Positions 1 through 64,000 of a stretch of 64,000 bases of DNA are shown here, piece by piece. This stretch comes from a virus, in IMG/VR virus record IMGVR_UViG_3300044993_000765, positions 1 to 64,000 of that record. The stretch is one strand, 5' to 3'. Numbering within the stretch: the first letter of the stretch is position 1; the number at the start of each line of letters is the position of its first letter. A program made the translations under genes and the position numbers. The notes under the pieces were generated by a model. The model was not told the DNA's origin. It ran no database searches and saw nothing but the letters and a program-made list of their open reading frames with translations.

Positions 1-3000
1 TCAATAGCATTGTCTTGTGAATGTATCGCATGATCGTGAGAACCTCGCAAAACCGGCATTAGGGTCAATTCTCAACTGCGGAGGCCACTTGTTTGGTATT
101 GGCGGCCCCATAACAACTTTGCCATTCTTGTATCCGATATATTCGTGAGGAGCTTCAACCTCAAGACCAGAAATCATAGCCAAATCACTGGCGAATGACC
201 TTCCGTTATATTTCGGAGCACCTGCAGTGCAGGAAAGAAGTCGAATCCTCTTGTACCTCCCTTTTATCACTCTATCCTTAATGAGATCCCACAGTTGCTG
301 TGGCGAAATCGGATTTCCATGCTCGTCTTGCACTGCGATTTTATCGGAATAACCGTGAGTGGCAATAGTAAAAGTTCCCTTCGGTGAGACATAAGCATTG
401 GACCCATTGTGCAAATCAGCATCTCTTTGCGGGTACCAATTGATTTCTGCAGCAAGTCCAAAAAAATCAAAAAAGACTAAGGGGTCTACATTCGCATACG
501 CATACGTATTTGGCCCACCTAGCAATCCGATCGGATCGCTCTGCACATACCGCCCTGTGCCCGGATCATAATCCCGGAAGTAGTTGTAATTCATGCCTGT
601 CGCAGCATCATACCGCTGCCCCGGAAACCGCATGTCGAGCACGAAGGCGATGCCATCAGCGTCGACATCTTCCTCCGGCGCGCTGTCGCCGAAGGCTTCT
701 CCGGCCAGATCCCAGCGCCAGACCGCAACATTGCGGACCGGGTCGATCACCACGCGCGGCGTGCCCAGCGCGTCGGCCTGGATGTAGTACAGCTTCTGTG
801 TCGCGCCGGCGCCGACCAACAGGCCTACCGGCAGATCATCCAGCCAGATCGCCTGCTGGATCGGCTGGCCGTTGGCGTCGTAGTCGCCGACCCACCGGCC
901 GGCCTCGTCGTAGACCGAAGTCACGGCGGTGCCGCTGCCGTAGCGATAGACCCGTTCCCCTTTGCCGTTGTAAAGATAGTTCATCGCTACGACGCCGTCG
1001 TGTTTCACCGCGCGCATGCGGTTGGCGTCGTCGTACTCGAACTCGCGCACGGCCGGCGCATCGGTTGCCGTTGCGCTCTCGGTGGTCATGATCCCCTGGG
1101 TTTCGCCGGGCGGCGGATCACCCGGCCCCGGATGACCGGGCTCGCCAGGGCCGGGATTTTCCTCCGGACAGTCAAAGCAGCCGCCGGGCGGCAGCCCCTG
1201 ATTCGCAGATCCGATCCGCGTCGTGTTGCCGGCCGCATCGTACTCACGCGGAATCCCGCCAGCACCGGCGAGCCAGTGCCTGCCAGCGACGTAGATGTAA
1301 TCCTGCAGCATGACGCCCTCAGTGCGTCGGGTGCGATTGCCGGTCGCATCGTGGTCGTAGGCGTGGAGGACGCTGTTGCTCGCACCTTCCCGGACCTGTT
1401 TCAGCCGGCTCATGCCGTCGTGGACGTATCTGCGCCGTGCCGGCTCCGCAAGATTCGCGGTATGCAGCGATTCCAGGTTGCCGACCGCGTCGAAGCGGTA
1501 CCCCATGTCGATACCGCCTGCGGCGCCATCACGGATGGACTGCGGCCGACCATTGAGATCGAAGGACCGCACGAGCTGTCGTCCATTGCCGAAGGTCCAG
1601 CCCGTCGATGCGCCGAAGGGCATGTACTGCGCCGAGTGCAGCAGGACCTGCGCGGTGCCGTTGGCCTGCGTCACCCGCAGCTCTCTCGGTCGTGCCTGTC
1701 CATCACGGACGATCCGCACCGTGCTGCCATCCGGATAGGTCATGCCGATCCACTGGTTGCCCGGTGGCGGATTCTGCAGCAGGGTGTTCTGCCCGGGCAG
1801 GCGTCCCCGGGGATCGGTGTGCAGATAGCGCAGGACATAGGTGCGCCCCTGCGTCCGCTGGAGTTTGCGAACGACATTGCCGTAACGGTCGTGGCAATAG
1901 GCCGTGTCGCCGCTGGCGTCGGTCATCCGCGACAGCCGCCCCTGGGCGAACCGCTCGCCATCGAGGCAGTCCCCCGACGCACTGTCGTAGCTGTAGGCCA
2001 CATTGCGGCTGCTGTCGGGGTACGACACCGAGGTCGGACGATTGAGCAGGTCGTAGCCGTAGGTCGCAGTGATCCCGCGCGCATCGGTCCTGCGCTCCAG
2101 ATTGCCAGCCTGATCGTAGGCGAACTTGGTCAGGCCAGTGTCCGGACTCAGTTGGTCGGTCAGGTCGCCGAAACCGTTGTACTTGTAGTCCGTGGGCTTC
2201 TGGTTCGGATCAATGACCTTCGTCAACCGGTCCATCGCGTCATACTCGAACTGCGTGAGCGCGGCCACGCCGTCCACGTCCTGCAGCGTGCTACGAAGAC
2301 GGCCGAGCGCATCGTAGTCGTGGCCGATCCGGCGCAGGAGCGCATCCGTGACCAGACTAAGATTGTCTTCCGCATCATAGCCGAGCACGGTCGCCCGCTC
2401 GTCGGCATCAATCTGGCGTTCGAGTCGGCCCAGCGTATCGAACACGCGGGTCAGCGCACGCCGCAGGGTGCCCGAAGGATCGCGGGTCTCCTCGCCGATG
2501 CGTTCGCCGGCAGCATTCAGGGTATAGACCATGCGATTGCCGGCCGCATCGCTCACGTTCGTCAGACGCTGCGCGGCGTCGTACTCGAACTGCATGAAGG
2601 CGCCATCGGATGACAAGATACGATGGACCGTGCCGGTCGGGTTGTACGCGATCCGGGTGATCCGGTCGTCCGCTTCGCTGCCGTCGTCCATGCCACGGAT
2701 CTTGCTCGCGACCACGCGGCCGCGCGGGTCGTACTCCAGATCGGTCACGACGCCGGTGACATCGCGCACCGACAACGGACGACCTGCACCGTCATAACGG
2801 AGATTTTCCACCACATGCCCGACGGCATTGATCTTCCGCCACAGATCGCCCTTGCGATATGGACACGTCGCGGGCGACGCCGCGCAGGTCGGCTCGTCGG
2901 CCATGCGATAGGTGTAGGCGACGACATCCTCGCTACCCTGACGAGGACCATCGACGGTCAGGATCAGCCCGACAATCGGGCATCTCCCGGCGCTGACATC

Positions 3001-4998
3001 GGCAGGCTCGCAGTAGGTCGTCGTGATCGCGCGGGCGTTGCCCGTCGTCGGATCGAAGGCCATGCTGTCGGTGACCTGGCCGCGCGCGTTGTACGCCCAC
3101 TTATTGCGCGCGACGATCGCACCGGTGCGGTCCCGGGTCCGCTGTTCGGTCACGCGCCCGGTGACCGGGTCGTGGACGAACTCGATACGCCGTTCTTCGG
3201 GCGTCCCGACCGCCGAGGTGATCGACGTGCGATAGGCCCCGTCGTACCCATACTCGGTCCGGACATTGCGCTTGTCGGTCTGTGACTCCAGGCGACCCTG
3301 CCCGTCGAAGGTCTGGCGCTCGGTTGCGGTGCCTTCCTGTGTCGCGAGTACCCGCCGATAGAGGCCGGGGGCGATCGTGTAGGCGCGCGTGCCGCCCTCG
3401 GCGGTGTTCATCGTCGCACTGTCTTCGGACGGATAACTGATCCTGGTCAGTTCGTTGGGCGTGCCCAGCACACGGCTGGAGGTCGCGCGCCCACGCGCAT
3501 CGTAGGCGAACGAGGCGTAACGGCGTTCGTCCTCGGCGGTGATGCCGGTCAGGTGGTGCCGCTGATTGGCGGCGCCGGCCAGACCGGGCTCGTTGTAGTG
3601 GTACTGGCGTACTGCATTGCCCGGCGTGGTGACGCGCGTCAGGTTGCGGTCGGCGTCGTAATCGTAGGCGACGGCCGTGCCGTCCGGCAGCACGATCCGG
3701 CGCAGCAGATTGCCTGCAGACTCGAACCGCAGCACCCGCCCCTGCCCGTCGGTCACGGTCGCAATCGACCGATCCGCGTGGGTGATGGTCAGATCGTTCA
3801 GCGGATCGCCGGGGTTGCGGATGGCGATCAGATAACCGTCCAGATCGAAGTCGCGCACCTCCCCGTCCGGCATGTGCTGTCGGAAGCTGATCCCGTTCGC
3901 ATTGATCCGCTCCAGCACGCGGCCGACCGAGTTTTCGCCGCGGTAGCGGTTGCCGCTCAACAGCACGTAGGATTCGTAGTTGCCGCTTTCGTCGATGTGC
4001 ACGTAAGGCGCGCTCGTCACCGGCGTGCCGATGATGCGGTCGCTCCAGGTGTGGCTCCAGCCGATCCCGAAATTGCGGTTATTGCGGAACTGCCGCAGCG
4101 AACGGTAGTGGCGGGTGAAGGTGCGGCCCGCAAAGGTGAAGTCGTCCTCGTGCCGCTGCTTCTCGCCGGTCGCCGGGTAGATCGGGTTGCGGCTGCCGGC
4201 GCAACTGCCGCACTGCCGGATCGGCACCTCGATCCAAGCGATATCGTCGTTTCGTGGCTGGCAGTGGTTGGCGGACAACAGCGTCGCGTCCGAAACCACC
4301 CCGGAGATCGGATAGAAGCCGGTCGAGCAGTACAGCGTCTTGTGCTTCTGCAGCGACCAGTTGTGGGACTTGGTGGTCCCGTTCGTGCAGTTCGCGGTCG
4401 TGGTCATGCCCTTGAAACCGAAGCTGACCGTACCGCGCGTCGATGCGGTCGTGCCGCTCAGGGAGGGATTGGCGCTGTAGTCCGTGCGCAGGCTGCTGCC
4501 GGTGATGGTGCAGCCCGGCCATTTGGTCGCGAGCGTGCGTTCGACCGAGCCGATCAGCGTCGATTCGCTGCCGCACCAGTCGCTGTAGCCGGAACTCGGG
4601 TCCGGTGCGGGCACATTGCAGTCGCCCTTGCCCTGCCCATAAATGCCCAGATCGGCATAGAACATCGGCCCGTTGACGAGATCCGCGGGGCGATTGCGCA
4701 GCCAATACTGCATGCGCAGCGTTGCAGACCCCATCTGGATGGTCTGGACGTGCTCCAACTGGCCTGCCGCGCCGTAGTAGGCGGTGCTGCTGCGGAGGGC
4801 CGCCTCGGCATCGTCGAGCGTCGAGAAGACACCGGTGGAGGTCACGTAGGTCGGTGGTGGCGTGGGGGCCACGACCTGCGCGATGGCGCCGGCGGCGATG
4901 AGCGTGACCAGAACCAAGAGGAACCGACCGCGCGGTCGGAGCCAATGCGTGATGCCACCTCGGCCCGGCGGCCGGGCGGTGCCTTGTCTTTCAGTCAT
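1..4998 (-). CDS. RHS/YD-repeat protein with C-terminal toxin-like tip
   Basis: Large RHS-family protein of 1665 residues, reading leftwards, stop at base 1. The ATG at 4998 is chosen because a GGGA-type ribosome site precedes it and a hydrophobic segment (LLVLVTLIAAGAIAQ) follows within the first 45 residues, fitting a signal or anchor. A DUF6531-like start (NPIYPATGEKQRHEDDF) leads into many YD repeats of the form YDxxGRxxS/T. The RHS core ends with the usual DPIGLLGGPNTYAY signature near residue 1490. After it comes a tip of about 150 residues, visibly richer in A and T than the core. The tip has a His in ATHGYSD and a Cys in LLSCTAG, spaced as in caspase-like CHAT or C80 proteases; that reading is my inference. 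RHS shells encapsulate and deliver toxins. Any immunity gene would lie left of the window. It probably lies outside the prophage. Confidence 0.9.
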   Translation of the reverse strand: MTERQGTARPPGRGGITHWLRPRGRFLLVLVTLIAAGAIAQVVAPTPPPTYVTSTGVFSTLDDAEAALRSSTAYYGAAGQLEHVQTIQMGSATLRMQYWLRNRPADLVNGPMFYADLGIYGQGKGDCNVPAPDPSSGYSDWCGSESTLIGSVERTLATKWPGCTITGSSLRTDYSANPSLSGTTASTRGTVSFGFKGMTTTANCTNGTTKSHNWSLQKHKTLYCSTGFYPISGVVSDATLLSANHCQPRNDDIAWIEVPIRQCGSCAGSRNPIYPATGEKQRHEDDFTFAGRTFTRHYRSLRQFRNNRNFGIGWSHTWSDRIIGTPVTSAPYVHIDESGNYESYVLLSGNRYRGENSVGRVLERINANGISFRQHMPDGEVRDFDLDGYLIAIRNPGDPLNDLTITHADRSIATVTDGQGRVLRFESAGNLLRRIVLPDGTAVAYDYDADRNLTRVTTPGNAVRQYHYNEPGLAGAANQRHHLTGITAEDERRYASFAYDARGRATSSRVLGTPNELTRISYPSEDSATMNTAEGGTRAYTIAPGLYRRVLATQEGTATERQTFDGQGRLESQTDKRNVRTEYGYDGAYRTSITSAVGTPEERRIEFVHDPVTGRVTEQRTRDRTGAIVARNKWAYNARGQVTDSMAFDPTTGNARAITTTYCEPADVSAGRCPIVGLILTVDGPRQGSEDVVAYTYRMADEPTCAASPATCPYRKGDLWRKINAVGHVVENLRYDGAGRPLSVRDVTGVVTDLEYDPRGRVVASKIRGMDDGSEADDRITRIAYNPTGTVHRILSSDGAFMQFEYDAAQRLTNVSDAAGNRMVYTLNAAGERIGEETRDPSGTLRRALTRVFDTLGRLERQIDADERATVLGYDAEDNLSLVTDALLRRIGHDYDALGRLRSTLQDVDGVAALTQFEYDAMDRLTKVIDPNQKPTDYKYNGFGDLTDQLSPDTGLTKFAYDQAGNLERRTDARGITATYGYDLLNRPTSVSYPDSSRNVAYSYDSASGDCLDGERFAQGRLSRMTDASGDTAYCHDRYGNVVRKLQRTQGRTYVLRYLHTDPRGRLPGQNTLLQNPPPGNQWIGMTYPDGSTVRIVRDGQARPRELRVTQANGTAQVLLHSAQYMPFGASTGWTFGNGRQLVRSFDLNGRPQSIRDGAAGGIDMGYRFDAVGNLESLHTANLAEPARRRYVHDGMSRLKQVREGASNSVLHAYDHDATGNRTRRTEGVMLQDYIYVAGRHWLAGAGGIPREYDAAGNTTRIGSANQGLPPGGCFDCPEENPGPGEPGHPGPGDPPPGETQGIMTTESATATDAPAVREFEYDDANRMRAVKHDGVVAMNYLYNGKGERVYRYGSGTAVTSVYDEAGRWVGDYDANGQPIQQAIWLDDLPVGLLVGAGATQKLYYIQADALGTPRVVIDPVRNVAVWRWDLAGEAFGDSAPEEDVDADGIAFVLDMRFPGQRYDAATGMNYNYFRDYDPGTGRYVQSDPIGLLGGPNTYAYANVDPLVFFDFFGLAAEINWYPQRDADLHNGSNAYVSPKGTFTIATHGYSDKIAVQDEHGNPISPQQLWDLIKDRVIKGRYKRIRLLSCTAGAPKYNGRSFASDLAMISGLEVEAPHEYIGYKNGKVVMGPPIPNKWPPQLRIDPNAGFARFSRSCDTFTRQCY

Positions 4999-5357
4999 GA
5001 GATTGTCCCTGTTGTGCGATCGATCGGCGTGCTGCCCGCACGTCGGCCCGTGAGACGGGCTCGCGCACGCGATGCCCGCGTTCACATGAACGCGCATCGG
5101 TGTCTCTGGGATTGAGATTTGGCGTTGCCACCTGATCGACATCCTGCTGTTGAAAAATCGACAGCGAGCCGGATCGCGCGCACGCGATGGCACCTCGCCT
5201 GTCGGCGATGCCTTCCGTGACGGATTGGTGTTTGACTGCAACGCCTGCCGCCCATGGCGGCCCCTGGCTTGGGAGGATTCTAACCGCCTCCCGGCGGTGA
5301 TGGGGTACCTGTCAGAACCGACAGGGGCACCCCCGGGGGGTCCCCCTGCCCACTACC
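4999..5357. other. Non-coding boundary region between RHS gene and prophage
   Basis: No convincing gene here. It holds the presumed promoter of the RHS gene and several stem-loops: GCCCGT/ACGGGC at 5046-5060, GCCGCC/GGCGGC at 5247-5261, ACCGCC/GGCGGT at 5283-5298 and CCTGTC/GACAGG at 5308-5325. The last two lie just past the end of the giant phage gene and may terminate that operon. I could not recognise an attachment site, tRNA 3' end or integrase, so the phage edge is only inferred from the change of gene type. Confidence 0.5.
5308..5325 (-). terminator. Stem-loop after the giant ejection protein gene
   Basis: A perfect 6-bp stem (CCTGTC/GACAGG) with a 6-base loop lies 33 bases past the stop of the 4759-residue gene. 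A second 6-bp stem follows at 5283-5298. There is no clear T run, so this is a weak or factor-dependent terminator at best. Confidence 0.4.
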
Positions 5358-8300
5358 TCACTCGGCCGTACCGGTCCCTTCCCGGACCCGCTCGGCCAGC
5401 CTCGGATTGAGGACGATGCCGGCCTCGGCCCGTGCACTCCAGGCCAGCCGAGACGCGATGGATCGTTCTAGCGTCCCCGCCGTGATCGCCAACTCGGGGA
5501 CTTTCCGGTTCCACTCACGAATCTGCCGGACGACCTCCGCCCGGCCTTCGACATCGCCCGTTCGGGTCGCCAGTGCGTAGGCGTCCAATAGCCGCTCCCG
5601 GCGCTTGAGCAGATGCTGTTCGTACCGTTTCGCGGCGTTGTTGCGGGCGTAAGTCTCGGCGAGCTCGGAGGGGGTAAAGCCGCTTAGCTGCAACAACGTC
5701 TGGCGCAGGCTCATATCCTCGATTAGCGGGTCGCCACGCAGGGTGTTCGCGCCCTGTACCTCATAGCGCGCCGCCTTGACCATGGACTTCAGGGCACTCG
5801 GCAGCATTGTTTCGACGCCGCGCCAGGTGTGACCCTCGTCGATCAGTGCCTTGCCGGCGATGACGTTCTTGAGCACACCGCCCATCGGGCCGGCGGCCTG
5901 TTCGAGCAGGTGGTAGTACATTCCCCGCCCTTCCAGTTCGCGGTCCGCATCGCGGAACCAAAGCTGCGACAAACTGACCCGGCTGGCGACATCTGCGCCC
6001 GTAACCGTATTAACCGGTCCATTGAGCAGGACTTCGGCCGCATCGGTACCGAGCAAGTCAGTCAGAAAAGCACGCAGCTCCGTTTTCGCTTCCCATGGCT
6101 CGTCTTCGTCGCCGAAGCTTGCCGCGATGGCGTTGAGTACGCCCATGACGACACTCGCGATCGGCAAGCCGAGTGCACCTGAAAAAAGCGCACTCATGCC
6201 GAGGACGCCGGTCAGGTTACGACGCGCGATACGTCTGGTCTGCGGATCGGCGTTGCGCGTCGTCTGCCAGACCATGCGCCCAAGGTGCCATGTGGTGTTC
6301 AGCGCGTATTGCTTGAACATCAGCAACACCTTCGCGACATTGCCCTGCATCCAGCGCGCTCGGTTCTGGTTCGTGTAGTCGTAGTGAGTGTCCTGGATCG
6401 CATCGATCGCGCTCCGGACAGCTTGATCGAAGGATTGGCCTGCTTTGCGCGAAAGTCGGAACGCGGCGATACCGGTCGCCTCGCGGTTGATGAGTTCGGT
6501 AGTGTGGAAGCCCCAGCCGATGATCCGCATGGCCTCGGCCCAGGCTGGACTGAAACGCACCGCGCCGTCCTCCGCAATGCCGGCAAGACTATGCGCCTGC
6601 GTCCGGTCGATGGCGCCGGCCGCGACCAGCGCCTTGTAGGCGTCCTCCTCCTCCCTGTTCGGCAACCGCCTCTCGATATGCCCAAGCGTTCGAGCTGCGT
6701 CGCTGCCGGCGGCCAGAAGCGCATTGAACGCTTTTACCGCGCCGAAGCGAGCTGCGAGATAGGGATAGCTGATGAGCGCGGTCTGGCTGAGGTTGACCAG
6801 CGCAGAGGCGGGAGAAAGTCCCAGGTAATACACGAAGCCCGCTGAGGAGATCGCCTGTGTGATCGGGCTATCGGTCGGCTGCATGATCCATGCGTGTCTG
6901 CGCTGCAGTTCGGCAAGAATCGCATCTCCCGCCACAAGTCGGCGGGTGTCGGCGTCATCCTTGCGGCGATCGATATCCTGCTGATGCTTTAACAATTCGA
7001 GGACCGACTGCAGCTTGTGCGCATAACGCAACCGCGCCAACTGGTGGCTGCCGTGATGCATGTTCCAGGCGAATGCCCGCACGCCATCAGGGTCGAATCC
7101 GGGCACTGCATTTCGATGAATCTGATGCTTGCGCATCGACATCTCGGGCAAAGCCTGCAGATACAACTGATAAATCTCCTCCTGCGTCTTCTCGGAAACT
7201 CCCGCCTTGCTCAAATGCTCAATGATCTCGGCGACGAAAGTCCCCTGTGGCGCATCCTTTGGTCCGCTCTCGGCTTTCAGCCCCTGGGCTCGAATCGTGT
7301 AGCCCTGCCCCTGCAGGCTGGCGACAGCCCGCTCCAGATCGCTCAAACTCTCGAACATCAGGTACACAGGGACTCCGTCGCGTAGCGCCGACACGAAGTA
7401 ACGACCGAAGCGTTGCAGTGGGAAATAAACCCCCTGCAGGCGGTTACGCTCGAACTGCAGCCGGATCACTTGTTCGAGTCGCCGCTTGTGACTGGCACTG
7501 GCGTCGGTGTCGCGCATACGCGCGACCAGCGCCTCCTCGACGGCATCGGAACGTCCTGCGTAGGCATCGCGAAAAGCGATATAGATCTCCTGCGCCTCCT
7601 TCGGCAAGGCATTCCAGCGGGCCACCAACTCCGGATATGCAGCCCGGCGTCGCTTTTCTCGCGCAGGCATACCGCGCAGAATCTTCGCCTCCTGCATCAT
7701 GTCGATCTTGCTGTCTCCACTGCGTTCGCGCATTTGCTGCCTAATGGCTCTCAGCGCCTCACGGATGGACTTCGGTGTGACCTCATGCAGCTTGCCTCCG
7801 AATCGGAACTGCAGCGGTGTATACGCCTTGGCAGGATCGACACCGGCGATCGTCGCCGCGTGCATCAGCCGGAACAGCTCACGGGCCTGCATGCGGTGCT
7901 TCGATACCCAGCGGCGCGCATCTTCGGCGAGGGTGTCGGCCTCACTCTGCATCTGGTTGCGATCGGCGCTCATCCGCGCGAGATAGTCGTTGTAGAACCG
8001 GATGTGCTCGAAATAGTCGCCGCCGAGTTCACCCAGATGGCGGGTGGTCAACAATCCCAACCAGGCGCTGCGGCTCGCGTCCTTGAACTTGGCTGGCGTG
8101 ATGTCCTTGAGCCACGCCTTGGCACGATCCTTCAAGGCGGTCTGCTCGGGCGCGGGATCGAGGATCGCATCCAGATCATCCAAGACAGCGTTCGGCGTGC
8201 GCTTGCTGAACAGAGGCAAGCCCTCCTCAACCGCTGCACGAACGGCCGGCGTGATGTCGAAGGCATGTACCTCCAACGCATGTGCCCGGAAGCGCGGCCG

Positions 8301-11300
8301 GATCTCCGCAGTTGTGACCCGCCCGCCCAGCGGACGCGCCCAGCGGTTGACCACCGCCGGGAGGATGCCGTCGTAGTAGCCGCCCATGCCGGCATCGCCC
8401 AGGTGGAGCGAGAGCGCATCCAGACGCCGCAGAGGCGTGCCACGCGAGCTGCCGCGCGGGGATAGGTCGCCCTCGCCCGCGCGGACGCGCGCGGCCACCT
8501 TGGCACCCAGCAGCGAGGACAGCAGGTTCGCCGGCACCTCCATTTCCCGCACCACGTCGCCCTGCTTCAAGCCAGCGACGCGGAACGCGCCCGAAGGCAT
8601 GGGCATATAGTCGATGGCATCGACCTGTTCGCCCCGCGAATAGCGCGAGGTCTGCTGCGCGCCGGTCGTCCAGCCGATGCGCTGGAAGCCACGTTCGGCC
8701 GCCATCCGCACCATGCGTTTGATCGCAAGCAACGTCCAGTCTTCGGTGGACTTGAAAGGCGCGTCAGGTGCGACGTTGCGATCGGCGCTTGGACGATACC
8801 CGTAGCGCCGGCCGTGCTGGTGCCAATCGGACTGGATCTCCTCAATGAACAGCATGCGCTTGCCGTCCACGTCCTCGCGCTCGTTGTAGCGGATGTGGAC
8901 AAGGACATTCTTTACAGAGGGGTAGTGTTCGCTATGGAAAGGTTCGTCGGGGTTGCGGCTCGATGGCTGCACCGGAAAAGTCAGGAGCAGTTCGCGGTAC
9001 TCGCGCCCGCCTTCCATCTGGTAGCTCGCGTATCGGCCTTCCGCAGAAACGAATGGCGCAGTTGTTTCTATGCCCGCCGAAAGGGTTTCAAGATCGTGCC
9101 TCTGCGATTCGGTCAGTGTGCGCTCATCGACTTCCTGGCCGTCACGCATGAGAGCAACGCCATACGACGGAAGCGTTTCGATCTCGAACCCCGCTGCCTG
9201 CAATCGATCCAGCGCCGCGTCGTAGCGGGCGACATCTCCGCCGATTTGCTGTTCGCCGATCCGCACCTGATGGGTGCGCACGAAGTCGGTCAGCGCCTCG
9301 CGTGTGATCCGCGCTTCTCCGGTTACGCTTTCCCGTGTAGTCAGCCAAACATCGACATCGAGCCAGTCGCGTTCCGCCTGCTTGAATCCACCGCGCCGCT
9401 GTACGCCATCCAGCCATTGTTGCCACTGCTCAGCGGTTCCCCGCCGCGGTGCGCCTTGGGCGCGCTCCAGCGCCTGCAACAATGCCGAGCGAAAGCCCTC
9501 CACGCGCGAAAACGCTGGTGCCATCGACTCTTTGAGTGACAAGGCACGCTCGCTGCCGCCCAGCCGAACCTGCCTCGCGGCACGCATGACCAACTGACGA
9601 AGCTCAGCCTCCGAGAGCGTCCAGCGCACGCCGAGCTTGCGCAGGAACGCGCGCACGGCCGCGACGACACGATCAAGCACGGAATCCTTCACACCTCTCT
9701 CGGCCAGAATCGCGATGAACTCGGCAATGGCCGTACTGTCCCAGCCGTTATCCAGGTAGCCACGCCGCGCGTGCTCGGCGAACAGGTCGCGATAGCGCCC
9801 CTTCTCTCGCAGACGATGGACGCCTTCGGCGATCTGCGCCCACTGCGCCGGCCCGACGATGGTTTCGATGCCGTAGTGACCGATGGCCTCGTGGATCAGC
9901 ACACGCTGGACGGCACGCCGGTTCGGCAGCGCACTGGCCACCAGATAAACAGTGCCCGTGCTGCGCGCGTAATAGCCTTCGGCGAGGTGAACATCCGGCG
10001 CGCGCCGCGCTGAAGCCGGCAGATAGTCTGGGGTTGCGACGACACGCACCACGGGCGCCCCCTTCCAGTCCACCAGCATCTCGTCCACGACCCGCTGCAC
10101 CTGGGCAACGCTCGCGCCAGCAGCGGCTGGGTTGCGGCGTTTGCTGAAAGCTCCGGCGTCATCGTCCCGCTGCTGCTGGTAGTCCAGCAGCTCGTCCAGC
10201 GCATCGCTGAACCCAGCCTCGCGCAGCGCCGAGCGCTGCGCCTCCAGCGCCGCATCGAGCATAGGCCGCTCATGCTCGGGAATCTCCGGCCCGCGCACCA
10301 GCAACAGCCGCTGCACGCGACGATACTGCTCGCGTGCCTCGCGCAACGCCTGTGTCTGCTCGAAAGGCTTGGCGGCTTCGGCCCTGAAGCGTTCGGCCTC
10401 GCCTCGGGCGTTCTCAATACGGGCTTCGGTATCTACGATTTCCGCGCCGATCCGGTCGATATAGTTGTTCAGCCGAGTCAGCAGGCCGGTGGCCGAAAAG
10501 GTCTGCGCACCACGCTCGTAGCTCGTGACCTCGCCCAGATCGGACGACACGCGCACCCATTGGGCATGCACACGATCAATCTCGAAGGTCACGCCGCGAT
10601 AGGCGAGTTCCACCGGACTTGCTGCGTCGCTCGGACCGATCAGCGCGCCAACGCGCCGGGCAATAGTCTGAGTCAGCGCCTTGCGCTCCCCGAACCGGGC
10701 ACCGTCCAGCGTAGTACCGCCGGGCACCGCCTCCTTGTCCTCGGGCAAGGGGTGTTGCTTGACTTGGGCTTGCACCTCGCGCAATGCCTTCAGGTAACGC
10801 GGGCCACCCATCGCGGCGTACTGCTCGGCCGTGCGCGCCTGCCGTTGCAGGGCCGTCTGGTTATCGGCGTGCGCCAACTCCAACTGTTCCAGTCGGCGCA
10901 CGTCATGGCGCAACTGGGTCTCGCGCAGGATCAGCGGGTCTCCCGACGCGGCGGCCTTCATTTCGGCTGCATTCGCCGCCTCGCCGTCGATGTCCTCGAT
11001 TTCGGTCTGTTGGCCGTCGTATTTGCGCAACTGCTCGATGCCGCGCGCCTTGTGTTCCAATAATTGCCAGCGCCGGGTGTCGTAGGTCTGGCGGGTCGCG
11101 TAGCGATAGATCGCCACCTCAAACCCGTCCGGGTCGCGCTCGTAGAGCTGGTTGCCGCGTCGGATCGCTCGGCCTTCGCGCTGTTCCAGATCGCTCGGCT
11201 TCCACGGGGCATCGATGTGGTGCAGGCCGACGATGCGATCCTGCACGTTGGTGCCGGCTCCCATCTTTGCGGTCGAACCGAACAGGAACCGCACCTCGCC

Positions 11301-14300
11301 GCTTTTGACGCGCTTGAACAGCTTGTCCTTGGCGTCGGGGTGCGGGTAATCGTGGATGAAGGCGATTTCGTTCGCGGGCACGCCGCCGGCGATGAGCTTG
11401 GCGCGCAGATCGTCGTAGACGTTGAATCCTTCCGCGCCGCTCAGGCCCACGATGTCCTGCAAACTGAGGCTGTCGCCGGCCTCGGCATCGAACCCATTGG
11501 CGTCGTTGTAGTCGTCGATTTCGGCTTGGCTCAGTTCCTGCCCGGCTTCGCGCTCGGCCTCACGTTCGGCGATCCAGCGTTCGCGACGGGCGGGATCGCG
11601 CAGGGTCTCCTGCGCCCAGGCCAGACCCTTGTCACGGCCGCCGGGCAAGATGCGTCGCGCGCGACCGGTCGCCGCGTCGTAGACGGTCGTCGTCGCCCTG
11701 GCCGCGGCACCGCGCACCACCAGCAGAAACGGCAGTTCCTCCGCGCCCGCGACCGTGTGCGCCGTGCCGCTCGCATGCGCCAGACTGCCATCGTCCTCGC
11801 GCACGTAGACGCGCTGCGGCTTGGTCGCGGCGCTGCGTCGAGCCGTATTGGGCACCGACAAGTCGCAGAACACCAACTGCGTGCCCTTGTCGGCATCCCA
11901 TTGCCGATACAGCGCCAGCATGCGCTCCAGCGCCAGATTGATCTTCGAGCCGCGGAAGTCCGGCGCCGCCGGGTCGATCAGCCGATAGTCCAGTCCTGCC
12001 TTGTTGGCCTGCCCGGTCAGGGAGAGCGCATTGACCCGGCCCTTGGTCTGCCGGGTCAACTCGCGGATGCGGGCGAAGCGGCCCAGGATCGACTCCGGGT
12101 TGAGGTCGATCTTGGGAGTCAGGGCCGCTTCCACGATGCCCATCTGGGCGTCCTCGCGCGTCGGATAGACCGCCAGGGCGCGCGGGTAGGCTTCGCCGGG
12201 CACCTCGATCTTGACCCGGAAGCGGCCGTCTTCGGCCTCCTCGATCGTCGCCGTTTCGCCGCGCCCAGGATTGAAACCGAACACCACGCCGCCGCCCTCA
12301 CTGCGCGCCAGATGCGGGACACCCATGAACTCGGCCACCTGTGGCGAGCGTTCGGCCACCACGATCTGCGGGCGGCCACCCAGCAGGTTCGGAACCGGGA
12401 AGCGCCCGCCCTTGGCCGCTTCCTGGGCCTTGAGGTCGTCCAGCGTCACCACGTCCGCGAACGCGCGGTAGTCGGCCATCAGTGACGGCAGGTTCTGGAA
12501 CTTCGCAAAGCGGGTCGAAGCACGGAAGCCGGCGCCGGAGGGCGCGACCTCGTACACGTTCTCGATGCTGCCGTACTGCCGCGCCCAGGCATCGAAGACG
12601 TGCAAGTCCTTGCGCTTGAGCGTCGGGTATTGCATGTACCGCTGGAGGTTGAACATTTCGACCAGCGAATTGCTGACCGGCGTACCCGTGGCTGTCACCA
12701 GCGGCGCCTTGTCGCCCAGCGTCCCGAACAGCCACTGCGTCTTGACGAACAGATCGAACGCGCGATCGGAGCCGTTCGGATTGCCCATGCCGGGCACGCG
12801 CGACATCGCCGTGGTGTAAAACAGGTTCTTGAATTCATGAAGTTCATCGACGAACAGGGCATCGACGCCCAACTCGTCGAAGGTCAGCACGCCGTCGCGT
12901 TGGCCGATGTTCGCCAGCTTCTGCTTGACCTTGGCCTCCAAGCGTGCGCGGATGCCCTCCATGTCGCGCACGATGCCGCGGTCGCCGCGCTCGCGCTTCA
13001 TCTGTTCGATGAGGCTGGCGATCTCGTCGATCTGTTCGGTCAGGATGCGGGTCTCGGTCTCGGCCGGCAGCCCGATCTTCTTCAGCGAGGAATGGCCGAC
13101 GATGATCGCGTCCCAATCGCCGGTCACGATGCGGGAAAACAGCTTCTTGCGGTTCTCCCGCGTGAAATCGTCCGGTTCCGCCGCCAGCACCACGGCCCCC
13201 GGATACAGCCGGGCGAATTCGGTGCGCCACTGCACGGTCAGATGATTGGGCACGGCGAACAGCGGCTTGCGCGCGACACCGAGCCGTCGCATTTCCATCG
13301 CGATCGCGACCATCTGGAAGGTCTTGCCGGCACCGACGACATGATCGAGCAGCAGTTGACGCGATTGCAGGCCACGCCACACCCCGTTCTGCTGGTGCGC
13401 GAGCAGGGTCAGGCCGGGACTCATGCCCGGCAGGGTCAGATGACTGCCGTCGTAGCGCCGCTCGACGGTGCGGTTCATCTTGTCGTTGTAGAGCGCAAGC
13501 AGGCGCTCGGCCCGCTCGGGGTCGCGCCAAACCCAGGCCCGCCATTCGGCCCGCAGCGCGTTCTGTTTCTCGCGGGCGCGTTCGGTTTCGGCTTCCAGCA
13601 CAATGCGTTCGATCTTGCCGTCGCCATGTTTGATCGTCTTGGTCACGACCACCGCGCGCCCGGCGAGGGTCGCCTGGAAAATCTCGGTCGCGCCCATCTC
13701 CTTCGTGCCCCAGGTCGAGGCATTCAGTACCCGATCCGGTTCGCCGACGACGTTCACCAGCCACAGGCCCGACCCGCGCACATAGGTCATGCGCGCGTTC
13801 GCGCCCGTCACCTCCCGATGGAAAGCTTGCAGATCCTCTGCCGGCAGGAACGGAGCGCCGAGCGCGATGGTGATCTCGCTGGGCGTCTTGTCGCGCGGAA
13901 TGACCTTGGACAACGCCCCGACGTTGCGGGCGAAGCGCGGATCGCGCCGGGCCGCGTCCTTGGCTTCGACGAGCTTGGTTTTCACATCGCCCGACAGGTA
14001 GTCGTCGGCCGTGACCAGATTGCCGTCCGGCGTTTCGTACACCAGCGGGCCGAGTTCCTTGACGAGCGCGGTACTGTCCTTGCCGTAGACCTCGGTCATG
14101 TAGTCCAGGTCCAGACGGCCACGGTAGTTCAGGCTGGCGAGGTAGGCGTCGCGCGCACTGTGGACGGTCACGAAATCCGACGGCGGGAACAGCACGCGAC
14201 GACGGAAGATATCGGCTTTCGTCGCCTTCGGGGCGCGCGGCTCGATGCCCTCGCGCTTGGCGACGGTCTCGCTCACGCCGGCGTCGTAGTCGAACTCCAG

Positions 14301-17300
14301 TGCCAGAAGCAGGCTGGCGTCCGGGTCGTCGAAGAACAGGCTACGGTTGGTCCGCGATGCGCTGAGGTGGCCGTATCGCTTGAGGAAGGCGTCATAGCGA
14401 TCGTTGAGCAGACGACGGTTGGCCTCGATCTGCGCCTCGCTCGCGTCCGCGGCGCGTTCCAGGCGCATCTGCTGGCGCAGCACGTCGCGAATCTCGATCA
14501 TGCCGCGCATGCGCGCCTCGGCGGTCGCACCGGGCGCCGTCCACGGCGCCGCTTGCGGCTCGCCCATCCGGTCCTCGCCCCGGATCATGATCCGCCCCTC
14601 GGCGTCGATGAAGTAGGCGCCGACCTTCACCCCCTCGGGCACCGCACTGGCGGTCATCGCCTCGGTGCGGTCGATCGGGCTGTAGATGCCCTCCGGCAAC
14701 GTCCGCGCCCATGCCGTCAGTTGCGCGGCCAGATCGCCGGAAGGGGCGACGGTGTAGTCGTTGGCCCGGTACATGGTGCCGCCGGCCGTCTGCGTGCCGA
14801 GGATATGATCCGGGTGATCGACGTACCAGGGGTTGATGCGGAAGGAGAACGTCTCGCCCGTGGTCGGGTGTTCTAGCGTCTGTTCGACGGTCTGCACCCA
14901 GCGCAGGCGCGCGGCCCGCGTGTCGTCGCTCGGCGGGTCGGTGTCCGGGGCGCGCTTCTGGAGCACGATGATATCGGTCACGACCTCGGTGCCGGCGTTC
15001 TCGGCGAACGCGGTGTCGGGCAGGCGCGCGGCGGCGATCAGATCCGCCCGCTCCGCGATCCACTGCCGCACGCGACTGTCTTTGGCGTCCAGAAACTGAC
15101 GCGACACCACCATCATCAGCACGCCGCCCGGCCGTAGCTTGTCGATCGACTTGGCGAAGAAGTAGTTGTGGATGCTGAAGCCCGAATACGGGCTGCGCTC
15201 AGAATCGACGATGGGTTCGCTACCGAAGGGCGGATTGCCGATCGCCACGTCGAAAAATTCGCTCGGGACCGCCACGTCCTGAAACCCGCTCTGGCGAATG
15301 TGCGCTTTCGGATAGAGCGCGGCGGCGATTTGCTGGGTCAGCGGATCGAGTTCGACGCCGTAGAGCGTGGAAGCGTTCCGCAGCTTCGCCGGCATCCCGC
15401 CGAAGAAATGGCCAATGCCGACCGCCGGTTCCAGAATGCGCCCGCGGGTGACGCCCAGACGCACCAGTGCGGAGTACATGCCGTCGATCACGGGCTTGCT
15501 GGTGTAGTGGGCGTTGAGCGTGGACGCGCGCGCCGCGCGCCATTCGGCATCCGTCAGCAGGCCCTGAAGCTCGGCGCGGACTTTCGCCCATTGGGCATTG
15601 GCCGGATCGAAGACGCCCTTCAGCGCACCCCAACCGACGTAGCGCGCGAGTTGGCGACGCTCTTCCGGCGACGCCGGCCGCTGTTCGGCGGCCATCGCCT
15701 TGACGATGCGGATCGCAGCGAGATTGTCCCGCGCCTTGCGCGCGAGCCCGCCTTTGCCCAGATCGTCGGCCAAGCCCTCGACGGCCTGCTCGGCTGTATC
15801 CACTTCCGTCGCGGTGGCGGCGACAACGCCGGCCTCTGGCCCCGCGGCAGGCTCGGCCTGCGGCGACGCGGTCTCGGCCACAACGGAAGAGGCCGCAGGA
15901 TCGTCGATCGCTGCGGCCTCTTGGGTCAGGCGCTCTCGCTGCCCGGTTCGGGCGGAGGGGGATCGTCGTCGTCGGTCGTTGGTGGCTCCAGCGACAACTC
16001 CCACACCTGCGCCTTCTCCCAGCTCGACAGATGATTCAGGCTCGTATCGGCCTTCGCCCGTTCCTCCTCGGCGGTCTGGTTCGCCAGCGCCTCCAGGTAG
16101 TATCCCGACCGGATCAGTTTCTGCACCCGCTTGGGCCAACCCAGCATCCAGCGGTTCGCGACCTCGCGCGCGGTCGGCGACATCGCCAGCAGTTTCGCGC
16201 GCACGTCGGCGGGATAAGCGTTCGGTTTGACCAAGTCCTGCATCGGGGGTGTCCTCCGGGTTCGCGGCGTCTGCCGCCTCGTTCAGCGTCGTGTCGGTAC
16301 TGGTGGCGGCGGCAGCGTCGACAGTGACAACGCGCCCTCCGTCGACGATGTCGGGTCCCATGCCTCCTGCACCCGCACCGTCTCCTGCATCAAAGCGGCC
16401 AGATACTCTCCCGAGTCGATCAGGGCGCGCGCCCGCATCGGTCTCGTTCGCATCCAGTGGTTGGCGATCTGCGTCGCCAAGGGCGACATCGATTCCAGGG
16501 CGATCCGTGCCGCGGGCGGATACCGCTCCGGTCTCAACAGGATCGTCACTGCCCACTGCCTCCCTCGATGCCAGGTCCCTGCCATTGTCGGCCCGACGCC
16601 CCGCGTCCGTCGACAGGCTCGGCGCGATCTGGACATCTGCCCACAACTGATTGGCACTACTGGACAGGGTGATGATGCCGTCCGCGATGACATAGCGCGC
16701 CCCGTAGGCTCCGCCGGTGTTGACCGCTCCGGCCTGCTCGAACGCCCGACGAGCCGCGGCCATCGCCGAGTGGACTTCGGTGACATGGGCGAACGCCGCC
16801 GGAAACGGGACCCGCCCGGACTGACCTGAACGCACCTGCGCAACCAGCCCGTCCACGAAATCCGCCAGGATCGCAGCATTGCCTGTGGGTTGCCTTGCGC
16901 TTTCCGTCGCCGCATCTTCCACAGTCTGTGCCGAGGCGGTCGACTCGATGACAGGTGCAGCGATCTTCGTCCAGCGATCGGACCAGGGCACCTCCCGGCG
17001 TTGCTCGATCCGGCCATCGTGGCTCACCGTGATCGTCTGTCCATCGTCTAGGCGCACCCAGGGGAATCCGGACTTGGCGAACAGCGTGCCTTGGGCCGTC
17101 TGCGGCGCACCAAGCATCAGATTGCGCGATGTCGCCTGCACGCGGTCGCCGATGGCGAGTCCCGCCGCCGCCAGGACCGAAAGCCGCCGACTCCGGTTGC
17201 CCTCGTTCATCTGGTCGGCCAGTCGTTGCAGGACCGGCAGTAGGCGACCGTACTCCGCGGTCGCCCGATATGCCTGTTTGCCACCGAACGCGCGTGCACG

Positions 17301-19637
17301 CTGCGCGACCCACTGATTCGCCTCGGCGTAGCTCCCGAACCTCGGAAACGTCTCGACCGGCGCACGCGCCTCCGCCTCGCGCTGGGCTCGCCGCTCCGCC
17401 TCCCGGGATTGTTCGGTCGCGCGGTCGGTACCGGCCCAACGATAAATCGCGTCCTCAGATGCCGAACGTCCACGCGGCAGAGTGATACCCGTCGTCGCAG
17501 CGAAAAGTGCACGACTCGCCGGATTCATCTTGGCATCGCCCAGATTGCGTTTAAGCAAACCGCGCGCATCACGGCGCTCGATCAGATCGATCAGTTCGTC
17601 TGCGGCCTTCTCGTAGAAGCCGCTCTCCTCATCGGTGACGTTCGGTCGCTTCCGGCGCATCGTCTCCACGAACATCCTGCGCAGCGCCGGACGATCCAAT
17701 CCAACGGAGTTTTCGAGTGGCGGCGCGTCGTTCTCGGATGCCACCGCCTGATCGACAGACACCGACACGGTTTCCCGTTCAGGCGGAAGATTTACAGGTG
17801 CACTCTGCGCATCGGTCAGCATACGGCGGTGCAGGTTGCCCCCTGGGATCGGCTGTCCTCTCGCATCGAACAGCGGCAAATAGTTGCGTTCGCCCTCCCA
17901 ATCGGAACGACGCACACGTACCTTGGTATTGCCACGCTTTTCCCGAAAGCCCATCAACGCTTCGCCTTCAGGCGTAGTGACGTTGAGAACGACCCCTTTC
18001 GGCGTGGCTCCGGTCGATTCCACTGCTATCGATTGGGGTGCTGGCGGTCGATAGACTGATGCCTGCGCTCCGATTCGCGACGACAGCACCGCTTCATTCG
18101 GCGCCGCCGCGGGATGACGGGCGCGCGCCGCGTTCACGTCTGGCGTAAGCCCCAAGGAATCGCGCTCAAGCGCAAGGGCTGTCGCATCCCGATCGAACGC
18201 TCCGCGCTGCGCGGCGGGGATCGCAATACCCTCGGGCGTGACCATCGTCACCGGCTCCGGAAGCGCCAGCAACCGCCGATAAGTCGCCGGTGACTGTCCC
18301 GTATTGGGAGTCGATGATGCTTGTCCGACCTGGCGGTCGCTGGCGAGGGTCTCCATCGCCTGCAGGAACGCGGCATCACCCTGCGGCTGCGGCCGCTCGC
18401 GGAGGGCACCGATACCCCCGAATACGCCGCCGCCCAAACCACCGGCTGCCGCGCTGTCGAAGTACGCCGTGAGTGCATCCGCATCAGTCAAGGACTGTTG
18501 GCCGGCGAACCGCGTCGCGCCTTCCTGTACCGCTTCGGTCGCACCCTCCCCGACCGCATTGCGCGCGAAGCCGGCCGCGACGCGATCCTTCAGTGCTCCG
18601 CCGCGCACACCCCGCAATAGCGTATCGGCCAGCAGCGCATCGCCGAACGTCTCCGCAGCCCCATAGATTGCGCCGCCGGTCAGCACGCGCCCGAGATCCA
18701 CCTCGGGGCCTCCGGTCTGCTCGGTCGCGAAGGCCGCGTTATAGGACTCGCCCATACCGCGCGCGGTCGAGGCCGCCGCCAGAGCCCCCGTCGCACCCAG
18801 CGTACGCATCGTCTCTTTCGCCAGTTGATCGCGCATCAGGCCCAATGCCTCGCGCTTGGCAACCGCCTCGGTCGCACCCATGGCGACCTGCCTGGTGACG
18901 TAATCGGCAGCCAAGTTCGCGATCTGCGCCTGGACTTCATCGCGGACCAGTTTCTTGCCGAAGAAACCGCCGACCGCGCCGCCGATGGTGCCCGGCCCCG
19001 GTGCCGCACCGCTGCCGGCGGCGGCACCAGCCACCGAGAACATCAACGACTCCAGTACGCTCGGCAGCATCTGACCGAGGTTGAACTGCGCCCAATCCGC
19101 CAAGTTGCCGAGTGTGCCGGTGATGCCGTCGCCCGTCGCCCAAGCGCGACTCAAGCTGTCGGTCGGACGCGCATCCTGCGCCTGCCGTTCAAGGAGACCT
19201 TGCGCACGCAAGGCCCATTCTCCCGCAGTCTCGTCGGCGCCGAACAGATCCGCACCCAGCGCACCCAGGCCGTACAGTGCTGCCTGCGTACCTGGCCAGT
19301 AGGTCTGCATGCCGCGCCCGAAATCGCCGGCATCGGTGGGCGGCGGAACATCCTGCAGGAACTGACGGGTCCACTGTGCCGCATCGCCCCCCTGCTGTTG
19401 CGCCAACCAAGGCAAGATCACATTGGCGTAATCGGCGTGAATACGCTGGCGATCCTCGGGTGCGGCCATATTCCAGCCCCGTCGAGCCTTGACGGTCTCC
19501 CAGCGCAGGTCGGGGATTTCGGCCGGAGCAAGCGATGGCACGGCCGGTGCCGGCGACGAAGTCACCGGGTCATTCAGGCGTGCGGTCAGCGCAGGATCGA
19601 CAAAAGCCGATCCGAACGGGTTGTAAGCGTCGGTCAT
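5358..19637 (-). CDS. Giant PLxRFG polyvalent ejection protein (methyltransferase and SNF2 helicase domains)
   Basis: A single 4759-residue protein. Residues about 1-430 are rich in Gly/Ala with hydrophobic stretches, as in internal virion proteins that cross membranes. An N6-adenine methyltransferase domain spans about 1370-1545 with the catalytic motif NPPF near 1466. An SNF2-type helicase spans about 2080-2860, with Walker A VGAGKT near 2097, a DELH box near 2262 and a C-terminal GAGTNVQD/QREGRAIRRGN motif near 2800. A zincin motif HEAIGH sits near 3247. A polyvalent-protein signature FIEEIQSDWHQ lies near 3600, and the PLxRFG motif (FPLQRFGRYFV) near 4072. A hydrophobic segment follows near 4475. 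Such LPD-bearing proteins, related in idea to P1 DarB, are packaged and injected to protect phage DNA early. The gene closes the late operon, 6 bases after the lysozyme gene. Confidence 0.9.
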   Translation of the reverse strand: MTDAYNPFGSAFVDPALTARLNDPVTSSPAPAVPSLAPAEIPDLRWETVKARRGWNMAAPEDRQRIHADYANVILPWLAQQQGGDAAQWTRQFLQDVPPPTDAGDFGRGMQTYWPGTQAALYGLGALGADLFGADETAGEWALRAQGLLERQAQDARPTDSLSRAWATGDGITGTLGNLADWAQFNLGQMLPSVLESLMFSVAGAAAGSGAAPGPGTIGGAVGGFFGKKLVRDEVQAQIANLAADYVTRQVAMGATEAVAKREALGLMRDQLAKETMRTLGATGALAAASTARGMGESYNAAFATEQTGGPEVDLGRVLTGGAIYGAAETFGDALLADTLLRGVRGGALKDRVAAGFARNAVGEGATEAVQEGATRFAGQQSLTDADALTAYFDSAAAGGLGGGVFGGIGALRERPQPQGDAAFLQAMETLASDRQVGQASSTPNTGQSPATYRRLLALPEPVTMVTPEGIAIPAAQRGAFDRDATALALERDSLGLTPDVNAARARHPAAAPNEAVLSSRIGAQASVYRPPAPQSIAVESTGATPKGVVLNVTTPEGEALMGFREKRGNTKVRVRRSDWEGERNYLPLFDARGQPIPGGNLHRRMLTDAQSAPVNLPPERETVSVSVDQAVASENDAPPLENSVGLDRPALRRMFVETMRRKRPNVTDEESGFYEKAADELIDLIERRDARGLLKRNLGDAKMNPASRALFAATTGITLPRGRSASEDAIYRWAGTDRATEQSREAERRAQREAEARAPVETFPRFGSYAEANQWVAQRARAFGGKQAYRATAEYGRLLPVLQRLADQMNEGNRSRRLSVLAAAGLAIGDRVQATSRNLMLGAPQTAQGTLFAKSGFPWVRLDDGQTITVSHDGRIEQRREVPWSDRWTKIAAPVIESTASAQTVEDAATESARQPTGNAAILADFVDGLVAQVRSGQSGRVPFPAAFAHVTEVHSAMAAARRAFEQAGAVNTGGAYGARYVIADGIITLSSSANQLWADVQIAPSLSTDAGRRADNGRDLASREAVGSDDPVETGAVSARGTDRPGIDVALGDADRQPLDANETDAGARPDRLGRVSGRFDAGDGAGAGGMGPDIVDGGRVVTVDAAAATSTDTTLNEAADAANPEDTPDAGLGQTERLSRRRARETAGDVADRARGREPLDAGLAQAGAETDPVGILPGGAGEPDRRGGTGEGRYEPESSVELGEGAGVGVVAGATNDRRRRSPSARTGQRERLTQEAAAIDDPAASSVVAETASPQAEPAAGPEAGVVAATATEVDTAEQAVEGLADDLGKGGLARKARDNLAAIRIVKAMAAEQRPASPEERRQLARYVGWGALKGVFDPANAQWAKVRAELQGLLTDAEWRAARASTLNAHYTSKPVIDGMYSALVRLGVTRGRILEPAVGIGHFFGGMPAKLRNASTLYGVELDPLTQQIAAALYPKAHIRQSGFQDVAVPSEFFDVAIGNPPFGSEPIVDSERSPYSGFSIHNYFFAKSIDKLRPGGVLMMVVSRQFLDAKDSRVRQWIAERADLIAAARLPDTAFAENAGTEVVTDIIVLQKRAPDTDPPSDDTRAARLRWVQTVEQTLEHPTTGETFSFRINPWYVDHPDHILGTQTAGGTMYRANDYTVAPSGDLAAQLTAWARTLPEGIYSPIDRTEAMTASAVPEGVKVGAYFIDAEGRIMIRGEDRMGEPQAAPWTAPGATAEARMRGMIEIRDVLRQQMRLERAADASEAQIEANRRLLNDRYDAFLKRYGHLSASRTNRSLFFDDPDASLLLALEFDYDAGVSETVAKREGIEPRAPKATKADIFRRRVLFPPSDFVTVHSARDAYLASLNYRGRLDLDYMTEVYGKDSTALVKELGPLVYETPDGNLVTADDYLSGDVKTKLVEAKDAARRDPRFARNVGALSKVIPRDKTPSEITIALGAPFLPAEDLQAFHREVTGANARMTYVRGSGLWLVNVVGEPDRVLNASTWGTKEMGATEIFQATLAGRAVVVTKTIKHGDGKIERIVLEAETERAREKQNALRAEWRAWVWRDPERAERLLALYNDKMNRTVERRYDGSHLTLPGMSPGLTLLAHQQNGVWRGLQSRQLLLDHVVGAGKTFQMVAIAMEMRRLGVARKPLFAVPNHLTVQWRTEFARLYPGAVVLAAEPDDFTRENRKKLFSRIVTGDWDAIIVGHSSLKKIGLPAETETRILTEQIDEIASLIEQMKRERGDRGIVRDMEGIRARLEAKVKQKLANIGQRDGVLTFDELGVDALFVDELHEFKNLFYTTAMSRVPGMGNPNGSDRAFDLFVKTQWLFGTLGDKAPLVTATGTPVSNSLVEMFNLQRYMQYPTLKRKDLHVFDAWARQYGSIENVYEVAPSGAGFRASTRFAKFQNLPSLMADYRAFADVVTLDDLKAQEAAKGGRFPVPNLLGGRPQIVVAERSPQVAEFMGVPHLARSEGGGVVFGFNPGRGETATIEEAEDGRFRVKIEVPGEAYPRALAVYPTREDAQMGIVEAALTPKIDLNPESILGRFARIRELTRQTKGRVNALSLTGQANKAGLDYRLIDPAAPDFRGSKINLALERMLALYRQWDADKGTQLVFCDLSVPNTARRSAATKPQRVYVREDDGSLAHASGTAHTVAGAEELPFLLVVRGAAARATTTVYDAATGRARRILPGGRDKGLAWAQETLRDPARRERWIAEREAEREAGQELSQAEIDDYNDANGFDAEAGDSLSLQDIVGLSGAEGFNVYDDLRAKLIAGGVPANEIAFIHDYPHPDAKDKLFKRVKSGEVRFLFGSTAKMGAGTNVQDRIVGLHHIDAPWKPSDLEQREGRAIRRGNQLYERDPDGFEVAIYRYATRQTYDTRRWQLLEHKARGIEQLRKYDGQQTEIEDIDGEAANAAEMKAAASGDPLILRETQLRHDVRRLEQLELAHADNQTALQRQARTAEQYAAMGGPRYLKALREVQAQVKQHPLPEDKEAVPGGTTLDGARFGERKALTQTIARRVGALIGPSDAASPVELAYRGVTFEIDRVHAQWVRVSSDLGEVTSYERGAQTFSATGLLTRLNNYIDRIGAEIVDTEARIENARGEAERFRAEAAKPFEQTQALREAREQYRRVQRLLLVRGPEIPEHERPMLDAALEAQRSALREAGFSDALDELLDYQQQRDDDAGAFSKRRNPAAAGASVAQVQRVVDEMLVDWKGAPVVRVVATPDYLPASARRAPDVHLAEGYYARSTGTVYLVASALPNRRAVQRVLIHEAIGHYGIETIVGPAQWAQIAEGVHRLREKGRYRDLFAEHARRGYLDNGWDSTAIAEFIAILAERGVKDSVLDRVVAAVRAFLRKLGVRWTLSEAELRQLVMRAARQVRLGGSERALSLKESMAPAFSRVEGFRSALLQALERAQGAPRRGTAEQWQQWLDGVQRRGGFKQAERDWLDVDVWLTTRESVTGEARITREALTDFVRTHQVRIGEQQIGGDVARYDAALDRLQAAGFEIETLPSYGVALMRDGQEVDERTLTESQRHDLETLSAGIETTAPFVSAEGRYASYQMEGGREYRELLLTFPVQPSSRNPDEPFHSEHYPSVKNVLVHIRYNEREDVDGKRMLFIEEIQSDWHQHGRRYGYRPSADRNVAPDAPFKSTEDWTLLAIKRMVRMAAERGFQRIGWTTGAQQTSRYSRGEQVDAIDYMPMPSGAFRVAGLKQGDVVREMEVPANLLSSLLGAKVAARVRAGEGDLSPRGSSRGTPLRRLDALSLHLGDAGMGGYYDGILPAVVNRWARPLGGRVTTAEIRPRFRAHALEVHAFDITPAVRAAVEEGLPLFSKRTPNAVLDDLDAILDPAPEQTALKDRAKAWLKDITPAKFKDASRSAWLGLLTTRHLGELGGDYFEHIRFYNDYLARMSADRNQMQSEADTLAEDARRWVSKHRMQARELFRLMHAATIAGVDPAKAYTPLQFRFGGKLHEVTPKSIREALRAIRQQMRERSGDSKIDMMQEAKILRGMPAREKRRRAAYPELVARWNALPKEAQEIYIAFRDAYAGRSDAVEEALVARMRDTDASASHKRRLEQVIRLQFERNRLQGVYFPLQRFGRYFVSALRDGVPVYLMFESLSDLERAVASLQGQGYTIRAQGLKAESGPKDAPQGTFVAEIIEHLSKAGVSEKTQEEIYQLYLQALPEMSMRKHQIHRNAVPGFDPDGVRAFAWNMHHGSHQLARLRYAHKLQSVLELLKHQQDIDRRKDDADTRRLVAGDAILAELQRRHAWIMQPTDSPITQAISSAGFVYYLGLSPASALVNLSQTALISYPYLAARFGAVKAFNALLAAGSDAARTLGHIERRLPNREEEDAYKALVAAGAIDRTQAHSLAGIAEDGAVRFSPAWAEAMRIIGWGFHTTELINREATGIAAFRLSRKAGQSFDQAVRSAIDAIQDTHYDYTNQNRARWMQGNVAKVLLMFKQYALNTTWHLGRMVWQTTRNADPQTRRIARRNLTGVLGMSALFSGALGLPIASVVMGVLNAIAASFGDEDEPWEAKTELRAFLTDLLGTDAAEVLLNGPVNTVTGADVASRVSLSQLWFRDADRELEGRGMYYHLLEQAAGPMGGVLKNVIAGKALIDEGHTWRGVETMLPSALKSMVKAARYEVQGANTLRGDPLIEDMSLRQTLLQLSGFTPSELAETYARNNAAKRYEQHLLKRRERLLDAYALATRTGDVEGRAEVVRQIREWNRKVPELAITAGTLERSIASRLAWSARAEAGIVLNPRLAERVREGTGTAE

Positions 19638-19643
19638 GAGCGA

Positions 19644-20369
19644 TCAGGATTTGGGGGACGAGCGACGCAGATGCTGCAGATCGAGATCGATCGAGTACGG
19701 CGGCTCAGGGGACGGCACGAGCGACGCTGGAGTCGTCGCATCGGTTGGCGTGAAGAAGGACGGCGGAAAGATCGCCTGGGAGGATTCGGCACCAGGGGGC
19801 TGCACTGGCCACATCGGAGGCAAGACCGGCCGGTAATGCGGCTGCGCAGGTGGCGCACTCAAGGCTGCGGCCAGTGGCGCATAGGGCGGCAAGAAGGTGG
19901 GCGTAGCGGACTGGCCCAGCGCCTGTGCGATGAATGCGGGGGAGCGTTTGGGCTGCGGGTACGGCGACGACGGCAAGCTGGCCCAGGTGCGCCCATCCTT
20001 TCGGACAGCGGTGGCGTAATCCCCGCGAAGTACATCATCCAGCGATCCGCTGCGTCGCATCAATTCCAGCGCACCTAGATCCTGCGAGCGCGGCGAGAAG
20101 TCGCTCAAGCCAAGCGTCCCCGCGATATCATTCCAAGTGGAGTGCAGAAACTGGTACTTGCCCGCTGCCGTTGTCGTGTTGGCTTTACCGTCCGTCTGTC
20201 GGAACCTTCTCGCAATGCCGGGATGACGAGACAGATCGGGGATGGCACTGCCTCCGAAGGCGACGCGATAAGGATCGGCGTATCTGGCTGTCCCTTCGGC
20301 TTGCGCGATCAGGTCGAGATAACGACGGACATTCGGATGTTCCAATAGCGCGGTCAGATCGCGGCTCAT
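19644..20369 (-). CDS. Lambda-R-like lytic transglycosylase (GH104), likely virion lysin
   Basis: 241 residues. The first ~140 match the lambda endolysin family: AEGT with the likely catalytic Glu near residue 28, FGGSAIPDLSRHP, TTAAGKYQFLHSTWNDI, LSDFSPRSQDLGAL and WASLPSSPYPQ. This family cleaves peptidoglycan glycan strands. The last ~100 residues are Pro-rich and unrelated to lambda R. That tail, the absence of a holin beside it and its place between internal virion genes suggest a virion-borne lysin used at entry rather than a lysis enzyme. Its start overlaps the stop of the gene upstream by 4 bases (ATGA), so translation is likely coupled. Confidence 0.85.
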   Translation of the reverse strand: MSRDLTALLEHPNVRRYLDLIAQAEGTARYADPYRVAFGGSAIPDLSRHPGIARRFRQTDGKANTTTAAGKYQFLHSTWNDIAGTLGLSDFSPRSQDLGALELMRRSGSLDDVLRGDYATAVRKDGRTWASLPSSPYPQPKRSPAFIAQALGQSATPTFLPPYAPLAAALSAPPAQPHYRPVLPPMWPVQPPGAESSQAIFPPSFFTPTDATTPASLVPSPEPPYSIDLDLQHLRRSSPKS

Positions 20370-21787
20370 GGACGATATGTCCGGTAGGCGTTTTCGGCTT
20401 CCATCTCTCGCGTTGCGCGCTGGAGCTGATCGGTGCTTCTGCGCAGCAGTCCCTGTTGATCTTCCAGGCGTTGATCCATCTTCGCCAATTCTTCGAGCAT
20501 CCGCTGGCGTGCGTCGCGCAGGGTTCTCAGCCGTGCGGCATCAGCCGTGGGGCCTTCGCGCACCAAATCCAGATCCAGCCGCTTGAGACCGGCGTAGAGC
20601 TGGGCGCGTTCGGCGACCATGCGACGCATGTCCTGCAGGGTCTGCGCGGAAATCTGTCGAGCCCGGTCCAGCGACTGCGCCGGTGTCGATGGCGATGCAG
20701 ATGGCTTCGTCGCACCCGGCTCTGGCCTCGGTGCAAGGCCGATGCCGCTGGCTGCAGCGTAGCCGGCCAAACCTGCAGCCTGCCCCGTCCCCGCTGCCTG
20801 TGCGACTGTCGGAGGCAGGCCGCCGGTCTGCGAGGTACTGGAACCGCCCGTGTCGCCGATGTCCAGGCCATACCGCTGCGCCATCTGTTCGAGCTGCATC
20901 CTGCTCTCGGGCGTCGCCATCGGATCGGCGGCGGCCTTGAGCAGTTCCAGACGCAGTGCGTTGCGTGCCTTGACGTCTTCCCTGGCCAGTTCAGCTTGCT
21001 GCTCGAACCGCTTGAGCATCGCCGCCTGCGCCGCCTGCGTCTGCGCTGCACCATATGCCTGCAATTGCGTTCCGGGTTGGCCCGTCCGCGACTGCAGCAC
21101 GACGGCGGCCTCCCGCACGTCCAGAGGCATCGAGGCGCGTCCCTGCACATCGATCAACACCACCTTGCCATCCGGCTGCGCCGTGATTCGCCCGAGTCCC
21201 AGCCGCGAGAATTCAGCGTCTGCCGTAGCGATCTCGCCGGTCAACAACCGGTCGATCACCTGTCCGACCTGGGTCGCAGCAGACGGCGCGGCGGCACCGG
21301 CCTGGGCCGACAAGGCAGCAGGCGATTGCCGAAGCGTGTCGCGGATGGCGGCGTCGCGCTGCAGCGGGTCGATCAGACCATAGGTCGCGGCCCCCGCGCG
21401 TAGCTGCGCGGCTGGAGATTGCAACCGGTCGTCCAGCAAGGTGCGACGCGCGGCGGTGTTGTCCGGGGAATAGGCCCACTGCGACTCCTGCAGGGCCAGG
21501 CCGTTCTGACTGGCGTTCAGCCGGTAGGCGGCGCGCTGCACGTCCTCCTGATCGGGCAGCAGCCGGGCCTGCATGTCGGCAAGCCTAGCCTGATAGACGT
21601 TGCCCGCCTGCATCCGGTCCAATTCCGACGGATACAACTGAAATACACGGTCACGAGCGAAGCCATCCGCGTAGGCGGCATTGTTGGTCGCGGTCTGCTG
21701 GGCGATGGCGCGATCCAGCGCCGACTGCCAATTCGAGGCATGCGCGTTCGCGCGCTCCAGGATCGCGAGCGGGTCGTAGGTTTGCAT
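20366..21787 (-). CDS. Putative internal virion protein
   Basis: 473 residues, no family I can name. Composition is Ala/Gln/Arg-rich with long predicted helices (for example AQTQAAQAAMLKRFEQQAEL), and the last ~80 residues (ERAQLYAGLKRLDLDLVR onward) look coiled-coil. A flexible Gly/Ser/Pro-rich segment separates the halves near residues 310-360. It lies between another putative virion protein and the lysozyme, with a 4-base overlap to the latter and a 9-base gap before it. Position and composition fit an internal core or ejection protein of a podovirus; function is inference. Confidence 0.6.
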   Translation of the reverse strand: MQTYDPLAILERANAHASNWQSALDRAIAQQTATNNAAYADGFARDRVFQLYPSELDRMQAGNVYQARLADMQARLLPDQEDVQRAAYRLNASQNGLALQESQWAYSPDNTAARRTLLDDRLQSPAAQLRAGAATYGLIDPLQRDAAIRDTLRQSPAALSAQAGAAAPSAATQVGQVIDRLLTGEIATADAEFSRLGLGRITAQPDGKVVLIDVQGRASMPLDVREAAVVLQSRTGQPGTQLQAYGAAQTQAAQAAMLKRFEQQAELAREDVKARNALRLELLKAAADPMATPESRMQLEQMAQRYGLDIGDTGGSSTSQTGGLPPTVAQAAGTGQAAGLAGYAAASGIGLAPRPEPGATKPSASPSTPAQSLDRARQISAQTLQDMRRMVAERAQLYAGLKRLDLDLVREGPTADAARLRTLRDARQRMLEELAKMDQRLEDQQGLLRRSTDQLQRATREMEAENAYRTYRP

Positions 21788-21796
21788 GAGAGCGGC

Positions 21797-23095
21797 TTAT
21801 GCGTAGGGCGCGGAGCGGTCCGCGAAACCGCGAGCATCGCGCAGAGTGAATGTCTGAGGATCGTCTTCGGCATCGAGACCGAGACCGGGCACGCCCCGGG
21901 CCAGCATCGCCGTCCCCATGCCGAAGGACTGAAGACTGTTGGCTCGGGATTGCTGGAGAAGATAGCCAGAGAAGCGCCCGAAGCTGGCTTGCAAGGCACC
22001 GTAGTAGCCGCTCATGCCGCTCATCAACGCCTCGTTCGCGCCACTGATCGCAGCCGTCGCCGCGCGCATGTCCCCTGTCGCGCTCGCTTGCAGACTGCGT
22101 CCGACGTTGAACATCTGTAGCCGGCGATTGAACTGCACATCATCGCGGCGCCATGCCTGCAATTCCTCATAGCGCCAGGCGTGGTTCACGGCATCGACTT
22201 CGGTTCGTGCCAACTCGCTGTGAATCTCGCGCAGCAGGTTGGCGTTGGCGCCGGCGCAATACCGCGACAACCGGCGGTTCAGGCCGGTGATCGCCTTGCC
22301 GAAAGCGCGTGCAGCATCGTTCCGAGCGCGCCCCATGTGCACCTCATACTGAGGCATATAGCGCGGGTCGGCGGCGACCTGCGCCATGGTTGCGTCCTCG
22401 ACCGGAGCGAAAACCGTCGTATACCGACAATACTCTTTTTCGGCGATGACAAGTTGACGATTGGCGAGCGAGGCCTGATCGTTGGCGATCGAGCGGATCA
22501 GATCCCTCTGCTTGCTGGCGATGTAGTTGTCGACCGCGATCTGGATGGCGATCTGCCCGATAGCCTTCACTCCCACGCTGTCCAATTGCTGCTTGTAGGC
22601 CAGCTCCGCGAGATAGCGGTCCCTGCCCGCGGCCGGGTTCGGGACGACGTGCAGGGTCGGCTGGGCAAGGTAGGCCATCAGCGCACCGAGACCCGCCCCG
22701 ACGATTGTGCTGGTCACGCGGCTGTTGCCGTCCGGATCACTCGCGACGACTTCGACGTTTCCGGTTGCGCAGTTGAAGCGCGGCAAAGTCCGCCCAAAGC
22801 CGGCGTAGTCATCGTCTTCCAGCATCCAGCCCAGCAGTCCTCCGACGCCGGCACCGGCAAGGATCGTTCCCCAGGAGATCGTACCCGGCTGCACGGTCGG
22901 TAGCGTCGGGTTATAGATGACCTGCCGGATCTGCTGGTTGATGTCCTGACGCTGACTGGACTCGGCATTGATCCAGGCATTGACCGCAGAGGTGTTGTCG
23001 TTCTGGACAAGATTGCGGTGCTGGAGCATCGAGAGGTAAGCAGCGTCCATGAAGGACGCCCCACCCCAATTCGTGACGAGAACTGCAGTCGCCAT
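21797..23095 (-). CDS. Putative internal virion protein with Gly-rich hydrophobic segments
   Basis: 432 residues from the ATG at 23095, which overlaps the stop of the preceding gene as TGATG. This start (MATAVLVTNWGGASF) is preferred over the upstream in-frame ATG at 23212, which would lie inside that gene. There are two short Gly/Ala-rich hydrophobic stretches (TILAGAGVGGLLGWML and STIVGAGLGALMAYL) suited to membrane contact, then helical segments to a C-terminus with FGMGTAMLARGVPGLGLD. The pattern resembles podoviral internal proteins that form a trans-envelope channel. No enzyme motif is seen. Confidence 0.6.
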   Translation of the reverse strand: MATAVLVTNWGGASFMDAAYLSMLQHRNLVQNDNTSAVNAWINAESSQRQDINQQIRQVIYNPTLPTVQPGTISWGTILAGAGVGGLLGWMLEDDDYAGFGRTLPRFNCATGNVEVVASDPDGNSRVTSTIVGAGLGALMAYLAQPTLHVVPNPAAGRDRYLAELAYKQQLDSVGVKAIGQIAIQIAVDNYIASKQRDLIRSIANDQASLANRQLVIAEKEYCRYTTVFAPVEDATMAQVAADPRYMPQYEVHMGRARNDAARAFGKAITGLNRRLSRYCAGANANLLREIHSELARTEVDAVNHAWRYEELQAWRRDDVQFNRRLQMFNVGRSLQASATGDMRAATAAISGANEALMSGMSGYYGALQASFGRFSGYLLQQSRANSLQSFGMGTAMLARGVPGLGLDAEDDPQTFTLRDARGFADRSAPYA

Positions 23096-23553
23096 CAGCC
23101 GAGCCGCTTGCTGTAGGACATCGTGGCGGGACGGAAGCCAATCAGCGCCGGCATGCCGCAACCCGAGGCCAATTCGATCCGTAGCTGGGTTGCCTGCCGT
23201 TCTCTCGCCCAAGCTTCGAAGTCAGCGACCAGCTCGGTCGCCGTCGTCGCGGTGACACCCTCGGCACCGCCGTCGATCATCACCAGCGGCGCATGCGCCT
23301 GAATCTCGCCGTCCAGAGGTGCCAGTGCGTTGTAACCCATGAGCACCCCTACCGGCAGCCCCGCATCGTTGATCGCGGCGCCGACGTACATCGAAATACC
23401 GCCCGCGCCGGCCATGACCGGCACCAGCGAACGCACGATCCCCGCCTCATGCGGCTTGGTCTCGGGGTCGAGCGCGACGACATAGCGCCGAATTAGATCG
23501 ACCAGCACCTCGGCCATGCTGAGGGGGATGTCGTTGTTGCGTTTGATCTGCAT
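23095..23553 (-). CDS. GNAT-like acetyltransferase-fold protein in the virion operon
   Basis: 152 residues with a strong GGAGG ribosome site 5 bases before the ATG. The C-terminal half has the layout of a GNAT domain: LVADFEAWARERQATQLRIEL followed by IGFRPATMSYSKRL, matching the usual helix, strand and GF(R)P...Y.K.L ending. The acetyl-CoA loop (QxxGxG/A) is not obvious, so catalysis is doubtful. Proteins of this type often sit near podoviral internal protein genes without a known role. It overlaps the next gene by one base, so it belongs to the late operon. Confidence 0.5.
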   Translation of the reverse strand: MQIKRNNDIPLSMAEVLVDLIRRYVVALDPETKPHEAGIVRSLVPVMAGAGGISMYVGAAINDAGLPVGVLMGYNALAPLDGEIQAHAPLVMIDGGAEGVTATTATELVADFEAWARERQATQLRIELASGCGMPALIGFRPATMSYSKRLG

Positions 23554-23571
23554 GGAACCTCCAGAAACTGA

Positions 23572-23592
23572 AAACCCCGCCGAGGCGGGGTT
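23572..23592 (-). terminator. Rho-independent terminator after the HEPN gene
   Basis: A strong GC stem, AACCCCGCC paired with GGCGGGGTT, followed on the minus strand by TTTT. It lies 26 bases past the stop of the HEPN gene at 23618 and just before the GNAT-like gene. This makes the HEPN island its own transcription unit inside the late region. Confidence 0.75.
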
Positions 23593-23617
23593 CTTGGGCT
23601 TGCATCACGATAAAGAC

Positions 23618-24850
23618 TCAGGGAGTAAGGAATTCGATTCCGTCTTTGAGCAACTTGCTCCTAGCCTTGAGCTGATTTACATCCCGAGGAAGACTCAGAA
23701 ATTCGTGAAGCTCGGACAGAGAGCGGTAAGACAACGCATTTCCGATCAAAAACCAAAAAAGACACTTATAGTAGCTCTGAAGCAGGAAACAATTTGTCCT
23801 AGCCTCATTGGTTTGATGCCCGGCGTGGATGCTTGAATTCCGATATTCTCGCAAGTGCATCAGCACCTGTCGATGATAGTCGGCTTCCTGAAGGATGAAG
23901 CAACATCGCTCGACCAGCGCGTCGTAGTCAGCGACCCCCGGAGTCAGCAACATCTCAAATGCCCCCCAGAGGCGGATGAAAGCCGTATTCGGGTCTGGCT
24001 CATCTAGCGCACCAACATACCTCACCAGGGACTCAGCGATAACCTTTCCAAACGGAGAATTCTTGATCCTTCGCATGGCATATCGAGCGTTTTTTTGGAC
24101 AATTTCTGAATTCTTAAATCGATAAAGTTTTTCTTTCTTATACTCAGGAATATACCAAACCGCCTCTGAAGCCAGTTTTCCACCAGCATGATGAAGCGTC
24201 TGGAAACTTCCAAGCCTGATGAGATTGATAGGCTTATGGTCATTTCCACCGAACGAGATTTCTAGCGACTTGTTCGCCTCTAGGCACAAGATTCCACGAT
24301 AAACGTCGAGATAACGCAGAGCCTTGCTAGTAGCCATGTGCGCAGACTTCGCGTACACCGAGACGCCAATCACGCAATAATCTGAGGGCTCATCTTCTAT
24401 GCCAAGATGCCTTCCGTTCCGTTCGATCAAATCTTGCCTCGACCCGAACTTTTTTGGCATCCGCATGCCAAAAAAGTCAATCGATGAATTCAATGCCGAA
24501 ACTCGTCTCTGCCAAGTGGTCGAATCGAGAGAAATTGAAGTAATCAGTACGAATTTTTCTTCTTTCTTGGCGAGCTGTTTATTCAAACCCTTATTGATAG
24601 CAGTGATGAAGCTATCAGGTGAAAGGTCCGGACGCGATGCAAAGAGCGCACTGAATACTAGACCCGCCTTATCCATGTCCTCCGCAACCTGCGGAAATTC
24701 GAGCATCGACGAAAGCGCGGCTGCATCCTGGTGAATTTGGAAATCAGCAAAAGACGTTGATCCATCTTCGGCAATAGATCGAGTCTTGCCCAACCGCTCA
24801 AACACGACCTGAGGCTTAAACTTTTTAGGGTTTTTCCATTTTATCGGCAC
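23618..24850 (-). CDS. Apea-like HEPN domain protein (predicted ribonuclease)
   Basis: 410 residues, notably AT-rich against its neighbours, a sign of recent transfer. The C-terminal ~130 residues form a HEPN domain: RLWGAFEMLLTP, then LVERCCFILQE and the catalytic RX4H motif as RNSSIH near residues 336-341, followed by two more helices. The first ~270 residues resemble no family I can name. HEPN proteins of the Apea type are metal-independent RNases tied to phage defence (ApeA is a single-gene system). It follows a small gene by 32 bases and ends at a strong terminator. I infer a lysogeny-borne defence or abortive-infection module; ApeA orthology is not claimed. Confidence 0.7.
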   Translation of the reverse strand: MPIKWKNPKKFKPQVVFERLGKTRSIAEDGSTSFADFQIHQDAAALSSMLEFPQVAEDMDKAGLVFSALFASRPDLSPDSFITAINKGLNKQLAKKEEKFVLITSISLDSTTWQRRVSALNSSIDFFGMRMPKKFGSRQDLIERNGRHLGIEDEPSDYCVIGVSVYAKSAHMATSKALRYLDVYRGILCLEANKSLEISFGGNDHKPINLIRLGSFQTLHHAGGKLASEAVWYIPEYKKEKLYRFKNSEIVQKNARYAMRRIKNSPFGKVIAESLVRYVGALDEPDPNTAFIRLWGAFEMLLTPGVADYDALVERCCFILQEADYHRQVLMHLREYRNSSIHAGHQTNEARTNCFLLQSYYKCLFWFLIGNALSYRSLSELHEFLSLPRDVNQLKARSKLLKDGIEFLTP

Positions 24851-24882
24851 ATCTTCTCCTCGGCGCTAAATGAACCTCGACC

Positions 24883-25098
24883 TCAGGAGTCAGAATTACT
24901 AGCACTACGCTCAAACGGGTCAACTTGGCCTTTCCGAACAAGGCTCCTCAGCAGCATCTTTGCGACTTGATTTTCCGACATACCTCCAAGCTGCGTAAAC
25001 TCACACCCTCGCTCACCGAATACGGTGACCACGTTTTCGTTGACGTGATATTCGGCTTGGTATCGCTTGTTGTCTTTTTCAATCTCTACGAAACCCAT
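24883..25098 (-). CDS. Small protein upstream of HEPN gene
   Basis: 71 residues. The start MGFVEIEK at 25098 is chosen over the ATG at 25122 because GGAGGCGGG lies right before it. The sequence is MGFVEIEKDNKRYQAEYHVN onward, beta-rich at first, ending in a helix with KMLLRSLVRKGQ. No family is recognised. It sits 32 bases before the HEPN gene in the same direction and shares its AT-rich composition, so it may be its antitoxin or regulator; that is inference from position only. Confidence 0.6.
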   Translation of the reverse strand: MGFVEIEKDNKRYQAEYHVNENVVTVFGERGCEFTQLGGMSENQVAKMLLRSLVRKGQVDPFERSASNSDS

Positions 25099-25208
25099 CC
25101 CGCCTCCGTAGCTTGAGTCCAAAAAAATTATTTTTTCGGAAAATTAAATCGGGATTTGCCGCGCTTGCTGGTAATAAACCACCTAGCGACCTCCGAATTC
25201 GGCGGCTA

Positions 25209-25233
25209 ATGAGCAGCGTATTATGCTGCTCAT
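25209..25233. terminator. Perfect 9-bp stem-loop between two small genes
   Basis: ATGAGCAGC pairs exactly with GCTGCTCAT around a 7-base loop. It is 25 bases past the stop of the 92-residue gene on the minus strand and about 110 bases before the next gene. No T run follows, so it could be a weak terminator or a protein-binding palindrome. Confidence 0.45.
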
Positions 25234-25257
25234 GGACGCCCATCACTAAGATACCTA

Positions 25258-25536
25258 CTATTCGATTCGGCCCAACAATACCCGCAAATGTTCTAAAGGA
25301 GCGCGACTCAGGTCATCCGCAACATCCATCTTGCCTTGCGAAGAAGGCGTCAACGTGATACGGGCCTCAACTTCCGCTTTCAAATCGTCAAGCGATGGCC
25401 AAGAGCCTTTTTCGAGCATCTCACCCATGATCTTTCCCAGCACCGCATCCCGGAGGAAAGGGCCTGATTTCTCGACGCTTCTACGATGCATGTCGCCAAG
25501 CCGCTTGACCTTAGCATCGACTCTTGAGTCTGTCAC
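25258..25536 (-). CDS. Small hypothetical protein, GTG start
   Basis: 92 residues, starting at GTG (25536) with GGAGG 8 bases upstream. It is mostly helical and charged: VKRLGDMHRRSVEK, AVLGKIMGEMLEKG, then LDDLKAEVEARI and LEHLRVLLGRIE at the end. No family is recognised. The stem-loop after it separates it from the HEPN pair, though it shares the AT-richer island. Size and helix content would suit a small DNA-binding or antitoxin-like protein, but nothing proves this. Confidence 0.55.
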   Translation of the reverse strand: MTDSRVDAKVKRLGDMHRRSVEKSGPFLRDAVLGKIMGEMLEKGSWPSLDDLKAEVEARITLTPSSQGKMDVADDLSRAPLEHLRVLLGRIE

Positions 25537-25831
25537 AACACACCTCCGATGGCACTCTCGTCATCAACTAGCCATGAACAATGCTTCACCCGTGAATTCG
25601 CGTTGCCGTTTGAGTATAGCGATAGCGCCAAATAAGTTGCAAAGATAAACGCTGCAGGTTTGCAGTCTCAAATACTGAGACTGATTGCATGGCCATGGTG
25701 TCAGCAAGGACCCCGCCTAACAACCATCCGGGCTGGGCTGCCAATGGCCACGCAACCTGACGAGGAACAGGATAACGCCGGGGCGTCGGACGGGCCATCC
25801 GCCGTTCCCTCGCGGCCGCGTCAGAGTTTCC
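25537..25831. other. Intergenic stretch with an 8-bp palindromic hairpin
   Basis: About 295 bases without a convincing gene. It holds a clean inverted repeat at 25663-25683, CAGTCTCA/TGAGACTG around 5 bases, which could be an operator or terminator after the tail gene. A 70-codon minus-strand reading frame from 25798 exists but has no protein-like features. Confidence 0.4.
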
Positions 25832-27505
25832 TTACCGCTCCGCCAGTTCGGCTATGCTGCTGGCGATGTGGATTTCCCGCAGCGCGCCTTTGTCAGGGGA
25901 TTCCGGCCGCTCGATCTCGATCTCGAACCCCAGGTGCCGGCTCAGATGCGGCAGGCGGAACGGGTTGGAGTGACGGAGTTCGCGCTCAAACCGTAGCCTG
26001 TCGTCGGTCCATAACCGGAATGTGGTGGCGGGAGCCGCATCAGTCCAGTCACCGCGGAACGGGTGGGCGTCCCAGACCACCTTCGCCGCCGCCCAGTTCA
26101 TATGCCCTGGCGTGACCGTGCAGCGCGTCCGGTAGCGCAGCGGCAGATAGGTCGGCCCGGCGTTCCACTGACCGATGCCGGTCGGCAGCGCCAGGAACAG
26201 CGCGTCGGTGCGGCTGCGGTGCAGCGCGCTTGGCCGCAGCGACAAGGCGATCAGCCCCAACTGCCGGCCGGGATAGACCGGATCGGTCAGGTCGAGCATC
26301 CAGCCGCTGTTCGCGGCGAAGCCGAACCACAGGCCATCGTGGACGGCAGCGAGCATCGTCTCAGGCTGCAAGGCTGCGAAGTCATCCTCGCTCCAGTACG
26401 CCTGACTGACACGCAGGCATTGGCGACCCGTGAGCAACACCAGCCCGTCGCGGCCGGCGTACAGCGCAGCGGCGCTGGGCGTCGTGGCCATCGACCGCCG
26501 TGATGCGCAGGGCATGGGTTCGGGCATTCGGAACACCTCACGTCTGCCCCACTCGTCCGCCTGCGGCGCGATCCAGTACGGATGCCCGTCCGTGGCCACG
26601 TACAGCCCGCTGTCGGTCCAGGCCAGCGCGACGATGGTGTCGTCGAGGTGCAGGCGGTAGGCATCCGGCCACGCATGGAACTCGTGCGGCTCGCAGAACC
26701 AGAGGTCGCGACCCGCGGCGCCCGCCAACTGCGCGCCGTTCGGCTCGGCGACCAGATGGGTCAACCCCTCCGGCGGCGGGGCGAAGCGCATTGTCGTCAG
26801 CGGCTCGCCCAGGTCGAGGTTCCGCAGCGCGTCATTGACGCCACCTATCGCCGCCGGAAACTCGCCGACCAGATGGAAATCTTCCGCGCGCGGCAGGCCG
26901 ATCTGCTCGGCCCCGGCATCGCTCGCGGTCAGGCGGTACAGCCGCACCGCCTGCACGTCCCAACCGCCGACCGGCGGGCCGTCCCATTGCACCCGAACGG
27001 CGGCACCGTCGTCGATCCCGAACCGCACGCTCGGCAGTGAGGGCGGCCCCTCGTTCCCGAAACGATCCACATACGTCACCACGTAGGCCCGGTACTCGCT
27101 GCGCTGGTCATTCGGCCCGGCCCAGCCCGGCGGCGCGCTAGGGGTCGCGATCGGCGGCGTCGGCACGGGCAGACCCAACCGCCACCAGCGTCCGGCCACG
27201 GCGTCCGCCGCATCGGCCCAGACCGGGACGCGCAGATCTTCGCCGACCGCGATCACGCGCGGGCAACCGGGCAGGCCGGCAACAAGATCATCGACTCCGG
27301 ACAAGACGATCCAGCCGGCCTCCGTTCGGAAGATCGTGCGATGCGACGCCCCACGCGGATCGACCGGCAGCGGTGTGGGATACGCCTCGATGGTGCCGTG
27401 CCAGAGGTTCACGTTCTCGGCCCAGGTCGCCTCATTGCCCTGCAACAGCGTGCGGTTGATCCGGGGACGCATGCCGGCGAAGGCGGACTTCAGGATAGAG
27501 GGCAT
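25832..27505 (-). CDS. Putative tail nozzle-like beta-propeller virion protein
   Basis: 557 residues with regularly spaced beta-strand segments and short hydrophobic blades such as RDLWFCEPHEFHAWPD, TDSGLYVATDGHPYWIAP, YAGRDGLVLLTGRQC and HDGLWFGFAANSGWMLDLTD. An inserted Ig/FN3-like segment lies near residues 130-200 (YRAYVVTYVDRFGNEGPPS, then VRLYRLTA). Podoviral nozzle proteins such as T7 gp12 have this blend of propeller and beta domains, and the gene follows the adaptor genes as expected. The assignment rests on fold impression and gene order, not on a recognised family signature. Confidence 0.55.
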   Translation of the reverse strand: MPSILKSAFAGMRPRINRTLLQGNEATWAENVNLWHGTIEAYPTPLPVDPRGASHRTIFRTEAGWIVLSGVDDLVAGLPGCPRVIAVGEDLRVPVWADAADAVAGRWWRLGLPVPTPPIATPSAPPGWAGPNDQRSEYRAYVVTYVDRFGNEGPPSLPSVRFGIDDGAAVRVQWDGPPVGGWDVQAVRLYRLTASDAGAEQIGLPRAEDFHLVGEFPAAIGGVNDALRNLDLGEPLTTMRFAPPPEGLTHLVAEPNGAQLAGAAGRDLWFCEPHEFHAWPDAYRLHLDDTIVALAWTDSGLYVATDGHPYWIAPQADEWGRREVFRMPEPMPCASRRSMATTPSAAALYAGRDGLVLLTGRQCLRVSQAYWSEDDFAALQPETMLAAVHDGLWFGFAANSGWMLDLTDPVYPGRQLGLIALSLRPSALHRSRTDALFLALPTGIGQWNAGPTYLPLRYRTRCTVTPGHMNWAAAKVVWDAHPFRGDWTDAAPATTFRLWTDDRLRFERELRHSNPFRLPHLSRHLGFEIEIERPESPDKGALREIHIASSIAELAER

Positions 27506-27525
27506 AATTCAGGCTCTACGGGGGC

Positions 27526-27546
27526 GGTGGCCGGTCCCCGGCCACC
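27526..27546. promoter_or_regulatory. Perfect 9-bp hairpin in divergent intergenic region
   Basis: GGTGGCCGG pairs exactly with CCGGCCACC around TCC, only 18 bases before the ATG of the plus-strand metallopeptidase gene and 20 bases from the start of the minus-strand tail gene. It could be an operator, an attenuator hairpin or the terminator that isolates the inserted pair. Confidence 0.45.
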
Positions 27547-27564
27547 CATAAGGACACCTTGGAC

Positions 27565-28659
27565 ATGAACACGTCCGTGCAGCCGGAGGCAGACGATGGG
27601 AAAACGATGGAACCGCCCCTGCCACCATCGACGGTCCCGACAACGACCACGTTGAATCTGCGCGCACTGGATTCGGATCACGAGTGGAACGAACGCTTCG
27701 CCGACAACCTCCGTTACCTCGTTGTCGAGTGCGGTCGATTCATGGACTTGCGTCTACTCGAAGGCGTGACGGTCGGTTTCAACTACGACGATGCGTTGAA
27801 CTCCGTCGACCTCGGCTACGAGTCGTCGGTCGCGAAGGGATACACCAAAGAAGGCGGACTCGTCGGCGTCGGCAAACTGCTCCGCGTTCTTCGCGACGAC
27901 GGCATCAAAGCGCACATCGTCATCGACGCCGGGGTTCTGCACCCGCTCGCGGAATTAGAACATCCCCTGTTCCTGTCCACGGCCAACATCCTCGCGCACG
28001 AACTGGCGCATGTGAACGTGATGCTCTGGCTCGTCGAATACAACCTGGAGGTTACGCCCGCACCACTCAGCAGCGACGGCGTTGTGCATGCGATGCGCGA
28101 GGCCGCGTACACGATCTGGGAGGAATACGCCGCCTGTCGATTGAGTGCCAGAATTTCCGGAGACCAGGTGACGACGAACTACGCGAAGAGCGTCGAAATC
28201 TCAATGCCCGGCGCCGTTGGACGTGCCCGCGAGGGCATCAAAGGCTTTCGCAAACATGGGAATTTCGGACAGCTTCTTACCGAAACGCTGACCGCCATCG
28301 CCACGCCCATCAAGATGCTGGCTTATTTGCTCGGCCATCTTGACGGACTGGATCGAGAGACCGACCGCAAGACGCTTGCCCCTGCCTGCGTTGACGACGA
28401 GCTATGCCCTGCCGTTCCGATCGTGCATGACGCATTGCGACAAGCATGGGAGGCGCGGCACGACAGGCAAGGAATCTCAGCCGTAGACGGCATTGTCGAC
28501 GCCTTGCAGAAGGCGCTGGAGATTGCCGGCGTCCAACTTCGCCTCAGCGAAGAAGGCGATGGCTCGATGATCCAAGCTCCGTTTACTGCGGCCACCATGC
28601 CCAATGGCGAGCTGGATATGGCAATCATCCGGCTCCAGCGCATGCTGGGGGCGGAATAA
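27565..28659 (+). CDS. HExxH metallopeptidase-like protein paired with HEPN gene
   Basis: 364 residues from the ATG at 27565 (AAGGACACC lies upstream; an in-frame TTG at 27559 is less likely). The zinc motif is AHELAHV near residues 144-150, and the third ligand is probably a Glu of WEEYAACR about 38 residues later. This gives a gluzincin or ImmA/IrrE-like site: HELAH and a downstream E. The N-terminal 30 residues are Pro/Thr-rich and disordered. The gene reads rightwards, against the virion operon around it, and is followed after 16 bases by a HEPN gene. I infer a two-gene defence or toxin-antitoxin unit in which the peptidase acts on or regulates the RNase. No close named family is recognised. 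Confidence 0.7.
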   Translation: MNTSVQPEADDGKTMEPPLPPSTVPTTTTLNLRALDSDHEWNERFADNLRYLVVECGRFMDLRLLEGVTVGFNYDDALNSVDLGYESSVAKGYTKEGGLVGVGKLLRVLRDDGIKAHIVIDAGVLHPLAELEHPLFLSTANILAHELAHVNVMLWLVEYNLEVTPAPLSSDGVVHAMREAAYTIWEEYAACRLSARISGDQVTTNYAKSVEISMPGAVGRAREGIKGFRKHGNFGQLLTETLTAIATPIKMLAYLLGHLDGLDRETDRKTLAPACVDDELCPAVPIVHDALRQAWEARHDRQGISAVDGIVDALQKALEIAGVQLRLSEEGDGSMIQAPFTAATMPNGELDMAIIRLQRMLGAE

Positions 28660-28675
28660 ATCTGTAGACAACGAC

Positions 28676-29296
28676 ATGACAATGACAGGCTCTTTCGGAA
28701 TTCTCCTGCGAACCTTCTTCTCACTTCATCATGCGCAAGCGGCATCATTCCACGCGCGTCAAGCGATTGGCATAACGCTGGATGGCACGGAGGAGACTGC
28801 GATTGCCCTGGGCGCACACGTCTCGGCCGCCGTGATTTCCGCTGGCGCGTTTTTGGAAGCCACCGTCAACGAAATCAGTGAGAGCGACGAGCGAAGCGGC
28901 GCATTGGAGCGTTTGAACACATATCTCATGGCGCATAACGCCCAGTGCATTCCAAAGAGCGATCCGCGCTGGCAATCGGCCAAGACGCTGATGGAGCTGC
29001 GCAACCGCCTCGTGCATTACACGCACGACTGGCTTGACGATGGCTCCGACCATATGATCGGAGACAAGGCGCTCAACAAATCCACGCTTCTCTCACGCAT
29101 GCAAGCAGAATTTGTGTTCCTGCCGCCACCAGGGCACTACATTCCACGATTCCTTTCGCCGGACTGCGCGGCCTGGGCCATCGGCACTGCGACGACACTT
29201 CTGGACGAGTTCTTTCAGCGACTCGGCAGACAACCGTTCCATGACCACTTGCGCGATCGGATCGAATTGGAACGACCCCGCCCTACACATCTGTGA
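28676..29296 (+). CDS. HEPN-domain protein with RX4H motif
   Basis: 206 residues, starting 16 bases after the metallopeptidase stop. Four-helix layout: an N-terminal pair (FFSLHHAQAASFHARQAI and AVISAGAFLEATVNEIS), then KTLMELRNRLVHYTHDW with the catalytic RX4H (RNRLVH, residues ~108-113) and a last helix (WAIGTATTLLDEFFQRLG). This is the canonical HEPN RNase arrangement. Its 3' end overlaps the end of the convergent virion gene by 14 bases, showing how tightly the pair was inserted. With the metallopeptidase it forms a candidate new defence pair; the pairing as a functional unit is inference. Confidence 0.75.
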   Translation: MTMTGSFGILLRTFFSLHHAQAASFHARQAIGITLDGTEETAIALGAHVSAAVISAGAFLEATVNEISESDERSGALERLNTYLMAHNAQCIPKSDPRWQSAKTLMELRNRLVHYTHDWLDDGSDHMIGDKALNKSTLLSRMQAEFVFLPPPGHYIPRFLSPDCAAWAIGTATTLLDEFFQRLGRQPFHDHLRDRIELERPRPTHL

Positions 29297-29798
29297 CCGA
29301 TGCTCGGCTCACCGCTCGCGCTGTCATCCCGCCGCACCGCACCCAGATCGTCATGGACGCCACCTCACAGCCGGCGACGGCCACGCGCCCGAGATACCAC
29401 CCTTCCGGCGCTTCGGTCAGATCATGGTCGATAACGAAGGTCGCGACTCCTCGCACGACGGATACCGCCGTGTAGGTCTTCGAGGGTGACGGCACGACAA
29501 CGGGCAACGCGCCCTCGCAAGGGCGACACGACGCGAGCGTCGGCGAGCACTTGCCACAGTCGTCGCAATTCGATTCCCCGCAGCCACCACATCCGCCCCA
29601 GCGGCCTTCCGTTACGTCATGCGCGCGCGGGCACGGCGGCGTGCAGGCATCCGCGCAGTCCAGCACGGGCTGACACACGCTTTCGCCCTTGCGGGTGACG
29701 GTCAAGGTCACGTTCGTCGCATCGACGGTCGCGCAGTCGCGCATCAACACGACTTGCAGGCGTTCGGTATTCGGCTCGACGATCAGCGGACGCGCCAT
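29283..29798 (-). CDS. Cysteine-rich putative virion protein
   Basis: 171 residues. Its middle part is unusually Cys-rich (ADACTPPC, GGCGGCGESNCDDCGKC, SCRPCEG), flanked by beta-type segments (LQVVLMRDCATV, TYTAVSVVRGVATFVIDHDL and a WYLGRVAVAG strand). It begins 10 bases before the adaptor gene ends and lies in the tail region. The Cys pairs could bind metal or form disulfides in the particle. No family is recognised. Confidence 0.6.
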   Translation of the reverse strand: MARPLIVEPNTERLQVVLMRDCATVDATNVTLTVTRKGESVCQPVLDCADACTPPCPRAHDVTEGRWGGCGGCGESNCDDCGKCSPTLASCRPCEGALPVVVPSPSKTYTAVSVVRGVATFVIDHDLTEAPEGWYLGRVAVAGCEVASMTIWVRCGGMTARAVSRASVTDV

Positions 29799-29807
29799 GC
29801 CGTTCTC

Positions 29808-30437
29808 CTACACCGCAAAATCGCCGCGTTCCAACACCATCATCCGCGCGCCGCCTGTGCGACCACGTAAGCGGCGCGTGCGGGCGCGCAGGATCTCGGC
29901 ATCGAAACGTTGGCCGTAGATGGTCGCTAAACGCGGATCGCTGAACGACTGTCCAGGCAAGAGCAGCACGTCTGCGAGCGCCCCCTCCACAAGCGCACGC
30001 CCCCACTCCTCGGCGAGTCGCGCATCGAGTCGGCACGCATCGTGGCGCGGGGCAGCCACATAACGCACGCGCAAGGTGTCGCAGGCATCGCCGTCACGAT
30101 CGGTCCAGACCGACACATCCGGCGTCTCCAACGCTTCCACCCGGAAGCCGCAGCCCGTTTCGATCACGTCGCGGCGCGGATCGAGCGGATCGCATCCGAT
30201 AGACACCGCGATCACGCGGACCACACGCTCGCACTCCGCCGGCACGACAGGATAATCGCGCACCCCGCAGGCCATCGGCAATCGCACCTCGCGCTCCAGC
30301 CAGCCGGTTGCTTCACAGAAGCGGATCGCCGTATCGCGCAGGTAGCTGTGCGCCGCCACATCCGGCAACCCCGGCGCGGCGGCCACGACTCTCGCCAGGA
30401 ACGGCGTGAAGTCGGTGAACCCCGGTCCACAGCTCAC
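29808..30437 (-). CDS. Putative head-to-tail joining protein
   Basis: 209 residues from GTG at 30437, which overlaps the stop of the preceding gene (GTGA). A longer in-frame ATG at 30602 would overlap that gene by 170 bases and is rejected. The protein starts SCGPGFTDFTPFLARVVAAA and has YLRDTAIRFCEATGW, typical of the small helical plus beta proteins that follow the podoviral adaptor. It ends in an Arg-rich tail (LRARTRRLRGRTGGARMM). Order and coupling point to a neck or tail-tube component; the family name is not certain. Confidence 0.6.
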   Translation of the reverse strand: MSCGPGFTDFTPFLARVVAAAPGLPDVAAHSYLRDTAIRFCEATGWLEREVRLPMACGVRDYPVVPAECERVVRVIAVSIGCDPLDPRRDVIETGCGFRVEALETPDVSVWTDRDGDACDTLRVRYVAAPRHDACRLDARLAEEWGRALVEGALADVLLLPGQSFSDPRLATIYGQRFDAEILRARTRRLRGRTGGARMMVLERGDFAV

Positions 30438-31144
30438 GGCTGCGCCCCTTCCGGCGCGCGCCCTGCCTGCGAGACGGCGACGAGCCGTTCCTTCACTTCG
30501 GACACGCCGAGCATCGCGTAGAAGTGCTGGCGATGGGAGTCCTGTTTGCCGAAGGACTGCGGCGACTCCATATCGACGCTGTAGGCGCGGTACAGCATCC
30601 ACTCGACAAGCGCATTATGCATGCGCGCGGGCGTCACCAGTCGGCCGTTGCGCGGGTCTGCATCGTCGAGGTGCGCGACCGTAATCGGCTCGGGGGCTTG
30701 CTGGCACACCAGAACGATGGAATAGGTCCGACCATCCTCCGGCACGGGAGGATCGACGAAGAACGCCATCGGGTCCTGCGGCGTGAAGCTGTAGCCGCGT
30801 ACGCTGTAGTCGCCGCAGACACTGATCGGGGCGCATCCGGTACCTGCGAACGCCTGCAACAGTCCGTCATCGACCTTGCGCGCGCGATCGGCCTTGCCTG
30901 TCGACCCGATAATCTTCTGCAATTGGCATCCCTCAGGCAACGGTCCCTGTCGCGCGCCAGGCGACAAGGTCAGTTCCGAAGTGTTCGCGTACAACTCTGG
31001 CCGATACAGGTAAACCTGTCGCTGCGCATCGTTGAGGTACTCCAGAAGATCCTCGCGAGGCCAGCGGGTATGCGCATAACCGGGCTCTGCATCGTTGAGG
31101 AGCCGTGAGACCTCCAGGATCAGATGTCTGGCGTATCCGCTCAC
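30434..31144 (-). CDS. Phage adaptor protein, DUF6682-like
   Basis: 236 residues from GTG at 31144, overlapping the stop of the previous gene (GTGA). The N-terminus HLILEVSRLLNDAEPGY followed by WPREDLLEYLNDAQRQV fits the head-tail adaptor proteins now labelled DUF6682. The middle is beta-rich (LPEGCQLQKIIGSTGK), and a helical end has ALVEWMLYRAYSVDMES and HRQHFYAMLG. Adaptors bind under the portal ring. It is coupled to the next gene by another 4-base overlap. Confidence 0.7.
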   Translation of the reverse strand: MSGYARHLILEVSRLLNDAEPGYAHTRWPREDLLEYLNDAQRQVYLYRPELYANTSELTLSPGARQGPLPEGCQLQKIIGSTGKADRARKVDDGLLQAFAGTGCAPISVCGDYSVRGYSFTPQDPMAFFVDPPVPEDGRTYSIVLVCQQAPEPITVAHLDDADPRNGRLVTPARMHNALVEWMLYRAYSVDMESPQSFGKQDSHRQHFYAMLGVSEVKERLVAVSQAGRAPEGAQP

Positions 31145-31602
31145 AGCAATTGCGCCCCGCTTTCCCCACCATCGATTCTCTCGTTGCGCTTGGCCACTGC
31201 ACTACGTGCCGCCTGTCCCGTGCGGTTGAACACATCCTCGAATCCGCCTTCGATGCCACTGGTCGCGATGCCAAGGGGATTGCCCATGACATCGGTCTCG
31301 ATTGTGGGCACTGTGAGGATGGTCCCGACCTTTCGGATCGGATCCCCAGCCGGCTCGAAATCGACACCGTTGGTCGTGAAGCCCGGAGTCAGACCGGGAA
31401 TCAACTCGAACTCGTCGTCGCGCGGGTAAAGGTGTCCGTGTTCGTCCTGGAATACCATCATCGGCTCCCCCGTGTGGTGGAGATTGCGATGCATGTCCAA
31501 GGACACCGGCTGTGTATCCGGAATCAGGATCTGAGGCGAACCGAAGTTCGTCACCTGCCTATCTGCCTGCTGGGCAGGCGCCGATGGGGATTGATCGTTC
31601 AT
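31141..31602 (-). CDS. Hypothetical virion-operon protein
   Basis: 153 residues, acidic and Pro/Gly-rich with little hydrophobic core: QILIPDTQPVSLDMHRN, FQDEHGHLYPRDDEFELIPG and a helical end (NRTGQAARSAVAKRNERI). It is first in the adaptor transcription unit, just after the terminator at 31620, and overlaps the adaptor gene by 4 bases. No family is recognised. Confidence 0.6.
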   Translation of the reverse strand: MNDQSPSAPAQQADRQVTNFGSPQILIPDTQPVSLDMHRNLHHTGEPMMVFQDEHGHLYPRDDEFELIPGLTPGFTTNGVDFEPAGDPIRKVGTILTVPTIETDVMGNPLGIATSGIEGGFEDVFNRTGQAARSAVAKRNERIDGGESGAQLL

Positions 31603-31619
31603 GAAAGATTCCTTTGGAC

Positions 31620-31646
31620 AAAAGAAAAGCCCCGCTTACGCAGGGC
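31620..31646 (-). terminator. Rho-independent terminator after lipase effector
   Basis: On the minus strand a 7-bp stem (GCCCTGC/GCGGGGC, one G-U pair) with loop GTAA is followed by TTTTCTTTT. It lies 36 bases past the effector stop and before the adaptor operon, so the effector/immunity pair is a separate unit. Confidence 0.8.
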
Positions 31647-31681
31647 CGGGTAGAATTTCGTTCACTTGGAACGCAGCATTG

Positions 31682-34180
31682 TCATCCGCCGCCATCGCCG
31701 CCGCTATCGGCAGGCGGAGCCATCGTTCGCGAACCGATCCGCATCACCGGCCCACTCGGGCTGTCCAGACCTGCCGCCTCGGTTCGCGCCTGCTCCTGAG
31801 TCAGCGCCTCTTGGCGAGTCATCTGCACGTTTTGCGCAATCGCCGATGACTGCTCGATCGACTGCGAGAGCGCATGTTCCAGATTGATCGGAATTCTGCG
31901 GTGCGCCGGACTGTCGAGATCTCCCTGTACGATGAACAGGGTCTCAGGGCGTCCCGTCTGCGGATCGATGCGGCTGCTCGGCACGACATGATCGATGCCG
32001 GAGAAGTTCCATCCCTTGGCGGACAACGCCTCGGCGACAACGGAGGCGCCCAATGTCGCGCGCTCGTGCTGCGTCAGCCCCATACCGGGCGCGGTCTCGA
32101 TCCTCGACAATGCAGTCTGTGCCTGGAGGTAAAGCAGGTGCGCGGCGTGCCCGGGTTCGTTCAGCAGCGAAGGTTGCGGCGGGGTCCGGGTGTCTTCGCC
32201 GTGCAGCGCCTCCGACTCAGTCTCCGTCGGCTTTTTCCCGGGCGACGCCAGCGAAGGGTATTTCGCCATCAGCGCGGACTCGTATGCCTCCACCTTCGCT
32301 TCCACACTCGGTACCACCGTATCGTTGAGGTGCCGCTGGAACGACTCCATGCCGCTTCCGATGCCTTCCCTTACCACATAAGCCGTTTTGGGGGCCGCAC
32401 CAGGTAGGGCATGCGCTGCGACGGCATTCTCCTTGAGCGCATAGCCCGCAACCGCAGCCGCGCCTGCTACCGGCGCATACTCGCTTACCTGCGCCAGCCT
32501 GTCACTGGCGATCTCCAGTACTTCACTCAGCGACTTGCCCGCGTAGATCGTGGCATCACCCTGCAGTCGTGCACCCTTCACCGCCACCGTGTCCAGCACA
32601 TCGGCCACGGCGTCCGCGTTCTGCCGTATCGCTGCGGCGTCCTGGTTGGCGTCGCGCAGTGCCTGACCGGCTTCGGCCCGATTGCGCTGTCGCGCCTCGG
32701 TGCCGTCACGCTGCAGATCGTCCGCACGGCGGTCCGCCCAACGCTGTAGGCCGTCCGGCAGAAGGTCGATATCGCCGATGTTGCGCAGGACGCCGGCCCC
32801 GGCTGCCGCACTGCGCGCCCTCACTTCGCCCTGAAGCAGATCGATAGACGCCTCGATCGTGCCGGCGATTTCGCGGACATCCGACGAAGCCTCGCCGCTG
32901 GTGCGCACACCGGCCGCGGTCGCGCGCCCCAGGGCACGGCCTGCCTGCGCCTGAAGCTCACCCGCGAGGTTCGCGGCTGCGCGCACGCCATCGCTCTGCG
33001 CATTCAACGACGATGCATACAGCTTGCCGCCGACTTCGGCCCACTCACCGACTTCATTGCCCACACGCGCCGCCGCTGCCTCACGATGCGCGAGGTCCAG
33101 CAACGGACCAGCGAAGCTGGACACACCGGAGAAACTCGGCACGTCCGGACGCGGCACCAGCGCGCTATTGGGGTCGTCGGGGTCGCTGCGCTGCATCGGT
33201 CGCATCGGGACCACGCGCCCCGACGCCAGCGGCATGTCGCGCAGCAAGGTTTCGGTGTCGCCAGTCGCCAACTGGTCCACGAACGCACCGAACGAGACGC
33301 GCGCATGCGGCGGCATCATGTGTTCGACCCGCGCCTTCAGCTCGTCGCGCACCTCGTCGGGCACGTTCTGCAGGATGGTCGCACTGTGCCGCATCACCTC
33401 GGCCAGTTGCCGGTTGTGGAACGCATCCAGGCGATCGACGTTGTAGACCACGCCATCGCTGAGCACCTCGCCCTGGACTTGGTAGGCAAGAATGTGCGCA
33501 TTCGGATCGTAGAGTCGCGCACCTGGATTGCGGTCGACAAAATCGCGGGCGGTATCGGGATGCAGCGGCGCCGCATTGAACGTCACGGCACGTTCGCCGC
33601 TGACCGATACGGCCGCCGAGGCCAGGCCCCCTCCGAGAGAGTGGCCGGTGTAATCGACACGCACTCCAAACTGCCTGAAATCTCTCGCCAGCTCCATTGC
33701 GCGATCGTAGTAGTCGGTACGCGAGCCTATCGTCTGCGGCCCGTTGATGCCTGCGAAGTCTTCGAGCGTCGTGTCGCGCGTGGTGCCGTCCGCGAGTTCG
33801 ATCGGCCCGGAAGACCCTTTGAAGGCCACCGTGGGCTTGAAGCCCGGCCCAAGAATCTCCAGATCGGGCAGGTAGATCTCGGCGCGGAAACCTGATCGCT
33901 CTGGCTTCAGATACTTCGTGATCGCATCATTGTCAAGATGCGAAAAAGCAGTAACTTGCTGGCGCAAAAGATCAAGATTTTCACTGCCGCGTATCCATCC
34001 CGCCGGTGGCTGACCTTCGCCTGCTGCAGAAAGGTAGACGTCCTGGCCCAGGTAGGACATTTCAGCGTCGTAGTGCAACGATTGTAGCTTCTGCAGATCG
34101 GCCAGTGCCTCTGGTGTCCCAATGGATTGCAGCCGTTCACGGAGGACGCGACGGTGTTCCAGCTCTGTGGGGGACGTCAT
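31682..34180 (-). CDS. X-Tfe: lipase effector with C-terminal XVIPCD
   Basis: 832 residues. A class 3 lipase domain occupies about residues 100-290, with the nucleophile elbow GHSLGGG (Ser near 180). Alpha-helical segments follow, with a hydrophobic stretch (YAPVAGAAAVAGYALKENAV). The XVIPCD occupies about 670-800: EPGHAAHLLYLQAQ, LTQHERATLGA, IDHVVPSSRID, LFIVQGDLDSPAHRRIPI, ALSQSIEQSSAIAQ. XVIPCD binds VirD4 and marks Xanthomonadales T4SS effectors that kill rival bacteria. The lipase would attack membrane phospholipids of the target. The tail after the domain is Gly-rich (SGGDGGG). Its start overlaps the stop of the lipoprotein gene (ATGA), the usual immunity-then-effector order. The position inside a prophage is unusual. 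Confidence 0.88.
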   Translation of the reverse strand: MTSPTELEHRRVLRERLQSIGTPEALADLQKLQSLHYDAEMSYLGQDVYLSAAGEGQPPAGWIRGSENLDLLRQQVTAFSHLDNDAITKYLKPERSGFRAEIYLPDLEILGPGFKPTVAFKGSSGPIELADGTTRDTTLEDFAGINGPQTIGSRTDYYDRAMELARDFRQFGVRVDYTGHSLGGGLASAAVSVSGERAVTFNAAPLHPDTARDFVDRNPGARLYDPNAHILAYQVQGEVLSDGVVYNVDRLDAFHNRQLAEVMRHSATILQNVPDEVRDELKARVEHMMPPHARVSFGAFVDQLATGDTETLLRDMPLASGRVVPMRPMQRSDPDDPNSALVPRPDVPSFSGVSSFAGPLLDLAHREAAAARVGNEVGEWAEVGGKLYASSLNAQSDGVRAAANLAGELQAQAGRALGRATAAGVRTSGEASSDVREIAGTIEASIDLLQGEVRARSAAAGAGVLRNIGDIDLLPDGLQRWADRRADDLQRDGTEARQRNRAEAGQALRDANQDAAAIRQNADAVADVLDTVAVKGARLQGDATIYAGKSLSEVLEIASDRLAQVSEYAPVAGAAAVAGYALKENAVAAHALPGAAPKTAYVVREGIGSGMESFQRHLNDTVVPSVEAKVEAYESALMAKYPSLASPGKKPTETESEALHGEDTRTPPQPSLLNEPGHAAHLLYLQAQTALSRIETAPGMGLTQHERATLGASVVAEALSAKGWNFSGIDHVVPSSRIDPQTGRPETLFIVQGDLDSPAHRRIPINLEHALSQSIEQSSAIAQNVQMTRQEALTQEQARTEAAGLDSPSGPVMRIGSRTMAPPADSGGDGGG

Positions 34181-35064
34181 GGGTTCCCCTCATCGAGTTC
34201 TGGCAACAGGACTTTCGACTCGTCTGTTTCAAATCCGAATGCCTCCCGATCCCGCCGGTAGTGGTCCGGCAACGGGGGGCGCTTGAATCCCTTGTTCAGC
34301 ACCCACTGCTGGCACTTGATCTGCCATTCCCGTCCTTCTCCCGGATCCATGGGTTTCCAGAAAATGGACTCCATTATCAGCGATCGGTGGCTCTGGCCCG
34401 GCGGCAAAAAATTTCTAGGATTTGGGTCTGCTCCCTTTTGCAGCAGCCAGTAAGCTTTCTTGAACGCACCACGGCTAGAATAATTATGAAGAATTGTCCC
34501 GATGCCAGTGATGGCGTTGACATCAGCCCCACGCTCAACCAGTAGCTGCACGTTCTGCCACTGGTCCTGCCAGATAAAGGCTTGAAAGAGCAGCGTCTCA
34601 TTGTTGACATTCCGTGTATTCGGATCGCCGCCGTGATCGAGCAGATGACGCAGATAGATGGGGTCTTCCTGCTTCGCTGCCCATACCAGAGCATTGTCAT
34701 TGTTCCGCGCGGGACGATCTGGCGACACGGGATAAGGCAACGCCGCATTCGGATCTGCGTCGTTCTCCAGCATCGCCTTCAACCCCTCCGGATTTTTGGT
34801 GAAGATCGGCCACGCCAGCAGCGGCATGCCTTCGGGCGAGAAATGCTTGTCCGGATCGACGCCCTCCTCCTTCATCAGCCGACGCACCTCGGCGGCATCG
34901 CCAAATTCCGCGGCGACCGCCAATGCCTGGGCGCCCTTGTCCGGGTACCACGTCTCCAGGCTGCGGGTGTGCGCCGATTTGGCGGCAGGAGGCAGCGGCT
35001 CCAGCAGGCAGCCGCTGATTGTCATTTGCACCAGCAATAGGACAACAACCAGCAGAGCCTTCAC
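34177..35064 (-). CDS. Ankyrin-repeat lipoprotein, presumed immunity to the lipase effector
   Basis: 295 residues from GTG at 35064, with AAGGA 8 bases upstream. This start gives a textbook lipoprotein signal (KALLVVVLLLVQMTISGC, lipobox Cys at residue 19), whereas the ATG at 35100 adds a charged leader without a good ribosome site. The mature part has at least four ankyrin repeats (AALAVAAEFGDAAEVRRLMKE type; DNALVWAAKQEDPIYLRHLL; ADVNAITGIGTILHNY; GADPNPRNF). Periplasmic ankyrin lipoproteins serve as immunity partners of several lipase effectors. Coupled translation with the effector supports that role here. It is AT-richer than the phage genes. Confidence 0.8.
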   Translation of the reverse strand: MKALLVVVLLLVQMTISGCLLEPLPPAAKSAHTRSLETWYPDKGAQALAVAAEFGDAAEVRRLMKEEGVDPDKHFSPEGMPLLAWPIFTKNPEGLKAMLENDADPNAALPYPVSPDRPARNNDNALVWAAKQEDPIYLRHLLDHGGDPNTRNVNNETLLFQAFIWQDQWQNVQLLVERGADVNAITGIGTILHNYSSRGAFKKAYWLLQKGADPNPRNFLPPGQSHRSLIMESIFWKPMDPGEGREWQIKCQQWVLNKGFKRPPLPDHYRRDREAFGFETDESKVLLPELDEGNP

Positions 35065-35210
35065 ATGCAGTTCCTTTTTGAGTAGAGGAGGCGGTTTCAT
35101 TGACGGTATCGCCCTTTTCTCATCGATACGATCCGTTTCGAGATACCCATTCCCTGTTTCAAGGCGGCATTCGGATACACATTACTGCCATAGACGGTCC
35201 TCGATTTCGT

Positions 35211-35750
35211 TCACGGGCTCCCGAAAACAACATTCGGTATATCTTCGCGCATCGCCCCTTGCCTGCCGCGCTGAATGTACATGATTTCCTGCCAGATTTC
35301 CTCGCCCATCGATCTGCTGAATGCGACACCGAGACGATAGCTCTCCTGCATTTGCTTCGGTGAATTTTCGACCAGCTTGCGGCCCAACGGAGACGAAAAG
35401 AATGCAATCAGTCCTCTGATGTCATCGCGGCTATAGTGCCGGTCGTAAAGCGCGGCCATGATCTCCATCAACTCCGGAAGTCTTCTCTCCATGACACGCT
35501 CAGAAACGGCCCTGTAATCCCGTGAGAGGGGTTTTGCAGACGCGCCGGCGTCGTCGCCCCCTTCTCCAGCGCGCATGGATTTCTCCGTTTCCTCGAACAT
35601 CATTTGATACATCCGCCTGAAGCTCTCCTCCTCATTCGTAAGTTTCATCAGCCTCACAATATCCGCATGTTTTTCGCCGGCAGCGTCCTGCGCAGACGCG
35701 ACCGGCATCACGCATATGAGTAGCAGCGCAGTCAGCCATCCCGCCAGCAT
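35211..35750 (-). CDS. Secreted DUF2059-family protein
   Basis: 179 residues from the ATG at 35750 (AGGAG 10 bases upstream), giving a signal peptide LAGWLTALLLICVMPVASA cut before QD. The mature protein is helical with the DUF2059 core LYDRHYSRDDIRGLIAFFSS, then PLGRKLVENSPKQMQES. DUF2059 proteins are periplasmic and of unknown role. It precedes the immunity lipoprotein by about 150 bases in the same direction and may be part of the same cargo; a role in protection is only a guess. Confidence 0.7.
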   Translation of the reverse strand: MLAGWLTALLLICVMPVASAQDAAGEKHADIVRLMKLTNEEESFRRMYQMMFEETEKSMRAGEGGDDAGASAKPLSRDYRAVSERVMERRLPELMEIMAALYDRHYSRDDIRGLIAFFSSPLGRKLVENSPKQMQESYRLGVAFSRSMGEEIWQEIMYIQRGRQGAMREDIPNVVFGSP

Positions 35751-36005
35751 GTATTTGATTCTCCTGTGACTTGTAACGTCGCGGCCTTGCGTCCCGCCCA
35801 TGTCTTCCCCCATTAAGGTTTCTGCTTGGTTTGCAATACCAAATGATTCATGATCGCGTGCTTGATCGGTACCGCTTGTTCAGCACAGCACCCACAGCGC
35901 CGCCGCCAGAGCGCATTTGCCCGACCATTCCAGTATCTGCGGCCATTTTTTTCGCCACGACCACCACCACTTATCCGGTCGCATACAGATTGTCTGTCGC
36001 CGCAT

Positions 36006-36452
36006 TCATGCCGCTGCGCGGGGAGAGGCCGACAGGTTCACATGCCGCATCCATTCGCCCATCGTGATCTGCGGGGGGCATTTCCCTGCCGCGATCTGCT
36101 TCTTCAGACGGATTTCTTCGCGATCTACCGCTATCGATCGAGGCGCGACTACCCCGATGCGCACCTGCCTGTTGCGCAGTGCCGAAAAACCTAGATATGT
36201 CGGCTTGAACGAGACGCTGACATCTGCGTCTCCCACCTCAAAGCGATCCTGGCTTAGCAGGGTGAGGAGATAGAAAGAGGTCCCGTCGCCCAGAGCCGCG
36301 CCTCGCATTTTCACGCCGTTGACGATCAGCGGTACCGAAGGGGGCGCGAGCACACCCAGCATGACGTGGTAGCACAGCTTGTCGTAGACGGTGAGACAGA
36401 TACTGTCTCCGATGTATATCGTCTCGCCCACCCTGCGCGTGAGGATTAGCAT
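36006..36452 (-). CDS. Tandem CsrA-like RNA-binding protein (cassette 1)
   Basis: 148 residues containing two CsrA-like halves in one chain. Half 1, residues ~1-45: MLILTRRVGETIYIGD...HVMLGVLAPPSVPLIV. Half 2, residues ~68-130: FYLLTLLSQDRFEVGD...RQVRIGVVAPRSIAVDREEI. Classical CsrA is a ~60-residue homodimer that binds GGA motifs near ribosome sites, with each site made by beta-1 of one subunit and beta-5 of the other. Here half 1 keeps the beta-1 RR but has lost the beta-5 Arg, while half 2 keeps VDREEI but has lost RR. One composite site should therefore remain. The start at 36452 overlaps the previous stop by 7 bases; the upstream in-frame ATG at 36482 would add residues foreign to CsrA. 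Confidence 0.8.
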   Translation of the reverse strand: MLILTRRVGETIYIGDSICLTVYDKLCYHVMLGVLAPPSVPLIVNGVKMRGAALGDGTSFYLLTLLSQDRFEVGDADVSVSFKPTYLGFSALRNRQVRIGVVAPRSIAVDREEIRLKKQIAAGKCPPQITMGEWMRHVNLSASPRAAA

Positions 36453-36856
36453 CGCGTGCTCTCCTGCCGTGGCATTGCCCACTGTTGTGCCATATCTGAC
36501 GGATCGGCATCGCCCGTGTGCTCGTAACTGACACGAATTGCTGCGGGCGTCGCAATCCCGACATGAACACAGTCCACGCAGTCTGCAGCCAGCGATACGA
36601 CATCGCCAGGCAGCCAGATCGCGATGAGGATGTCGTCGATACGAAAACGGCGGACACGTCGAAGCGAGAAGTAGTAAGCCTGTCTGTCATTCGACATCGA
36701 TAGAGGACTGATCGTCGCACCATCGAAAAGCAGTTCCGACCCAACGGGCGCGAATACGCTGACCGCGATCCGATCCTTTTCCCGTCCGCTGACCGCGACC
36801 TGCACGTCATTGCCGACATGGACCACCCCTCCCAATTTGCAGGTCATCACCAACAT
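36446..36856 (-). CDS. Diverged tandem CsrA-like protein (cassette 1)
   Basis: 136 residues from the ATG at 36856 (GGGAG 9 bases upstream). Half 1: MLVMTCKLGGVVHVGNDVQV then IAVSVFAPVGSELLF. Half 2: YYFSLRRVRRFRIDDILIAI...VHVGIATPAAIRV. The CsrA layout of beta strands and the (I/V)GxxAP turn is still visible in both halves, but the key RNA contacts are changed (TCK in place of TRR, SYEH in place of HREE). It closely parallels the first gene of cassette 2 (shared MTC, FSL, WLPGDVV, VHxGIA). It may bind other RNA or act as a partner or antagonist of the conserved one. First gene of the leftward unit, divergent from the repressor. Confidence 0.7.
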   Translation of the reverse strand: MLVMTCKLGGVVHVGNDVQVAVSGREKDRIAVSVFAPVGSELLFDGATISPLSMSNDRQAYYFSLRRVRRFRIDDILIAIWLPGDVVSLAADCVDCVHVGIATPAAIRVSYEHTGDADPSDMAQQWAMPRQESTRC

Positions 36857-36921
36857 GCGTCCAAGCTCCCTGTTCAGTGAGCGCGACATGGCAGGGCCAC
36901 CCCGCCCGTCATAACTCAGGG

Positions 36922-36954
36922 ACCAAAATACACCATTGGTTTATTATAATGCAA
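36922..36954. promoter_or_regulatory. Divergent promoter/operator of cassette 1
   Basis: On the minus strand a -35 TTGCAT (36949-36954) and a -10 TATTTT (36925-36930) with 18 bases between could drive the CsrA-like genes. On the plus strand TATAAT at 36945-36950 could be the -10 of the repressor gene, though no good -35 is seen. An inverted repeat ACCAA(N9)TTGGT at 36922-36940 overlaps the leftward -10 and is a candidate repressor site. Confidence 0.45.
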
Positions 36955-37023
36955 CCGTGGTCTTTACATCTCCCGGCTCACGTCGTCTAATCCCTGCCGC
37001 CCCTCCTCTCCGACCCGGCTCCC

Positions 37024-37674
37024 ATGGATTCCTTCGCCCAGGCTCTTTCCGACGCCATCGACGACTCCGGCATGCGTGGTGACTTCATCGCCAAGCAGGT
37101 CGGCACGACTGCGAACCGCCTTTCGCAGTGGAAGAACGGTCGTCGACCAGTGCCGGCGCACTACGCGCCCACGCTCGCCGCCGTGCTCGAAGTGCCGCCG
37201 GAAAGGATCAGCAGCGCATATGCAAAAGTGATCGAAGCTGGGCTTTCGATTGATTCTGCAAATCGATCAACACCGATACCGAGCGGCAACGTCCGTATCC
37301 CGAGGCTCGCCGATTTCGGTCGACCCGAAGCTATGGACGACTGCTATCTCCTTGAAGTCATTGCGCGTCGGAAGCTGGGGACCACACCTGTCGATGACTG
37401 CCGCTGGGCTCTGCAGCCCAATGCGGCCATGTCGCCGCTGATCGAGCGGGACTGCGTGCTGCTCATCGATACGCGCGTCACCCGCCATGCCGACATCATG
37501 GACGGGGCGGTGTATGCATTCACCCTCTGGGGACGATCTGATGTCCGCCGGATCTTCGTCAGGCGAGATCAGTTGCTGCTGGCTGCCCATAGCTCTGAAG
37601 TCGAGCGCATCGAAGTCCATGGCGATGATTTGGCTGATCTCCATCTGCATGGCATGGTTGTGGGCTGGCTTTGA
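37024..37674 (+). CDS. CI-like repressor with HTH and degenerate S24 domain (cassette 1)
   Basis: 216 residues. Helix-turn-helix near residues 8-50: ALSDAIDDSGMRGDFIAKQVG, then TTANRLSQWKNGRRPVP. The C-terminal ~110 residues have the LexA/CI S24 fold (LQPNAAMSPLIERDCVLLID, DIMDGAVYAFTLWG, HLHGMVVGWL). At the catalytic Ser position (GDSM in LexA) it reads NAAM, and the catalytic Lys is Arg (DVRRIFV). RecA-driven self-cleavage should thus be impossible. It is a dimerising repressor, probably of the divergent CsrA-like genes. No clear ribosome site precedes the ATG. The paralogue in cassette 2 is recognisably similar throughout. Confidence 0.85.
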   Translation: MDSFAQALSDAIDDSGMRGDFIAKQVGTTANRLSQWKNGRRPVPAHYAPTLAAVLEVPPERISSAYAKVIEAGLSIDSANRSTPIPSGNVRIPRLADFGRPEAMDDCYLLEVIARRKLGTTPVDDCRWALQPNAAMSPLIERDCVLLIDTRVTRHADIMDGAVYAFTLWGRSDVRRIFVRRDQLLLAAHSSEVERIEVHGDDLADLHLHGMVVGWL

Positions 37675-37777
37675 AAGCCCGCAAGCTTGCGACTTCCGGC
37701 GCAGTTTGCTTTACGATCCGTAGCAGTCCACAAATTCGGGACCGGCAAGCGGCGCCAGGACGCAGGGGAACTGAGGC

Positions 37778-39334
37778 ATGGAAGGCAACAGATGGATCAT
37801 GTTCGGCAGAGGCCTGTCAGCGTCGGCGGGCTACTGCGCGGCCTATTGGCTTCTGTGGCAAGCATCCTTTGACCAGTGGTTCCTCCCGGCAGGTTTGCGG
37901 GCGACGGTCTTTCTGCTCGCCCCCTTGCGATATTGGCCCTATCTGCTGGTCGGCGACGCTGCCGCTCTACTCATCATCCGAGCCCCCATGGCCAGTGATT
38001 ATGGAGCGACTTGGGCTTACCTCAGCCCGTTCTTGCTCGCGCCCTGGGTCACTTCCGCCGTATTGTCGCTAAGAAGGCTTCTGCCTACCCTAGAACGGCA
38101 GGTATCGTGGCTCCCTGCCGCGGGCATTGCCTTGGCCATCTGGGGGACGCTCGGGAACGTCGCCATCAACGCCGTCCTGTCCGGCCCGTCTTCCTTCGAT
38201 ACTTTCGACAAGGCTTCGAACTTTGCGGTCGGGAATTACCTCGGGATTCTGCTCCTCGCGCTCCCGGGTTACTTCTTCACGATGGGCAAGCACCGGAAGT
38301 TGAAAGGCAGCATCTTCATTCGCGACACCGGAATCGGAGTTCTGCTGGTCGTCGGAATCTACGCAGCGATCTCTCTTTACGACTTCAGCATGACATCAAG
38401 GCAAGTCCTGATGATGTTGATGTTTCTGCCGGCGGCAGGCTTGACGCTTCTGCACGGATGGAGAGGGGCGGCAGCCGGCGTGTTCATGGTCAACCTCGCG
38501 ATCGCGCAGACCATGACCTATACAGGAGAAGAAGCCACCCGAGACCTTGATGTCTTTGTCGTCCAGTGCGCATTGACCATCGCCGCGATCGTCCTTCTGG
38601 CGATTGGAACGAAGATTTCTTTACTCTACAACCGCGCGAGGCAGCTTGGCATTTCCGAAAAGCGCGCCCTGGAAATGACTCGCTCCAGCCTTTTCATCGG
38701 CGAAAACAACCTGCGTGAACAGGTGCTCTTCATGGCGCAGATGCATGTCTACATGCACGAGCAACGGACACAACTGGTCGAACTATACAGGGCGCAGGGC
38801 AAATTCACGGAAGCGATGCTACTGAACAGCGCAACCGTAGAACACATGCAATCTTTCGAGAGTCGCGCCGCTGCGATTTACCCATTGAAGATCGAAGAAG
38901 TCGGACTCTATCGCGTCATTTTTCCGGATGCCTTCACCGATTTCTGGGCGGGAGATGCAGAGGTCATCTACTCTAACGCAGTCGGCATGCCGCGCACTCT
39001 TTCTGTCGACCTGCAACTGACCGCTTATCGCTGTATCTGCAATGCCTTTACGGTGCTCGCCCAAAGCGCACCGAAGCAATACGTCGTCAAACTGCGCACA
39101 TGGAAACGGCGCGGACATCGCGGTATCGTGTTCAAGGTCATCGCAAACTACGCAGGCTCGCCTCAGATCACACGATCCGGTGCGATGGCCGAGATCGATC
39201 TCGAACGGAGAGTCAAGGCGTATGGAGGCGCCATGGCGCGCAAGCAGCTTCACTGCGTCCATGTGATGCTATGGGAGCCGACGACTGACGAATCGGCTCC
39301 CACAGCAGACGAGGTCCTGCCGTCAGAAAGATGA
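37778..39334 (+). CDS. MASE1-like membrane sensor with degenerate kinase C-terminus (cassette 1)
   Basis: 518 residues. About eight transmembrane helices in the first ~300 with MASE1 features: WFLPAGLRATVFLLAPLRYWPYLLVGD, GNYLGILLLALPGYF, FMVNLAIAQTMTYTGEE. A linker helix (RARQLGISEKRALEMTRSSL) leads to a part shaped like HisKA_3/HATPase kinases. The N-box is reduced to LQLTAYRCICNAF and the ATP-lid glycines (DxGxG) are missing, so it probably does not phosphorylate. MASE1 modules sense mostly unknown ligands at the inner membrane. It follows the repressor by about 100 bases and meets the secreted-protein gene tail to tail with 12 bases overlap. I infer that it transmits a host signal to the repressor or CsrA-like proteins. 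Confidence 0.75.
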   Translation: MEGNRWIMFGRGLSASAGYCAAYWLLWQASFDQWFLPAGLRATVFLLAPLRYWPYLLVGDAAALLIIRAPMASDYGATWAYLSPFLLAPWVTSAVLSLRRLLPTLERQVSWLPAAGIALAIWGTLGNVAINAVLSGPSSFDTFDKASNFAVGNYLGILLLALPGYFFTMGKHRKLKGSIFIRDTGIGVLLVVGIYAAISLYDFSMTSRQVLMMLMFLPAAGLTLLHGWRGAAAGVFMVNLAIAQTMTYTGEEATRDLDVFVVQCALTIAAIVLLAIGTKISLLYNRARQLGISEKRALEMTRSSLFIGENNLREQVLFMAQMHVYMHEQRTQLVELYRAQGKFTEAMLLNSATVEHMQSFESRAAAIYPLKIEEVGLYRVIFPDAFTDFWAGDAEVIYSNAVGMPRTLSVDLQLTAYRCICNAFTVLAQSAPKQYVVKLRTWKRRGHRGIVFKVIANYAGSPQITRSGAMAEIDLERRVKAYGGAMARKQLHCVHVMLWEPTTDESAPTADEVLPSER

Positions 39335-39772
39335 CGGTGTGCGCACCTGCCAGCGTTGGGTCGCGCCATCCTGGTACAGGATCACTTCCACGTCTTCCGA
39401 GCGGAACAGGACCTTGGGCACGCCAGCCGGCTGTGTTTCCGCCTGGATGGTCACGCGATCGACATCGCTCCCGATTGGCATGGTCCAGAACGTGTCGCCG
39501 ATACGGCCCACGGCCGCTCGGACATTGCCGTATTGGTCATTGATCTGGGTATAGCGAATGCCGTCCCTCTGGAATTCGTAGACCTGCCACGCGGCATCCG
39601 CTGCGAGATCCGGCGCAACCGGGAACTCCTGGCCGAGACCGGATTGGGCAGCCGGAGCCCCGGCCCCATCGCTGGGACACCCGCACTTTGCATGGACCAC
39701 CGGGGTCGCGAGAACAGCCATCAGGCCGATGAGCGTGAGACCGCGCGTTCTTGAAGCAACCTTGAAAATCAT
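39323..39772 (-). CDS. Secreted small protein with CxC motif (cassette 1)
   Basis: 149 residues with a clear signal peptide (LTLIGLMAVLATPVVHA) and mature start KCGCPSDG. The rest is beta-rich: WQVYEFQRDGIRYTQINDQYG, VGRIGDTFWTMPIGSD, VEVILYQDGATQRWQVR. The ribosome site AAGGAG is strong. A paralogue in cassette 2 shares the CGCP start and the YEFQRDGxRYxQIND core. No named family is recognised. Periplasmic location next to a membrane sensor suggests a sensing partner or a superinfection factor; both are inference. Confidence 0.75.
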   Translation of the reverse strand: MIFKVASRTRGLTLIGLMAVLATPVVHAKCGCPSDGAGAPAAQSGLGQEFPVAPDLAADAAWQVYEFQRDGIRYTQINDQYGNVRAAVGRIGDTFWTMPIGSDVDRVTIQAETQPAGVPKVLFRSEDVEVILYQDGATQRWQVRTPSSF

Positions 39773-39873
39773 GACTAACTCCTTGTATTCCGTCGAAAAA
39801 CAGGGATGGCGTTACCGGCAGGAGATGCCGGCGACACCGATTTGGGATACCCGCTCCATTGGTTTGCGGGCCA

Positions 39874-39888
39874 CTTGACGGTAACACC
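39874..39888. promoter_or_regulatory. Conserved 15-mer upstream of secreted gene, copy 1
   Basis: CTTGACGGTAACACC on the plus strand, 102 bases before the secreted-protein start. A copy with 14 of 15 bases identical lies at 61753-61767 before the paralogous gene. Related GTTACCG half-sites occur at 39811-39817 and at 58762-58768. A shared repressor or activator site is likely. Confidence 0.45.
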
Positions 39889-39911
39889 GGAGTCAGCACA
39901 TACGCTGCCGG

Positions 39912-40547
39912 TCAATTGCCCGTGTCCGGGCGCAGAACGACCGCCGAAACGGTCAAGCGCAACCGGGTGAGGATCTCGGCCGGAAGCGTGTTGACGATCA
40001 GGACCAATGCATCGGCTCGCGAAAGCCAGTTCCCGACCGCGACCCAGCCCGATGCGACCACACCCCCGTTGATCTCCGTGGAGGGGATGCCCTCCCGGAC
40101 CGACCCGAGAGTAAAGGCCACCCCCTCCTCCGGGACTTCGACCTTCCAGTAGACCCCGAGCAGAAAGCAGTCCGGCGGGATCACGACCGGATAGATCGTG
40201 TCGTTTTCGGCCAGCGGATGGCAGGCCAGGTACTGCTGAAGACCGACCTGAAGCCGGCCGGTGTTTTCGGTCGGAAGCAGGCAGTCCTGACGCAGGGTGT
40301 ACCCGGTATCGATGAGCGCCGGATAGAAGTCCAGTGTTCGCGAAAGGCCATAGGCCACATGGATCTTGTGGCCCGCCGCTTCGGTCCGGACCGCATCGAG
40401 CAGCTCGGTGGTCATGGGGGCATTGGGATCGATCGACATTGGACAGTCGTCCGCGCAAGCATCGCCGGCCCAGCCGGCCACGTTCTGCGGGAACAACACG
40501 TCCTGCGGGGTTTGCCCGCCCCCGTGATACAGATGATGATGTGCCAT
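39912..40547 (-). CDS. Putative capsid-associated protein
   Basis: 211 residues from MAHHHLYHGGGQ at 40547 (GAGGAAACC just upstream; the ATG at 40583 lies in the capsid gene's end). His/Gly-rich N-terminus, then a mixed domain with FLLGVYWKVEVPEEGVAFTLG and VVASGWVAVGNWLSRADAL, beta-rich as in decoration or head-fibre proteins. It follows the major capsid gene by 32 bases in the same direction. Role inferred from position. Confidence 0.6.
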   Translation of the reverse strand: MAHHHLYHGGGQTPQDVLFPQNVAGWAGDACADDCPMSIDPNAPMTTELLDAVRTEAAGHKIHVAYGLSRTLDFYPALIDTGYTLRQDCLLPTENTGRLQVGLQQYLACHPLAENDTIYPVVIPPDCFLLGVYWKVEVPEEGVAFTLGSVREGIPSTEINGGVVASGWVAVGNWLSRADALVLIVNTLPAEILTRLRLTVSAVVLRPDTGN

Positions 40548-40579
40548 GGTGGTTTCCTCTGTGGATGAGTCGCCTGCAA

Positions 40580-41530
40580 TCAATTGAACCGAACGTAGGC
40601 GACGCCCAGATGTTCGGGGAACAGCGGTTTATGGCCGAAGATCGACAGCCCGCGGAAGTACGAGCCGAAGAAGTGCTCGGACTTGATGACATCCGCGTCC
40701 TGCAACTGCTGCACGTAGCCCGTGGCCATGCGCTGGCCGAAGATCACGAAGCTGCACTGTGCGTTGGCAGTCTGATCCAGCACGGTCGGCACGAAGTTGC
40801 TGCCCATGAGCTGGAAGCCGGCCGGCGCGAGCGCGCCCATCGTGTTCCCGCGCGGGTCCACAATGAAGCTGCGCGGCAGACCGGTGATATACGCACTGGC
40901 CAGCGGCGATGTGAACAACGCGGTCTGCGCTGCGTCAGGCAGGATCATGAACATCTGCCCGGCCTCGAAGGCATTGGCTTCGCCCATGACGGTTCGACAA
41001 CGGGCCATGAACTCCAGCAGGTTGGCGCCCGTAATCTGCAGCGGGGCGCCTACCCGACCCAGGTTGATGTTGCGGCTGATCGAGCCGGCGTTGCTGCCTT
41101 TGTTGTACGGCGCTGCATGACGGATCATCTTCGCCAGCACCGATTTTTCCTGCGCGTAACCGACGGTACGGCCGCCGCTGTCCTCCAGAGACTTGATGAG
41201 TCGATCCACATTGCGGATCTGCTTCATGTCCACGCGATCGAGCTTGTAGTTCCAGTAGAAGCCTTCGTCCACGGTGAGCGTGGTGCTTTCGACTTCCGGG
41301 GTGTTGGTCAGAAGCCTGGCATTTTTCTGGTAACGGTGGACGGTCGCGACCGGTTCACGCTGGAAGGTGATGCTGTCGCCGAACTGTTCGAGTTGTCCGG
41401 TGTAGCTGGTGGTGGTGATGTCTTTCAGGATCGTGGCCGCGTAGGACCGGATCAGAAAGCGGTTGTAGAACTGCGGTTGGATCAGGCTGCCCGAGTATTG
41501 CGGGTAGCCGGAGGCGGCGGGAATCGCCAT
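40580..41530 (-). CDS. Major capsid protein, N4-gp56 family
   Basis: 316 residues with GAGGAG 9 bases before the ATG. Features of the N4-gp56-type HK97-fold capsid family: FYNRFLIRSYAATILKDIT, FGDSITFQREPVATVHRY, TLTVDEGFYWNYKLDRVDMKQI, MFMILPDAAQTALF and a C-terminal YFRGLSIFGHKPLFPEHLG. It lies downstream of a scaffold-like gene, as in many podoviruses. Length is somewhat shorter than N4 gp56 itself. Confidence 0.9.
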   Translation of the reverse strand: MAIPAASGYPQYSGSLIQPQFYNRFLIRSYAATILKDITTTSYTGQLEQFGDSITFQREPVATVHRYQKNARLLTNTPEVESTTLTVDEGFYWNYKLDRVDMKQIRNVDRLIKSLEDSGGRTVGYAQEKSVLAKMIRHAAPYNKGSNAGSISRNINLGRVGAPLQITGANLLEFMARCRTVMGEANAFEAGQMFMILPDAAQTALFTSPLASAYITGLPRSFIVDPRGNTMGALAPAGFQLMGSNFVPTVLDQTANAQCSFVIFGQRMATGYVQQLQDADVIKSEHFFGSYFRGLSIFGHKPLFPEHLGVAYVRFN

Positions 41531-41611
41531 CGGAAGCGCTCCTCAGAAAATGGGGGGAAGCGCCCGGCCCGCCGCAGAGGGTCGGCGATCAGCAATGCAT
41601 CGGTGATCGAC

Positions 41612-42679
41612 TCATGGATCGACGCGACCGCTCTGCTGTGCGGCGGTAAAGGCGCGCTCGAATGCCTGCAGTTCGGCGAAGGTTTTTTCGCCGCGCTGCC
41701 ATTTCTTCACCATCGCGTCCAGATCGCCGGCCCGGAACCGTTGCCCCACAGCGGGGACGCCGGTCGCCTGTACGCGCGCAGGCACGGCCAATGCGTCGAA
41801 CGGGTCGGGGCGAGGCCCCGGAGCCGTCGCGCCGACCTGTCGGTACGCCTTGACGATGTTGACGATGGTGTCGATGTCGCCGGCCGCATCGGCTTCGATG
41901 AGGCTGGCGTTGTAGCTCTTGCCGGCGGTGTATGGGTTGCGCTGCTGCACGAAGTCGGCCCATTCGGGTTCGTCGAACACCGTGCGGTCCTCGCCCAGCC
42001 GTTCGACCAGTCGGCTGCGAAACGTGTCGCGTGTCCGAGTCGCGTCGCGGGCTTCGATCGAGCCGATGCGCGCATCGGTTTGTTGCTGCAGCGTCGCGAC
42101 CTGTTGGCGGAGGTCGCGGATCAGGCGCGCACCGGTTTCGCCGTACTCGAACGCGAGATCATCGTCGATGTCTGTCGCCGGTGAGTCGCTCAAGGCGGTA
42201 TTTGCCGGCTCAGAAGGCGTGGACGTTGCGCGCGCGCTGCGCAGCGTCTCCAGTTCGCTTGTCAGCGTCTCCACTTGCGCCTGCAGTTGCCGTAGGATGC
42301 CGGCGTCTTGTGAGGCGGTGCGCGCTTCGAGTTCGCGGATGCGGGCCTGGAGCCGCGGGACTTCCGCGTCGTACTTCCCTTTCAGGACGCGGTAGCGCGT
42401 CTCGAAGCCACCATCGGTCGGCGCGGATGACCGCGGCATTGGTTCGGCATCGTCGATGCGCCAAGCATCCAGATCGACGTAACCCTCACTGCCACCATCG
42501 GCTGCGGTCGACGCGCTGCCCGGATTCGGTGTCGCAGCGGGAGCTGCGGTCGATCCGGGCGTCAGCGGTGTCGGTGTCGCGGAAGTCGATGCAGGTGTTG
42601 ACGCGGCCGAGGATTCGCCGGTGTCTGCGGCGACCCGGGCTTGCAGGGCTTCGAGGGTGAAGACATGGGGTGTGGTCAT
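41612..42679 (-). CDS. Scaffolding-like protein
   Basis: 355 residues from MTTPHVFTLEALQARVAADT at 42679, the last ATG before conserved-looking sequence. The first ~110 residues are Ser/Ala/Thr/Pro-rich and acidic. A long coiled coil runs about 125-260 (RYRVLKGKYDAEVPRLQARI, ELEARTASQDAGILRQLQAQ, LIRDLRQQVATLQQQTDARI), and a compact helical end follows (FRAGDLDAMVKKWQRGEKTF). Acidic, coiled-coil proteins right before the capsid gene are typically internal scaffolds. Confidence 0.7.
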   Translation of the reverse strand: MTTPHVFTLEALQARVAADTGESSAASTPASTSATPTPLTPGSTAAPAATPNPGSASTAADGGSEGYVDLDAWRIDDAEPMPRSSAPTDGGFETRYRVLKGKYDAEVPRLQARIRELEARTASQDAGILRQLQAQVETLTSELETLRSARATSTPSEPANTALSDSPATDIDDDLAFEYGETGARLIRDLRQQVATLQQQTDARIGSIEARDATRTRDTFRSRLVERLGEDRTVFDEPEWADFVQQRNPYTAGKSYNASLIEADAAGDIDTIVNIVKAYRQVGATAPGPRPDPFDALAVPARVQATGVPAVGQRFRAGDLDAMVKKWQRGEKTFAELQAFERAFTAAQQSGRVDP

Positions 42680-42898
42680 GGTTGGGCTCTTTGGGAGTCC
42701 ACGCGCGCACCGCCACGCGCGACGCCAGTCCAGCCCGCGCATGACGACGCGGATTCGGGTGTTGGCGCCGCGCATTGCGGCAGACGCATGGGTGTTCCAG
42801 AATTCCGCCGCACGTCAGTGGCGGGGCGGGCGGGGCCGATTGAGCTGAACGCAGGCTCGGCGTTGGCCTTGCACGGGTGACACGGGAGAACGGAAGGC

Positions 42899-43177
42899 TT
42901 ACACCTGCGGCAGGCTCGCGGCAGTGGCGCGGTCTTCGATGCGCATCGGCGCAATGGGCACAGTCGCCAGTACCAGCAGGGCGCGCAACTGACGCGCCGC
43001 GCCCTGGCGGCGCAGAAGCATGTCGGCGTCTTCCTCGCCAACGACGGCGTCTGCTGCGGCTCGGTCTGCATCGCGCAGAGCAGAGACGAAGGCGAGATAC
43101 AGGTTGGGATGCGTGGTCGCCATCCGGCCGAAGACGGCGGACAGGGCGTCGATCTGCGTTCGCGCGAATCCGATCAC
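42899..43177 (-). CDS. Small helical virion-operon protein
   Basis: 92 residues from GTG at 43177 (GTGA overlap with the previous stop). Helical throughout: ALSAVFGRMATTHPNLYLAF, ADAVVGEEDADMLLRRQGAA, LRALLVLATVPIAP. No family recognised. About 220 bases separate it from the scaffold gene; I see no gene there. Confidence 0.6.
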   Translation of the reverse strand: MIGFARTQIDALSAVFGRMATTHPNLYLAFVSALRDADRAAADAVVGEEDADMLLRRQGAARQLRALLVLATVPIAPMRIEDRATAASLPQV

Positions 43178-43566
43178 AACGATGCCCTCCCCGCTGGCGC
43201 ATCGGTCACGACGACGGTCGGCATCTGCGGGCCGAGCGCGATCCCGGTCGCGACCAAGCGATAGCGGCCGGGCACGTCGATCACGGTGAGCGTATGCGTC
43301 GGCGTCAACAACCAACCGATGCCTTGCTGCATGGCCATGGCGTAGCGTTTCGCTTCCGCATGACCATGCACCATTTCAATGCGGATGGCGCCAACGCTGA
43401 GATCGAACGCGCGCACGATCGCACGGCCGCTGACTACCTCGAATTCGGGCGACTCCACGGACTCGCTGGAAGGCGAAAGATAGACGGCCGGGTCGCGGGC
43501 CGGCATCGCGCCACAGGACCCCGGCCGGCCGCACACGGGCGCGGGAGGATCGAAGATCGAAGCCAT
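43174..43566 (-). CDS. Small beta-rich virion-operon protein
   Basis: 130 residues from MASIFDPPAPVCGRPGSCGA at 43566 (TGATG overlap with the gene before). Beta strands such as FEVVSGRAIVRAFDLSVGAI, TLTVIDVPGRYRLVATGIAL and MPTVVVTDAP suggest a compact structural domain. Coupled to the following gene by GTGA. No family recognised. Confidence 0.6.
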   Translation of the reverse strand: MASIFDPPAPVCGRPGSCGAMPARDPAVYLSPSSESVESPEFEVVSGRAIVRAFDLSVGAIRIEMVHGHAEAKRYAMAMQQGIGWLLTPTHTLTVIDVPGRYRLVATGIALGPQMPTVVVTDAPAGRASL

Positions 43567-44861
43567 CAGACGCACTCCGTATTGACACCCAACTGGACCA
43601 CGCCAACCTGGGCAGGGCCGAACATCAGTTGCTGATCGCTGGCGCGACGGAAATTGAGCCGGGTCATCACGAACCGACCGCCCGACACACCACCGGCGAG
43701 GGTGTAGACATACGTGAAGGTGCGCGCGACGCCAAGATTGAGCCAAACACCGATGCCGCCGATGTCGCCCTCGTCCGAGGCGTTGCGGACCTCGATCTCG
43801 TAGTCGGCCGGATTGAAAGTGCCCTGTACCCAGCCACCGGGATAGATCTCGTCGATACCGCAGCTACTCGACTGGACGACGGCGCCGCTGGGCAGGAATT
43901 GCAATGTGTAGGAGGTACTGGCGCCGGACCCGCCCTGTGTGACGCAGCACAGGTCGCCGAGCGCACTCAAGCCCGCGCCGAAGATCGGTTCGCCATCGTT
44001 ATCGCGCACGGCGATCGACGATGGCGCAGGCACGGCCGTGACGCGCGCATCCGGAAAGGCGGTCAACGTGAGCGTGCGATCCGGCCCGATCAGGGTATCC
44101 TGGACAGTGACAACGCACACCGGACCGCCGAAGGCGCCTACCGGAATCGTCAGGATCGGCGCAGGATACTGGTGCTGGCCCTGCTCGTCTCCGGAGAATG
44201 CAAGGGAGACGGTCAGCGGGCTGTCGTCGACAACGCGGTTGAGCACGATGTCCCAACACGCGGCCTGACCCTCGATGATCGTCGCCGCAGGCGGCGTCAT
44301 GCTGACGATGCTGTAGCCGGCGCCTCCCTCCCCATCGTTGTCGAGCACGATGATCGTGTCGAAGTGATTGCCCGGCGGTGTCCAGCCAGTCAGTCGTGGG
44401 CCGAACACAGGCTGCAGGATCAACTGCCGGTTCGGTTCGTCGATCGCGTCGTCCAAGGTCTCGACACATATGGTCGCGAAATTTGTTCCGATAGCGAAAG
44501 TCGCCGTCGGCGCAGGATAGCCGTGGATGCCCTGTTCATCGCCGCCCAAGCTGAAAGCGACCGAGAGCGGTGCATCCTCAACCGGGGCATCAAGCACCAC
44601 CACCCAACATGCATCCTGCCCTTCGAGGATGTTCGCCAGCACCGGGGTCATGGTCAGGGTGTGGACCGAGCCGGTTGGCGGCGGAGTATCGCAGCAGGTA
44701 TTGGCAATGGATAGCGTGCCGTCGCCGTTGTCGATGATTTCGATGCCTTCGCCTGCGCGAACGCGCTGCAGCAACGCCAGTACCGACGACGGCAACGTAT
44801 CGTCTGCTGCGAACGGGAGGTGCTGGCCCGCCTCGTATTTGATCGGATTGCGGTCTGGCAT
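43566..44861 (-). CDS. Virion protein with two Calx-beta-like repeats
   Basis: 431 residues. An N-terminal module of ~55 residues (IKYEAGQHLPFAADDTLPSS to GDGTLSIANTCC) is shared with the 63-residue gene just upstream. Two Calx-beta-like repeats follow, each with ILEGQDACWVVVLDAP or IIEGQAACWDIVLNR and ending DNDGEGG or DNDGEPIF. The C-terminal ~130 residues are a further beta domain. Calx-beta repeats occur in adhesive surface proteins, so this may be a capsid or tail surface protein. Cysteines recur at matching positions in both repeats. Confidence 0.65.
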   Translation of the reverse strand: MPDRNPIKYEAGQHLPFAADDTLPSSVLALLQRVRAGEGIEIIDNGDGTLSIANTCCDTPPPTGSVHTLTMTPVLANILEGQDACWVVVLDAPVEDAPLSVAFSLGGDEQGIHGYPAPTATFAIGTNFATICVETLDDAIDEPNRQLILQPVFGPRLTGWTPPGNHFDTIIVLDNDGEGGAGYSIVSMTPPAATIIEGQAACWDIVLNRVVDDSPLTVSLAFSGDEQGQHQYPAPILTIPVGAFGGPVCVVTVQDTLIGPDRTLTLTAFPDARVTAVPAPSSIAVRDNDGEPIFGAGLSALGDLCCVTQGGSGASTSYTLQFLPSGAVVQSSSCGIDEIYPGGWVQGTFNPADYEIEVRNASDEGDIGGIGVWLNLGVARTFTYVYTLAGGVSGGRFVMTRLNFRRASDQQLMFGPAQVGVVQLGVNTECV

Positions 44862-44867
44862 GGGGCC

Positions 44868-45059
44868 TCAGAGTTGCCCTTCACTCGGGCAGCAGATGTT
44901 GATGATGGTGATCCCGCCATCGGCATCGGCAGTGATCGCGATGCCGTGCCCGGCGCGCAATCGCTGCGCGAGCGCAAGCGTGGCCGCGGGCACGGTGTCT
45001 TCGGGAGCGAACGGCGCATGTCGCGCCTCGTCGTACTTGATCGGGAGTTGATCGGCCAT
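44868..45059 (-). CDS. 63-residue paralogue of the following gene's N-terminal module
   Basis: MADQLPIKYDEARHAPFAPE to the end matches the first 55 residues of the next protein (IKYxxxxHxPFAxxDTxP, LALxQRxRAGxGIxI, ending ICC or TCC). GAGGAG precedes the ATG at 45059. It looks like a tandem duplication of a small virion module, one copy fused to the Calx-beta repeats. Confidence 0.65.
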   Translation of the reverse strand: MADQLPIKYDEARHAPFAPEDTVPAATLALAQRLRAGHGIAITADADGGITIINICCPSEGQL

Positions 45060-45069
45060 GTCCGTCTCC

Positions 45070-45726
45070 TCATGTCTCGACGTTGTTCTGCGATCCGGGC
45101 TCGCAGCGCCCGTAGTGCGGCACGCGGAATCCGCCGATGTCCAGGAAGCCGACCGGCATACCGAGCAGCGCAGCACGGCCGCCATACAGCGTGGTCGGCA
45201 ATTCCGCTGCCTCGCTCATCGGCGGCGGAAACACGCAGGGCTCGAACTGCAGCGCCTCCTCGATGGCCTCCCCCATCTCGGCGCAGGTCGGAATGGTGTT
45301 GCCCGGCTCATGCGGCGAACCGGCACAAGTCTGGAACAGGGCTGCAATCTTTTCGGGATCGCCACGCACCGGATCGTTGAGTAGTCCTGTGCCCTCGATG
45401 AGTTCGTGATCGGTATAAACGCCCGGGCCGGTCTCGGTGACGAGTGTCGTGCCATCGCTCATCACCAGTTGTATGCGGTGATCCTGCAGGACATTGATCT
45501 GTCGGACCTCGATGACTACCGGGAATTCGGGAAACTCTGGCAATGCGTCGATGGCCGCCTGCAGATCCACACAGGTCGCGATCGCGGTACCGGCACGCAG
45601 ATCGCGACCCGCGCAATCGGTTCCGATAATCGTGCCGGTCATCCGCCCGTTGACGATCTCGGCGTTGACTAACGTGATGTTCCGGACGGTCTGACCGTCG
45701 ATATTGGTTTCGTCGCAACAGCCCAT
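45070..45726 (-). CDS. Virion-operon protein, Cys-containing
   Basis: 218 residues from MGCCDETNIDGQTVRNITLV at 45726, overlapping the previous stop as TAATG. The N-terminal part is beta-helix-like (ITLVNAEIVNGRMTGTIIGT), then CVDLQAAIDALPEF and a beta segment; the last third is helical then Gly-rich (GGRAALLGMPVGFLDIGGF). Possibly a spike or fibre attachment protein. No family is recognised. Confidence 0.6.
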   Translation of the reverse strand: MGCCDETNIDGQTVRNITLVNAEIVNGRMTGTIIGTDCAGRDLRAGTAIATCVDLQAAIDALPEFPEFPVVIEVRQINVLQDHRIQLVMSDGTTLVTETGPGVYTDHELIEGTGLLNDPVRGDPEKIAALFQTCAGSPHEPGNTIPTCAEMGEAIEEALQFEPCVFPPPMSEAAELPTTLYGGRAALLGMPVGFLDIGGFRVPHYGRCEPGSQNNVET

Positions 45727-46112
45727 TACGGGCCTCCTTGTGCGAGATGGGGAGAAGGCGCCGTCGCGATGGGGATATCGGTTTCCGTCCAGTAGACGAC
45801 GGTATCGAGATCGCCGCGGCAGACCTGGACGCGATACGTACCGGGTTCGGCCAACACGATCTGGTTGTGGCGGCCGCACAGAACCGACTTGCAGCCGTTG
45901 CGCCGCCACGTCGCCCACAACTCCGGCGCGCTCGGCGGCGCACAGCAGGCCTGCGCTGCGTCCTTGATGCGCGGATGGATCAGGAATTGCAGTTCCGCGC
46001 AGCCGCTCCCGGCGAAACGCAGCAGGACCCAACGGTTCGTGACCTCGACATTCGGCACCTCGTCAGCCACCGATGGCCATGCGCCGTAATAGAGAAATCC
46101 ATTACGAGCCAT
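45726..46112 (-). CDS. Small virion-operon protein
   Basis: 128 residues from MARNGFLYYGAWPSVADEVP at 46112 (GGAGA upstream, inside the end of the preceding gene). Beta-rich: NRWVLLRFAGSGCAELQFLI, NQIVLAEPGTYRVQVCRGDL. Several cysteines (CAEL, ACCAPP, NGCKSVLCG) could pair. The long in-frame extension upstream to 46217 reads inside another gene and is rejected. Confidence 0.55.
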   Translation of the reverse strand: MARNGFLYYGAWPSVADEVPNVEVTNRWVLLRFAGSGCAELQFLIHPRIKDAAQACCAPPSAPELWATWRRNGCKSVLCGRHNQIVLAEPGTYRVQVCRGDLDTVVYWTETDIPIATAPSPHLAQGGP

Positions 46113-46467
46113 GACCGGTCTCCGTCGATCCTGACGCCGCGCCTTCTGAACCGCCCGACGGCGGCTGCGCAAGCGTTTCCAGCAAGGGAGAACGCACCAG
46201 CACCGCCCACAACGCACGGAAGCTGCGCAACATCAGGGACCACACGCGAACATCCTTCGCCGGCAGAAACACCACCGGGTCATGCCAGTACAGCGTCCGG
46301 CGGCGCGAGCGATCGTTGACGCCGCTCGGCAAATACCCGGCCGCGTACTGGCCGTAGCGGACGTAGAACACGCCCTGCACGGGGTCGATGCGATGCACGA
46401 TCCCGGGCCCATACACGATGTCGAACACGGCGTCGCCCGGCACGATGTCGTCGCCGTCCATCTTCAT
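46102..46467 (-). CDS. Small protein between portal and virion genes
   Basis: 121 residues. The N-terminal ~60 form an SH3-like barrel-type pattern (DDIVPGDAVFDIVYGPGIVH, then VQGVFYVRYGQYAAGYLP), followed by a helix (RVWSLMLRSFRALWAVLVRS) and a Ser/Gly-rich end. It starts 16 bases after the portal gene and overlaps the next by 11 bases. No family is recognised. Confidence 0.55.
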   Translation of the reverse strand: MKMDGDDIVPGDAVFDIVYGPGIVHRIDPVQGVFYVRYGQYAAGYLPSGVNDRSRRRTLYWHDPVVFLPAKDVRVWSLMLRSFRALWAVLVRSPLLETLAQPPSGGSEGAASGSTETGHGS

Positions 46468-46483
46468 GTGTCGGTTCCTAGGG

Positions 46484-48601
46484 TCAGAGTCGGTCGTTGC
46501 GCAGCGCGTTCACGACGGGAGCTTGGCGGCCGTCGAGTCCTGGCATCGTGGTTCCGGGCTGGGTCGACACCGGAGCGGCAACCGCTCCGCCCATCGACGC
46601 CATCGGGTCGACCCCAAGCGGCATCCCCGCGGGTCCAGTCACGCCCTGCGCAGCCAGTTGTTGCAACAGGTCTTCTGGCAACTGCTTGCCGAAGATCAGA
46701 TCGGGCTCGAAGCCCTGTAATTTCAGCCACTCGCGCAGCAGGTTCACGACGCCGATACGGGGAATGATCGGCATTGGTCCGGTCGCGAAGGGTTGCAGGG
46801 CCTGCAACGTCTCCACGGTGCGCGCCTGGCGCATCTCGCGGGCCATGATGCCCTTCGCGCCGCGGGCGGCCGCGGTGGCGTCGGCCTTCACGTTCTGGTC
46901 GGGGTAGAGCAGCATGTTGAGCAGGTACAGCCCTTCGATCACCGGCTCGACGAGGTACTTGTCGAGGTTGCCGATGGCCTGCTTGATGCCCTTGAGCGCG
47001 CTGTTGTAGAGCAGCGACAACCCCCCCATGGTCGAAGCCGCGCCCTGCGAAGGCGTCGCCCCGCCATAGCTGTAGGCCGGAATGCCGCAGACCTCGTCGG
47101 CGAGCCGCCAGTAAGCATTGAACACCGCCAGCAGCTCGGCTGCGACGCTCGGAACCTTGTCGAAGTTGATCGCCTTGCCCTTGTTACTGCCGCGGGTATA
47201 GAACACACGGTAGGGCCGGATCACGTTCGGCGTGTCCTCGCTCTCGTCGAGCGCGTCCAGGTTGATCTCGCCGATGGGTCCGGAGGCATAAGCCATGTTC
47301 TGCACCAGCCGCCGCGCCGCGCTGTTGGCCTGCCGCTGCAGGTCGCGCAGCAGCATGACCACCGACTCGCCCCAGAACGATCCGGGCAGACGGTTGAAGC
47401 TGGTGACGGCATAGGGTCGTCGGCCGGTCGGCATCGGGTTGAACAGGCAGCGCAACACCAGCCCGGCGCAGTGCCAGACGTTGACCTCGTAGAACTGATC
47501 CGGGTCGACGCGCTCGGGAAACGCCTCATCGGGGTCGCGACCTTCGTAGGCGACCCACTCCAACAGCAGTGCCCCGGGCACCCGACCCCAGAAGTCGATC
47601 ATGTCGAACAGGCCATCGTCACCACCCCAGGCAGCTCCGCCCTGCGCTTCCAGTTGTCGCCGCTCGGTCTCGTTCGAGGTCTGAGCGCGGTAGCCTGTCG
47701 GATACAGGGTCAGAAGTGCGGAGATAGCCTCGGAACTGAAGTGCGGCAGCGCCTTGCAGTCGGTGATCGCCTTACCGGTCATCGGCATACGCTCGCTGAC
47801 ACTGCCGCCATTCTGCGGATCGGTCGAGTCGCGGGACGGGTACAGGTCGAAGGGCGAGACGCGCTCCACTCGGATCTGCGAGACCTCGCGCATCACGATC
47901 CGCTCGCCGGTCCACTTCGGATTCGAGACCCGGCGGACGATGGGCGATTTCACGATGGCGGCGGGGAACACGGTCAGGTCGTCGATGGTGGCGTCGAACG
48001 CTTCGCGCCAACCGCCCTCCTCCAACTGGTCGTGGATCAGCTTCTCCATCCGCGTGCAGGCTTCGCGCGCGGTGTCGCTCTCCATTTCGGCGGCGACATC
48101 TTCCAACTGCTTGATCCGCTCGGCCGCGATGCCGGGCGGCAGCATCGACAGCATCACACCCTGGCGCTGCAGATCGAGCCAGAACGCCTGTCGGGCCGCC
48201 AGCTTGCCGCTCGCAGACAATTCCGGCAGCGGTGTCGGCTCGACCGTCCACGGCTTGTCCTCGGCGTTGGCCAGCGTGTCGCGAATCCACGCGCCCGCCG
48301 CCCGCGCCTTCATGCTCGCCAGCGGCATATAGACGTCCACTCCGTCCAGCGCCCGCGCCAGCTCAGGGTCGTACTCGCCGTTGCGCATCCGCAGGCAGCG
48401 CATCAGGGTCTCATGGACGCTGACCCCACCCCGCCAGACCGCGTTCTCCTTGTGCCGCTTCGCGTCGAGGTATTGGTCTTCGACGTACTGGCCGAGGCGG
48501 GTGCGGAGGCGCTGTTCCTGAGATAACTTGTACTCATCGGCTGCACGTTCCCGCCCGAGCAGTGCATGCTGGGCTTGAGAAAAGGAATATGCCGGGAACA
48601 T
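46484..48601 (-). CDS. Portal protein, podovirus type
   Basis: 705 residues. The N-terminal helices (LSQEQRLRTRLGQYVEDQYL), the conserved middle (VRRVSNPKWTGERIVMREVS, FDLYPSRDSTDPQNGG, NVWHCAGLVLRCLFNPMPTG, PGSFWGESVVMLLRDLQRQA) and the helical stem (SALKGIKQAIGNLDKYLVEP) are those of large podoviral portals. The C-terminus is a Gly/Pro-rich crown (VTGPAGMPLGVDPMASMGGA). The portal forms the dodecameric DNA gate. It lies after the terminase, with an inserted plus-strand pair between them. Confidence 0.85.
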   Translation of the reverse strand: MFPAYSFSQAQHALLGRERAADEYKLSQEQRLRTRLGQYVEDQYLDAKRHKENAVWRGGVSVHETLMRCLRMRNGEYDPELARALDGVDVYMPLASMKARAAGAWIRDTLANAEDKPWTVEPTPLPELSASGKLAARQAFWLDLQRQGVMLSMLPPGIAAERIKQLEDVAAEMESDTAREACTRMEKLIHDQLEEGGWREAFDATIDDLTVFPAAIVKSPIVRRVSNPKWTGERIVMREVSQIRVERVSPFDLYPSRDSTDPQNGGSVSERMPMTGKAITDCKALPHFSSEAISALLTLYPTGYRAQTSNETERRQLEAQGGAAWGGDDGLFDMIDFWGRVPGALLLEWVAYEGRDPDEAFPERVDPDQFYEVNVWHCAGLVLRCLFNPMPTGRRPYAVTSFNRLPGSFWGESVVMLLRDLQRQANSAARRLVQNMAYASGPIGEINLDALDESEDTPNVIRPYRVFYTRGSNKGKAINFDKVPSVAAELLAVFNAYWRLADEVCGIPAYSYGGATPSQGAASTMGGLSLLYNSALKGIKQAIGNLDKYLVEPVIEGLYLLNMLLYPDQNVKADATAAARGAKGIMAREMRQARTVETLQALQPFATGPMPIIPRIGVVNLLREWLKLQGFEPDLIFGKQLPEDLLQQLAAQGVTGPAGMPLGVDPMASMGGAVAAPVSTQPGTTMPGLDGRQAPVVNALRNDRL

Positions 48602-48648
48602 GCAATCGTGGAGGGCGGCTCAGGCAGAGGGCCTGGAAAATCGTCTTT

Positions 48649-48678
48649 TTGACAGATCAAAGGGCGCTGGGGAATACT
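48649..48678 (+). promoter_or_regulatory. Sigma-70-like promoter of the AbiGi-like pair
   Basis: TTGACA at 48649-48654 is a perfect -35; AATACT at 48673-48678 matches 4 of 6 bases of a -10 with an 18-base spacer. It lies about 50 bases before the AbiGi-like start and would let this pair be expressed in the lysogen independently of late genes. Confidence 0.5.
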
Positions 48679-48729
48679 CAGGCATCCGGGAACTCCGGGC
48701 ATCAGGAAACGAACCGACCAGGGGACGGC

Positions 48730-49290
48730 ATGCGAGACGACATCAGCGATAAACTGGTGCACCTGACCAAGGGAATCGGGGTCGATCCACTGATGCACCG
48801 CGAGGAAGCGGCGCGAACGCTTGACAAGATTCTCAAAGACCAGGCTTTGCTAGGCGGCACGGGCTTCATCAAGGGAAAGCATCAGTGCGTCTGCTTCTCT
48901 GAAGCTCCCATCAGCAAGCTGTCGCAAATCTTGGCCGTGCGCGACAGCAACGCATTCAAGTACCAGCCCTACGGACTCATCGTCAGCAAGAAGTGGTTGT
49001 TTGCCAGGGGCGGCCGTCCCGTCATTTACGGTCCTGCGAACGAGTACAACATGCTCCCCAATGCGATGAAGTACCGGCATGTCCGGTTTTATCTCTCAAA
49101 AAAGTATGATGTCGATCACTCTTGGGAGCGGGAGTGGAGAATCAAGACCGACACCCTGAAGTTCACGGCCGAGGATGTCACGGTAGTGGTCCCCGACCGC
49201 GTCGCCAAGGAAGCCTTCCAAGTATCCGGACATGATGCGTGGCATTACATCGCCTTGAGTGATCTGGGCGTCAAGATTGATCGGCTCTGA
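48730..49290 (+). CDS. AbiGi-like abortive infection protein
   Basis: 186 residues from the ATG at 48730 (AGGGGA just upstream). The sequence follows the AbiGi pattern: DKLVHLTKG near the start, ILKDQALLGGTGFIKGKHQC, VCFSEAPISKLSQIL, YGLIVSKKWLFARGGRPVIY, HSWEREWRIKTDTL and VVPDR. AbiGi is the antitoxin-like partner of AbiGii in the lactococcal AbiG system. No AbiGii is seen here; instead a membrane protein gene follows after 34 bases. The pair reads against the virion genes, so it is a lysogeny-expressed insertion. Confidence 0.65.
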   Translation: MRDDISDKLVHLTKGIGVDPLMHREEAARTLDKILKDQALLGGTGFIKGKHQCVCFSEAPISKLSQILAVRDSNAFKYQPYGLIVSKKWLFARGGRPVIYGPANEYNMLPNAMKYRHVRFYLSKKYDVDHSWEREWRIKTDTLKFTAEDVTVVVPDRVAKEAFQVSGHDAWHYIALSDLGVKIDRL

Positions 49291-49324
49291 CACCCGCCAA
49301 AAACCAAAGACCGCAGGATCCGCC

Positions 49325-49882
49325 ATGTCCACACTCCTTCAGAAGTCATTGGAAGTGCTTAATGGGTCGTTTGACTACACACAGAACGGAATGACACAGT
49401 TTCAACTATCCGTAACAAACGAGGTCCTGCTGGCTGTCGCTGACGAAGAAATGGGCATCGACGTAAAGCAAATACCGTCTATGACTCGCGATCTGGGCTG
49501 GTCGCGTCATTGCACCAGGATGCTGATGGATCATGCTGAACTCGTGAATTCCAGCCGACATAATCCCCCGGCCCTTGGCGCTGGGACCGGATTCGCGATC
49601 GTTAGATTGAATCAGATAGATCTCATCCTGAAAGCCATGAAGGATCAGGACGAAAGCGTACTTTCATCGATCGAAAGCCTGCGGCAAGAGCTAGACGAGA
49701 AACTGAAATTGACATCCGAACAGACGATACAGCTTGAAAAATCCACGCATGACGATGATAAAGGATTGTTGACAGCATTCATCATATTTGCACTTGCAAT
49801 TCTGCTGATCTCAACATTTTTCCAAGTCTTTTCCCACGACGATCCCCCCAGCTTGACACTGCCAAGCATCGGACACGGATAG
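49325..49882 (+). CDS. Tail-anchored membrane protein paired with AbiGi-like gene
   Basis: 185 residues from MSTLLQKSLEVLNGSF at 49325 (AGGA 9 bases upstream). A helical, possibly winged-helix N-terminal part (MTRDLGWSRHCTRMLMDHAE), a coiled coil (SSIESLRQELDEKLKLTSEQ), then a single transmembrane helix near the C-terminus (LLTAFIIFALAILLISTFFQ) and a short tail. AT-rich. The C-terminal anchor and pairing with an AbiGi-like antitoxin suggest a membrane-damaging effector; this is inference, as no family is recognised. Confidence 0.6.
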   Translation: MSTLLQKSLEVLNGSFDYTQNGMTQFQLSVTNEVLLAVADEEMGIDVKQIPSMTRDLGWSRHCTRMLMDHAELVNSSRHNPPALGAGTGFAIVRLNQIDLILKAMKDQDESVLSSIESLRQELDEKLKLTSEQTIQLEKSTHDDDKGLLTAFIIFALAILLISTFFQVFSHDDPPSLTLPSIGHG

Positions 49883-49921
49883 AATATCGAACTCTTTGAA
49901 ACAGGACACACACAAGCCTAG

Positions 49922-51214
49922 TCACCAGTCAAAACCTCCTGAATTTCCATTTCTATTTCTGGAAATCAAAGCCTGTGGAGGCTTCGGAAACCTCGCCCCG
50001 ATATCGTAAATCCGAGCCAGTGCGTCGAGCATGTCGTCGTGCAGCCCGGCCGGAAAAGTCAGGTATTCGGCATTGACGAACCGTTCCACCACATCGACCG
50101 GTGAGCCGTCCGACAACGTGCGCGGCAGCGCCTTCGGCAGCCACCAGCGCCCATTCTCGAAATCCGGCTGTAACCGCTCTATCCGGTCCTCTTTCGCCAT
50201 CTGCCCACCCAACGGCTCCAGGTCGAAGCGGTAGTTTTCCGCCTCCTGCACGCCATGGATGTGTTCGATGTCGCCGTCCTTGCCATATTTCTCGTATCCA
50301 GTCTTCAGCGGCTTCCACTTGCGGTGCAGGTAAATCAGCAGCGCAGCGCGCTCCTTGAGCGACAATCGATCGCGCACGGCTTCAAGCAGATAGTATCGGC
50401 CATCAGTGTTCAAGCCGATGACCACAAACGCGCTGTAGTCGCTGCGCTTGCCCTTGGAGCCGGCAGGGTCAACCAGCAGGTAGCGGTTCATCGGCCGCGC
50501 GATCTGGATCGGCAAGCTGTCGTAGTGGCGCAACCACTCTCGTTTGAAGAATCCACCCGTGCCAGCGACCGGCCGCTGCTGATACAACGCCTCCCAGTCC
50601 CTGCTCCCGCTGACGATTCGCTTTCGCTCCAGAGCTGCCTCGCTGAACCGTTCGGGACACAGAGCTTTCCCGGGCATACGACCCAACTGGTCGTTCTCCA
50701 GTGCCAGAGCCGGCAGCAGAATGACCTCCCAATCCTCCTGCGGGTGTTCGCGTAGCAACCAGCCGGCCAGGTCGTCCTCATGCCAACGGGTGTGCATGAC
50801 GATCAGGATCGAGTCCTCCGCTAGTCTCGGATAGACGACGGAGGTGAACCAGGTCTTGGTCGACTCCCGCACCCGCTCTGACTCGGCTTCCTCGCGCGAC
50901 TTGAACGGATCGTCGATGATGAAGACCTTGGACGGGAAACCGGTCGCGCCGCCGCGAATCGTCGTGCCGAGGTACAGACCGCCTTCGGTCGTCTTGAAGT
51001 AGGTCTTGGCGGTCGAGCTACCGTCCAGCCGCGACTCCGGAAACACCGCCGCATGGACCGGCGACATCAGCGCATCTCGCACTGCTTGCCCGTTTTCCTC
51101 GGCGAGGTCGATCCCGTAGCTTGCGGCGATGATCGGCCAGTCCGGATGCTTCCCAAAAATCCACGGCGGCAACAGCTTCGACACGAGCCGGCTTTTGCCG
51201 TGCTGGGGCGTCAA
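49922..51214 (-). CDS. Terminase large subunit lacking its N-terminus
   Basis: 430 residues from TTG at 51214. The ATPase begins at once with the Walker A region TPQHGKSRLVSKLLPPW; Walker B is KVFIIDDP; the coupling motif region is IVMHTRWHEDDLAG. The nuclease domain has YLLVDPAGSKGKRSDYSAFV and, near the end, GLHDDMLDALARIYDIG. Family members usually have 60-100 residues before Walker A, including the adenine-binding part. Here a TAG stands two codons before the TTG, and none of the upstream frames resembles the missing part. Either the gene was cut by the neighbouring effector block, or a distant exon or fragment supplies the rest. Packaging may be defective. Confidence 0.85.
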   Translation of the reverse strand: MTPQHGKSRLVSKLLPPWIFGKHPDWPIIAASYGIDLAEENGQAVRDALMSPVHAAVFPESRLDGSSTAKTYFKTTEGGLYLGTTIRGGATGFPSKVFIIDDPFKSREEAESERVRESTKTWFTSVVYPRLAEDSILIVMHTRWHEDDLAGWLLREHPQEDWEVILLPALALENDQLGRMPGKALCPERFSEAALERKRIVSGSRDWEALYQQRPVAGTGGFFKREWLRHYDSLPIQIARPMNRYLLVDPAGSKGKRSDYSAFVVIGLNTDGRYYLLEAVRDRLSLKERAALLIYLHRKWKPLKTGYEKYGKDGDIEHIHGVQEAENYRFDLEPLGGQMAKEDRIERLQPDFENGRWWLPKALPRTLSDGSPVDVVERFVNAEYLTFPAGLHDDMLDALARIYDIGARFPKPPQALISRNRNGNSGGFDW

Positions 51215-51430
51215 CCACTATCTGCAAAAAAGTGATTGATTTTTTTGGTTTTTCTTATGAATCAATGGGATGCATGCCCCCATTGTTGCCCCCAGAGCCG
51301 GCCTTCTGCACCGGAATGTGGTGGGACTGCGCGGGACAAACGACGATCACGACACCCTGGCGGTTCATTACACACACGCCTTGCACGACAGCGCACGCGA
51401 CTCAGCAACGCAACCCGCCAGCGGGTGCGC
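51215..51430. other. Junction between truncated terminase and effector block
   Basis: No gene is seen. On the minus strand it starts with a stem (ACCCGC/GCGGGT, 51413-51426) just past the GIY-YIG stop, then passes through mixed sequence to an AT-rich end with an A/T inverted repeat (AAAAAAGTGATTGATTTTTT, 51228-51247) right before the terminase fragment. I could not identify group I or II intron core motifs or IS ends. Confidence 0.5.
51413..51426 (-). terminator. Short GC stem after the GIY-YIG gene
   Basis: A 5-6 bp stem (ACCCGC/GCGGGT) ends the effector operon 4 bases past the GIY-YIG stop. There is no T run, so the function is uncertain. Confidence 0.35.
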
Positions 51431-51949
51431 CTACTTCGGTTCGGCCGCGTCTCCCTGCTCGTAAAGCGACACCAAACCCTGCTCGCCGACGGCGTGCGTG
51501 CTGCACGGGAAATAGACCAGTTCGTCGATCACGTTCAACCACGCGCCGTTGAATCGCTCGATCAGGTTGCGCTGCCAAGCATGCGGCATCGCCCAGATGT
51601 GTTTGCAGCGGGCCACGGCAACGTCATAGCTCGCATGCGGCTCGAAGTACACCAGGTACAGCGGCGTCACCTGTTCTGGTCCATAGCGGCGCTTCTGCAT
51701 GCGATTGATCCAGTTCATCTCTTCATAGGCCCACACCAGACTGCTCGACACCGCCTTGCTTGCGACGTTGACGTAGTACGGCCGGGCGCGCGCAAATGCC
51801 AACATGTACACGACGGCCTCCGGTTCCGGCAGAGGTCGGCCGCGCAGGCTGTCCAGCGTCCAGGTGGTCGCCTCCGGCGCTGGGACTTCGGATCGCGCGG
51901 TCTCCGCCTCCAGCGTCGCCGGGGTGAGGCTTGCGAGATCAGCCGCCAC
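51431..51949 (-). CDS. Degenerate GIY-YIG nuclease-like protein
   Basis: 172 residues from GTG at 51949, whose ribosome site (GGAGG) is supplied by the Gly codons ending the effector gene; the two genes overlap by 11 bases. Residues ~45-150 follow the GIY-YIG fold: VVYMLAFARARPYYVNVASK, YLVYFEPHASYDVAVARCKH, WQRNLIERFNGAWLNVIDEL. The catalytic tyrosines and glycine are altered (VYM for GIY, YVN for YIG) and the Arg helix is lost, while the E in LIERFN remains. Cleavage is thus doubtful. GIY-YIG genes are common in phage introns and homing elements, and this one sits beside a broken terminase gene. Confidence 0.6.
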   Translation of the reverse strand: MAADLASLTPATLEAETARSEVPAPEATTWTLDSLRGRPLPEPEAVVYMLAFARARPYYVNVASKAVSSSLVWAYEEMNWINRMQKRRYGPEQVTPLYLVYFEPHASYDVAVARCKHIWAMPHAWQRNLIERFNGAWLNVIDELVYFPCSTHAVGEQGLVSLYEQGDAAEPK

Positions 51950-54900
51950 CGCCGCCTCCACCACCTCCGCCGCCGCCACCCCCATCGCCGCCGCCATCGC
52001 CATCACCCTGTGGTCCCGATGATGGTGTCAGCGTGCGCGGGCCGATCCGCATCACCGGACCCTCGGTTTCCTGTCGCTCCTTTTTCGCCAGTTCTTCGGC
52101 CTGTATCTGCGCCAACACCTGTTCTCGCATCACCGTTGCAGCCTGCGCCATCGCTGAGGACTGCTCCAGCGAAGTGTGCAGCGCCTGCTGCGTATTGATC
52201 CCCGCACGGTGGCAGTAGTCGGTCGTCGGATCGCCCTGCACCGGAATCAGCGTGGCAGGCAAGCCGGGACCGGGCGCGCTTTGGGTGCTTACGCACAGAC
52301 TGTCGATACGGGTGGCGAACTTGTCTTCGGCCAGGAACTGCGCCACCACGCCGGCCGCTAAGCGGCTTTTCTCCTCCTGCGTCAGCAGGCCCGCCGGCAC
52401 CACGTCGCCGCGTTCGATCAGGCCCAACGCCTGCGTGTACATCGCATGCGCCGGGTGGCCGGGGTGCGTCATCAGCGTGGGCGCGGGCGACGCTTGTTCC
52501 GATGCTTGGGTGGGTTGCCGATCTTCTTCGCGTTCGTCGCGGGTCGCGGCGCGATGGGCGAGCGCCGGATCGAGTGCCGTCGCGGTTTGCGGTGCGGTTT
52601 GCGCCTCGGCGCGCGCGGTATATTCGGGTTCGCGCTCGGGTGTGTCGTCGGTGCTGCGTGCCGTCGATGCGGACAGGCCCACGGTACGCGCTGCGGCGGC
52701 GGGCTCCGGTGTGTCCTGTGCTGGCGTCGAACGGTTTGGGCCGCTTGGTTCGCCACGTTCCCGCTCGCGTTGCGCCGCAAGCGCACGATCCACCGCGTCG
52801 CGCGTGTCCTGATCGGCGATGCCAGTCGCGGGGATGCCGTGCATCGTCTGGAACTGGCGCACGGCGTGTTCGGTTTCCGGGCCGTACTGGCCGGTTTGTG
52901 GGATCTGCGTGCCGTCCGGTCCACGATAGCCTTGCCGGTCGAGGCGGTATTGCAACAGTTCGACATCATCGCTGCGGTCGCCCAGGCGTAGAACATCGGG
53001 ATCGGATGTCGTGGGCGCGGGCGTCGTCGTTTCGATCTTCGCGGCGGTGCGCTCAGACTCTGGCAACGATTCGCGTTCTGGCGCGGCGGTCACGGTGGAC
53101 GGTGGCGAGGGTTCGCGCGGTGTTTCGACTGCCGGCGACGCGGCGTGTCGATCGCTCGTCGCCGTTCGCACATCCGGTTCGGTGGTCGTCGTGTTCGGCT
53201 GCTGTGCGGATTCGCGTTCGCTCACAGGCGCGGTGGTGGGCGGGCTGCTGTCGTTCGCCTGCACACCGTTGGGCGGCGTTTGATCGCGCGCCGCGCGCTC
53301 AGCGTCGCGATGCTGTTCGATGTCCGCGCGTTCGCGCTCAATACGCGCGGCGTCATCGTCGCGTGCGTCGCGCGCCATCGTTGCGACGGCTGTCGCCGCC
53401 AGTGGAACATTCTGCGCCGTGGGCGTGTCCTGCACACGTTCGCGCTGCGGTGTGTTCTCCGGCGTTTCCTCGGTGGCGCGTGCTGCGTCGCCTGCCGGCG
53501 TCATCACGCGCGCCGATGCGCCCACGGCTGCCGCATCGACAGCTTGCTGCGCGTCTTCTTTCGACAACCCCTGTCGATTCGCCTCGCGCTGCGCCTGTTC
53601 GCGTGCGTCGCGTTCTTCGGGCGTCGCCTGCGTGATCGTGCGTTCCGGCACCGGCTGCGCATACGCGACGGCGTACTGCGTCGGCTGATCGGCGATGCCG
53701 GTCGCAGGCAAGTCGTGGGCCTGCTGAAATTTCGCGACCGCGTACACGGTGTCTTGGTCGTAGTGTCCATTTTGCGGAAGCGGCTGGCCGTCGATCCCAC
53801 GATAGCCCTGTTGATCGAGACGGTATTGCAGCAACGCGACCTGATCGTTGCGGTCGCCGGGGTACGCGGTATCGGGATCGCGCGGGCCTGCCATCATCGC
53901 TTGGATCGCGGCGGTTTGCGCGGGGTTCTGTGTCGTGGGCACATCCTGCGCGCGCTCGCGTTGTGGTGCGTTCTCCAACGCCTGTTCGGGCGTGCGGATT
54001 GCATCCTCTGCTGGCGTGGTTCCGCGCGCCGGTGCGCCGATGGTGGCCGCATGGACGGCTTGCTGCGTGTCGTCGTTCGATAGTCCTTGCCGGTTCGCTT
54101 CGCGTTGCGCCTGCTCCGCAGCGTCGCGTTGCTCCGGCGTGGCGAACGCGATGGTCTGCTCGGGTGCTGCATGCGCGGGCGATGGCGCTTGCTGTTCATG
54201 CGATTTCAGTTCGCGCAACTCGGCCGCGATGTCGTTCGGCGTCGTGGTCGCCGCTGTCTCCACGTTCTTGCCGTCAGCGCCGCCAAAACGCGTATGACGA
54301 ATCTCAATCTCGGCGATGGACTTCCCCGCCGTGTTCGGCTCAAGTTCAAGCGCATTGACGCCCGCTATCAGCCCATGCTCGGCGCGCGTGCGTTGCACGG
54401 CAGCGTAGGCCGCCTCGAATTCCTCTGGTCGAACGTCGGGATTGCGGCCCGCATCGACGTACAGGCGGCGCAATGCGGCGCGGTCGGCCTGTTCTGGCGT
54501 GGGCGGCGTCCAGTCGGGAATGCGCGCGAGTTCCTTCTCGTATCCCGGCATCGCCGAAAGCAAGCGTTCGCGCGTCAAGTCCAGTTCCAGCGCGCGCTGA
54601 GGGGGTGCCGGTTCGCCGCCGCGCATCCACGTCCCTTGCGCATCCCGTTCGTAAACACGTTCGTCGGAGGCTTGCAGTCGGTCGGTCGTCATGGCGCTGG
54701 TCACGGCCGCCGGCACCTCGCCGGCTTCGCCGTAGCCGTAGGCTTTGTGTCCCAACTGGTAGCGCATCGCGATGGCCGCCGGCCCCGCTTGAAGGTTCTC
54801 GTCTATCGTCTGGCGTGCTTGGGCATTCAACTGCGCGGTGCGCTCTGGACTGGCGTACTCCGGCTCCGCGTTCCACTCGGGGGCGCCTTCGCGATCCACG

Positions 54901-56261
54901 GTATCGGCCACTTGGCGCGACCAGCGTTCGCTTTCCACGTTGTAGGTCCAACGTCCTGTCTGCACATGCGCGGGGTCGCTCTCCGACACCGGCTGCACGA
55001 ACGGGTTGCGCGGCGTCGGCACCTTGCCCAGCGCCTGTTCGGCCGCCTCCACCCCGGCCTGATAACTCAACTGCTGCGCTTTCTCGGGGGGCGCGCGATA
55101 CCGCGCCGGTTGAAAGTCGCTGATCCCATCGTCCACTCGGTCGGCGCGCAAATCTTCGCGAATCCAGTCCTTGCCGTTGTAGCCCCACGTCACGCCCGGT
55201 TCGTCGCGATCTTTCTGCGAATAAATCTTCTCGTTTTGCCAATGCGTGACGGCGCGATCAGCGGCTTCGGCCATGAGAAACGCATCGGCCGCCACCAACA
55301 CCAGCGGACCCGTGCCCGTGGCGCCCACGGCGGCCGCCGTGAGCGTGCCGCCGCCCCAGCCCGCGACATTCCGTGCGCCGAAACGTGCCCACTGCTCGTT
55401 CGCGGCGGTCGCGTTGTCCTGCGCCCACAGTTCGCTGGTGCGTACCGTCGTTTGGTACGCATCGAGTCCCGTTGCCGCAATACCGCCCATGCGCAGGGCT
55501 TGGTTGGCGGAAAGATCGCCGACCAGAAATTCAGGCGAGATAAAACCGCGCTGGCCGCGTGGCACGCGGAACGCGCGCTCTGCCGCTTCGGCCCCTTGCT
55601 CGGTCAGCGTCAAGCGACCATTCTCCTGCGCGCTGTCCACCGCCTCCGACAAGCTCTGCAAGCCTCTCGCGGCATTGCCCTTGATGGTTTTCTTTCCGGG
55701 CTGGTCGATGGTCTCCAGGCTGGCGGTCAGATGCGATTCGGATTTCAGCACCGCCGGCCAACGCGCTTCGGGGCCGGTGAGTTTGCCGACCGCCTCGATC
55801 TCAAGCGCATGCGTGCGCTGGTATTCGGGGAGATTGCGAAAGAACGCCGCGTTCCTCGCGTTCGCGGCTTCGGGTGTCATGCCTTCCGGCGTGTTGGTCA
55901 GCAGATCGCCGTTGACCATTGCGAATTTGAGGGTGTCGCAGAGGTGGTTTACTCTTGCCGCTACCCGCTCGGCGGCGGCTCGATTTCCTGCGAGTGTGGC
56001 TTGACCATCCGGCGTTTCGGCCAGCTTTTCAAGTGCGTCTGTCAGTTTGTCAGAATACTCGCCCAGCGGTCCACCATTGTGAGGCGTGACGTCGAGTTTC
56101 AATGCTAATTGCCTGTCGGCAGGCAAGTTCAGCAGATTGCGGTCGCCATGTAAGTCAAACAGACCTCCTCGCGTGAGGTCTTGCAATAGCTTGCTTCTTT
56201 TATACGCATCTTGCTCAATGACGTGATGCCCTTGAAATACAGGCTGGTCGTGCTTAGCCAT
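51939..56261 (-). CDS. X-Tfe: AHH-type nuclease effector with two PG-binding domains and XVIPCD
   Basis: 1440 residues with GGAG upstream of the ATG. The N-terminus is an AHH/HNH-type nuclease candidate: FQGHHVIEQDAYKRS, then NLLNLPADRQ and a later His in LDVTPHNGGPLGEYSDKL. A Gly/Ala-rich hydrophobic segment (GWGGGTLTAAAVGATGTGPL) lies near 310. Two peptidoglycan-binding domains sit near residues 805-865 and 1090-1150 (YPGDRNDQVALLQYRLDQQG and LGDRSDDVELLQYRLDRQGY). The XVIPCD lies near 1275-1400 (THPGHPAHAMYTQALGLIER, LIPVQGDPTTDYCHRAGINT, LHTSLEQSSAMAQ), followed by a poly-Gly tail. XVIPCD marks T4SS effectors aimed at rival bacteria. Long Ala/Glu/Arg-rich linkers join the parts. Confidence 0.85.
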   Translation of the reverse strand: MAKHDQPVFQGHHVIEQDAYKRSKLLQDLTRGGLFDLHGDRNLLNLPADRQLALKLDVTPHNGGPLGEYSDKLTDALEKLAETPDGQATLAGNRAAAERVAARVNHLCDTLKFAMVNGDLLTNTPEGMTPEAANARNAAFFRNLPEYQRTHALEIEAVGKLTGPEARWPAVLKSESHLTASLETIDQPGKKTIKGNAARGLQSLSEAVDSAQENGRLTLTEQGAEAAERAFRVPRGQRGFISPEFLVGDLSANQALRMGGIAATGLDAYQTTVRTSELWAQDNATAANEQWARFGARNVAGWGGGTLTAAAVGATGTGPLVLVAADAFLMAEAADRAVTHWQNEKIYSQKDRDEPGVTWGYNGKDWIREDLRADRVDDGISDFQPARYRAPPEKAQQLSYQAGVEAAEQALGKVPTPRNPFVQPVSESDPAHVQTGRWTYNVESERWSRQVADTVDREGAPEWNAEPEYASPERTAQLNAQARQTIDENLQAGPAAIAMRYQLGHKAYGYGEAGEVPAAVTSAMTTDRLQASDERVYERDAQGTWMRGGEPAPPQRALELDLTRERLLSAMPGYEKELARIPDWTPPTPEQADRAALRRLYVDAGRNPDVRPEEFEAAYAAVQRTRAEHGLIAGVNALELEPNTAGKSIAEIEIRHTRFGGADGKNVETAATTTPNDIAAELRELKSHEQQAPSPAHAAPEQTIAFATPEQRDAAEQAQREANRQGLSNDDTQQAVHAATIGAPARGTTPAEDAIRTPEQALENAPQRERAQDVPTTQNPAQTAAIQAMMAGPRDPDTAYPGDRNDQVALLQYRLDQQGYRGIDGQPLPQNGHYDQDTVYAVAKFQQAHDLPATGIADQPTQYAVAYAQPVPERTITQATPEERDAREQAQREANRQGLSKEDAQQAVDAAAVGASARVMTPAGDAARATEETPENTPQRERVQDTPTAQNVPLAATAVATMARDARDDDAARIERERADIEQHRDAERAARDQTPPNGVQANDSSPPTTAPVSERESAQQPNTTTTEPDVRTATSDRHAASPAVETPREPSPPSTVTAAPERESLPESERTAAKIETTTPAPTTSDPDVLRLGDRSDDVELLQYRLDRQGYRGPDGTQIPQTGQYGPETEHAVRQFQTMHGIPATGIADQDTRDAVDRALAAQRERERGEPSGPNRSTPAQDTPEPAAAARTVGLSASTARSTDDTPEREPEYTARAEAQTAPQTATALDPALAHRAATRDEREEDRQPTQASEQASPAPTLMTHPGHPAHAMYTQALGLIERGDVVPAGLLTQEEKSRLAAGVVAQFLAEDKFATRIDSLCVSTQSAPGPGLPATLIPVQGDPTTDYCHRAGINTQQALHTSLEQSSAMAQAATVMREQVLAQIQAEELAKKERQETEGPVMRIGPRTLTPSSGPQGDGDGGGDGGGGGGGGGGGGGG

Positions 56262-56303
56262 GATGAAATTCTCCGATGAATAAGCAAAGGGCTATCGCAG
56301 CAA

Positions 56304-56957
56304 TCAGAAATCTGCTGCGTCTCTCCAGTGCAAGCCATCCGAGCTGGGCTTGACCCCGATTCCTGCTTTACGGATTGCGTCGTACATGATCCGATCACAG
56401 ATAACGGTGAGCGGTTTCTCTGCCATCCGAAACACATGGGCCGAACCAACGACATCTTTCTTAAATGCAAGCTTCGCGCCCCTCGTAAAATCTATAATTT
56501 CTACGTCTTTCCCTGTGCGAAAATCGTGTTCGATATCAACAAAAAACTCAGAGTTTTCCCTGTCCAGAGCAGATAGTTTTCGCACCACATCGCACAGGTA
56601 GAACTGTGGCCCTTGCGATCCATCAGGCAACACGTAGTCGCATGCGGCGAACTCAAACGCCTCCGGGTCAACGGATTCAAAGACGTTCTTCAATCGCTCT
56701 GACACGAGCCAGTAACCACCAAAATCCCCATCCAGATCATTCGGCGGCCTGTTCTTTCCTGGCCCAGTGCCATGAACTAGACGTGGCGTTTCCGGCAGGG
56801 GCGGAATGCCGCCTTCAGGTGGCCGAATGATGCGAGAGGGCGGCGTCAACAATGCTTCTTCGTTTGCGAGAACGACATTGGATAGCGGCGAACTGCTGCG
56901 CGAATCTGGACGCAGCAAGTAGAACTGTCCTTTCTCGGACTTTTGCTTGGTGGTCAT
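56304..56957 (-). CDS. DUF1629-type immunity protein (Imm11-like)
   Basis: 217 residues from MTTKQKSEKGQFYLLRPDSR at 56957 (GAGGA 7 bases upstream). The core LVSERLKNVFESVDPEAFEF, then YVLPDGSQGPQFYLCDVVRK and a C-terminal VFRMAEKPLTVICDRIMYDA fits the DUF1629 family, often found next to polymorphic toxins, including nuclease types. It stands 42 bases before the AHH effector in the same direction, the expected place for its immunity gene. AT-richer than the surrounding phage genes. A cytoplasmic inhibitor of the nuclease is the natural reading. Confidence 0.75.
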   Translation of the reverse strand: MTTKQKSEKGQFYLLRPDSRSSSPLSNVVLANEEALLTPPSRIIRPPEGGIPPLPETPRLVHGTGPGKNRPPNDLDGDFGGYWLVSERLKNVFESVDPEAFEFAACDYVLPDGSQGPQFYLCDVVRKLSALDRENSEFFVDIEHDFRTGKDVEIIDFTRGAKLAFKKDVVGSAHVFRMAEKPLTVICDRIMYDAIRKAGIGVKPSSDGLHWRDAADF

Positions 56958-57472
56958 CGTGTCCTCACTGCTCATCAATGTGTCGGTGGTCATGCAGGTC
57001 AATCGTATCGATATTTACGTGAAGGCGTCAGCATCAGCAACATGCACGCGACGCTGGCACGGCTTCGCCATTGCGCATCCACGGCCCTTGCGTATCACGT
57101 TCGTAGTCGCGGTGGTCGGATGCGCGCAGTCGGTTGGTCGTGATGGCGGATCGCCTTTACGGCGCACGGCAACTGCTGGCGGATCGTGCAGCCGGTCGTT
57201 TCGATTCGGTCGCAGCCGCTGGTGCGGGGCGATGTCGTTGTTCTCCGTCATGGAGCATTCCTGTCCTGAGTCGTCCAAATTATGACAGCGGGTCCAGCCG
57301 GTGGCACACGGCCGGATTGGCGGGCGCGGTCGTCACAGCAGGTACAGCAACAGGGCGACCAGCCATTTGCAGACCCCGATCACAAGATCGTAGCGCCGCA
57401 TTCTGCGTTGGTCTGCGCAATGCGCACCGTGCCTGCGCCGGGGGCGGCCAGGTGCCGACGTTGCGCGCGCAA
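56958..57472. other. Non-coding stretch with X-Tfe remnant and palindrome
   Basis: Besides the effector remnant at 57034-57160 I see no gene. A 12-base palindrome TTGCGCGCGCAA at 57460-57471 lies one base past the stop of the last CsrA-like gene of cassette 2 and could end that unit. Confidence 0.5.
57034..57160 (-). pseudogene. Remnant of an X-Tfe-like effector gene
   Basis: In one minus-strand frame this reads SAITTNRLRASDHRDYERDT, then QGPWMRNGEAVP and a stop. The intact effector has SAMTTDRLQASDERVYERDA, then QGTWMRGGEPAP at the equivalent place (about 54600-54700). The frame is closed by a stop on each side within about 40 codons. It is therefore a decayed fragment of a second, related effector, left beside the live copy. 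Confidence 0.65.
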
Positions 57473-57895
57473 TCAGGCCGCGTCCTCGATCACATACCCA
57501 TGCGTATCCGCGATGCGACGTGAGTTCGCGTGGGGATCGGTACGTGCGATTTCCTCGCGTCGGATCACCAATCCAGACGGTGCGATCACTGCAATGCGGA
57601 TCTGTCGCTGCCCGCCGCGCACCTTGCGCTTTGCGCTGGTCGCTTCTCCGACAACGATCACCGCATCGCCGAGTTGCAAGGACTCGCCCGTGAGCAACCA
57701 GAGCAGGTAGAACGCGCTGCCGTTGGAAGTCGTCACCGGCCGCAGCGCGTCGCCTTCATCGGCGACCAGGACATCCAGTGGCGCGGCGACGGCGACAAGC
57801 ACGCACGACCCGCGACGATCGCGCACGGTCAACCTCACGTCGTCACCGATGCGCAGGCTTTCGCCCGTCCTTCGATTCAGTACCAACCGGCCCAT
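57473..57895 (-). CDS. Tandem CsrA-like RNA-binding protein (cassette 2, third)
   Basis: 140 residues, AAGGGATGAC just before the ATG. Half 1: RLVLNRRTGESLRIGDDVRL then VLVAVAAPLDVLVAD. Half 2: FYLLWLLTGESLQLGDAVIV then RQIRIAVIAPSGLVIRREEI. As in its cassette 1 counterpart, half 1 holds the beta-1 RR and half 2 the beta-5 RREEI, so one composite RNA site is predicted. One base separates it from the previous gene. It is last of three leftward CsrA-like genes. Confidence 0.8.
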   Translation of the reverse strand: MGRLVLNRRTGESLRIGDDVRLTVRDRRGSCVLVAVAAPLDVLVADEGDALRPVTTSNGSAFYLLWLLTGESLQLGDAVIVVGEATSAKRKVRGGQRQIRIAVIAPSGLVIRREEIARTDPHANSRRIADTHGYVIEDAA

Positions 57896-57896
57896 G

Positions 57897-58268
57897 TCAT
57901 CCCTTCCTTTGGTAGCGCGACAGGCGCGCGCCCTGGGTACGCGCGATTTGCATCGCTTCAGGTGCCTCTATCTCGAACTGCGCATCGCGCATCGCACGCG
58001 CGGTGCCTGCGTGTTCTCGCGCATCGCTGATGCGTACGCGCACCGGGCCAATCTCGAACGCATCACCGTCGAACAGGGCGAGGACGTGCGCGCGCCAACC
58101 GAATCCGCACGGCGCACTGGCGCGGAAGCCGTCCACGTCGCCCAGTGCGTTGTCCTGATGGGCCTCGATGTAGACGTACCAGGTGCCATCGACCCACCCG
58201 GTCAGATTCAAGCGGATGTGGTCGCCAAAACTGACGATTTCGCCGATGGCGACGTGCAGCACGCGCAT
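57897..58268 (-). CDS. Diverged tandem CsrA-like protein (cassette 2, second)
   Basis: 123 residues, start overlapping the previous stop (TGATG). Half 1: MRVLHVAIGEIVSFGDHIRL then WYVYIEAHQDNALGD. Half 2: AHVLALFDGDAFEIGPVRVR then AQFEIEAPEAMQIAR. Spacing of strands and the I(x)AP turn place it in the same tandem-CsrA group, but both RNA-contact motifs are lost, and it has no counterpart in cassette 1. It may be a structural or regulatory partner of the others. Confidence 0.6.
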   Translation of the reverse strand: MRVLHVAIGEIVSFGDHIRLNLTGWVDGTWYVYIEAHQDNALGDVDGFRASAPCGFGWRAHVLALFDGDAFEIGPVRVRISDAREHAGTARAMRDAQFEIEAPEAMQIARTQGARLSRYQRKG

Positions 58269-58714
58269 CAGCGATGCCCCGAGAAAGTACCGGCCTCGCC
58301 CAGCGTCCCGCCCAAGGGGGCGCGCGGCAACGCGGAGGAGGCCGGCAGGGAAACCGGGGCGAACCTGTCCCGGAGCGATGAGCCGATAACCCGATCCGCC
58401 ACGGCGGACGCGATGCCAAGGTGAACCGCGTCATCGCAGCCGCGTGCATGTGGCACCACGTCGCCGGGCAACCAGACCTGCAAGGCCAGATGCCCCAGTC
58501 GGAAGCGGCGCACGGCCAGCAGTGAGAAGACATAGCCCCAGGTGCCGTCCGCGCGGCGTAGCGGCTCCAGGCGCGCGCCGTCCAGCCACAGGCAGATGCC
58601 GGCTGCCGCGCTCACAGACAGCGCCACACGGGGACCGATGCGAGCCTGGACGACGATCCGGCTTCCTTCACCAACCCGGACGGGTTGGCCAACACGGCAC
58701 GTCATCACCTCCAC
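58268..58714 (-). CDS. Diverged tandem CsrA-like protein (cassette 2, first)
   Basis: 148 residues from GTG at 58714, preceded by AGGAGGTG at ideal spacing. Start VEVMTCRVGQPVRVGEGSRI parallels MLVMTCKLGG of the cassette 1 gene; half 2 has YVFSLLAVRRFRLGHLALQV, WLPGDVVPHARGCDDAVHLG and IASAVADRV. The last ~40 residues are an extra Ser/Pro-rich tail. The CsrA fold is recognisable but key RNA contacts are changed. First gene of the leftward unit. Confidence 0.65.
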   Translation of the reverse strand: MEVMTCRVGQPVRVGEGSRIVVQARIGPRVALSVSAAAGICLWLDGARLEPLRRADGTWGYVFSLLAVRRFRLGHLALQVWLPGDVVPHARGCDDAVHLGIASAVADRVIGSSLRDRFAPVSLPASSALPRAPLGGTLGEAGTFSGHR

Positions 58715-58760
58715 GGGACACCTCCTGTGTGGCCGGACGAGGAGGCCGGCGGCAGGCGCA

Positions 58761-58787
58761 TCGTTACCGGCGTTAACGCTGGTGTCA
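58761..58787 (-). promoter_or_regulatory. Promoter with palindromic operator, cassette 2
   Basis: On the minus strand a perfect -35 TTGACA (58782-58787) is followed directly by the near-perfect palindrome CCAGCGTTAACGCCGG (58766-58781) and then TAACGA as a possible -10. The palindrome fills the spacer, the classic place for a repressor to block RNA polymerase. It serves the CsrA-like genes and lies 67 bases from the divergent repressor start. Confidence 0.6.
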
Positions 58788-58847
58788 ATAGGATGAATTT
58801 CTGATGTAGGCTTACACCATCCCCGTTCAGCCCGGAACCTGCCCCCC

Positions 58848-59504
58848 ATGAACAAGTATTCCCAAGCCTTCCACGACGCCATGAAACGCACCGGCCTGCG
58901 TAACGTCGTGATCGCCGCGCACGTCGGGAAAGTCGGCAACAACTGTGTTGCGCAGTGGCGTTCGGGGCGTCGCCCCATCCCCGCCGAACACGCGCCCAAG
59001 GTCGCCGGCCTCCTCGGCATCCTTCCCGAGCAGATCAGCGAGTCCTACGATCGACTGGTGAAGGCGGGTGCTCTGCTGCCGGATGCGGTGCCCGGCCGAA
59101 ATGCGCCGCCGTACGGCCATATCGTGCTGTCGGAACTGGAGGATTTCAGCCGAGAAGCCGAACAGCCGCGCATCTGGCTCCCGGAGTCGATCACCAAGCG
59201 CAAGCTGGGCCTGACGCGGCCCGCCGACGTGCGCTGGGCGCTGCAACCGTCGCTGTCGATGGCCCCGGACATCGAGCGGCAGGCGCTGGTGCTGATCGAC
59301 ATCACCGCGCAGCGGCACGAGGACGTGGTGGACGGTGGCCTGTACGCCTACGCGCTATGGGGCAGGCCGGACATCCGGCGCATCCTGGTCCGCCGCGATG
59401 CCTGGACGCTGGTGGGGACCAACCCGGAAGTGGAACGGGTGACGGTGACTGAGGAAGAATTGCCGGAGCTTCGCGTGTTCGGCAGCGTGATCGGCTGGAT
59501 TTGA
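58848..59504 (+). CDS. CI-like repressor with HTH and degenerate S24 domain (cassette 2)
   Basis: 218 residues. HTH near 8-50: AFHDAMKRTGLRNVVIAAHV, then NCVAQWRSGRRPIP. The S24-like part has LQPSLSMAPDIERQALVLID, DVVDGGLYAYALWG and RVFGSVIGWI. Ser is present at the catalytic position (SLSM), but the Lys is Arg (DIRRILV), so self-cleavage is again unlikely. The pair of repressors is similar over the full length, with the same GRRPxP after the HTH. The recognition helix differs, suggesting separate operators. No ribosome site is evident before the ATG. Confidence 0.85.
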   Translation: MNKYSQAFHDAMKRTGLRNVVIAAHVGKVGNNCVAQWRSGRRPIPAEHAPKVAGLLGILPEQISESYDRLVKAGALLPDAVPGRNAPPYGHIVLSELEDFSREAEQPRIWLPESITKRKLGLTRPADVRWALQPSLSMAPDIERQALVLIDITAQRHEDVVDGGLYAYALWGRPDIRRILVRRDAWTLVGTNPEVERVTVTEEELPELRVFGSVIGWI

Positions 59505-59607
59505 CGGGCGGGATCGGGCCTAGAATGGCATGACGCCAGCGCGGCGATCGGCACACCCTGTCGGATCAGACAGGGGCGGCGACAACACAGGGAACAGGGA
59601 GCGGAAT

Positions 59608-61155
59608 GTGGGCAAGACCTGGGGCAGGTATCTCGCGAAGGGCATCGTCATCGCCGTGGTGTACGGCGTCGCCTATCTGGCGCTGCGCTACATCTCGTTC
59701 AACCAGTGGTTCCTGCCGGCGGGGTTGCGCGCGGCATGCCTGCTGTTCCTGCCGTATCGGTATTGGCCCTTCCTCTTTCTTGGGGAAGCGGGACTCACGC
59801 TGTCCAAGAAGATCGAGATGATCGATGTCTATGGTGCAGCATGGGTCTACCTTAGTCCGTTGCTCATGCCGCCGATGGTCTCGGCGCTTCCATTTCTGGT
59901 CAGAAGGAAGCTGGGAACCGGTGATCGGTTGATGCGATGGCTGCCATTGCCCGCAGCCCTGATGGCCATTTGGTCTTCGACTTGCAATTTCGCGGTGAAT
60001 CGTCTTCTTGACGGTCCAAATCATCCAGAAGACTTGAAGGCATTCTTGGGGTTTGTCATTGGCGACTACCTCGGGATTCTCACCGCGCTGATGATCGTTT
60101 TTTTGTTTCGATCCCTGCGAAGAGAGCGCCATGTCTCATTTGGCTTCATCCGTGACTCCGTGATTTCCGCTGCACTGATCGGATTCGCCTACGTCTGGAT
60201 CGAGCACTTTCTAGCCGAGGACGATTTTCTCCGTCTTGCGTTGCTCATGACGATGACGATTCCCATCGTACTACTGACCTTTTTCCACGGTTGGAGAGGA
60301 GCCGCTGTTGGCTCATTACTGGCGAGTCTTGGAGTCGCCCAGGCGATGACCTATACCGGAATCCAGAACTCAAACAATGACTTGGTTCTCTACGCTCAGA
60401 TGGGCCTTGTAGTAACGTCTGCCATGTTGCTTCTGCTGGGCGGGCAGATCACTCGACACTATGAAAGCGCCAAAGCGTCAGGTTTCGCGCAACAGGAAGC
60501 ACTGAAGCTCGCACGCATGCAGTTGCTGTCCAATGAGCCTGCGGTGCGTGACCAACTCATCATCATGGCGAGCATGCAGGTGCAGATGGACGACGCCCGC
60601 GACCTGCTCGCCAAGGATCTGCACGCCAACGGCAAGGCACGCGAGGCGATGGAGTTGAACCGCCGCGGCGTCGAGCATCGGCAACTGTTCGAGGTGCAGT
60701 CGCTGGTGGTCTATCCCATCGGCATCGAGCGCGACGGCTTGTTCGGCGTGCTCGACACCGCCGCCTTCCGCGAGTCGCGCGCCAGCGGCGTGGCGGTCGA
60801 GTTCGCCTTCGGCCGCATCGACCCGCGCACGCTGTCGGAAGACTTGCAGGTGTCGGCCTACCGTTGCCTGTGCCACGCCATCGATCACCTGTCGGACTGG
60901 GAGCCGGCCCGCTACCGCCTGCGCCTGCGGGTCTGGCATGGTCGCGCCCGGCGTGGACTCTACCTGTCGGTCGCCATCGACACCGAGTACGCTCGCCACG
61001 TCACGCCGCACGGCGAGAGCGCCCTGCTGCTGCTGGAGGCACGGGTCAAGGTCCACGGCGGGCTGCTGCGCCGTACGCCGCACGGCATTCGCCTGCTTCT
61101 GTCGGAGCCGGCCGGGGAGCCTGCCGCCTTCCAGCCGCTGCCCCACACGGAGTAA
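59608..61155 (+). CDS. MASE1-like membrane sensor with degenerate kinase C-terminus (cassette 2)
   Basis: 515 residues from GTG at 59608 (GGGAG 9 bases upstream), giving nearly the same length as the cassette 1 copy; the ATG at 59530 lacks a ribosome site. About eight membrane helices with FNQWFLPAGLRAACLLFLPY, FVIGDYLGILTALMIVFLF, LASLGVAQAMTYTG. The C-terminal part has the linker helix EALKLARMQLLSNEP and the reduced N-box LQVSAYRCLCHAI; conserved kinase His and ATP-lid glycines are not visible. Middle bases are AT-richer than both ends. A signal-sensing partner of the adjacent repressor is inferred. Confidence 0.75.
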   Translation: MGKTWGRYLAKGIVIAVVYGVAYLALRYISFNQWFLPAGLRAACLLFLPYRYWPFLFLGEAGLTLSKKIEMIDVYGAAWVYLSPLLMPPMVSALPFLVRRKLGTGDRLMRWLPLPAALMAIWSSTCNFAVNRLLDGPNHPEDLKAFLGFVIGDYLGILTALMIVFLFRSLRRERHVSFGFIRDSVISAALIGFAYVWIEHFLAEDDFLRLALLMTMTIPIVLLTFFHGWRGAAVGSLLASLGVAQAMTYTGIQNSNNDLVLYAQMGLVVTSAMLLLLGGQITRHYESAKASGFAQQEALKLARMQLLSNEPAVRDQLIIMASMQVQMDDARDLLAKDLHANGKAREAMELNRRGVEHRQLFEVQSLVVYPIGIERDGLFGVLDTAAFRESRASGVAVEFAFGRIDPRTLSEDLQVSAYRCLCHAIDHLSDWEPARYRLRLRVWHGRARRGLYLSVAIDTEYARHVTPHGESALLLLEARVKVHGGLLRRTPHGIRLLLSEPAGEPAAFQPLPHTE

Positions 61156-61191
61156 GCCCGGACGCCCTCGCGGGCTTCCGGGCCGCCGTCC

Positions 61192-61644
61192 TCACTCCGC
61201 CGCGCCCAGGGTGCGGATGAGCCAACGGGTCACGCTGCCGTCCTGGTAGCGCACCACTTCCACGTCGGTGCCGCGATACAGCACGCTGGGCACGCCCGCC
61301 GGCACGGCATCGCCGGGCACGGCCACACGGTCGGCGTCGGTGCCGATCGGCATGATCCAGGCGGTGCCGCCGATGCGCCCGGCTGCCGCGCGCACGGTGC
61401 CGGCGGAATCGTTGATCTGCACGTAGCGCACGCCGTCGCGCTGGAACTCGTAGATCTGCCAGGCGGGATCGGCGGCAAGATCGACGGCGGCCGGGAAGGA
61501 CTCGCCGAGTCCACTTGAGGCCGCTTGGCTCCAGTGCCCATCGGCGGGGCAACCGCATTTCGCCCAGGCGCTCGGCGTGAAGAATAGTGCGCAGGCCAGC
61601 AGGGCGAGCGGCGCGCAGGCGGAACGGGAAAGATACATCGACAT
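61192..61644 (-). CDS. Secreted small protein with CxC motif (cassette 2)
   Basis: 150 residues, AAAGGAG upstream of the ATG. Signal peptide (LALLACALFFTPSAWA) and mature start KCGCPADG. The core YEFQRDGVRYVQINDSAG, then GRIGGTAWIMPIGTDADRVA and VEVVRYQDGSVTRWLIRTLG aligns along its whole length with the cassette 1 protein. Family unknown. It converges on the MASE1 gene, 36 bases away. Confidence 0.75.
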   Translation of the reverse strand: MSMYLSRSACAPLALLACALFFTPSAWAKCGCPADGHWSQAASSGLGESFPAAVDLAADPAWQIYEFQRDGVRYVQINDSAGTVRAAAGRIGGTAWIMPIGTDADRVAVPGDAVPAGVPSVLYRGTDVEVVRYQDGSVTRWLIRTLGAAE

Positions 61645-61752
61645 GATGAAACTCCTTTGGTCTTGGTCCGTGTTGAGGTGCTAACGGCGCGACGGTTCCC
61701 CCGGCCTGCCGTTAACGATGGATGGCCCGCTTGGCGTCTTCGCAGCGGGCAT

Positions 61753-61767
61753 CTTGACGGTACCACC
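61753..61767. promoter_or_regulatory. Conserved 15-mer upstream of secreted gene, copy 2
   Basis: CTTGACGGTACCACC, 109 bases before the start of the secreted-protein gene. It differs in one base from the cassette 1 copy at 39874-39888. Similar placement before paralogous genes argues for function. Confidence 0.45.
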
Positions 61768-62071
61768 CCTATTCGCGTCCCGGCCCGTGCCGGCCGCACT
61801 GCGCCGCAGGCGGCATCGCCGGGGTTCGCGAGCAGCATCCGGATCGCACGCTGGCGCGCTTCGTGCGCCGTCCTGAGCGGTGGCTCCCCCCGTTCCTGCG
61901 GCCTTCTGGCCGTGTGGTGCGGGTGGTGCGGCGGCCGATGGATGCCATGCCCACGCTGCGGAACTGCAGGGGACGACGTGGCCGCTGGGGGTGTGCGCCG
62001 CGATGCGCGTTCGCCGGAAAGGTTCTGGCCCATTCTGGCCGTTGGCTTCAGGTGGGCGTGCCGCCCCCGCG

Positions 62072-62141
62072 CGCGCGCGCGGAACGATTGGTTTTCCGCC
62101 CCTTCTGGGCGCGATCCTGACGCCCTCGCGCGCGCGGAACG
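62072..62141. repeat. Pair of 15-bp direct repeats
   Basis: CGCGCGCGCGGAACG occurs exactly at 62072-62086 and 62127-62141, spaced 55 bases start to start. They could be protein-binding sites near the replication-type genes or chance in GC-rich DNA. Confidence 0.4.
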
Positions 62142-62142
62142 G

Positions 62143-62670
62143 TCAGGTTGCCGCTGATCGCGGGCGTATGCGGGTGCGCTTGGGACGCGGTGCATGCGGT
62201 TTCGGGATCGCACGCCCGGCCTTGCGATGCCAGCACCACGGGCAGGCAGTAACGGTCGCAGGCGCGTTCGGCCACAACAGGACCGGTCCGCAGCCGGCAC
62301 ATTCGACGACGCGCGTCCAGCCTGCGGGCACGCGCCCCGCCGCCATGTGCTGCGACCTCGCCAGCGCGCGCAGGAGCGCCGACAGCGCCTGCCGCGACAG
62401 TCCTTTGCAGGCGCGCAGATCGCGCATCGACAGCGCCGCCACGGTCGCTCCCGCCAAGCCTTCGTCGATCAGCAGATCGAACAGGGTCCGCAGCGTGTCG
62501 CCCTCGGCGGACGCCAGCAGCGCGACCAGTTCGGGCTTGTGGTCAGCGATACGCTGCTGGAACGATGACGGGATCGAGCCGCGTGTGGGTTCCAGGCGCA
62601 GTCGGTCACCGTGGGCGTACACCCGAATGCCGGCATCGTGCAGTTCGGCCATCGTGCGAACCGGCGTCAT
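62143..62670 (-). CDS. TubC-N-like docking domain protein with zinc ribbon
   Basis: 175 residues from MTPVRTMAELHDAGIRVYAH at 62670. The N-terminal ~55 residues match the short docking fold seen beside mobile-element replication genes (LHDAGIRVYAHGDRLRLEP, then HKPELVALLA). A helical middle (LRACKGLSRQALSALLRALA) follows. Then comes a zinc-ribbon candidate CAGC...CPWC with ~16 residues between pairs, and a basic end (KPHAPRPKRTRIRPR). DNA binding is likely. Its start overlaps the stop of a 56-residue gene (ATGA). Confidence 0.65.
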   Translation of the reverse strand: MTPVRTMAELHDAGIRVYAHGDRLRLEPTRGSIPSSFQQRIADHKPELVALLASAEGDTLRTLFDLLIDEGLAGATVAALSMRDLRACKGLSRQALSALLRALARSQHMAAGRVPAGWTRVVECAGCGPVLLWPNAPATVTACPWCWHRKAGRAIPKPHAPRPKRTRIRPRSAAT

Positions 62671-62837
62671 AGGCCGCTCGCCTGTCGTCGGAACTGTTCG
62701 CCGCGACCGCCCGAAGGTAGCGAAGGTTGCGAAGATGGCGGCTGCACGGAGTTCGTATCTTCGGTGGTTTCGGCCCCCGAACCGCCACCTTCGGGGTGTT
62801 GCGACCCGCTCGGGGTCTGTTTCGTCATCGCCGTCAT
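62667..62837 (-). CDS. 56-residue linker gene in the replication operon
   Basis: MTAMTKQTPSGSQHPEGGGS onward, disordered, rich in Ser, Gly, Pro and Glu. Support comes from structure: its ATG overlaps the stop of the ATPase gene (ATGA) and its stop overlaps the start of the next gene (ATGA), so the three are translationally coupled. No domain is seen. Confidence 0.5.
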   Translation of the reverse strand: MTAMTKQTPSGSQHPEGGGSGAETTEDTNSVQPPSSQPSLPSGGRGEQFRRQASGL

Positions 62838-64000
62838 AACTCGACGACCGCTCCGGCGACCTCGCCAAGATGGCGGTCGGATGCCGAAGATTGCGAACAG
62901 GAATTTTCGCCATCTTCGCGACCTTCGCGATCTTCGACGGGCCGCCCACTGCCTTCGGCCAGTCGCCACAGCCAGCCGCCGAGCATGCCCCGCTTGACCG
63001 CGACCGCGCCGATCTTCCGCTTGGCCCGGTGCATGGCGTCCCTGGAGTAGCCCGCCGCGCTGGCTTCGGCGAACACGTCCTTTGCCGGACGCTCTCCCGC
63101 ACGCAACAGATCGCGCAGGAAGCCGGCCGCGTCTTGACCCGCCCCATCGTCGCGGGATTCGGCCTCTGCCAACACCGCGCGCGCGGTACCCTCGATGACC
63201 TCGCCCCAGGCGACATAGGACGCGATCACGCCGGGATGCTCCGGCAGCGGGGCTTGTTGCAGGTCGTAGGCGAAGCCGCCACCATCCGGGCCGAGGTTGG
63301 ATTTCGCGCGCAGCAGCACGTTGCGGGCGGGACGATCCTCGTCCGCCTCCTGTCGCGCCGCCACCAGGACAATGCGCGCCAGCGCGCCGAACGCCAGCGA
63401 GCCGGTGATGCGTTCCAGCGGATCACGCCCACTGGTGCCCTTGGAGAAGTGAGTGATGCCCACCACCGCGCAGCCGTGTTCGTCGGCCATATCCACCAGC
63501 GGCTGCAAACCGCGCCGGACCTCGGCGTTCTTGTGCGAGTCGCCGGCCACCGCCGACGACAGCGGATCGACCACGATCAGGCGCACGTCGGGGATGGCCT
63601 GCAAGCCATCGCGCAACAAGTCCATGTCGCGCGCGGGATCGAACGGATATGTCTCGCCCCGGTCGATCACGCGCTCGACGACGTGAATCCGGTCCATGTC
63701 CGCGCCGGCCGCGTGCAGGCGGGGACTGAGCGTGTCCTTGTGGCCATCCTCGCCCGACCAGATCACCACCGAACCGACGCGCGCGCGGCTGCCGTCCGGC
63801 CAACGGCCGCCACGGGTGACGATCGCCGCCAGCCCCGCCGCAAGCGTGGTTTTCCCCGTGCCGGGTACACCGCCGACCAGGTGCAACTTGCCAGCTGCCA
63901 GCCAGCCCGGCCACAGCCAGTCCACCGGCACCGGCTCCAGGTCGCTGCCGCGTCGCAGGATCACGCGCGGGCCGTCGTCGCGTCGTGGCGACGCCGATGT
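62834..64000 (-). CDS. RecA-like AAA_25 ATPase (RepA-type), 5' end beyond window
   Basis: At least 388 residues; the frame is still open at the window edge, so a start inside the window (GTG at 63964) is not certain. Walker A GGVPGTGKTTLAAGLAAIVT, Walker B LIVVDPLSSAV, a VGITHFSKG segment and a conserved R/K pattern (VLLRAKSNLGPDG) identify a RecA-fold AAA_25 protein, as in plasmid RepA helicases and phage replication ATPases. The C-terminal ~100 residues carry a helical, possibly winged-helix domain (DLLRAGERPAKDVFAEASAA) seen in the same group. Likely phage replication helicase or loader. Confidence 0.8.
   Translation of the reverse strand, partial: TSASPRRDDGPRVILRRGSDLEPVPVDWLWPGWLAAGKLHLVGGVPGTGKTTLAAGLAAIVTRGGRWPDGSRARVGSVVIWSGEDGHKDTLSPRLHAAGADMDRIHVVERVIDRGETYPFDPARDMDLLRDGLQAIPDVRLIVVDPLSSAVAGDSHKNAEVRRGLQPLVDMADEHGCAVVGITHFSKGTSGRDPLERITGSLAFGALARIVLVAARQEADEDRPARNVLLRAKSNLGPDGGGFAYDLQQAPLPEHPGVIASYVAWGEVIEGTARAVLAEAESRDDGAGQDAAGFLRDLLRAGERPAKDVFAEASAAGYSRDAMHRAKRKIGAVAVKRGMLGGWLWRLAEGSGRPVEDREGREDGENSCSQSSASDRHLGEVAGAVVEL

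What the first reader, a model, noticed from the sequence alone, without database searches (positions are those of the whole stretch)
36006..36452. Single-chain CsrA pseudo-dimer keeping just one RNA-binding site
The protein has two CsrA-like halves. Half 1 keeps beta-1 residues LTRR but lacks the beta-5 Arg; half 2 keeps VDREEI but lacks the RR. In the CsrA dimer each site is built from beta-1 of one subunit and beta-5 of the other, so this asymmetric decay would leave exactly one working site. The cassette 2 protein (57473-57895) shows the same pattern independently (LNRR in half 1, RREEI in half 2), which argues for selection. A one-site CsrA could not bridge two GGA motifs and might act as an antagonist or bind single-site targets.
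Basis: partly seen in the sequence, partly recalled or inferred. Interest (0 to 1): 0.88.

Follow-up and report, generated by a model that had tools for sequence, protein, structure and literature searches.

The report
Natural single-chain CsrA, one RNA site
A family of bacterial and phage proteins fuses two copies of the RNA-binding regulator CsrA into one chain and keeps the residues for only one of the two RNA-binding sites, sitting in gene cassettes often found upstream of antibacterial toxin genes; this suggests nature uses a one-handed version of a regulator normally thought to need two hands.

Summary
The 148-aa protein (36006-36452, minus) is two CsrA halves. R6/R7 survive only in half 1; R31 and R44 survive only in half 2. 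In CsrA these residues form one composite RNA site, so exactly one site is complete. In 22 distinct homologues (median identity 40%) half-1 R6 plus half-2 R44 is present in 22/22, and the reciprocal site in 0/22. Site-1 columns are far more conserved than site-2 columns. AlphaFold2 predicts a confident two-half fold in canonical CsrA strand register, with the helix only after half 2. This is the architecture of engineered 'Re-CsrA', which crystallised as a single-site CsrA.

The two window copies are homologues, so the decay is one ancestral event kept by selection, not independent events. The protein ('A') lies in a cassette: divergent HTH regulator and MASE1 membrane protein, then operon B-(C)-A. 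B and C are paralogous pseudo-dimers that lost the site. Downstream often lie X-T4SS effectors or RHS toxins. Cassettes occur in phage contigs and in about 3% of sampled Xanthomonadaceae genomes, up to five per genome.

Monovalent GGA binding and its role are inferred. Novelty: new variant of CsrA.

The parts
36006..36452 (-). A1: single-chain CsrA pseudo-dimer, 148 aa, one complete composite RNA site (R6/R7 of half 1 with R98/R111, i.e. R31/R44, of half 2)
   Evidence: PF02599 62.8 bits, two stretches; key residues; AF2 pLDDT 85.3, pTM 0.79
36446..36889 (-). B1: paralogous CsrA pseudo-dimer with the RNA site lost (R6 to Cys, R44 to Tyr); its stop codon overlaps the A1 start
   Evidence: PF02599 22 bits, below cut-off; B profile 198 bits; residues; start of CsrA-like part at 36856
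35880..36005 (-). D1: small single-TM-like peptide (up to 41 aa) directly after the A1 stop; analogous peptides follow A in most cassettes that have toxin cargo
   Evidence: hydrophobicity scan of ORFs after A
37024..37674 (+). divergent HTH regulator with S24-like C-terminal part
   Evidence: PHROG 4 repressor E=4.7e-10; Pfam S24 E=2e-4, just under cut-off; conserved in cassettes
37778..39334 (+). MASE1 membrane protein, C-terminal part weakly UhpB-like
   Evidence: PF05231 82 bits; NCBIfam UhpB E=0.0011, far below cut-off; conserved in cassettes
39323..39772 (-). small protein with a signal-peptide-like start, conserved at the far end of the cassette, convergent with MASE1
   Evidence: homologues at the same place in most cassettes
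31682..34180 (-). cargo of cassette 1: putative X-T4SS effector with C-terminal XVIPCD
   Evidence: PF20410 56.2 bits
34177..35100 (-). ankyrin-repeat putative lipoprotein beside the effector (immunity candidate, untested)
   Evidence: PF12796 63.7 bits
35211..35813 (-). DUF2059 protein between A1 and the effector
   Evidence: PF09832 51 bits
57473..57895 (-). A2: second one-site pseudo-dimer (cassette 2), 140 aa
   Evidence: PF02599 46.7 bits, two stretches; residues
57897..58268 (-). C2: third paralogue; half-2 R44 kept, R6/R7 lost
   Evidence: C profile 177 bits; AF2 pLDDT 85.8, pTM 0.78, same strand order; residues
58268..58714 (-). B2: B paralogue of cassette 2 (GTG start, VEVMTC)
   Evidence: B profile 189 bits; residues
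57333..57401 (-). D2: short hydrophobic peptide after A2 (22 aa, weakest example)
58848..59504 (+). HTH/S24-like regulator of cassette 2
   Evidence: homologue of 37024-37674, conserved in cassettes
59530..61155 (+). MASE1 protein of cassette 2
   Evidence: homologue of 37778-39334, conserved in cassettes
61210..61578 (-). homologue of the 39323-39772 protein at the end of cassette 2 (matched part; 64% identical)
   Evidence: tblastn E=4e-54
51939..56261 (-). cargo of cassette 2: large putative X-T4SS effector with XVIPCD
   Evidence: PF20410 match at 52143-52466, 49.1 bits

Best explanation
A is a natural single-chain CsrA. Half 1 (beta1-beta5, no helix), a linker of about 15 residues and a full half 2 (beta1-beta5 plus helix) fold as one CsrA-like intertwined barrel. 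The composite site made of beta1 of half 1 (L4, R6, R7) and beta4/beta5 of half 2 (R31, V42, H43, R44) is kept and should bind one GGA motif. The reciprocal site was lost in the ancestor of the family, so the protein is a monovalent CsrA that cannot bridge two sites on one mRNA. It is the only RNA-competent member of an operon B-(C)-A of three related pseudo-dimers, in a module with a divergent HTH regulator and a MASE1 membrane protein, often upstream of antibacterial effector or RHS toxin genes. Most likely the module is a local post-transcriptional switch: A occupies single GGA sites in cassette mRNAs and possibly in host CsrA targets, without the tethering used by host CsrA, while B and C modulate it. 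Shown by computation: halves, residue partition, its conservation, paralogues, neighbourhood.
For: Two CsrA stretches. Key residues 22/22 at site 1 and 0/22 at site 2; entropy 0.51 against 1.76, P=0.0009. AF2: A1 pLDDT 85.3, strands 2-7, 11-14, 18-26, 29-36, 42-44 and 59-66, 70-73, 76-81, 96-102, 109-111, helix 112-121 only after half 2, equivalent to CsrA positions in both halves. Engineered Re-CsrA (CsrA 1-44, 10-aa linker, full CsrA) crystallised as a CsrA-like barrel with one intact ligand site of beta1', beta4, beta5, alpha1 and still binds RNA (PMC5864733). R44 and L4 are critical for RNA binding, and glgC repression needs both sites of a dimer (PMC7652899). Purifying selection on A (dN/dS 0.10-0.18 in several close pairs), B (0.06-0.37) and C (about 0.2). 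Conserved cassette in phage contigs and genomes. A, B and C all have Leu/Val/Met at half-2 position 6 and lack half-1 R44 almost throughout, so the one-site state predates the triplication.
Against: No RNA binding was tested. Four of 22 A proteins lack R7 and three have F at L4, so affinity may vary. GGA motifs are not enriched, nor consistently placed in predicted hairpins, upstream of the genes after A, so a cassette-mRNA target is not supported by sequence. Some cassettes have no toxin cargo (L036, L117 and others). Foldseek against single PDB chains gave no significant CsrA hit (a domain-swapped monomer chain is a poor template), so the barrel geometry rests on strand register and precedent.
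Confidence: 0.7

Rival explanations
1. Antagonist of host CsrA: the monovalent protein occupies GGA sites of host CsrA targets (for example the X-T4SS virB leader) and blocks bridging by the two-site host CsrA, so relieving or mimicking repression genome-wide.
For: The three genomes searched at permissive threshold carry a separate canonical CsrA as well as the tandem proteins. In X. citri, CsrA represses the X-T4SS through the virB7 5' UTR (PMC7286519). Cassette genomes hold 16-24 XVIPCD effector matches each, while only 8 of 20 sampled cassette-free relatives have any (related genomes, not independent). The site-1 residues match canonical CsrA.
Against: Up to five diverged cassettes per genome, often each with its own cargo, fit local better than global control. 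No competition data.
Confidence: 0.3
2. The kept surface binds a protein, not RNA. CesT occupies the same beta1'/beta4/beta5/helix patch of CsrA and uses R31, V42, H43 and R44, so site 1 could be conserved for a CesT- or FliW-like partner, possibly one of the cassette proteins.
For: CesT binding uses the same residues and one site suffices (PMC5864733). B and C are neighbours in the same operon that could be partners.
Against: R6, on the RNA-binding beta1 face, is 22/22 in A; the described CesT contacts on beta1' are I3, L4 and T5. No CesT- or FliW-like gene was found among the cassette proteins scanned.
Confidence: 0.15
3. Two chains swap halves: half 1 of one chain pairs with half 2 of another, giving a dimer with two working sites, so the protein is bivalent after all.
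For: The residue pattern only demands half 1-half 2 pairing, which could be intermolecular. Native CsrA is itself a swapped dimer.
Against: AF2 folds one chain with pTM 0.79. Re-CsrA with a shorter linker (10 aa) is described as two ~12.5-kDa Re-CsrA molecules per CesT dimer, i.e. single-chain units (PMC5864733).
Confidence: 0.12
4. Ordinary decay of a redundant CsrA duplicate with no functional meaning.
For: The reciprocal site is lost, and B and C lost theirs altogether.
Against: 22/22 retention of one complete composite site at 27-99% pairwise identity, entropy contrast, dN/dS well below 1 in close pairs for A, B and C.
Confidence: 0.03

Closest known systems
CsrA/RsmA family (PF02599), e.g. 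E. coli CsrA, P. fluorescens RsmE
   Same: Sequence family, strand order, RNA-contact residues L4, R6, R7, R31, V42, R44 for one site
   Different: One chain with two halves instead of a homodimer; residues for one site only; below the NCBIfam CsrA equivalog cut-offs (60.4 against 73)
Re-CsrA, engineered single-chain CsrA dimer (Ye et al. 2018, PMC5864733; PDB entry 5z38 by the match)
   Same: Helix-less CsrA half, linker, full CsrA; one intact site of beta1' + beta4/beta5/alpha1
   Different: Man-made for crystallisation; the second site there lacks the helix and has a disordered beta5', while in A the key residues R6 and R44 of site 2 are replaced; A is a natural conserved family
One-site CsrA heterodimers made with R44A (Mercante et al. 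2009, as reviewed in PMC7652899)
   Same: One competent site per functional unit
   Different: Laboratory mutants used to show that bridging is needed for full glgC repression
RsmQ and other plasmid- or phage-borne CsrA (PMC9928087, PMC7366521), including Lessievirus BcepIL02 gp49
   Same: CsrA genes on mobile elements
   Different: Single-domain proteins (BcepIL02 gp49 is 64 aa); no linked B/C paralogues
Phage proteins A0A6J5RUQ1 ('Carbon storage regulator', 114 aa) and A0A6G5YEX0 (88 aa) in BFVD
   Same: Fold match of probability 1.00 to A1 and C2 over alignments that span both halves, so other single-chain CsrA-like proteins may exist
   Different: Only 24-25% identical to A1; their site residues could not be read here

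Membership tests
CsrA (PF02599) | Match to the family profile above the curated cut-off | tested here: met
   A1 62.8 and A2 46.7 bits against 27; B1 22, C2 13.9, B2 no match: not met for these
CsrA (PF02599) | Single-domain chain of about 60-75 aa acting as a homodimer | tested here: not met
   148 and 140 aa with two CsrA halves
CsrA (PF02599) | NCBIfam CsrA equivalog score | tested here: not met
   60.4 against 73 and 52.6 against 70.1
CsrA (PF02599) | Composite RNA site of L4/R6/R7 (beta1) and R44 (beta5 of the partner) | tested here: met
   Present once, from half 1 and half 2; R6 and R44 in 22/22
CsrA (PF02599) | Two RNA sites per functional unit | tested here: not met
   Reciprocal site residues in 0/22
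CsrA (PF02599) | Intertwined beta-barrel | tested here: inconclusive
   AF2 strand register fits; coordinates not available; no significant PDB chain hit
CsrA (PF02599) | Binds ANGGA RNA | not testable with these tools
   Needs a binding assay
Single-chain one-site CsrA (Re-CsrA layout) | Helix-less half, linker, full half with helix; beta1 residues kept in the first, beta4/beta5 residues in the second | tested here: met
   AF2 secondary structure and residue counts against PMC5864733
X-T4SS effector cassettes | XVIPCD domain in the cargo protein | tested here: met
   PF20410 in both window cargo proteins, L012 and L118; not in the RHS-type cargo, nor by Pfam in L037
Csr antagonist proteins (CesT, FliW) | Homology to CesT or FliW | tested here: not met
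   Pfam scans of A1, B1, A2, C2, B2, HTH and MASE1 gave no such match

The most novel reading that the evidence does not exclude
The cassette is a self-contained post-transcriptional switch not described before: a monovalent single-chain CsrA (A) works with two RNA-dead pseudo-dimer paralogues (B, C) that act as its anti-regulators or sensors under a MASE1 membrane protein and an HTH regulator, gating expression of linked antibacterial toxins, and it moves between Lessievirus-like phages and Lysobacteraceae chromosomes.
Probability: 0.35. Interest if true: 0.86.

Novelty: new variant of a known kind. Interest (0 to 1): 0.72.

Why it matters
CsrA is described as a two-handed RNA regulator, and bridging of two sites is considered important for full repression at well-studied targets. 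A conserved natural family with the residues for one site would be a built-in experiment on what one hand can do. It would make the bridging question directly testable with wild-type proteins and give a ready monovalent CsrA tool. Three paralogous pseudo-dimers in one operon, often beside X-T4SS and RHS toxin genes, in phages and chromosomes, also point to a dedicated Csr-type control layer for interbacterial weapons, in a bacterial family where host CsrA is known to restrain the X-T4SS (X. citri).

Tried and rejected
Independent origin of the pattern in the two window copies: rejected, they are homologues and A/B/C share the ancestral losses. Random decay: rejected. Phage-only gene: rejected, the family is also chromosomal in 10 of 297 sampled Xanthomonadaceae genomes, with no other genome than the reference one in samples of 299 (order) and 369 (class). 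GGA hairpins upstream of the genes after A: no consistent signal. Foldseek against PDB: uninformative, because single chains of a swapped dimer do not represent the barrel. Direct superposition on a CsrA dimer: not possible, coordinates are not exposed. Close relatives in GenBank phages: none; A1 hits only single-domain phage CsrA over at most 57% of its length, B1 hits nothing. A1 alone against viral contigs: one identical copy only; the A1+A2 alignment reached further. Literature for a natural single-chain or one-site CsrA: none found in the open library, which misses many subscription papers. Midpoint rooting of the A/B/C tree and pairwise dN/dS are rough; the long-branch rows are of unsure place.

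Full report
WHAT WAS CHECKED. Pfam CsrA matches it in two stretches with 62.8 bits (cut-off 27); the cassette 2 protein 57473-57895 scores 46.7 bits, again in two stretches. In E. coli numbering, half 1 reads L4-T5-R6-R7 with V at position 44. Half 2 reads L65-L66 at positions 6-7 and R111-E112-E113 at R44-E45-E46. A phmmer search of PDB sequences shows this in another way: residues 1-23 and 92-117 together match one ordinary CsrA, as if the middle had been inserted.

THE PATTERN IN HOMOLOGUES. Scans of viral contigs and genome contigs with an A1+A2 alignment found full-length relatives in phage contigs (L009-L013) and in Lysobacteraceae MAGs (L036-L038). A profile search of the family of one of these MAGs (Xanthomonadaceae) found the tandem protein in 10 of 297 genomes, up to five loci per genome (some of these loci are B-type only). 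Samples of the order (299 genomes) and class (369 genomes) found only the reference genome. From these I assembled 22 distinct A proteins (13 representatives below 80% identity; pairwise identity 27-99%, median 40%). R6 of half 1 is present in 22/22, R7 in 18/22, L4 in 19/22. R44, E45 and E46 of half 2 are 22/22, and R31 of half 2 is R/K in 22/22. R6 and R7 of half 2 are 0/22 (Leu, Val, Met; His at 7 in two), and R31 of half 1 is 0/22. The composite site h1-R6 + h2-R44 is 22/22; the reciprocal site is 0/22. Mean entropy over nine contact columns is 0.51 for site 1 against 1.76 for site 2 and 1.26 for all columns (P=0.0009 and 0.98 of random column sets as low). One A protein (L101) appears to have an Arg at half-1 position 44, but half-2 position 6 is Leu, so site 2 is still incomplete. 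Pairwise dN/dS of several close A pairs is 0.10-0.18.

STRUCTURE. AlphaFold2 on an alignment of A and B proteins gave pLDDT 85.3 and pTM 0.79. Strands lie at 2-7, 11-14, 18-26, 29-36, 42-44 and again at 59-66, 70-73, 76-81, 96-102, 109-111, the second set equivalent to CsrA positions 0-7, 11-14, 17-22, 29-35 and 42-44. A helix follows only half 2. The literature supplies a direct precedent. Ye et al. joined CsrA 1-44 to full-length CsrA by a 10-residue linker; this Re-CsrA crystallised as a CsrA-like barrel with one intact ligand patch made of beta1' of the first part and beta4, beta5 and alpha1 of the second, and it binds RNA (PMC5864733). The natural A protein has the same layout with a linker of about 15 residues. 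In native CsrA the RNA sites are formed by beta1 and beta5 of opposing monomers; L4 and R44 are critical, and full glgC repression needs both sites (PMC7652899).

WHAT SURROUNDS IT. Upstream of A in the same operon lie further tandem CsrA-like proteins. B (36446-36889; 58268-58714) and, in many cassettes including cassette 2, C (57897-58268) merge with A in iterated profile searches. In B, position 6 of half 1 is Cys in 20/20 and half-2 R44 is mostly lost. In C, position 6 is Cys in 8/10 while half-2 R44 is kept in 9 of 10. The composite site is complete in no B or C. C2 also folds confidently with the same strand order (pLDDT 85.8). B (100/100) and C (98/94) form supported groups across genomes, so the three types are old; A is the remainder, with one long-branch row unplaced. 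B and C are themselves under purifying selection in close pairs.

CASSETTE LAYOUT. A shared gene order is seen in most loci: a small protein with a signal-peptide-like start (39323-39772; homologue at 61210-61578), a MASE1 membrane protein and an HTH/S24-like regulator, facing the operon B-(C)-A. A short hydrophobic peptide (D) starts at the stop codon of A in many loci. Downstream come XVIPCD proteins (window twice, L012, L118), Tle1-like lipase-domain proteins (L009, L011, L012, L013) or RHS proteins (L109-L111, L113, L114, L116, L118, L120). Others lie beside housekeeping-looking genes without toxin cargo (L036, L117 and others). Cassette genomes hold 16-24 XVIPCD matches each; of 20 cassette-free relatives 8 have any.

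PHAGE AND CHROMOSOME. The window belongs to a 75,953-base IMG/VR record with TerL, portal and major head protein and a 4759-aa protein; the general plan resembles Lessievirus BcepIL02, which carries a single-domain 64-aa CsrA-like gene between portal and head genes. Phage contigs L009 and L010 carry the cassette directly beside the end of the giant gene. The chromosomal cassette L109, whose A protein is the closest chromosomal relative of A1 in the tree, lies beside a fragment of the same giant gene and an RHS gene, in the order giant then RHS seen in the window. Exchange between phage and chromosome is the simplest reading.

HOW IT MOST LIKELY WORKS. Shown: the residues, their conservation, the paralogues, the neighbourhood. 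Inferred from CsrA knowledge: the kept site binds one GGA motif, and the protein cannot tether to one site and bridge to another. Inferred from position: its job concerns the linked toxins and perhaps host CsrA targets. In X. citri, host CsrA represses the X-T4SS through the virB7 leader (PMC7286519), so a monovalent competitor could plausibly modulate it. I found no GGA hairpin signal upstream of the genes after A, so the target is open.

VERDICT. It is best called a new variant of the CsrA kind: a natural single-chain, one-site CsrA with two site-less paralogues in mobile cassettes often linked to antibacterial toxins.

Noticed in passing
36446-36889, 58268-58714 (B) and 57897-58268 (C): Two further tandem CsrA-like paralogues per cassette with the RNA site lost; position 6 of half 1 is Cys in 20/20 B and 8/10 C, and C keeps half-2 R44.
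   Followed up: partly
35880-36005; 57333-57401; after A in L009-L013, L037, L038, L109, L110, L113, L114, L118, L120: A small hydrophobic peptide (about 22-41 codons) starts at or next to the stop codon of A in many cassettes, mainly those followed by toxin genes.
   Followed up: partly
31682-35813 and 51939-57002: A phage genome carries two putative X-T4SS (XVIPCD) effector genes with possible immunity partners (DUF2059 and ankyrin proteins).
   Followed up: no
1-5241 and 5358-19637: An RHS-repeat-type protein next to a 4759-aa giant phage protein; close RHS homologues lie downstream of chromosomal cassettes.
   Followed up: partly
L109:8427-8786: Chromosomal fragment of the C-terminal end of the phage giant protein between cassette gene A and an RHS gene, suggesting phage-chromosome exchange.
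   Followed up: partly
L011:4399-5085: In this phage contig the gene upstream of B is a LuxR/NarL-type response regulator where other cassettes have the HTH/S24-like gene.
   Followed up: partly
L112, L115, L121: Cassettes with HTH, MASE1 and B but no A, beside housekeeping-looking genes (L112 looks like sulfate-assimilation genes, not tested).
   Followed up: no
BFVD A0A6J5RUQ1, A0A6G5YEX0, A0A1J0MD66: Short phage proteins (88-114 aa) match the A1 fold with probability 1.00 in alignments spanning both halves, so other single-chain CsrA-like proteins may exist in phages.
   Followed up: no
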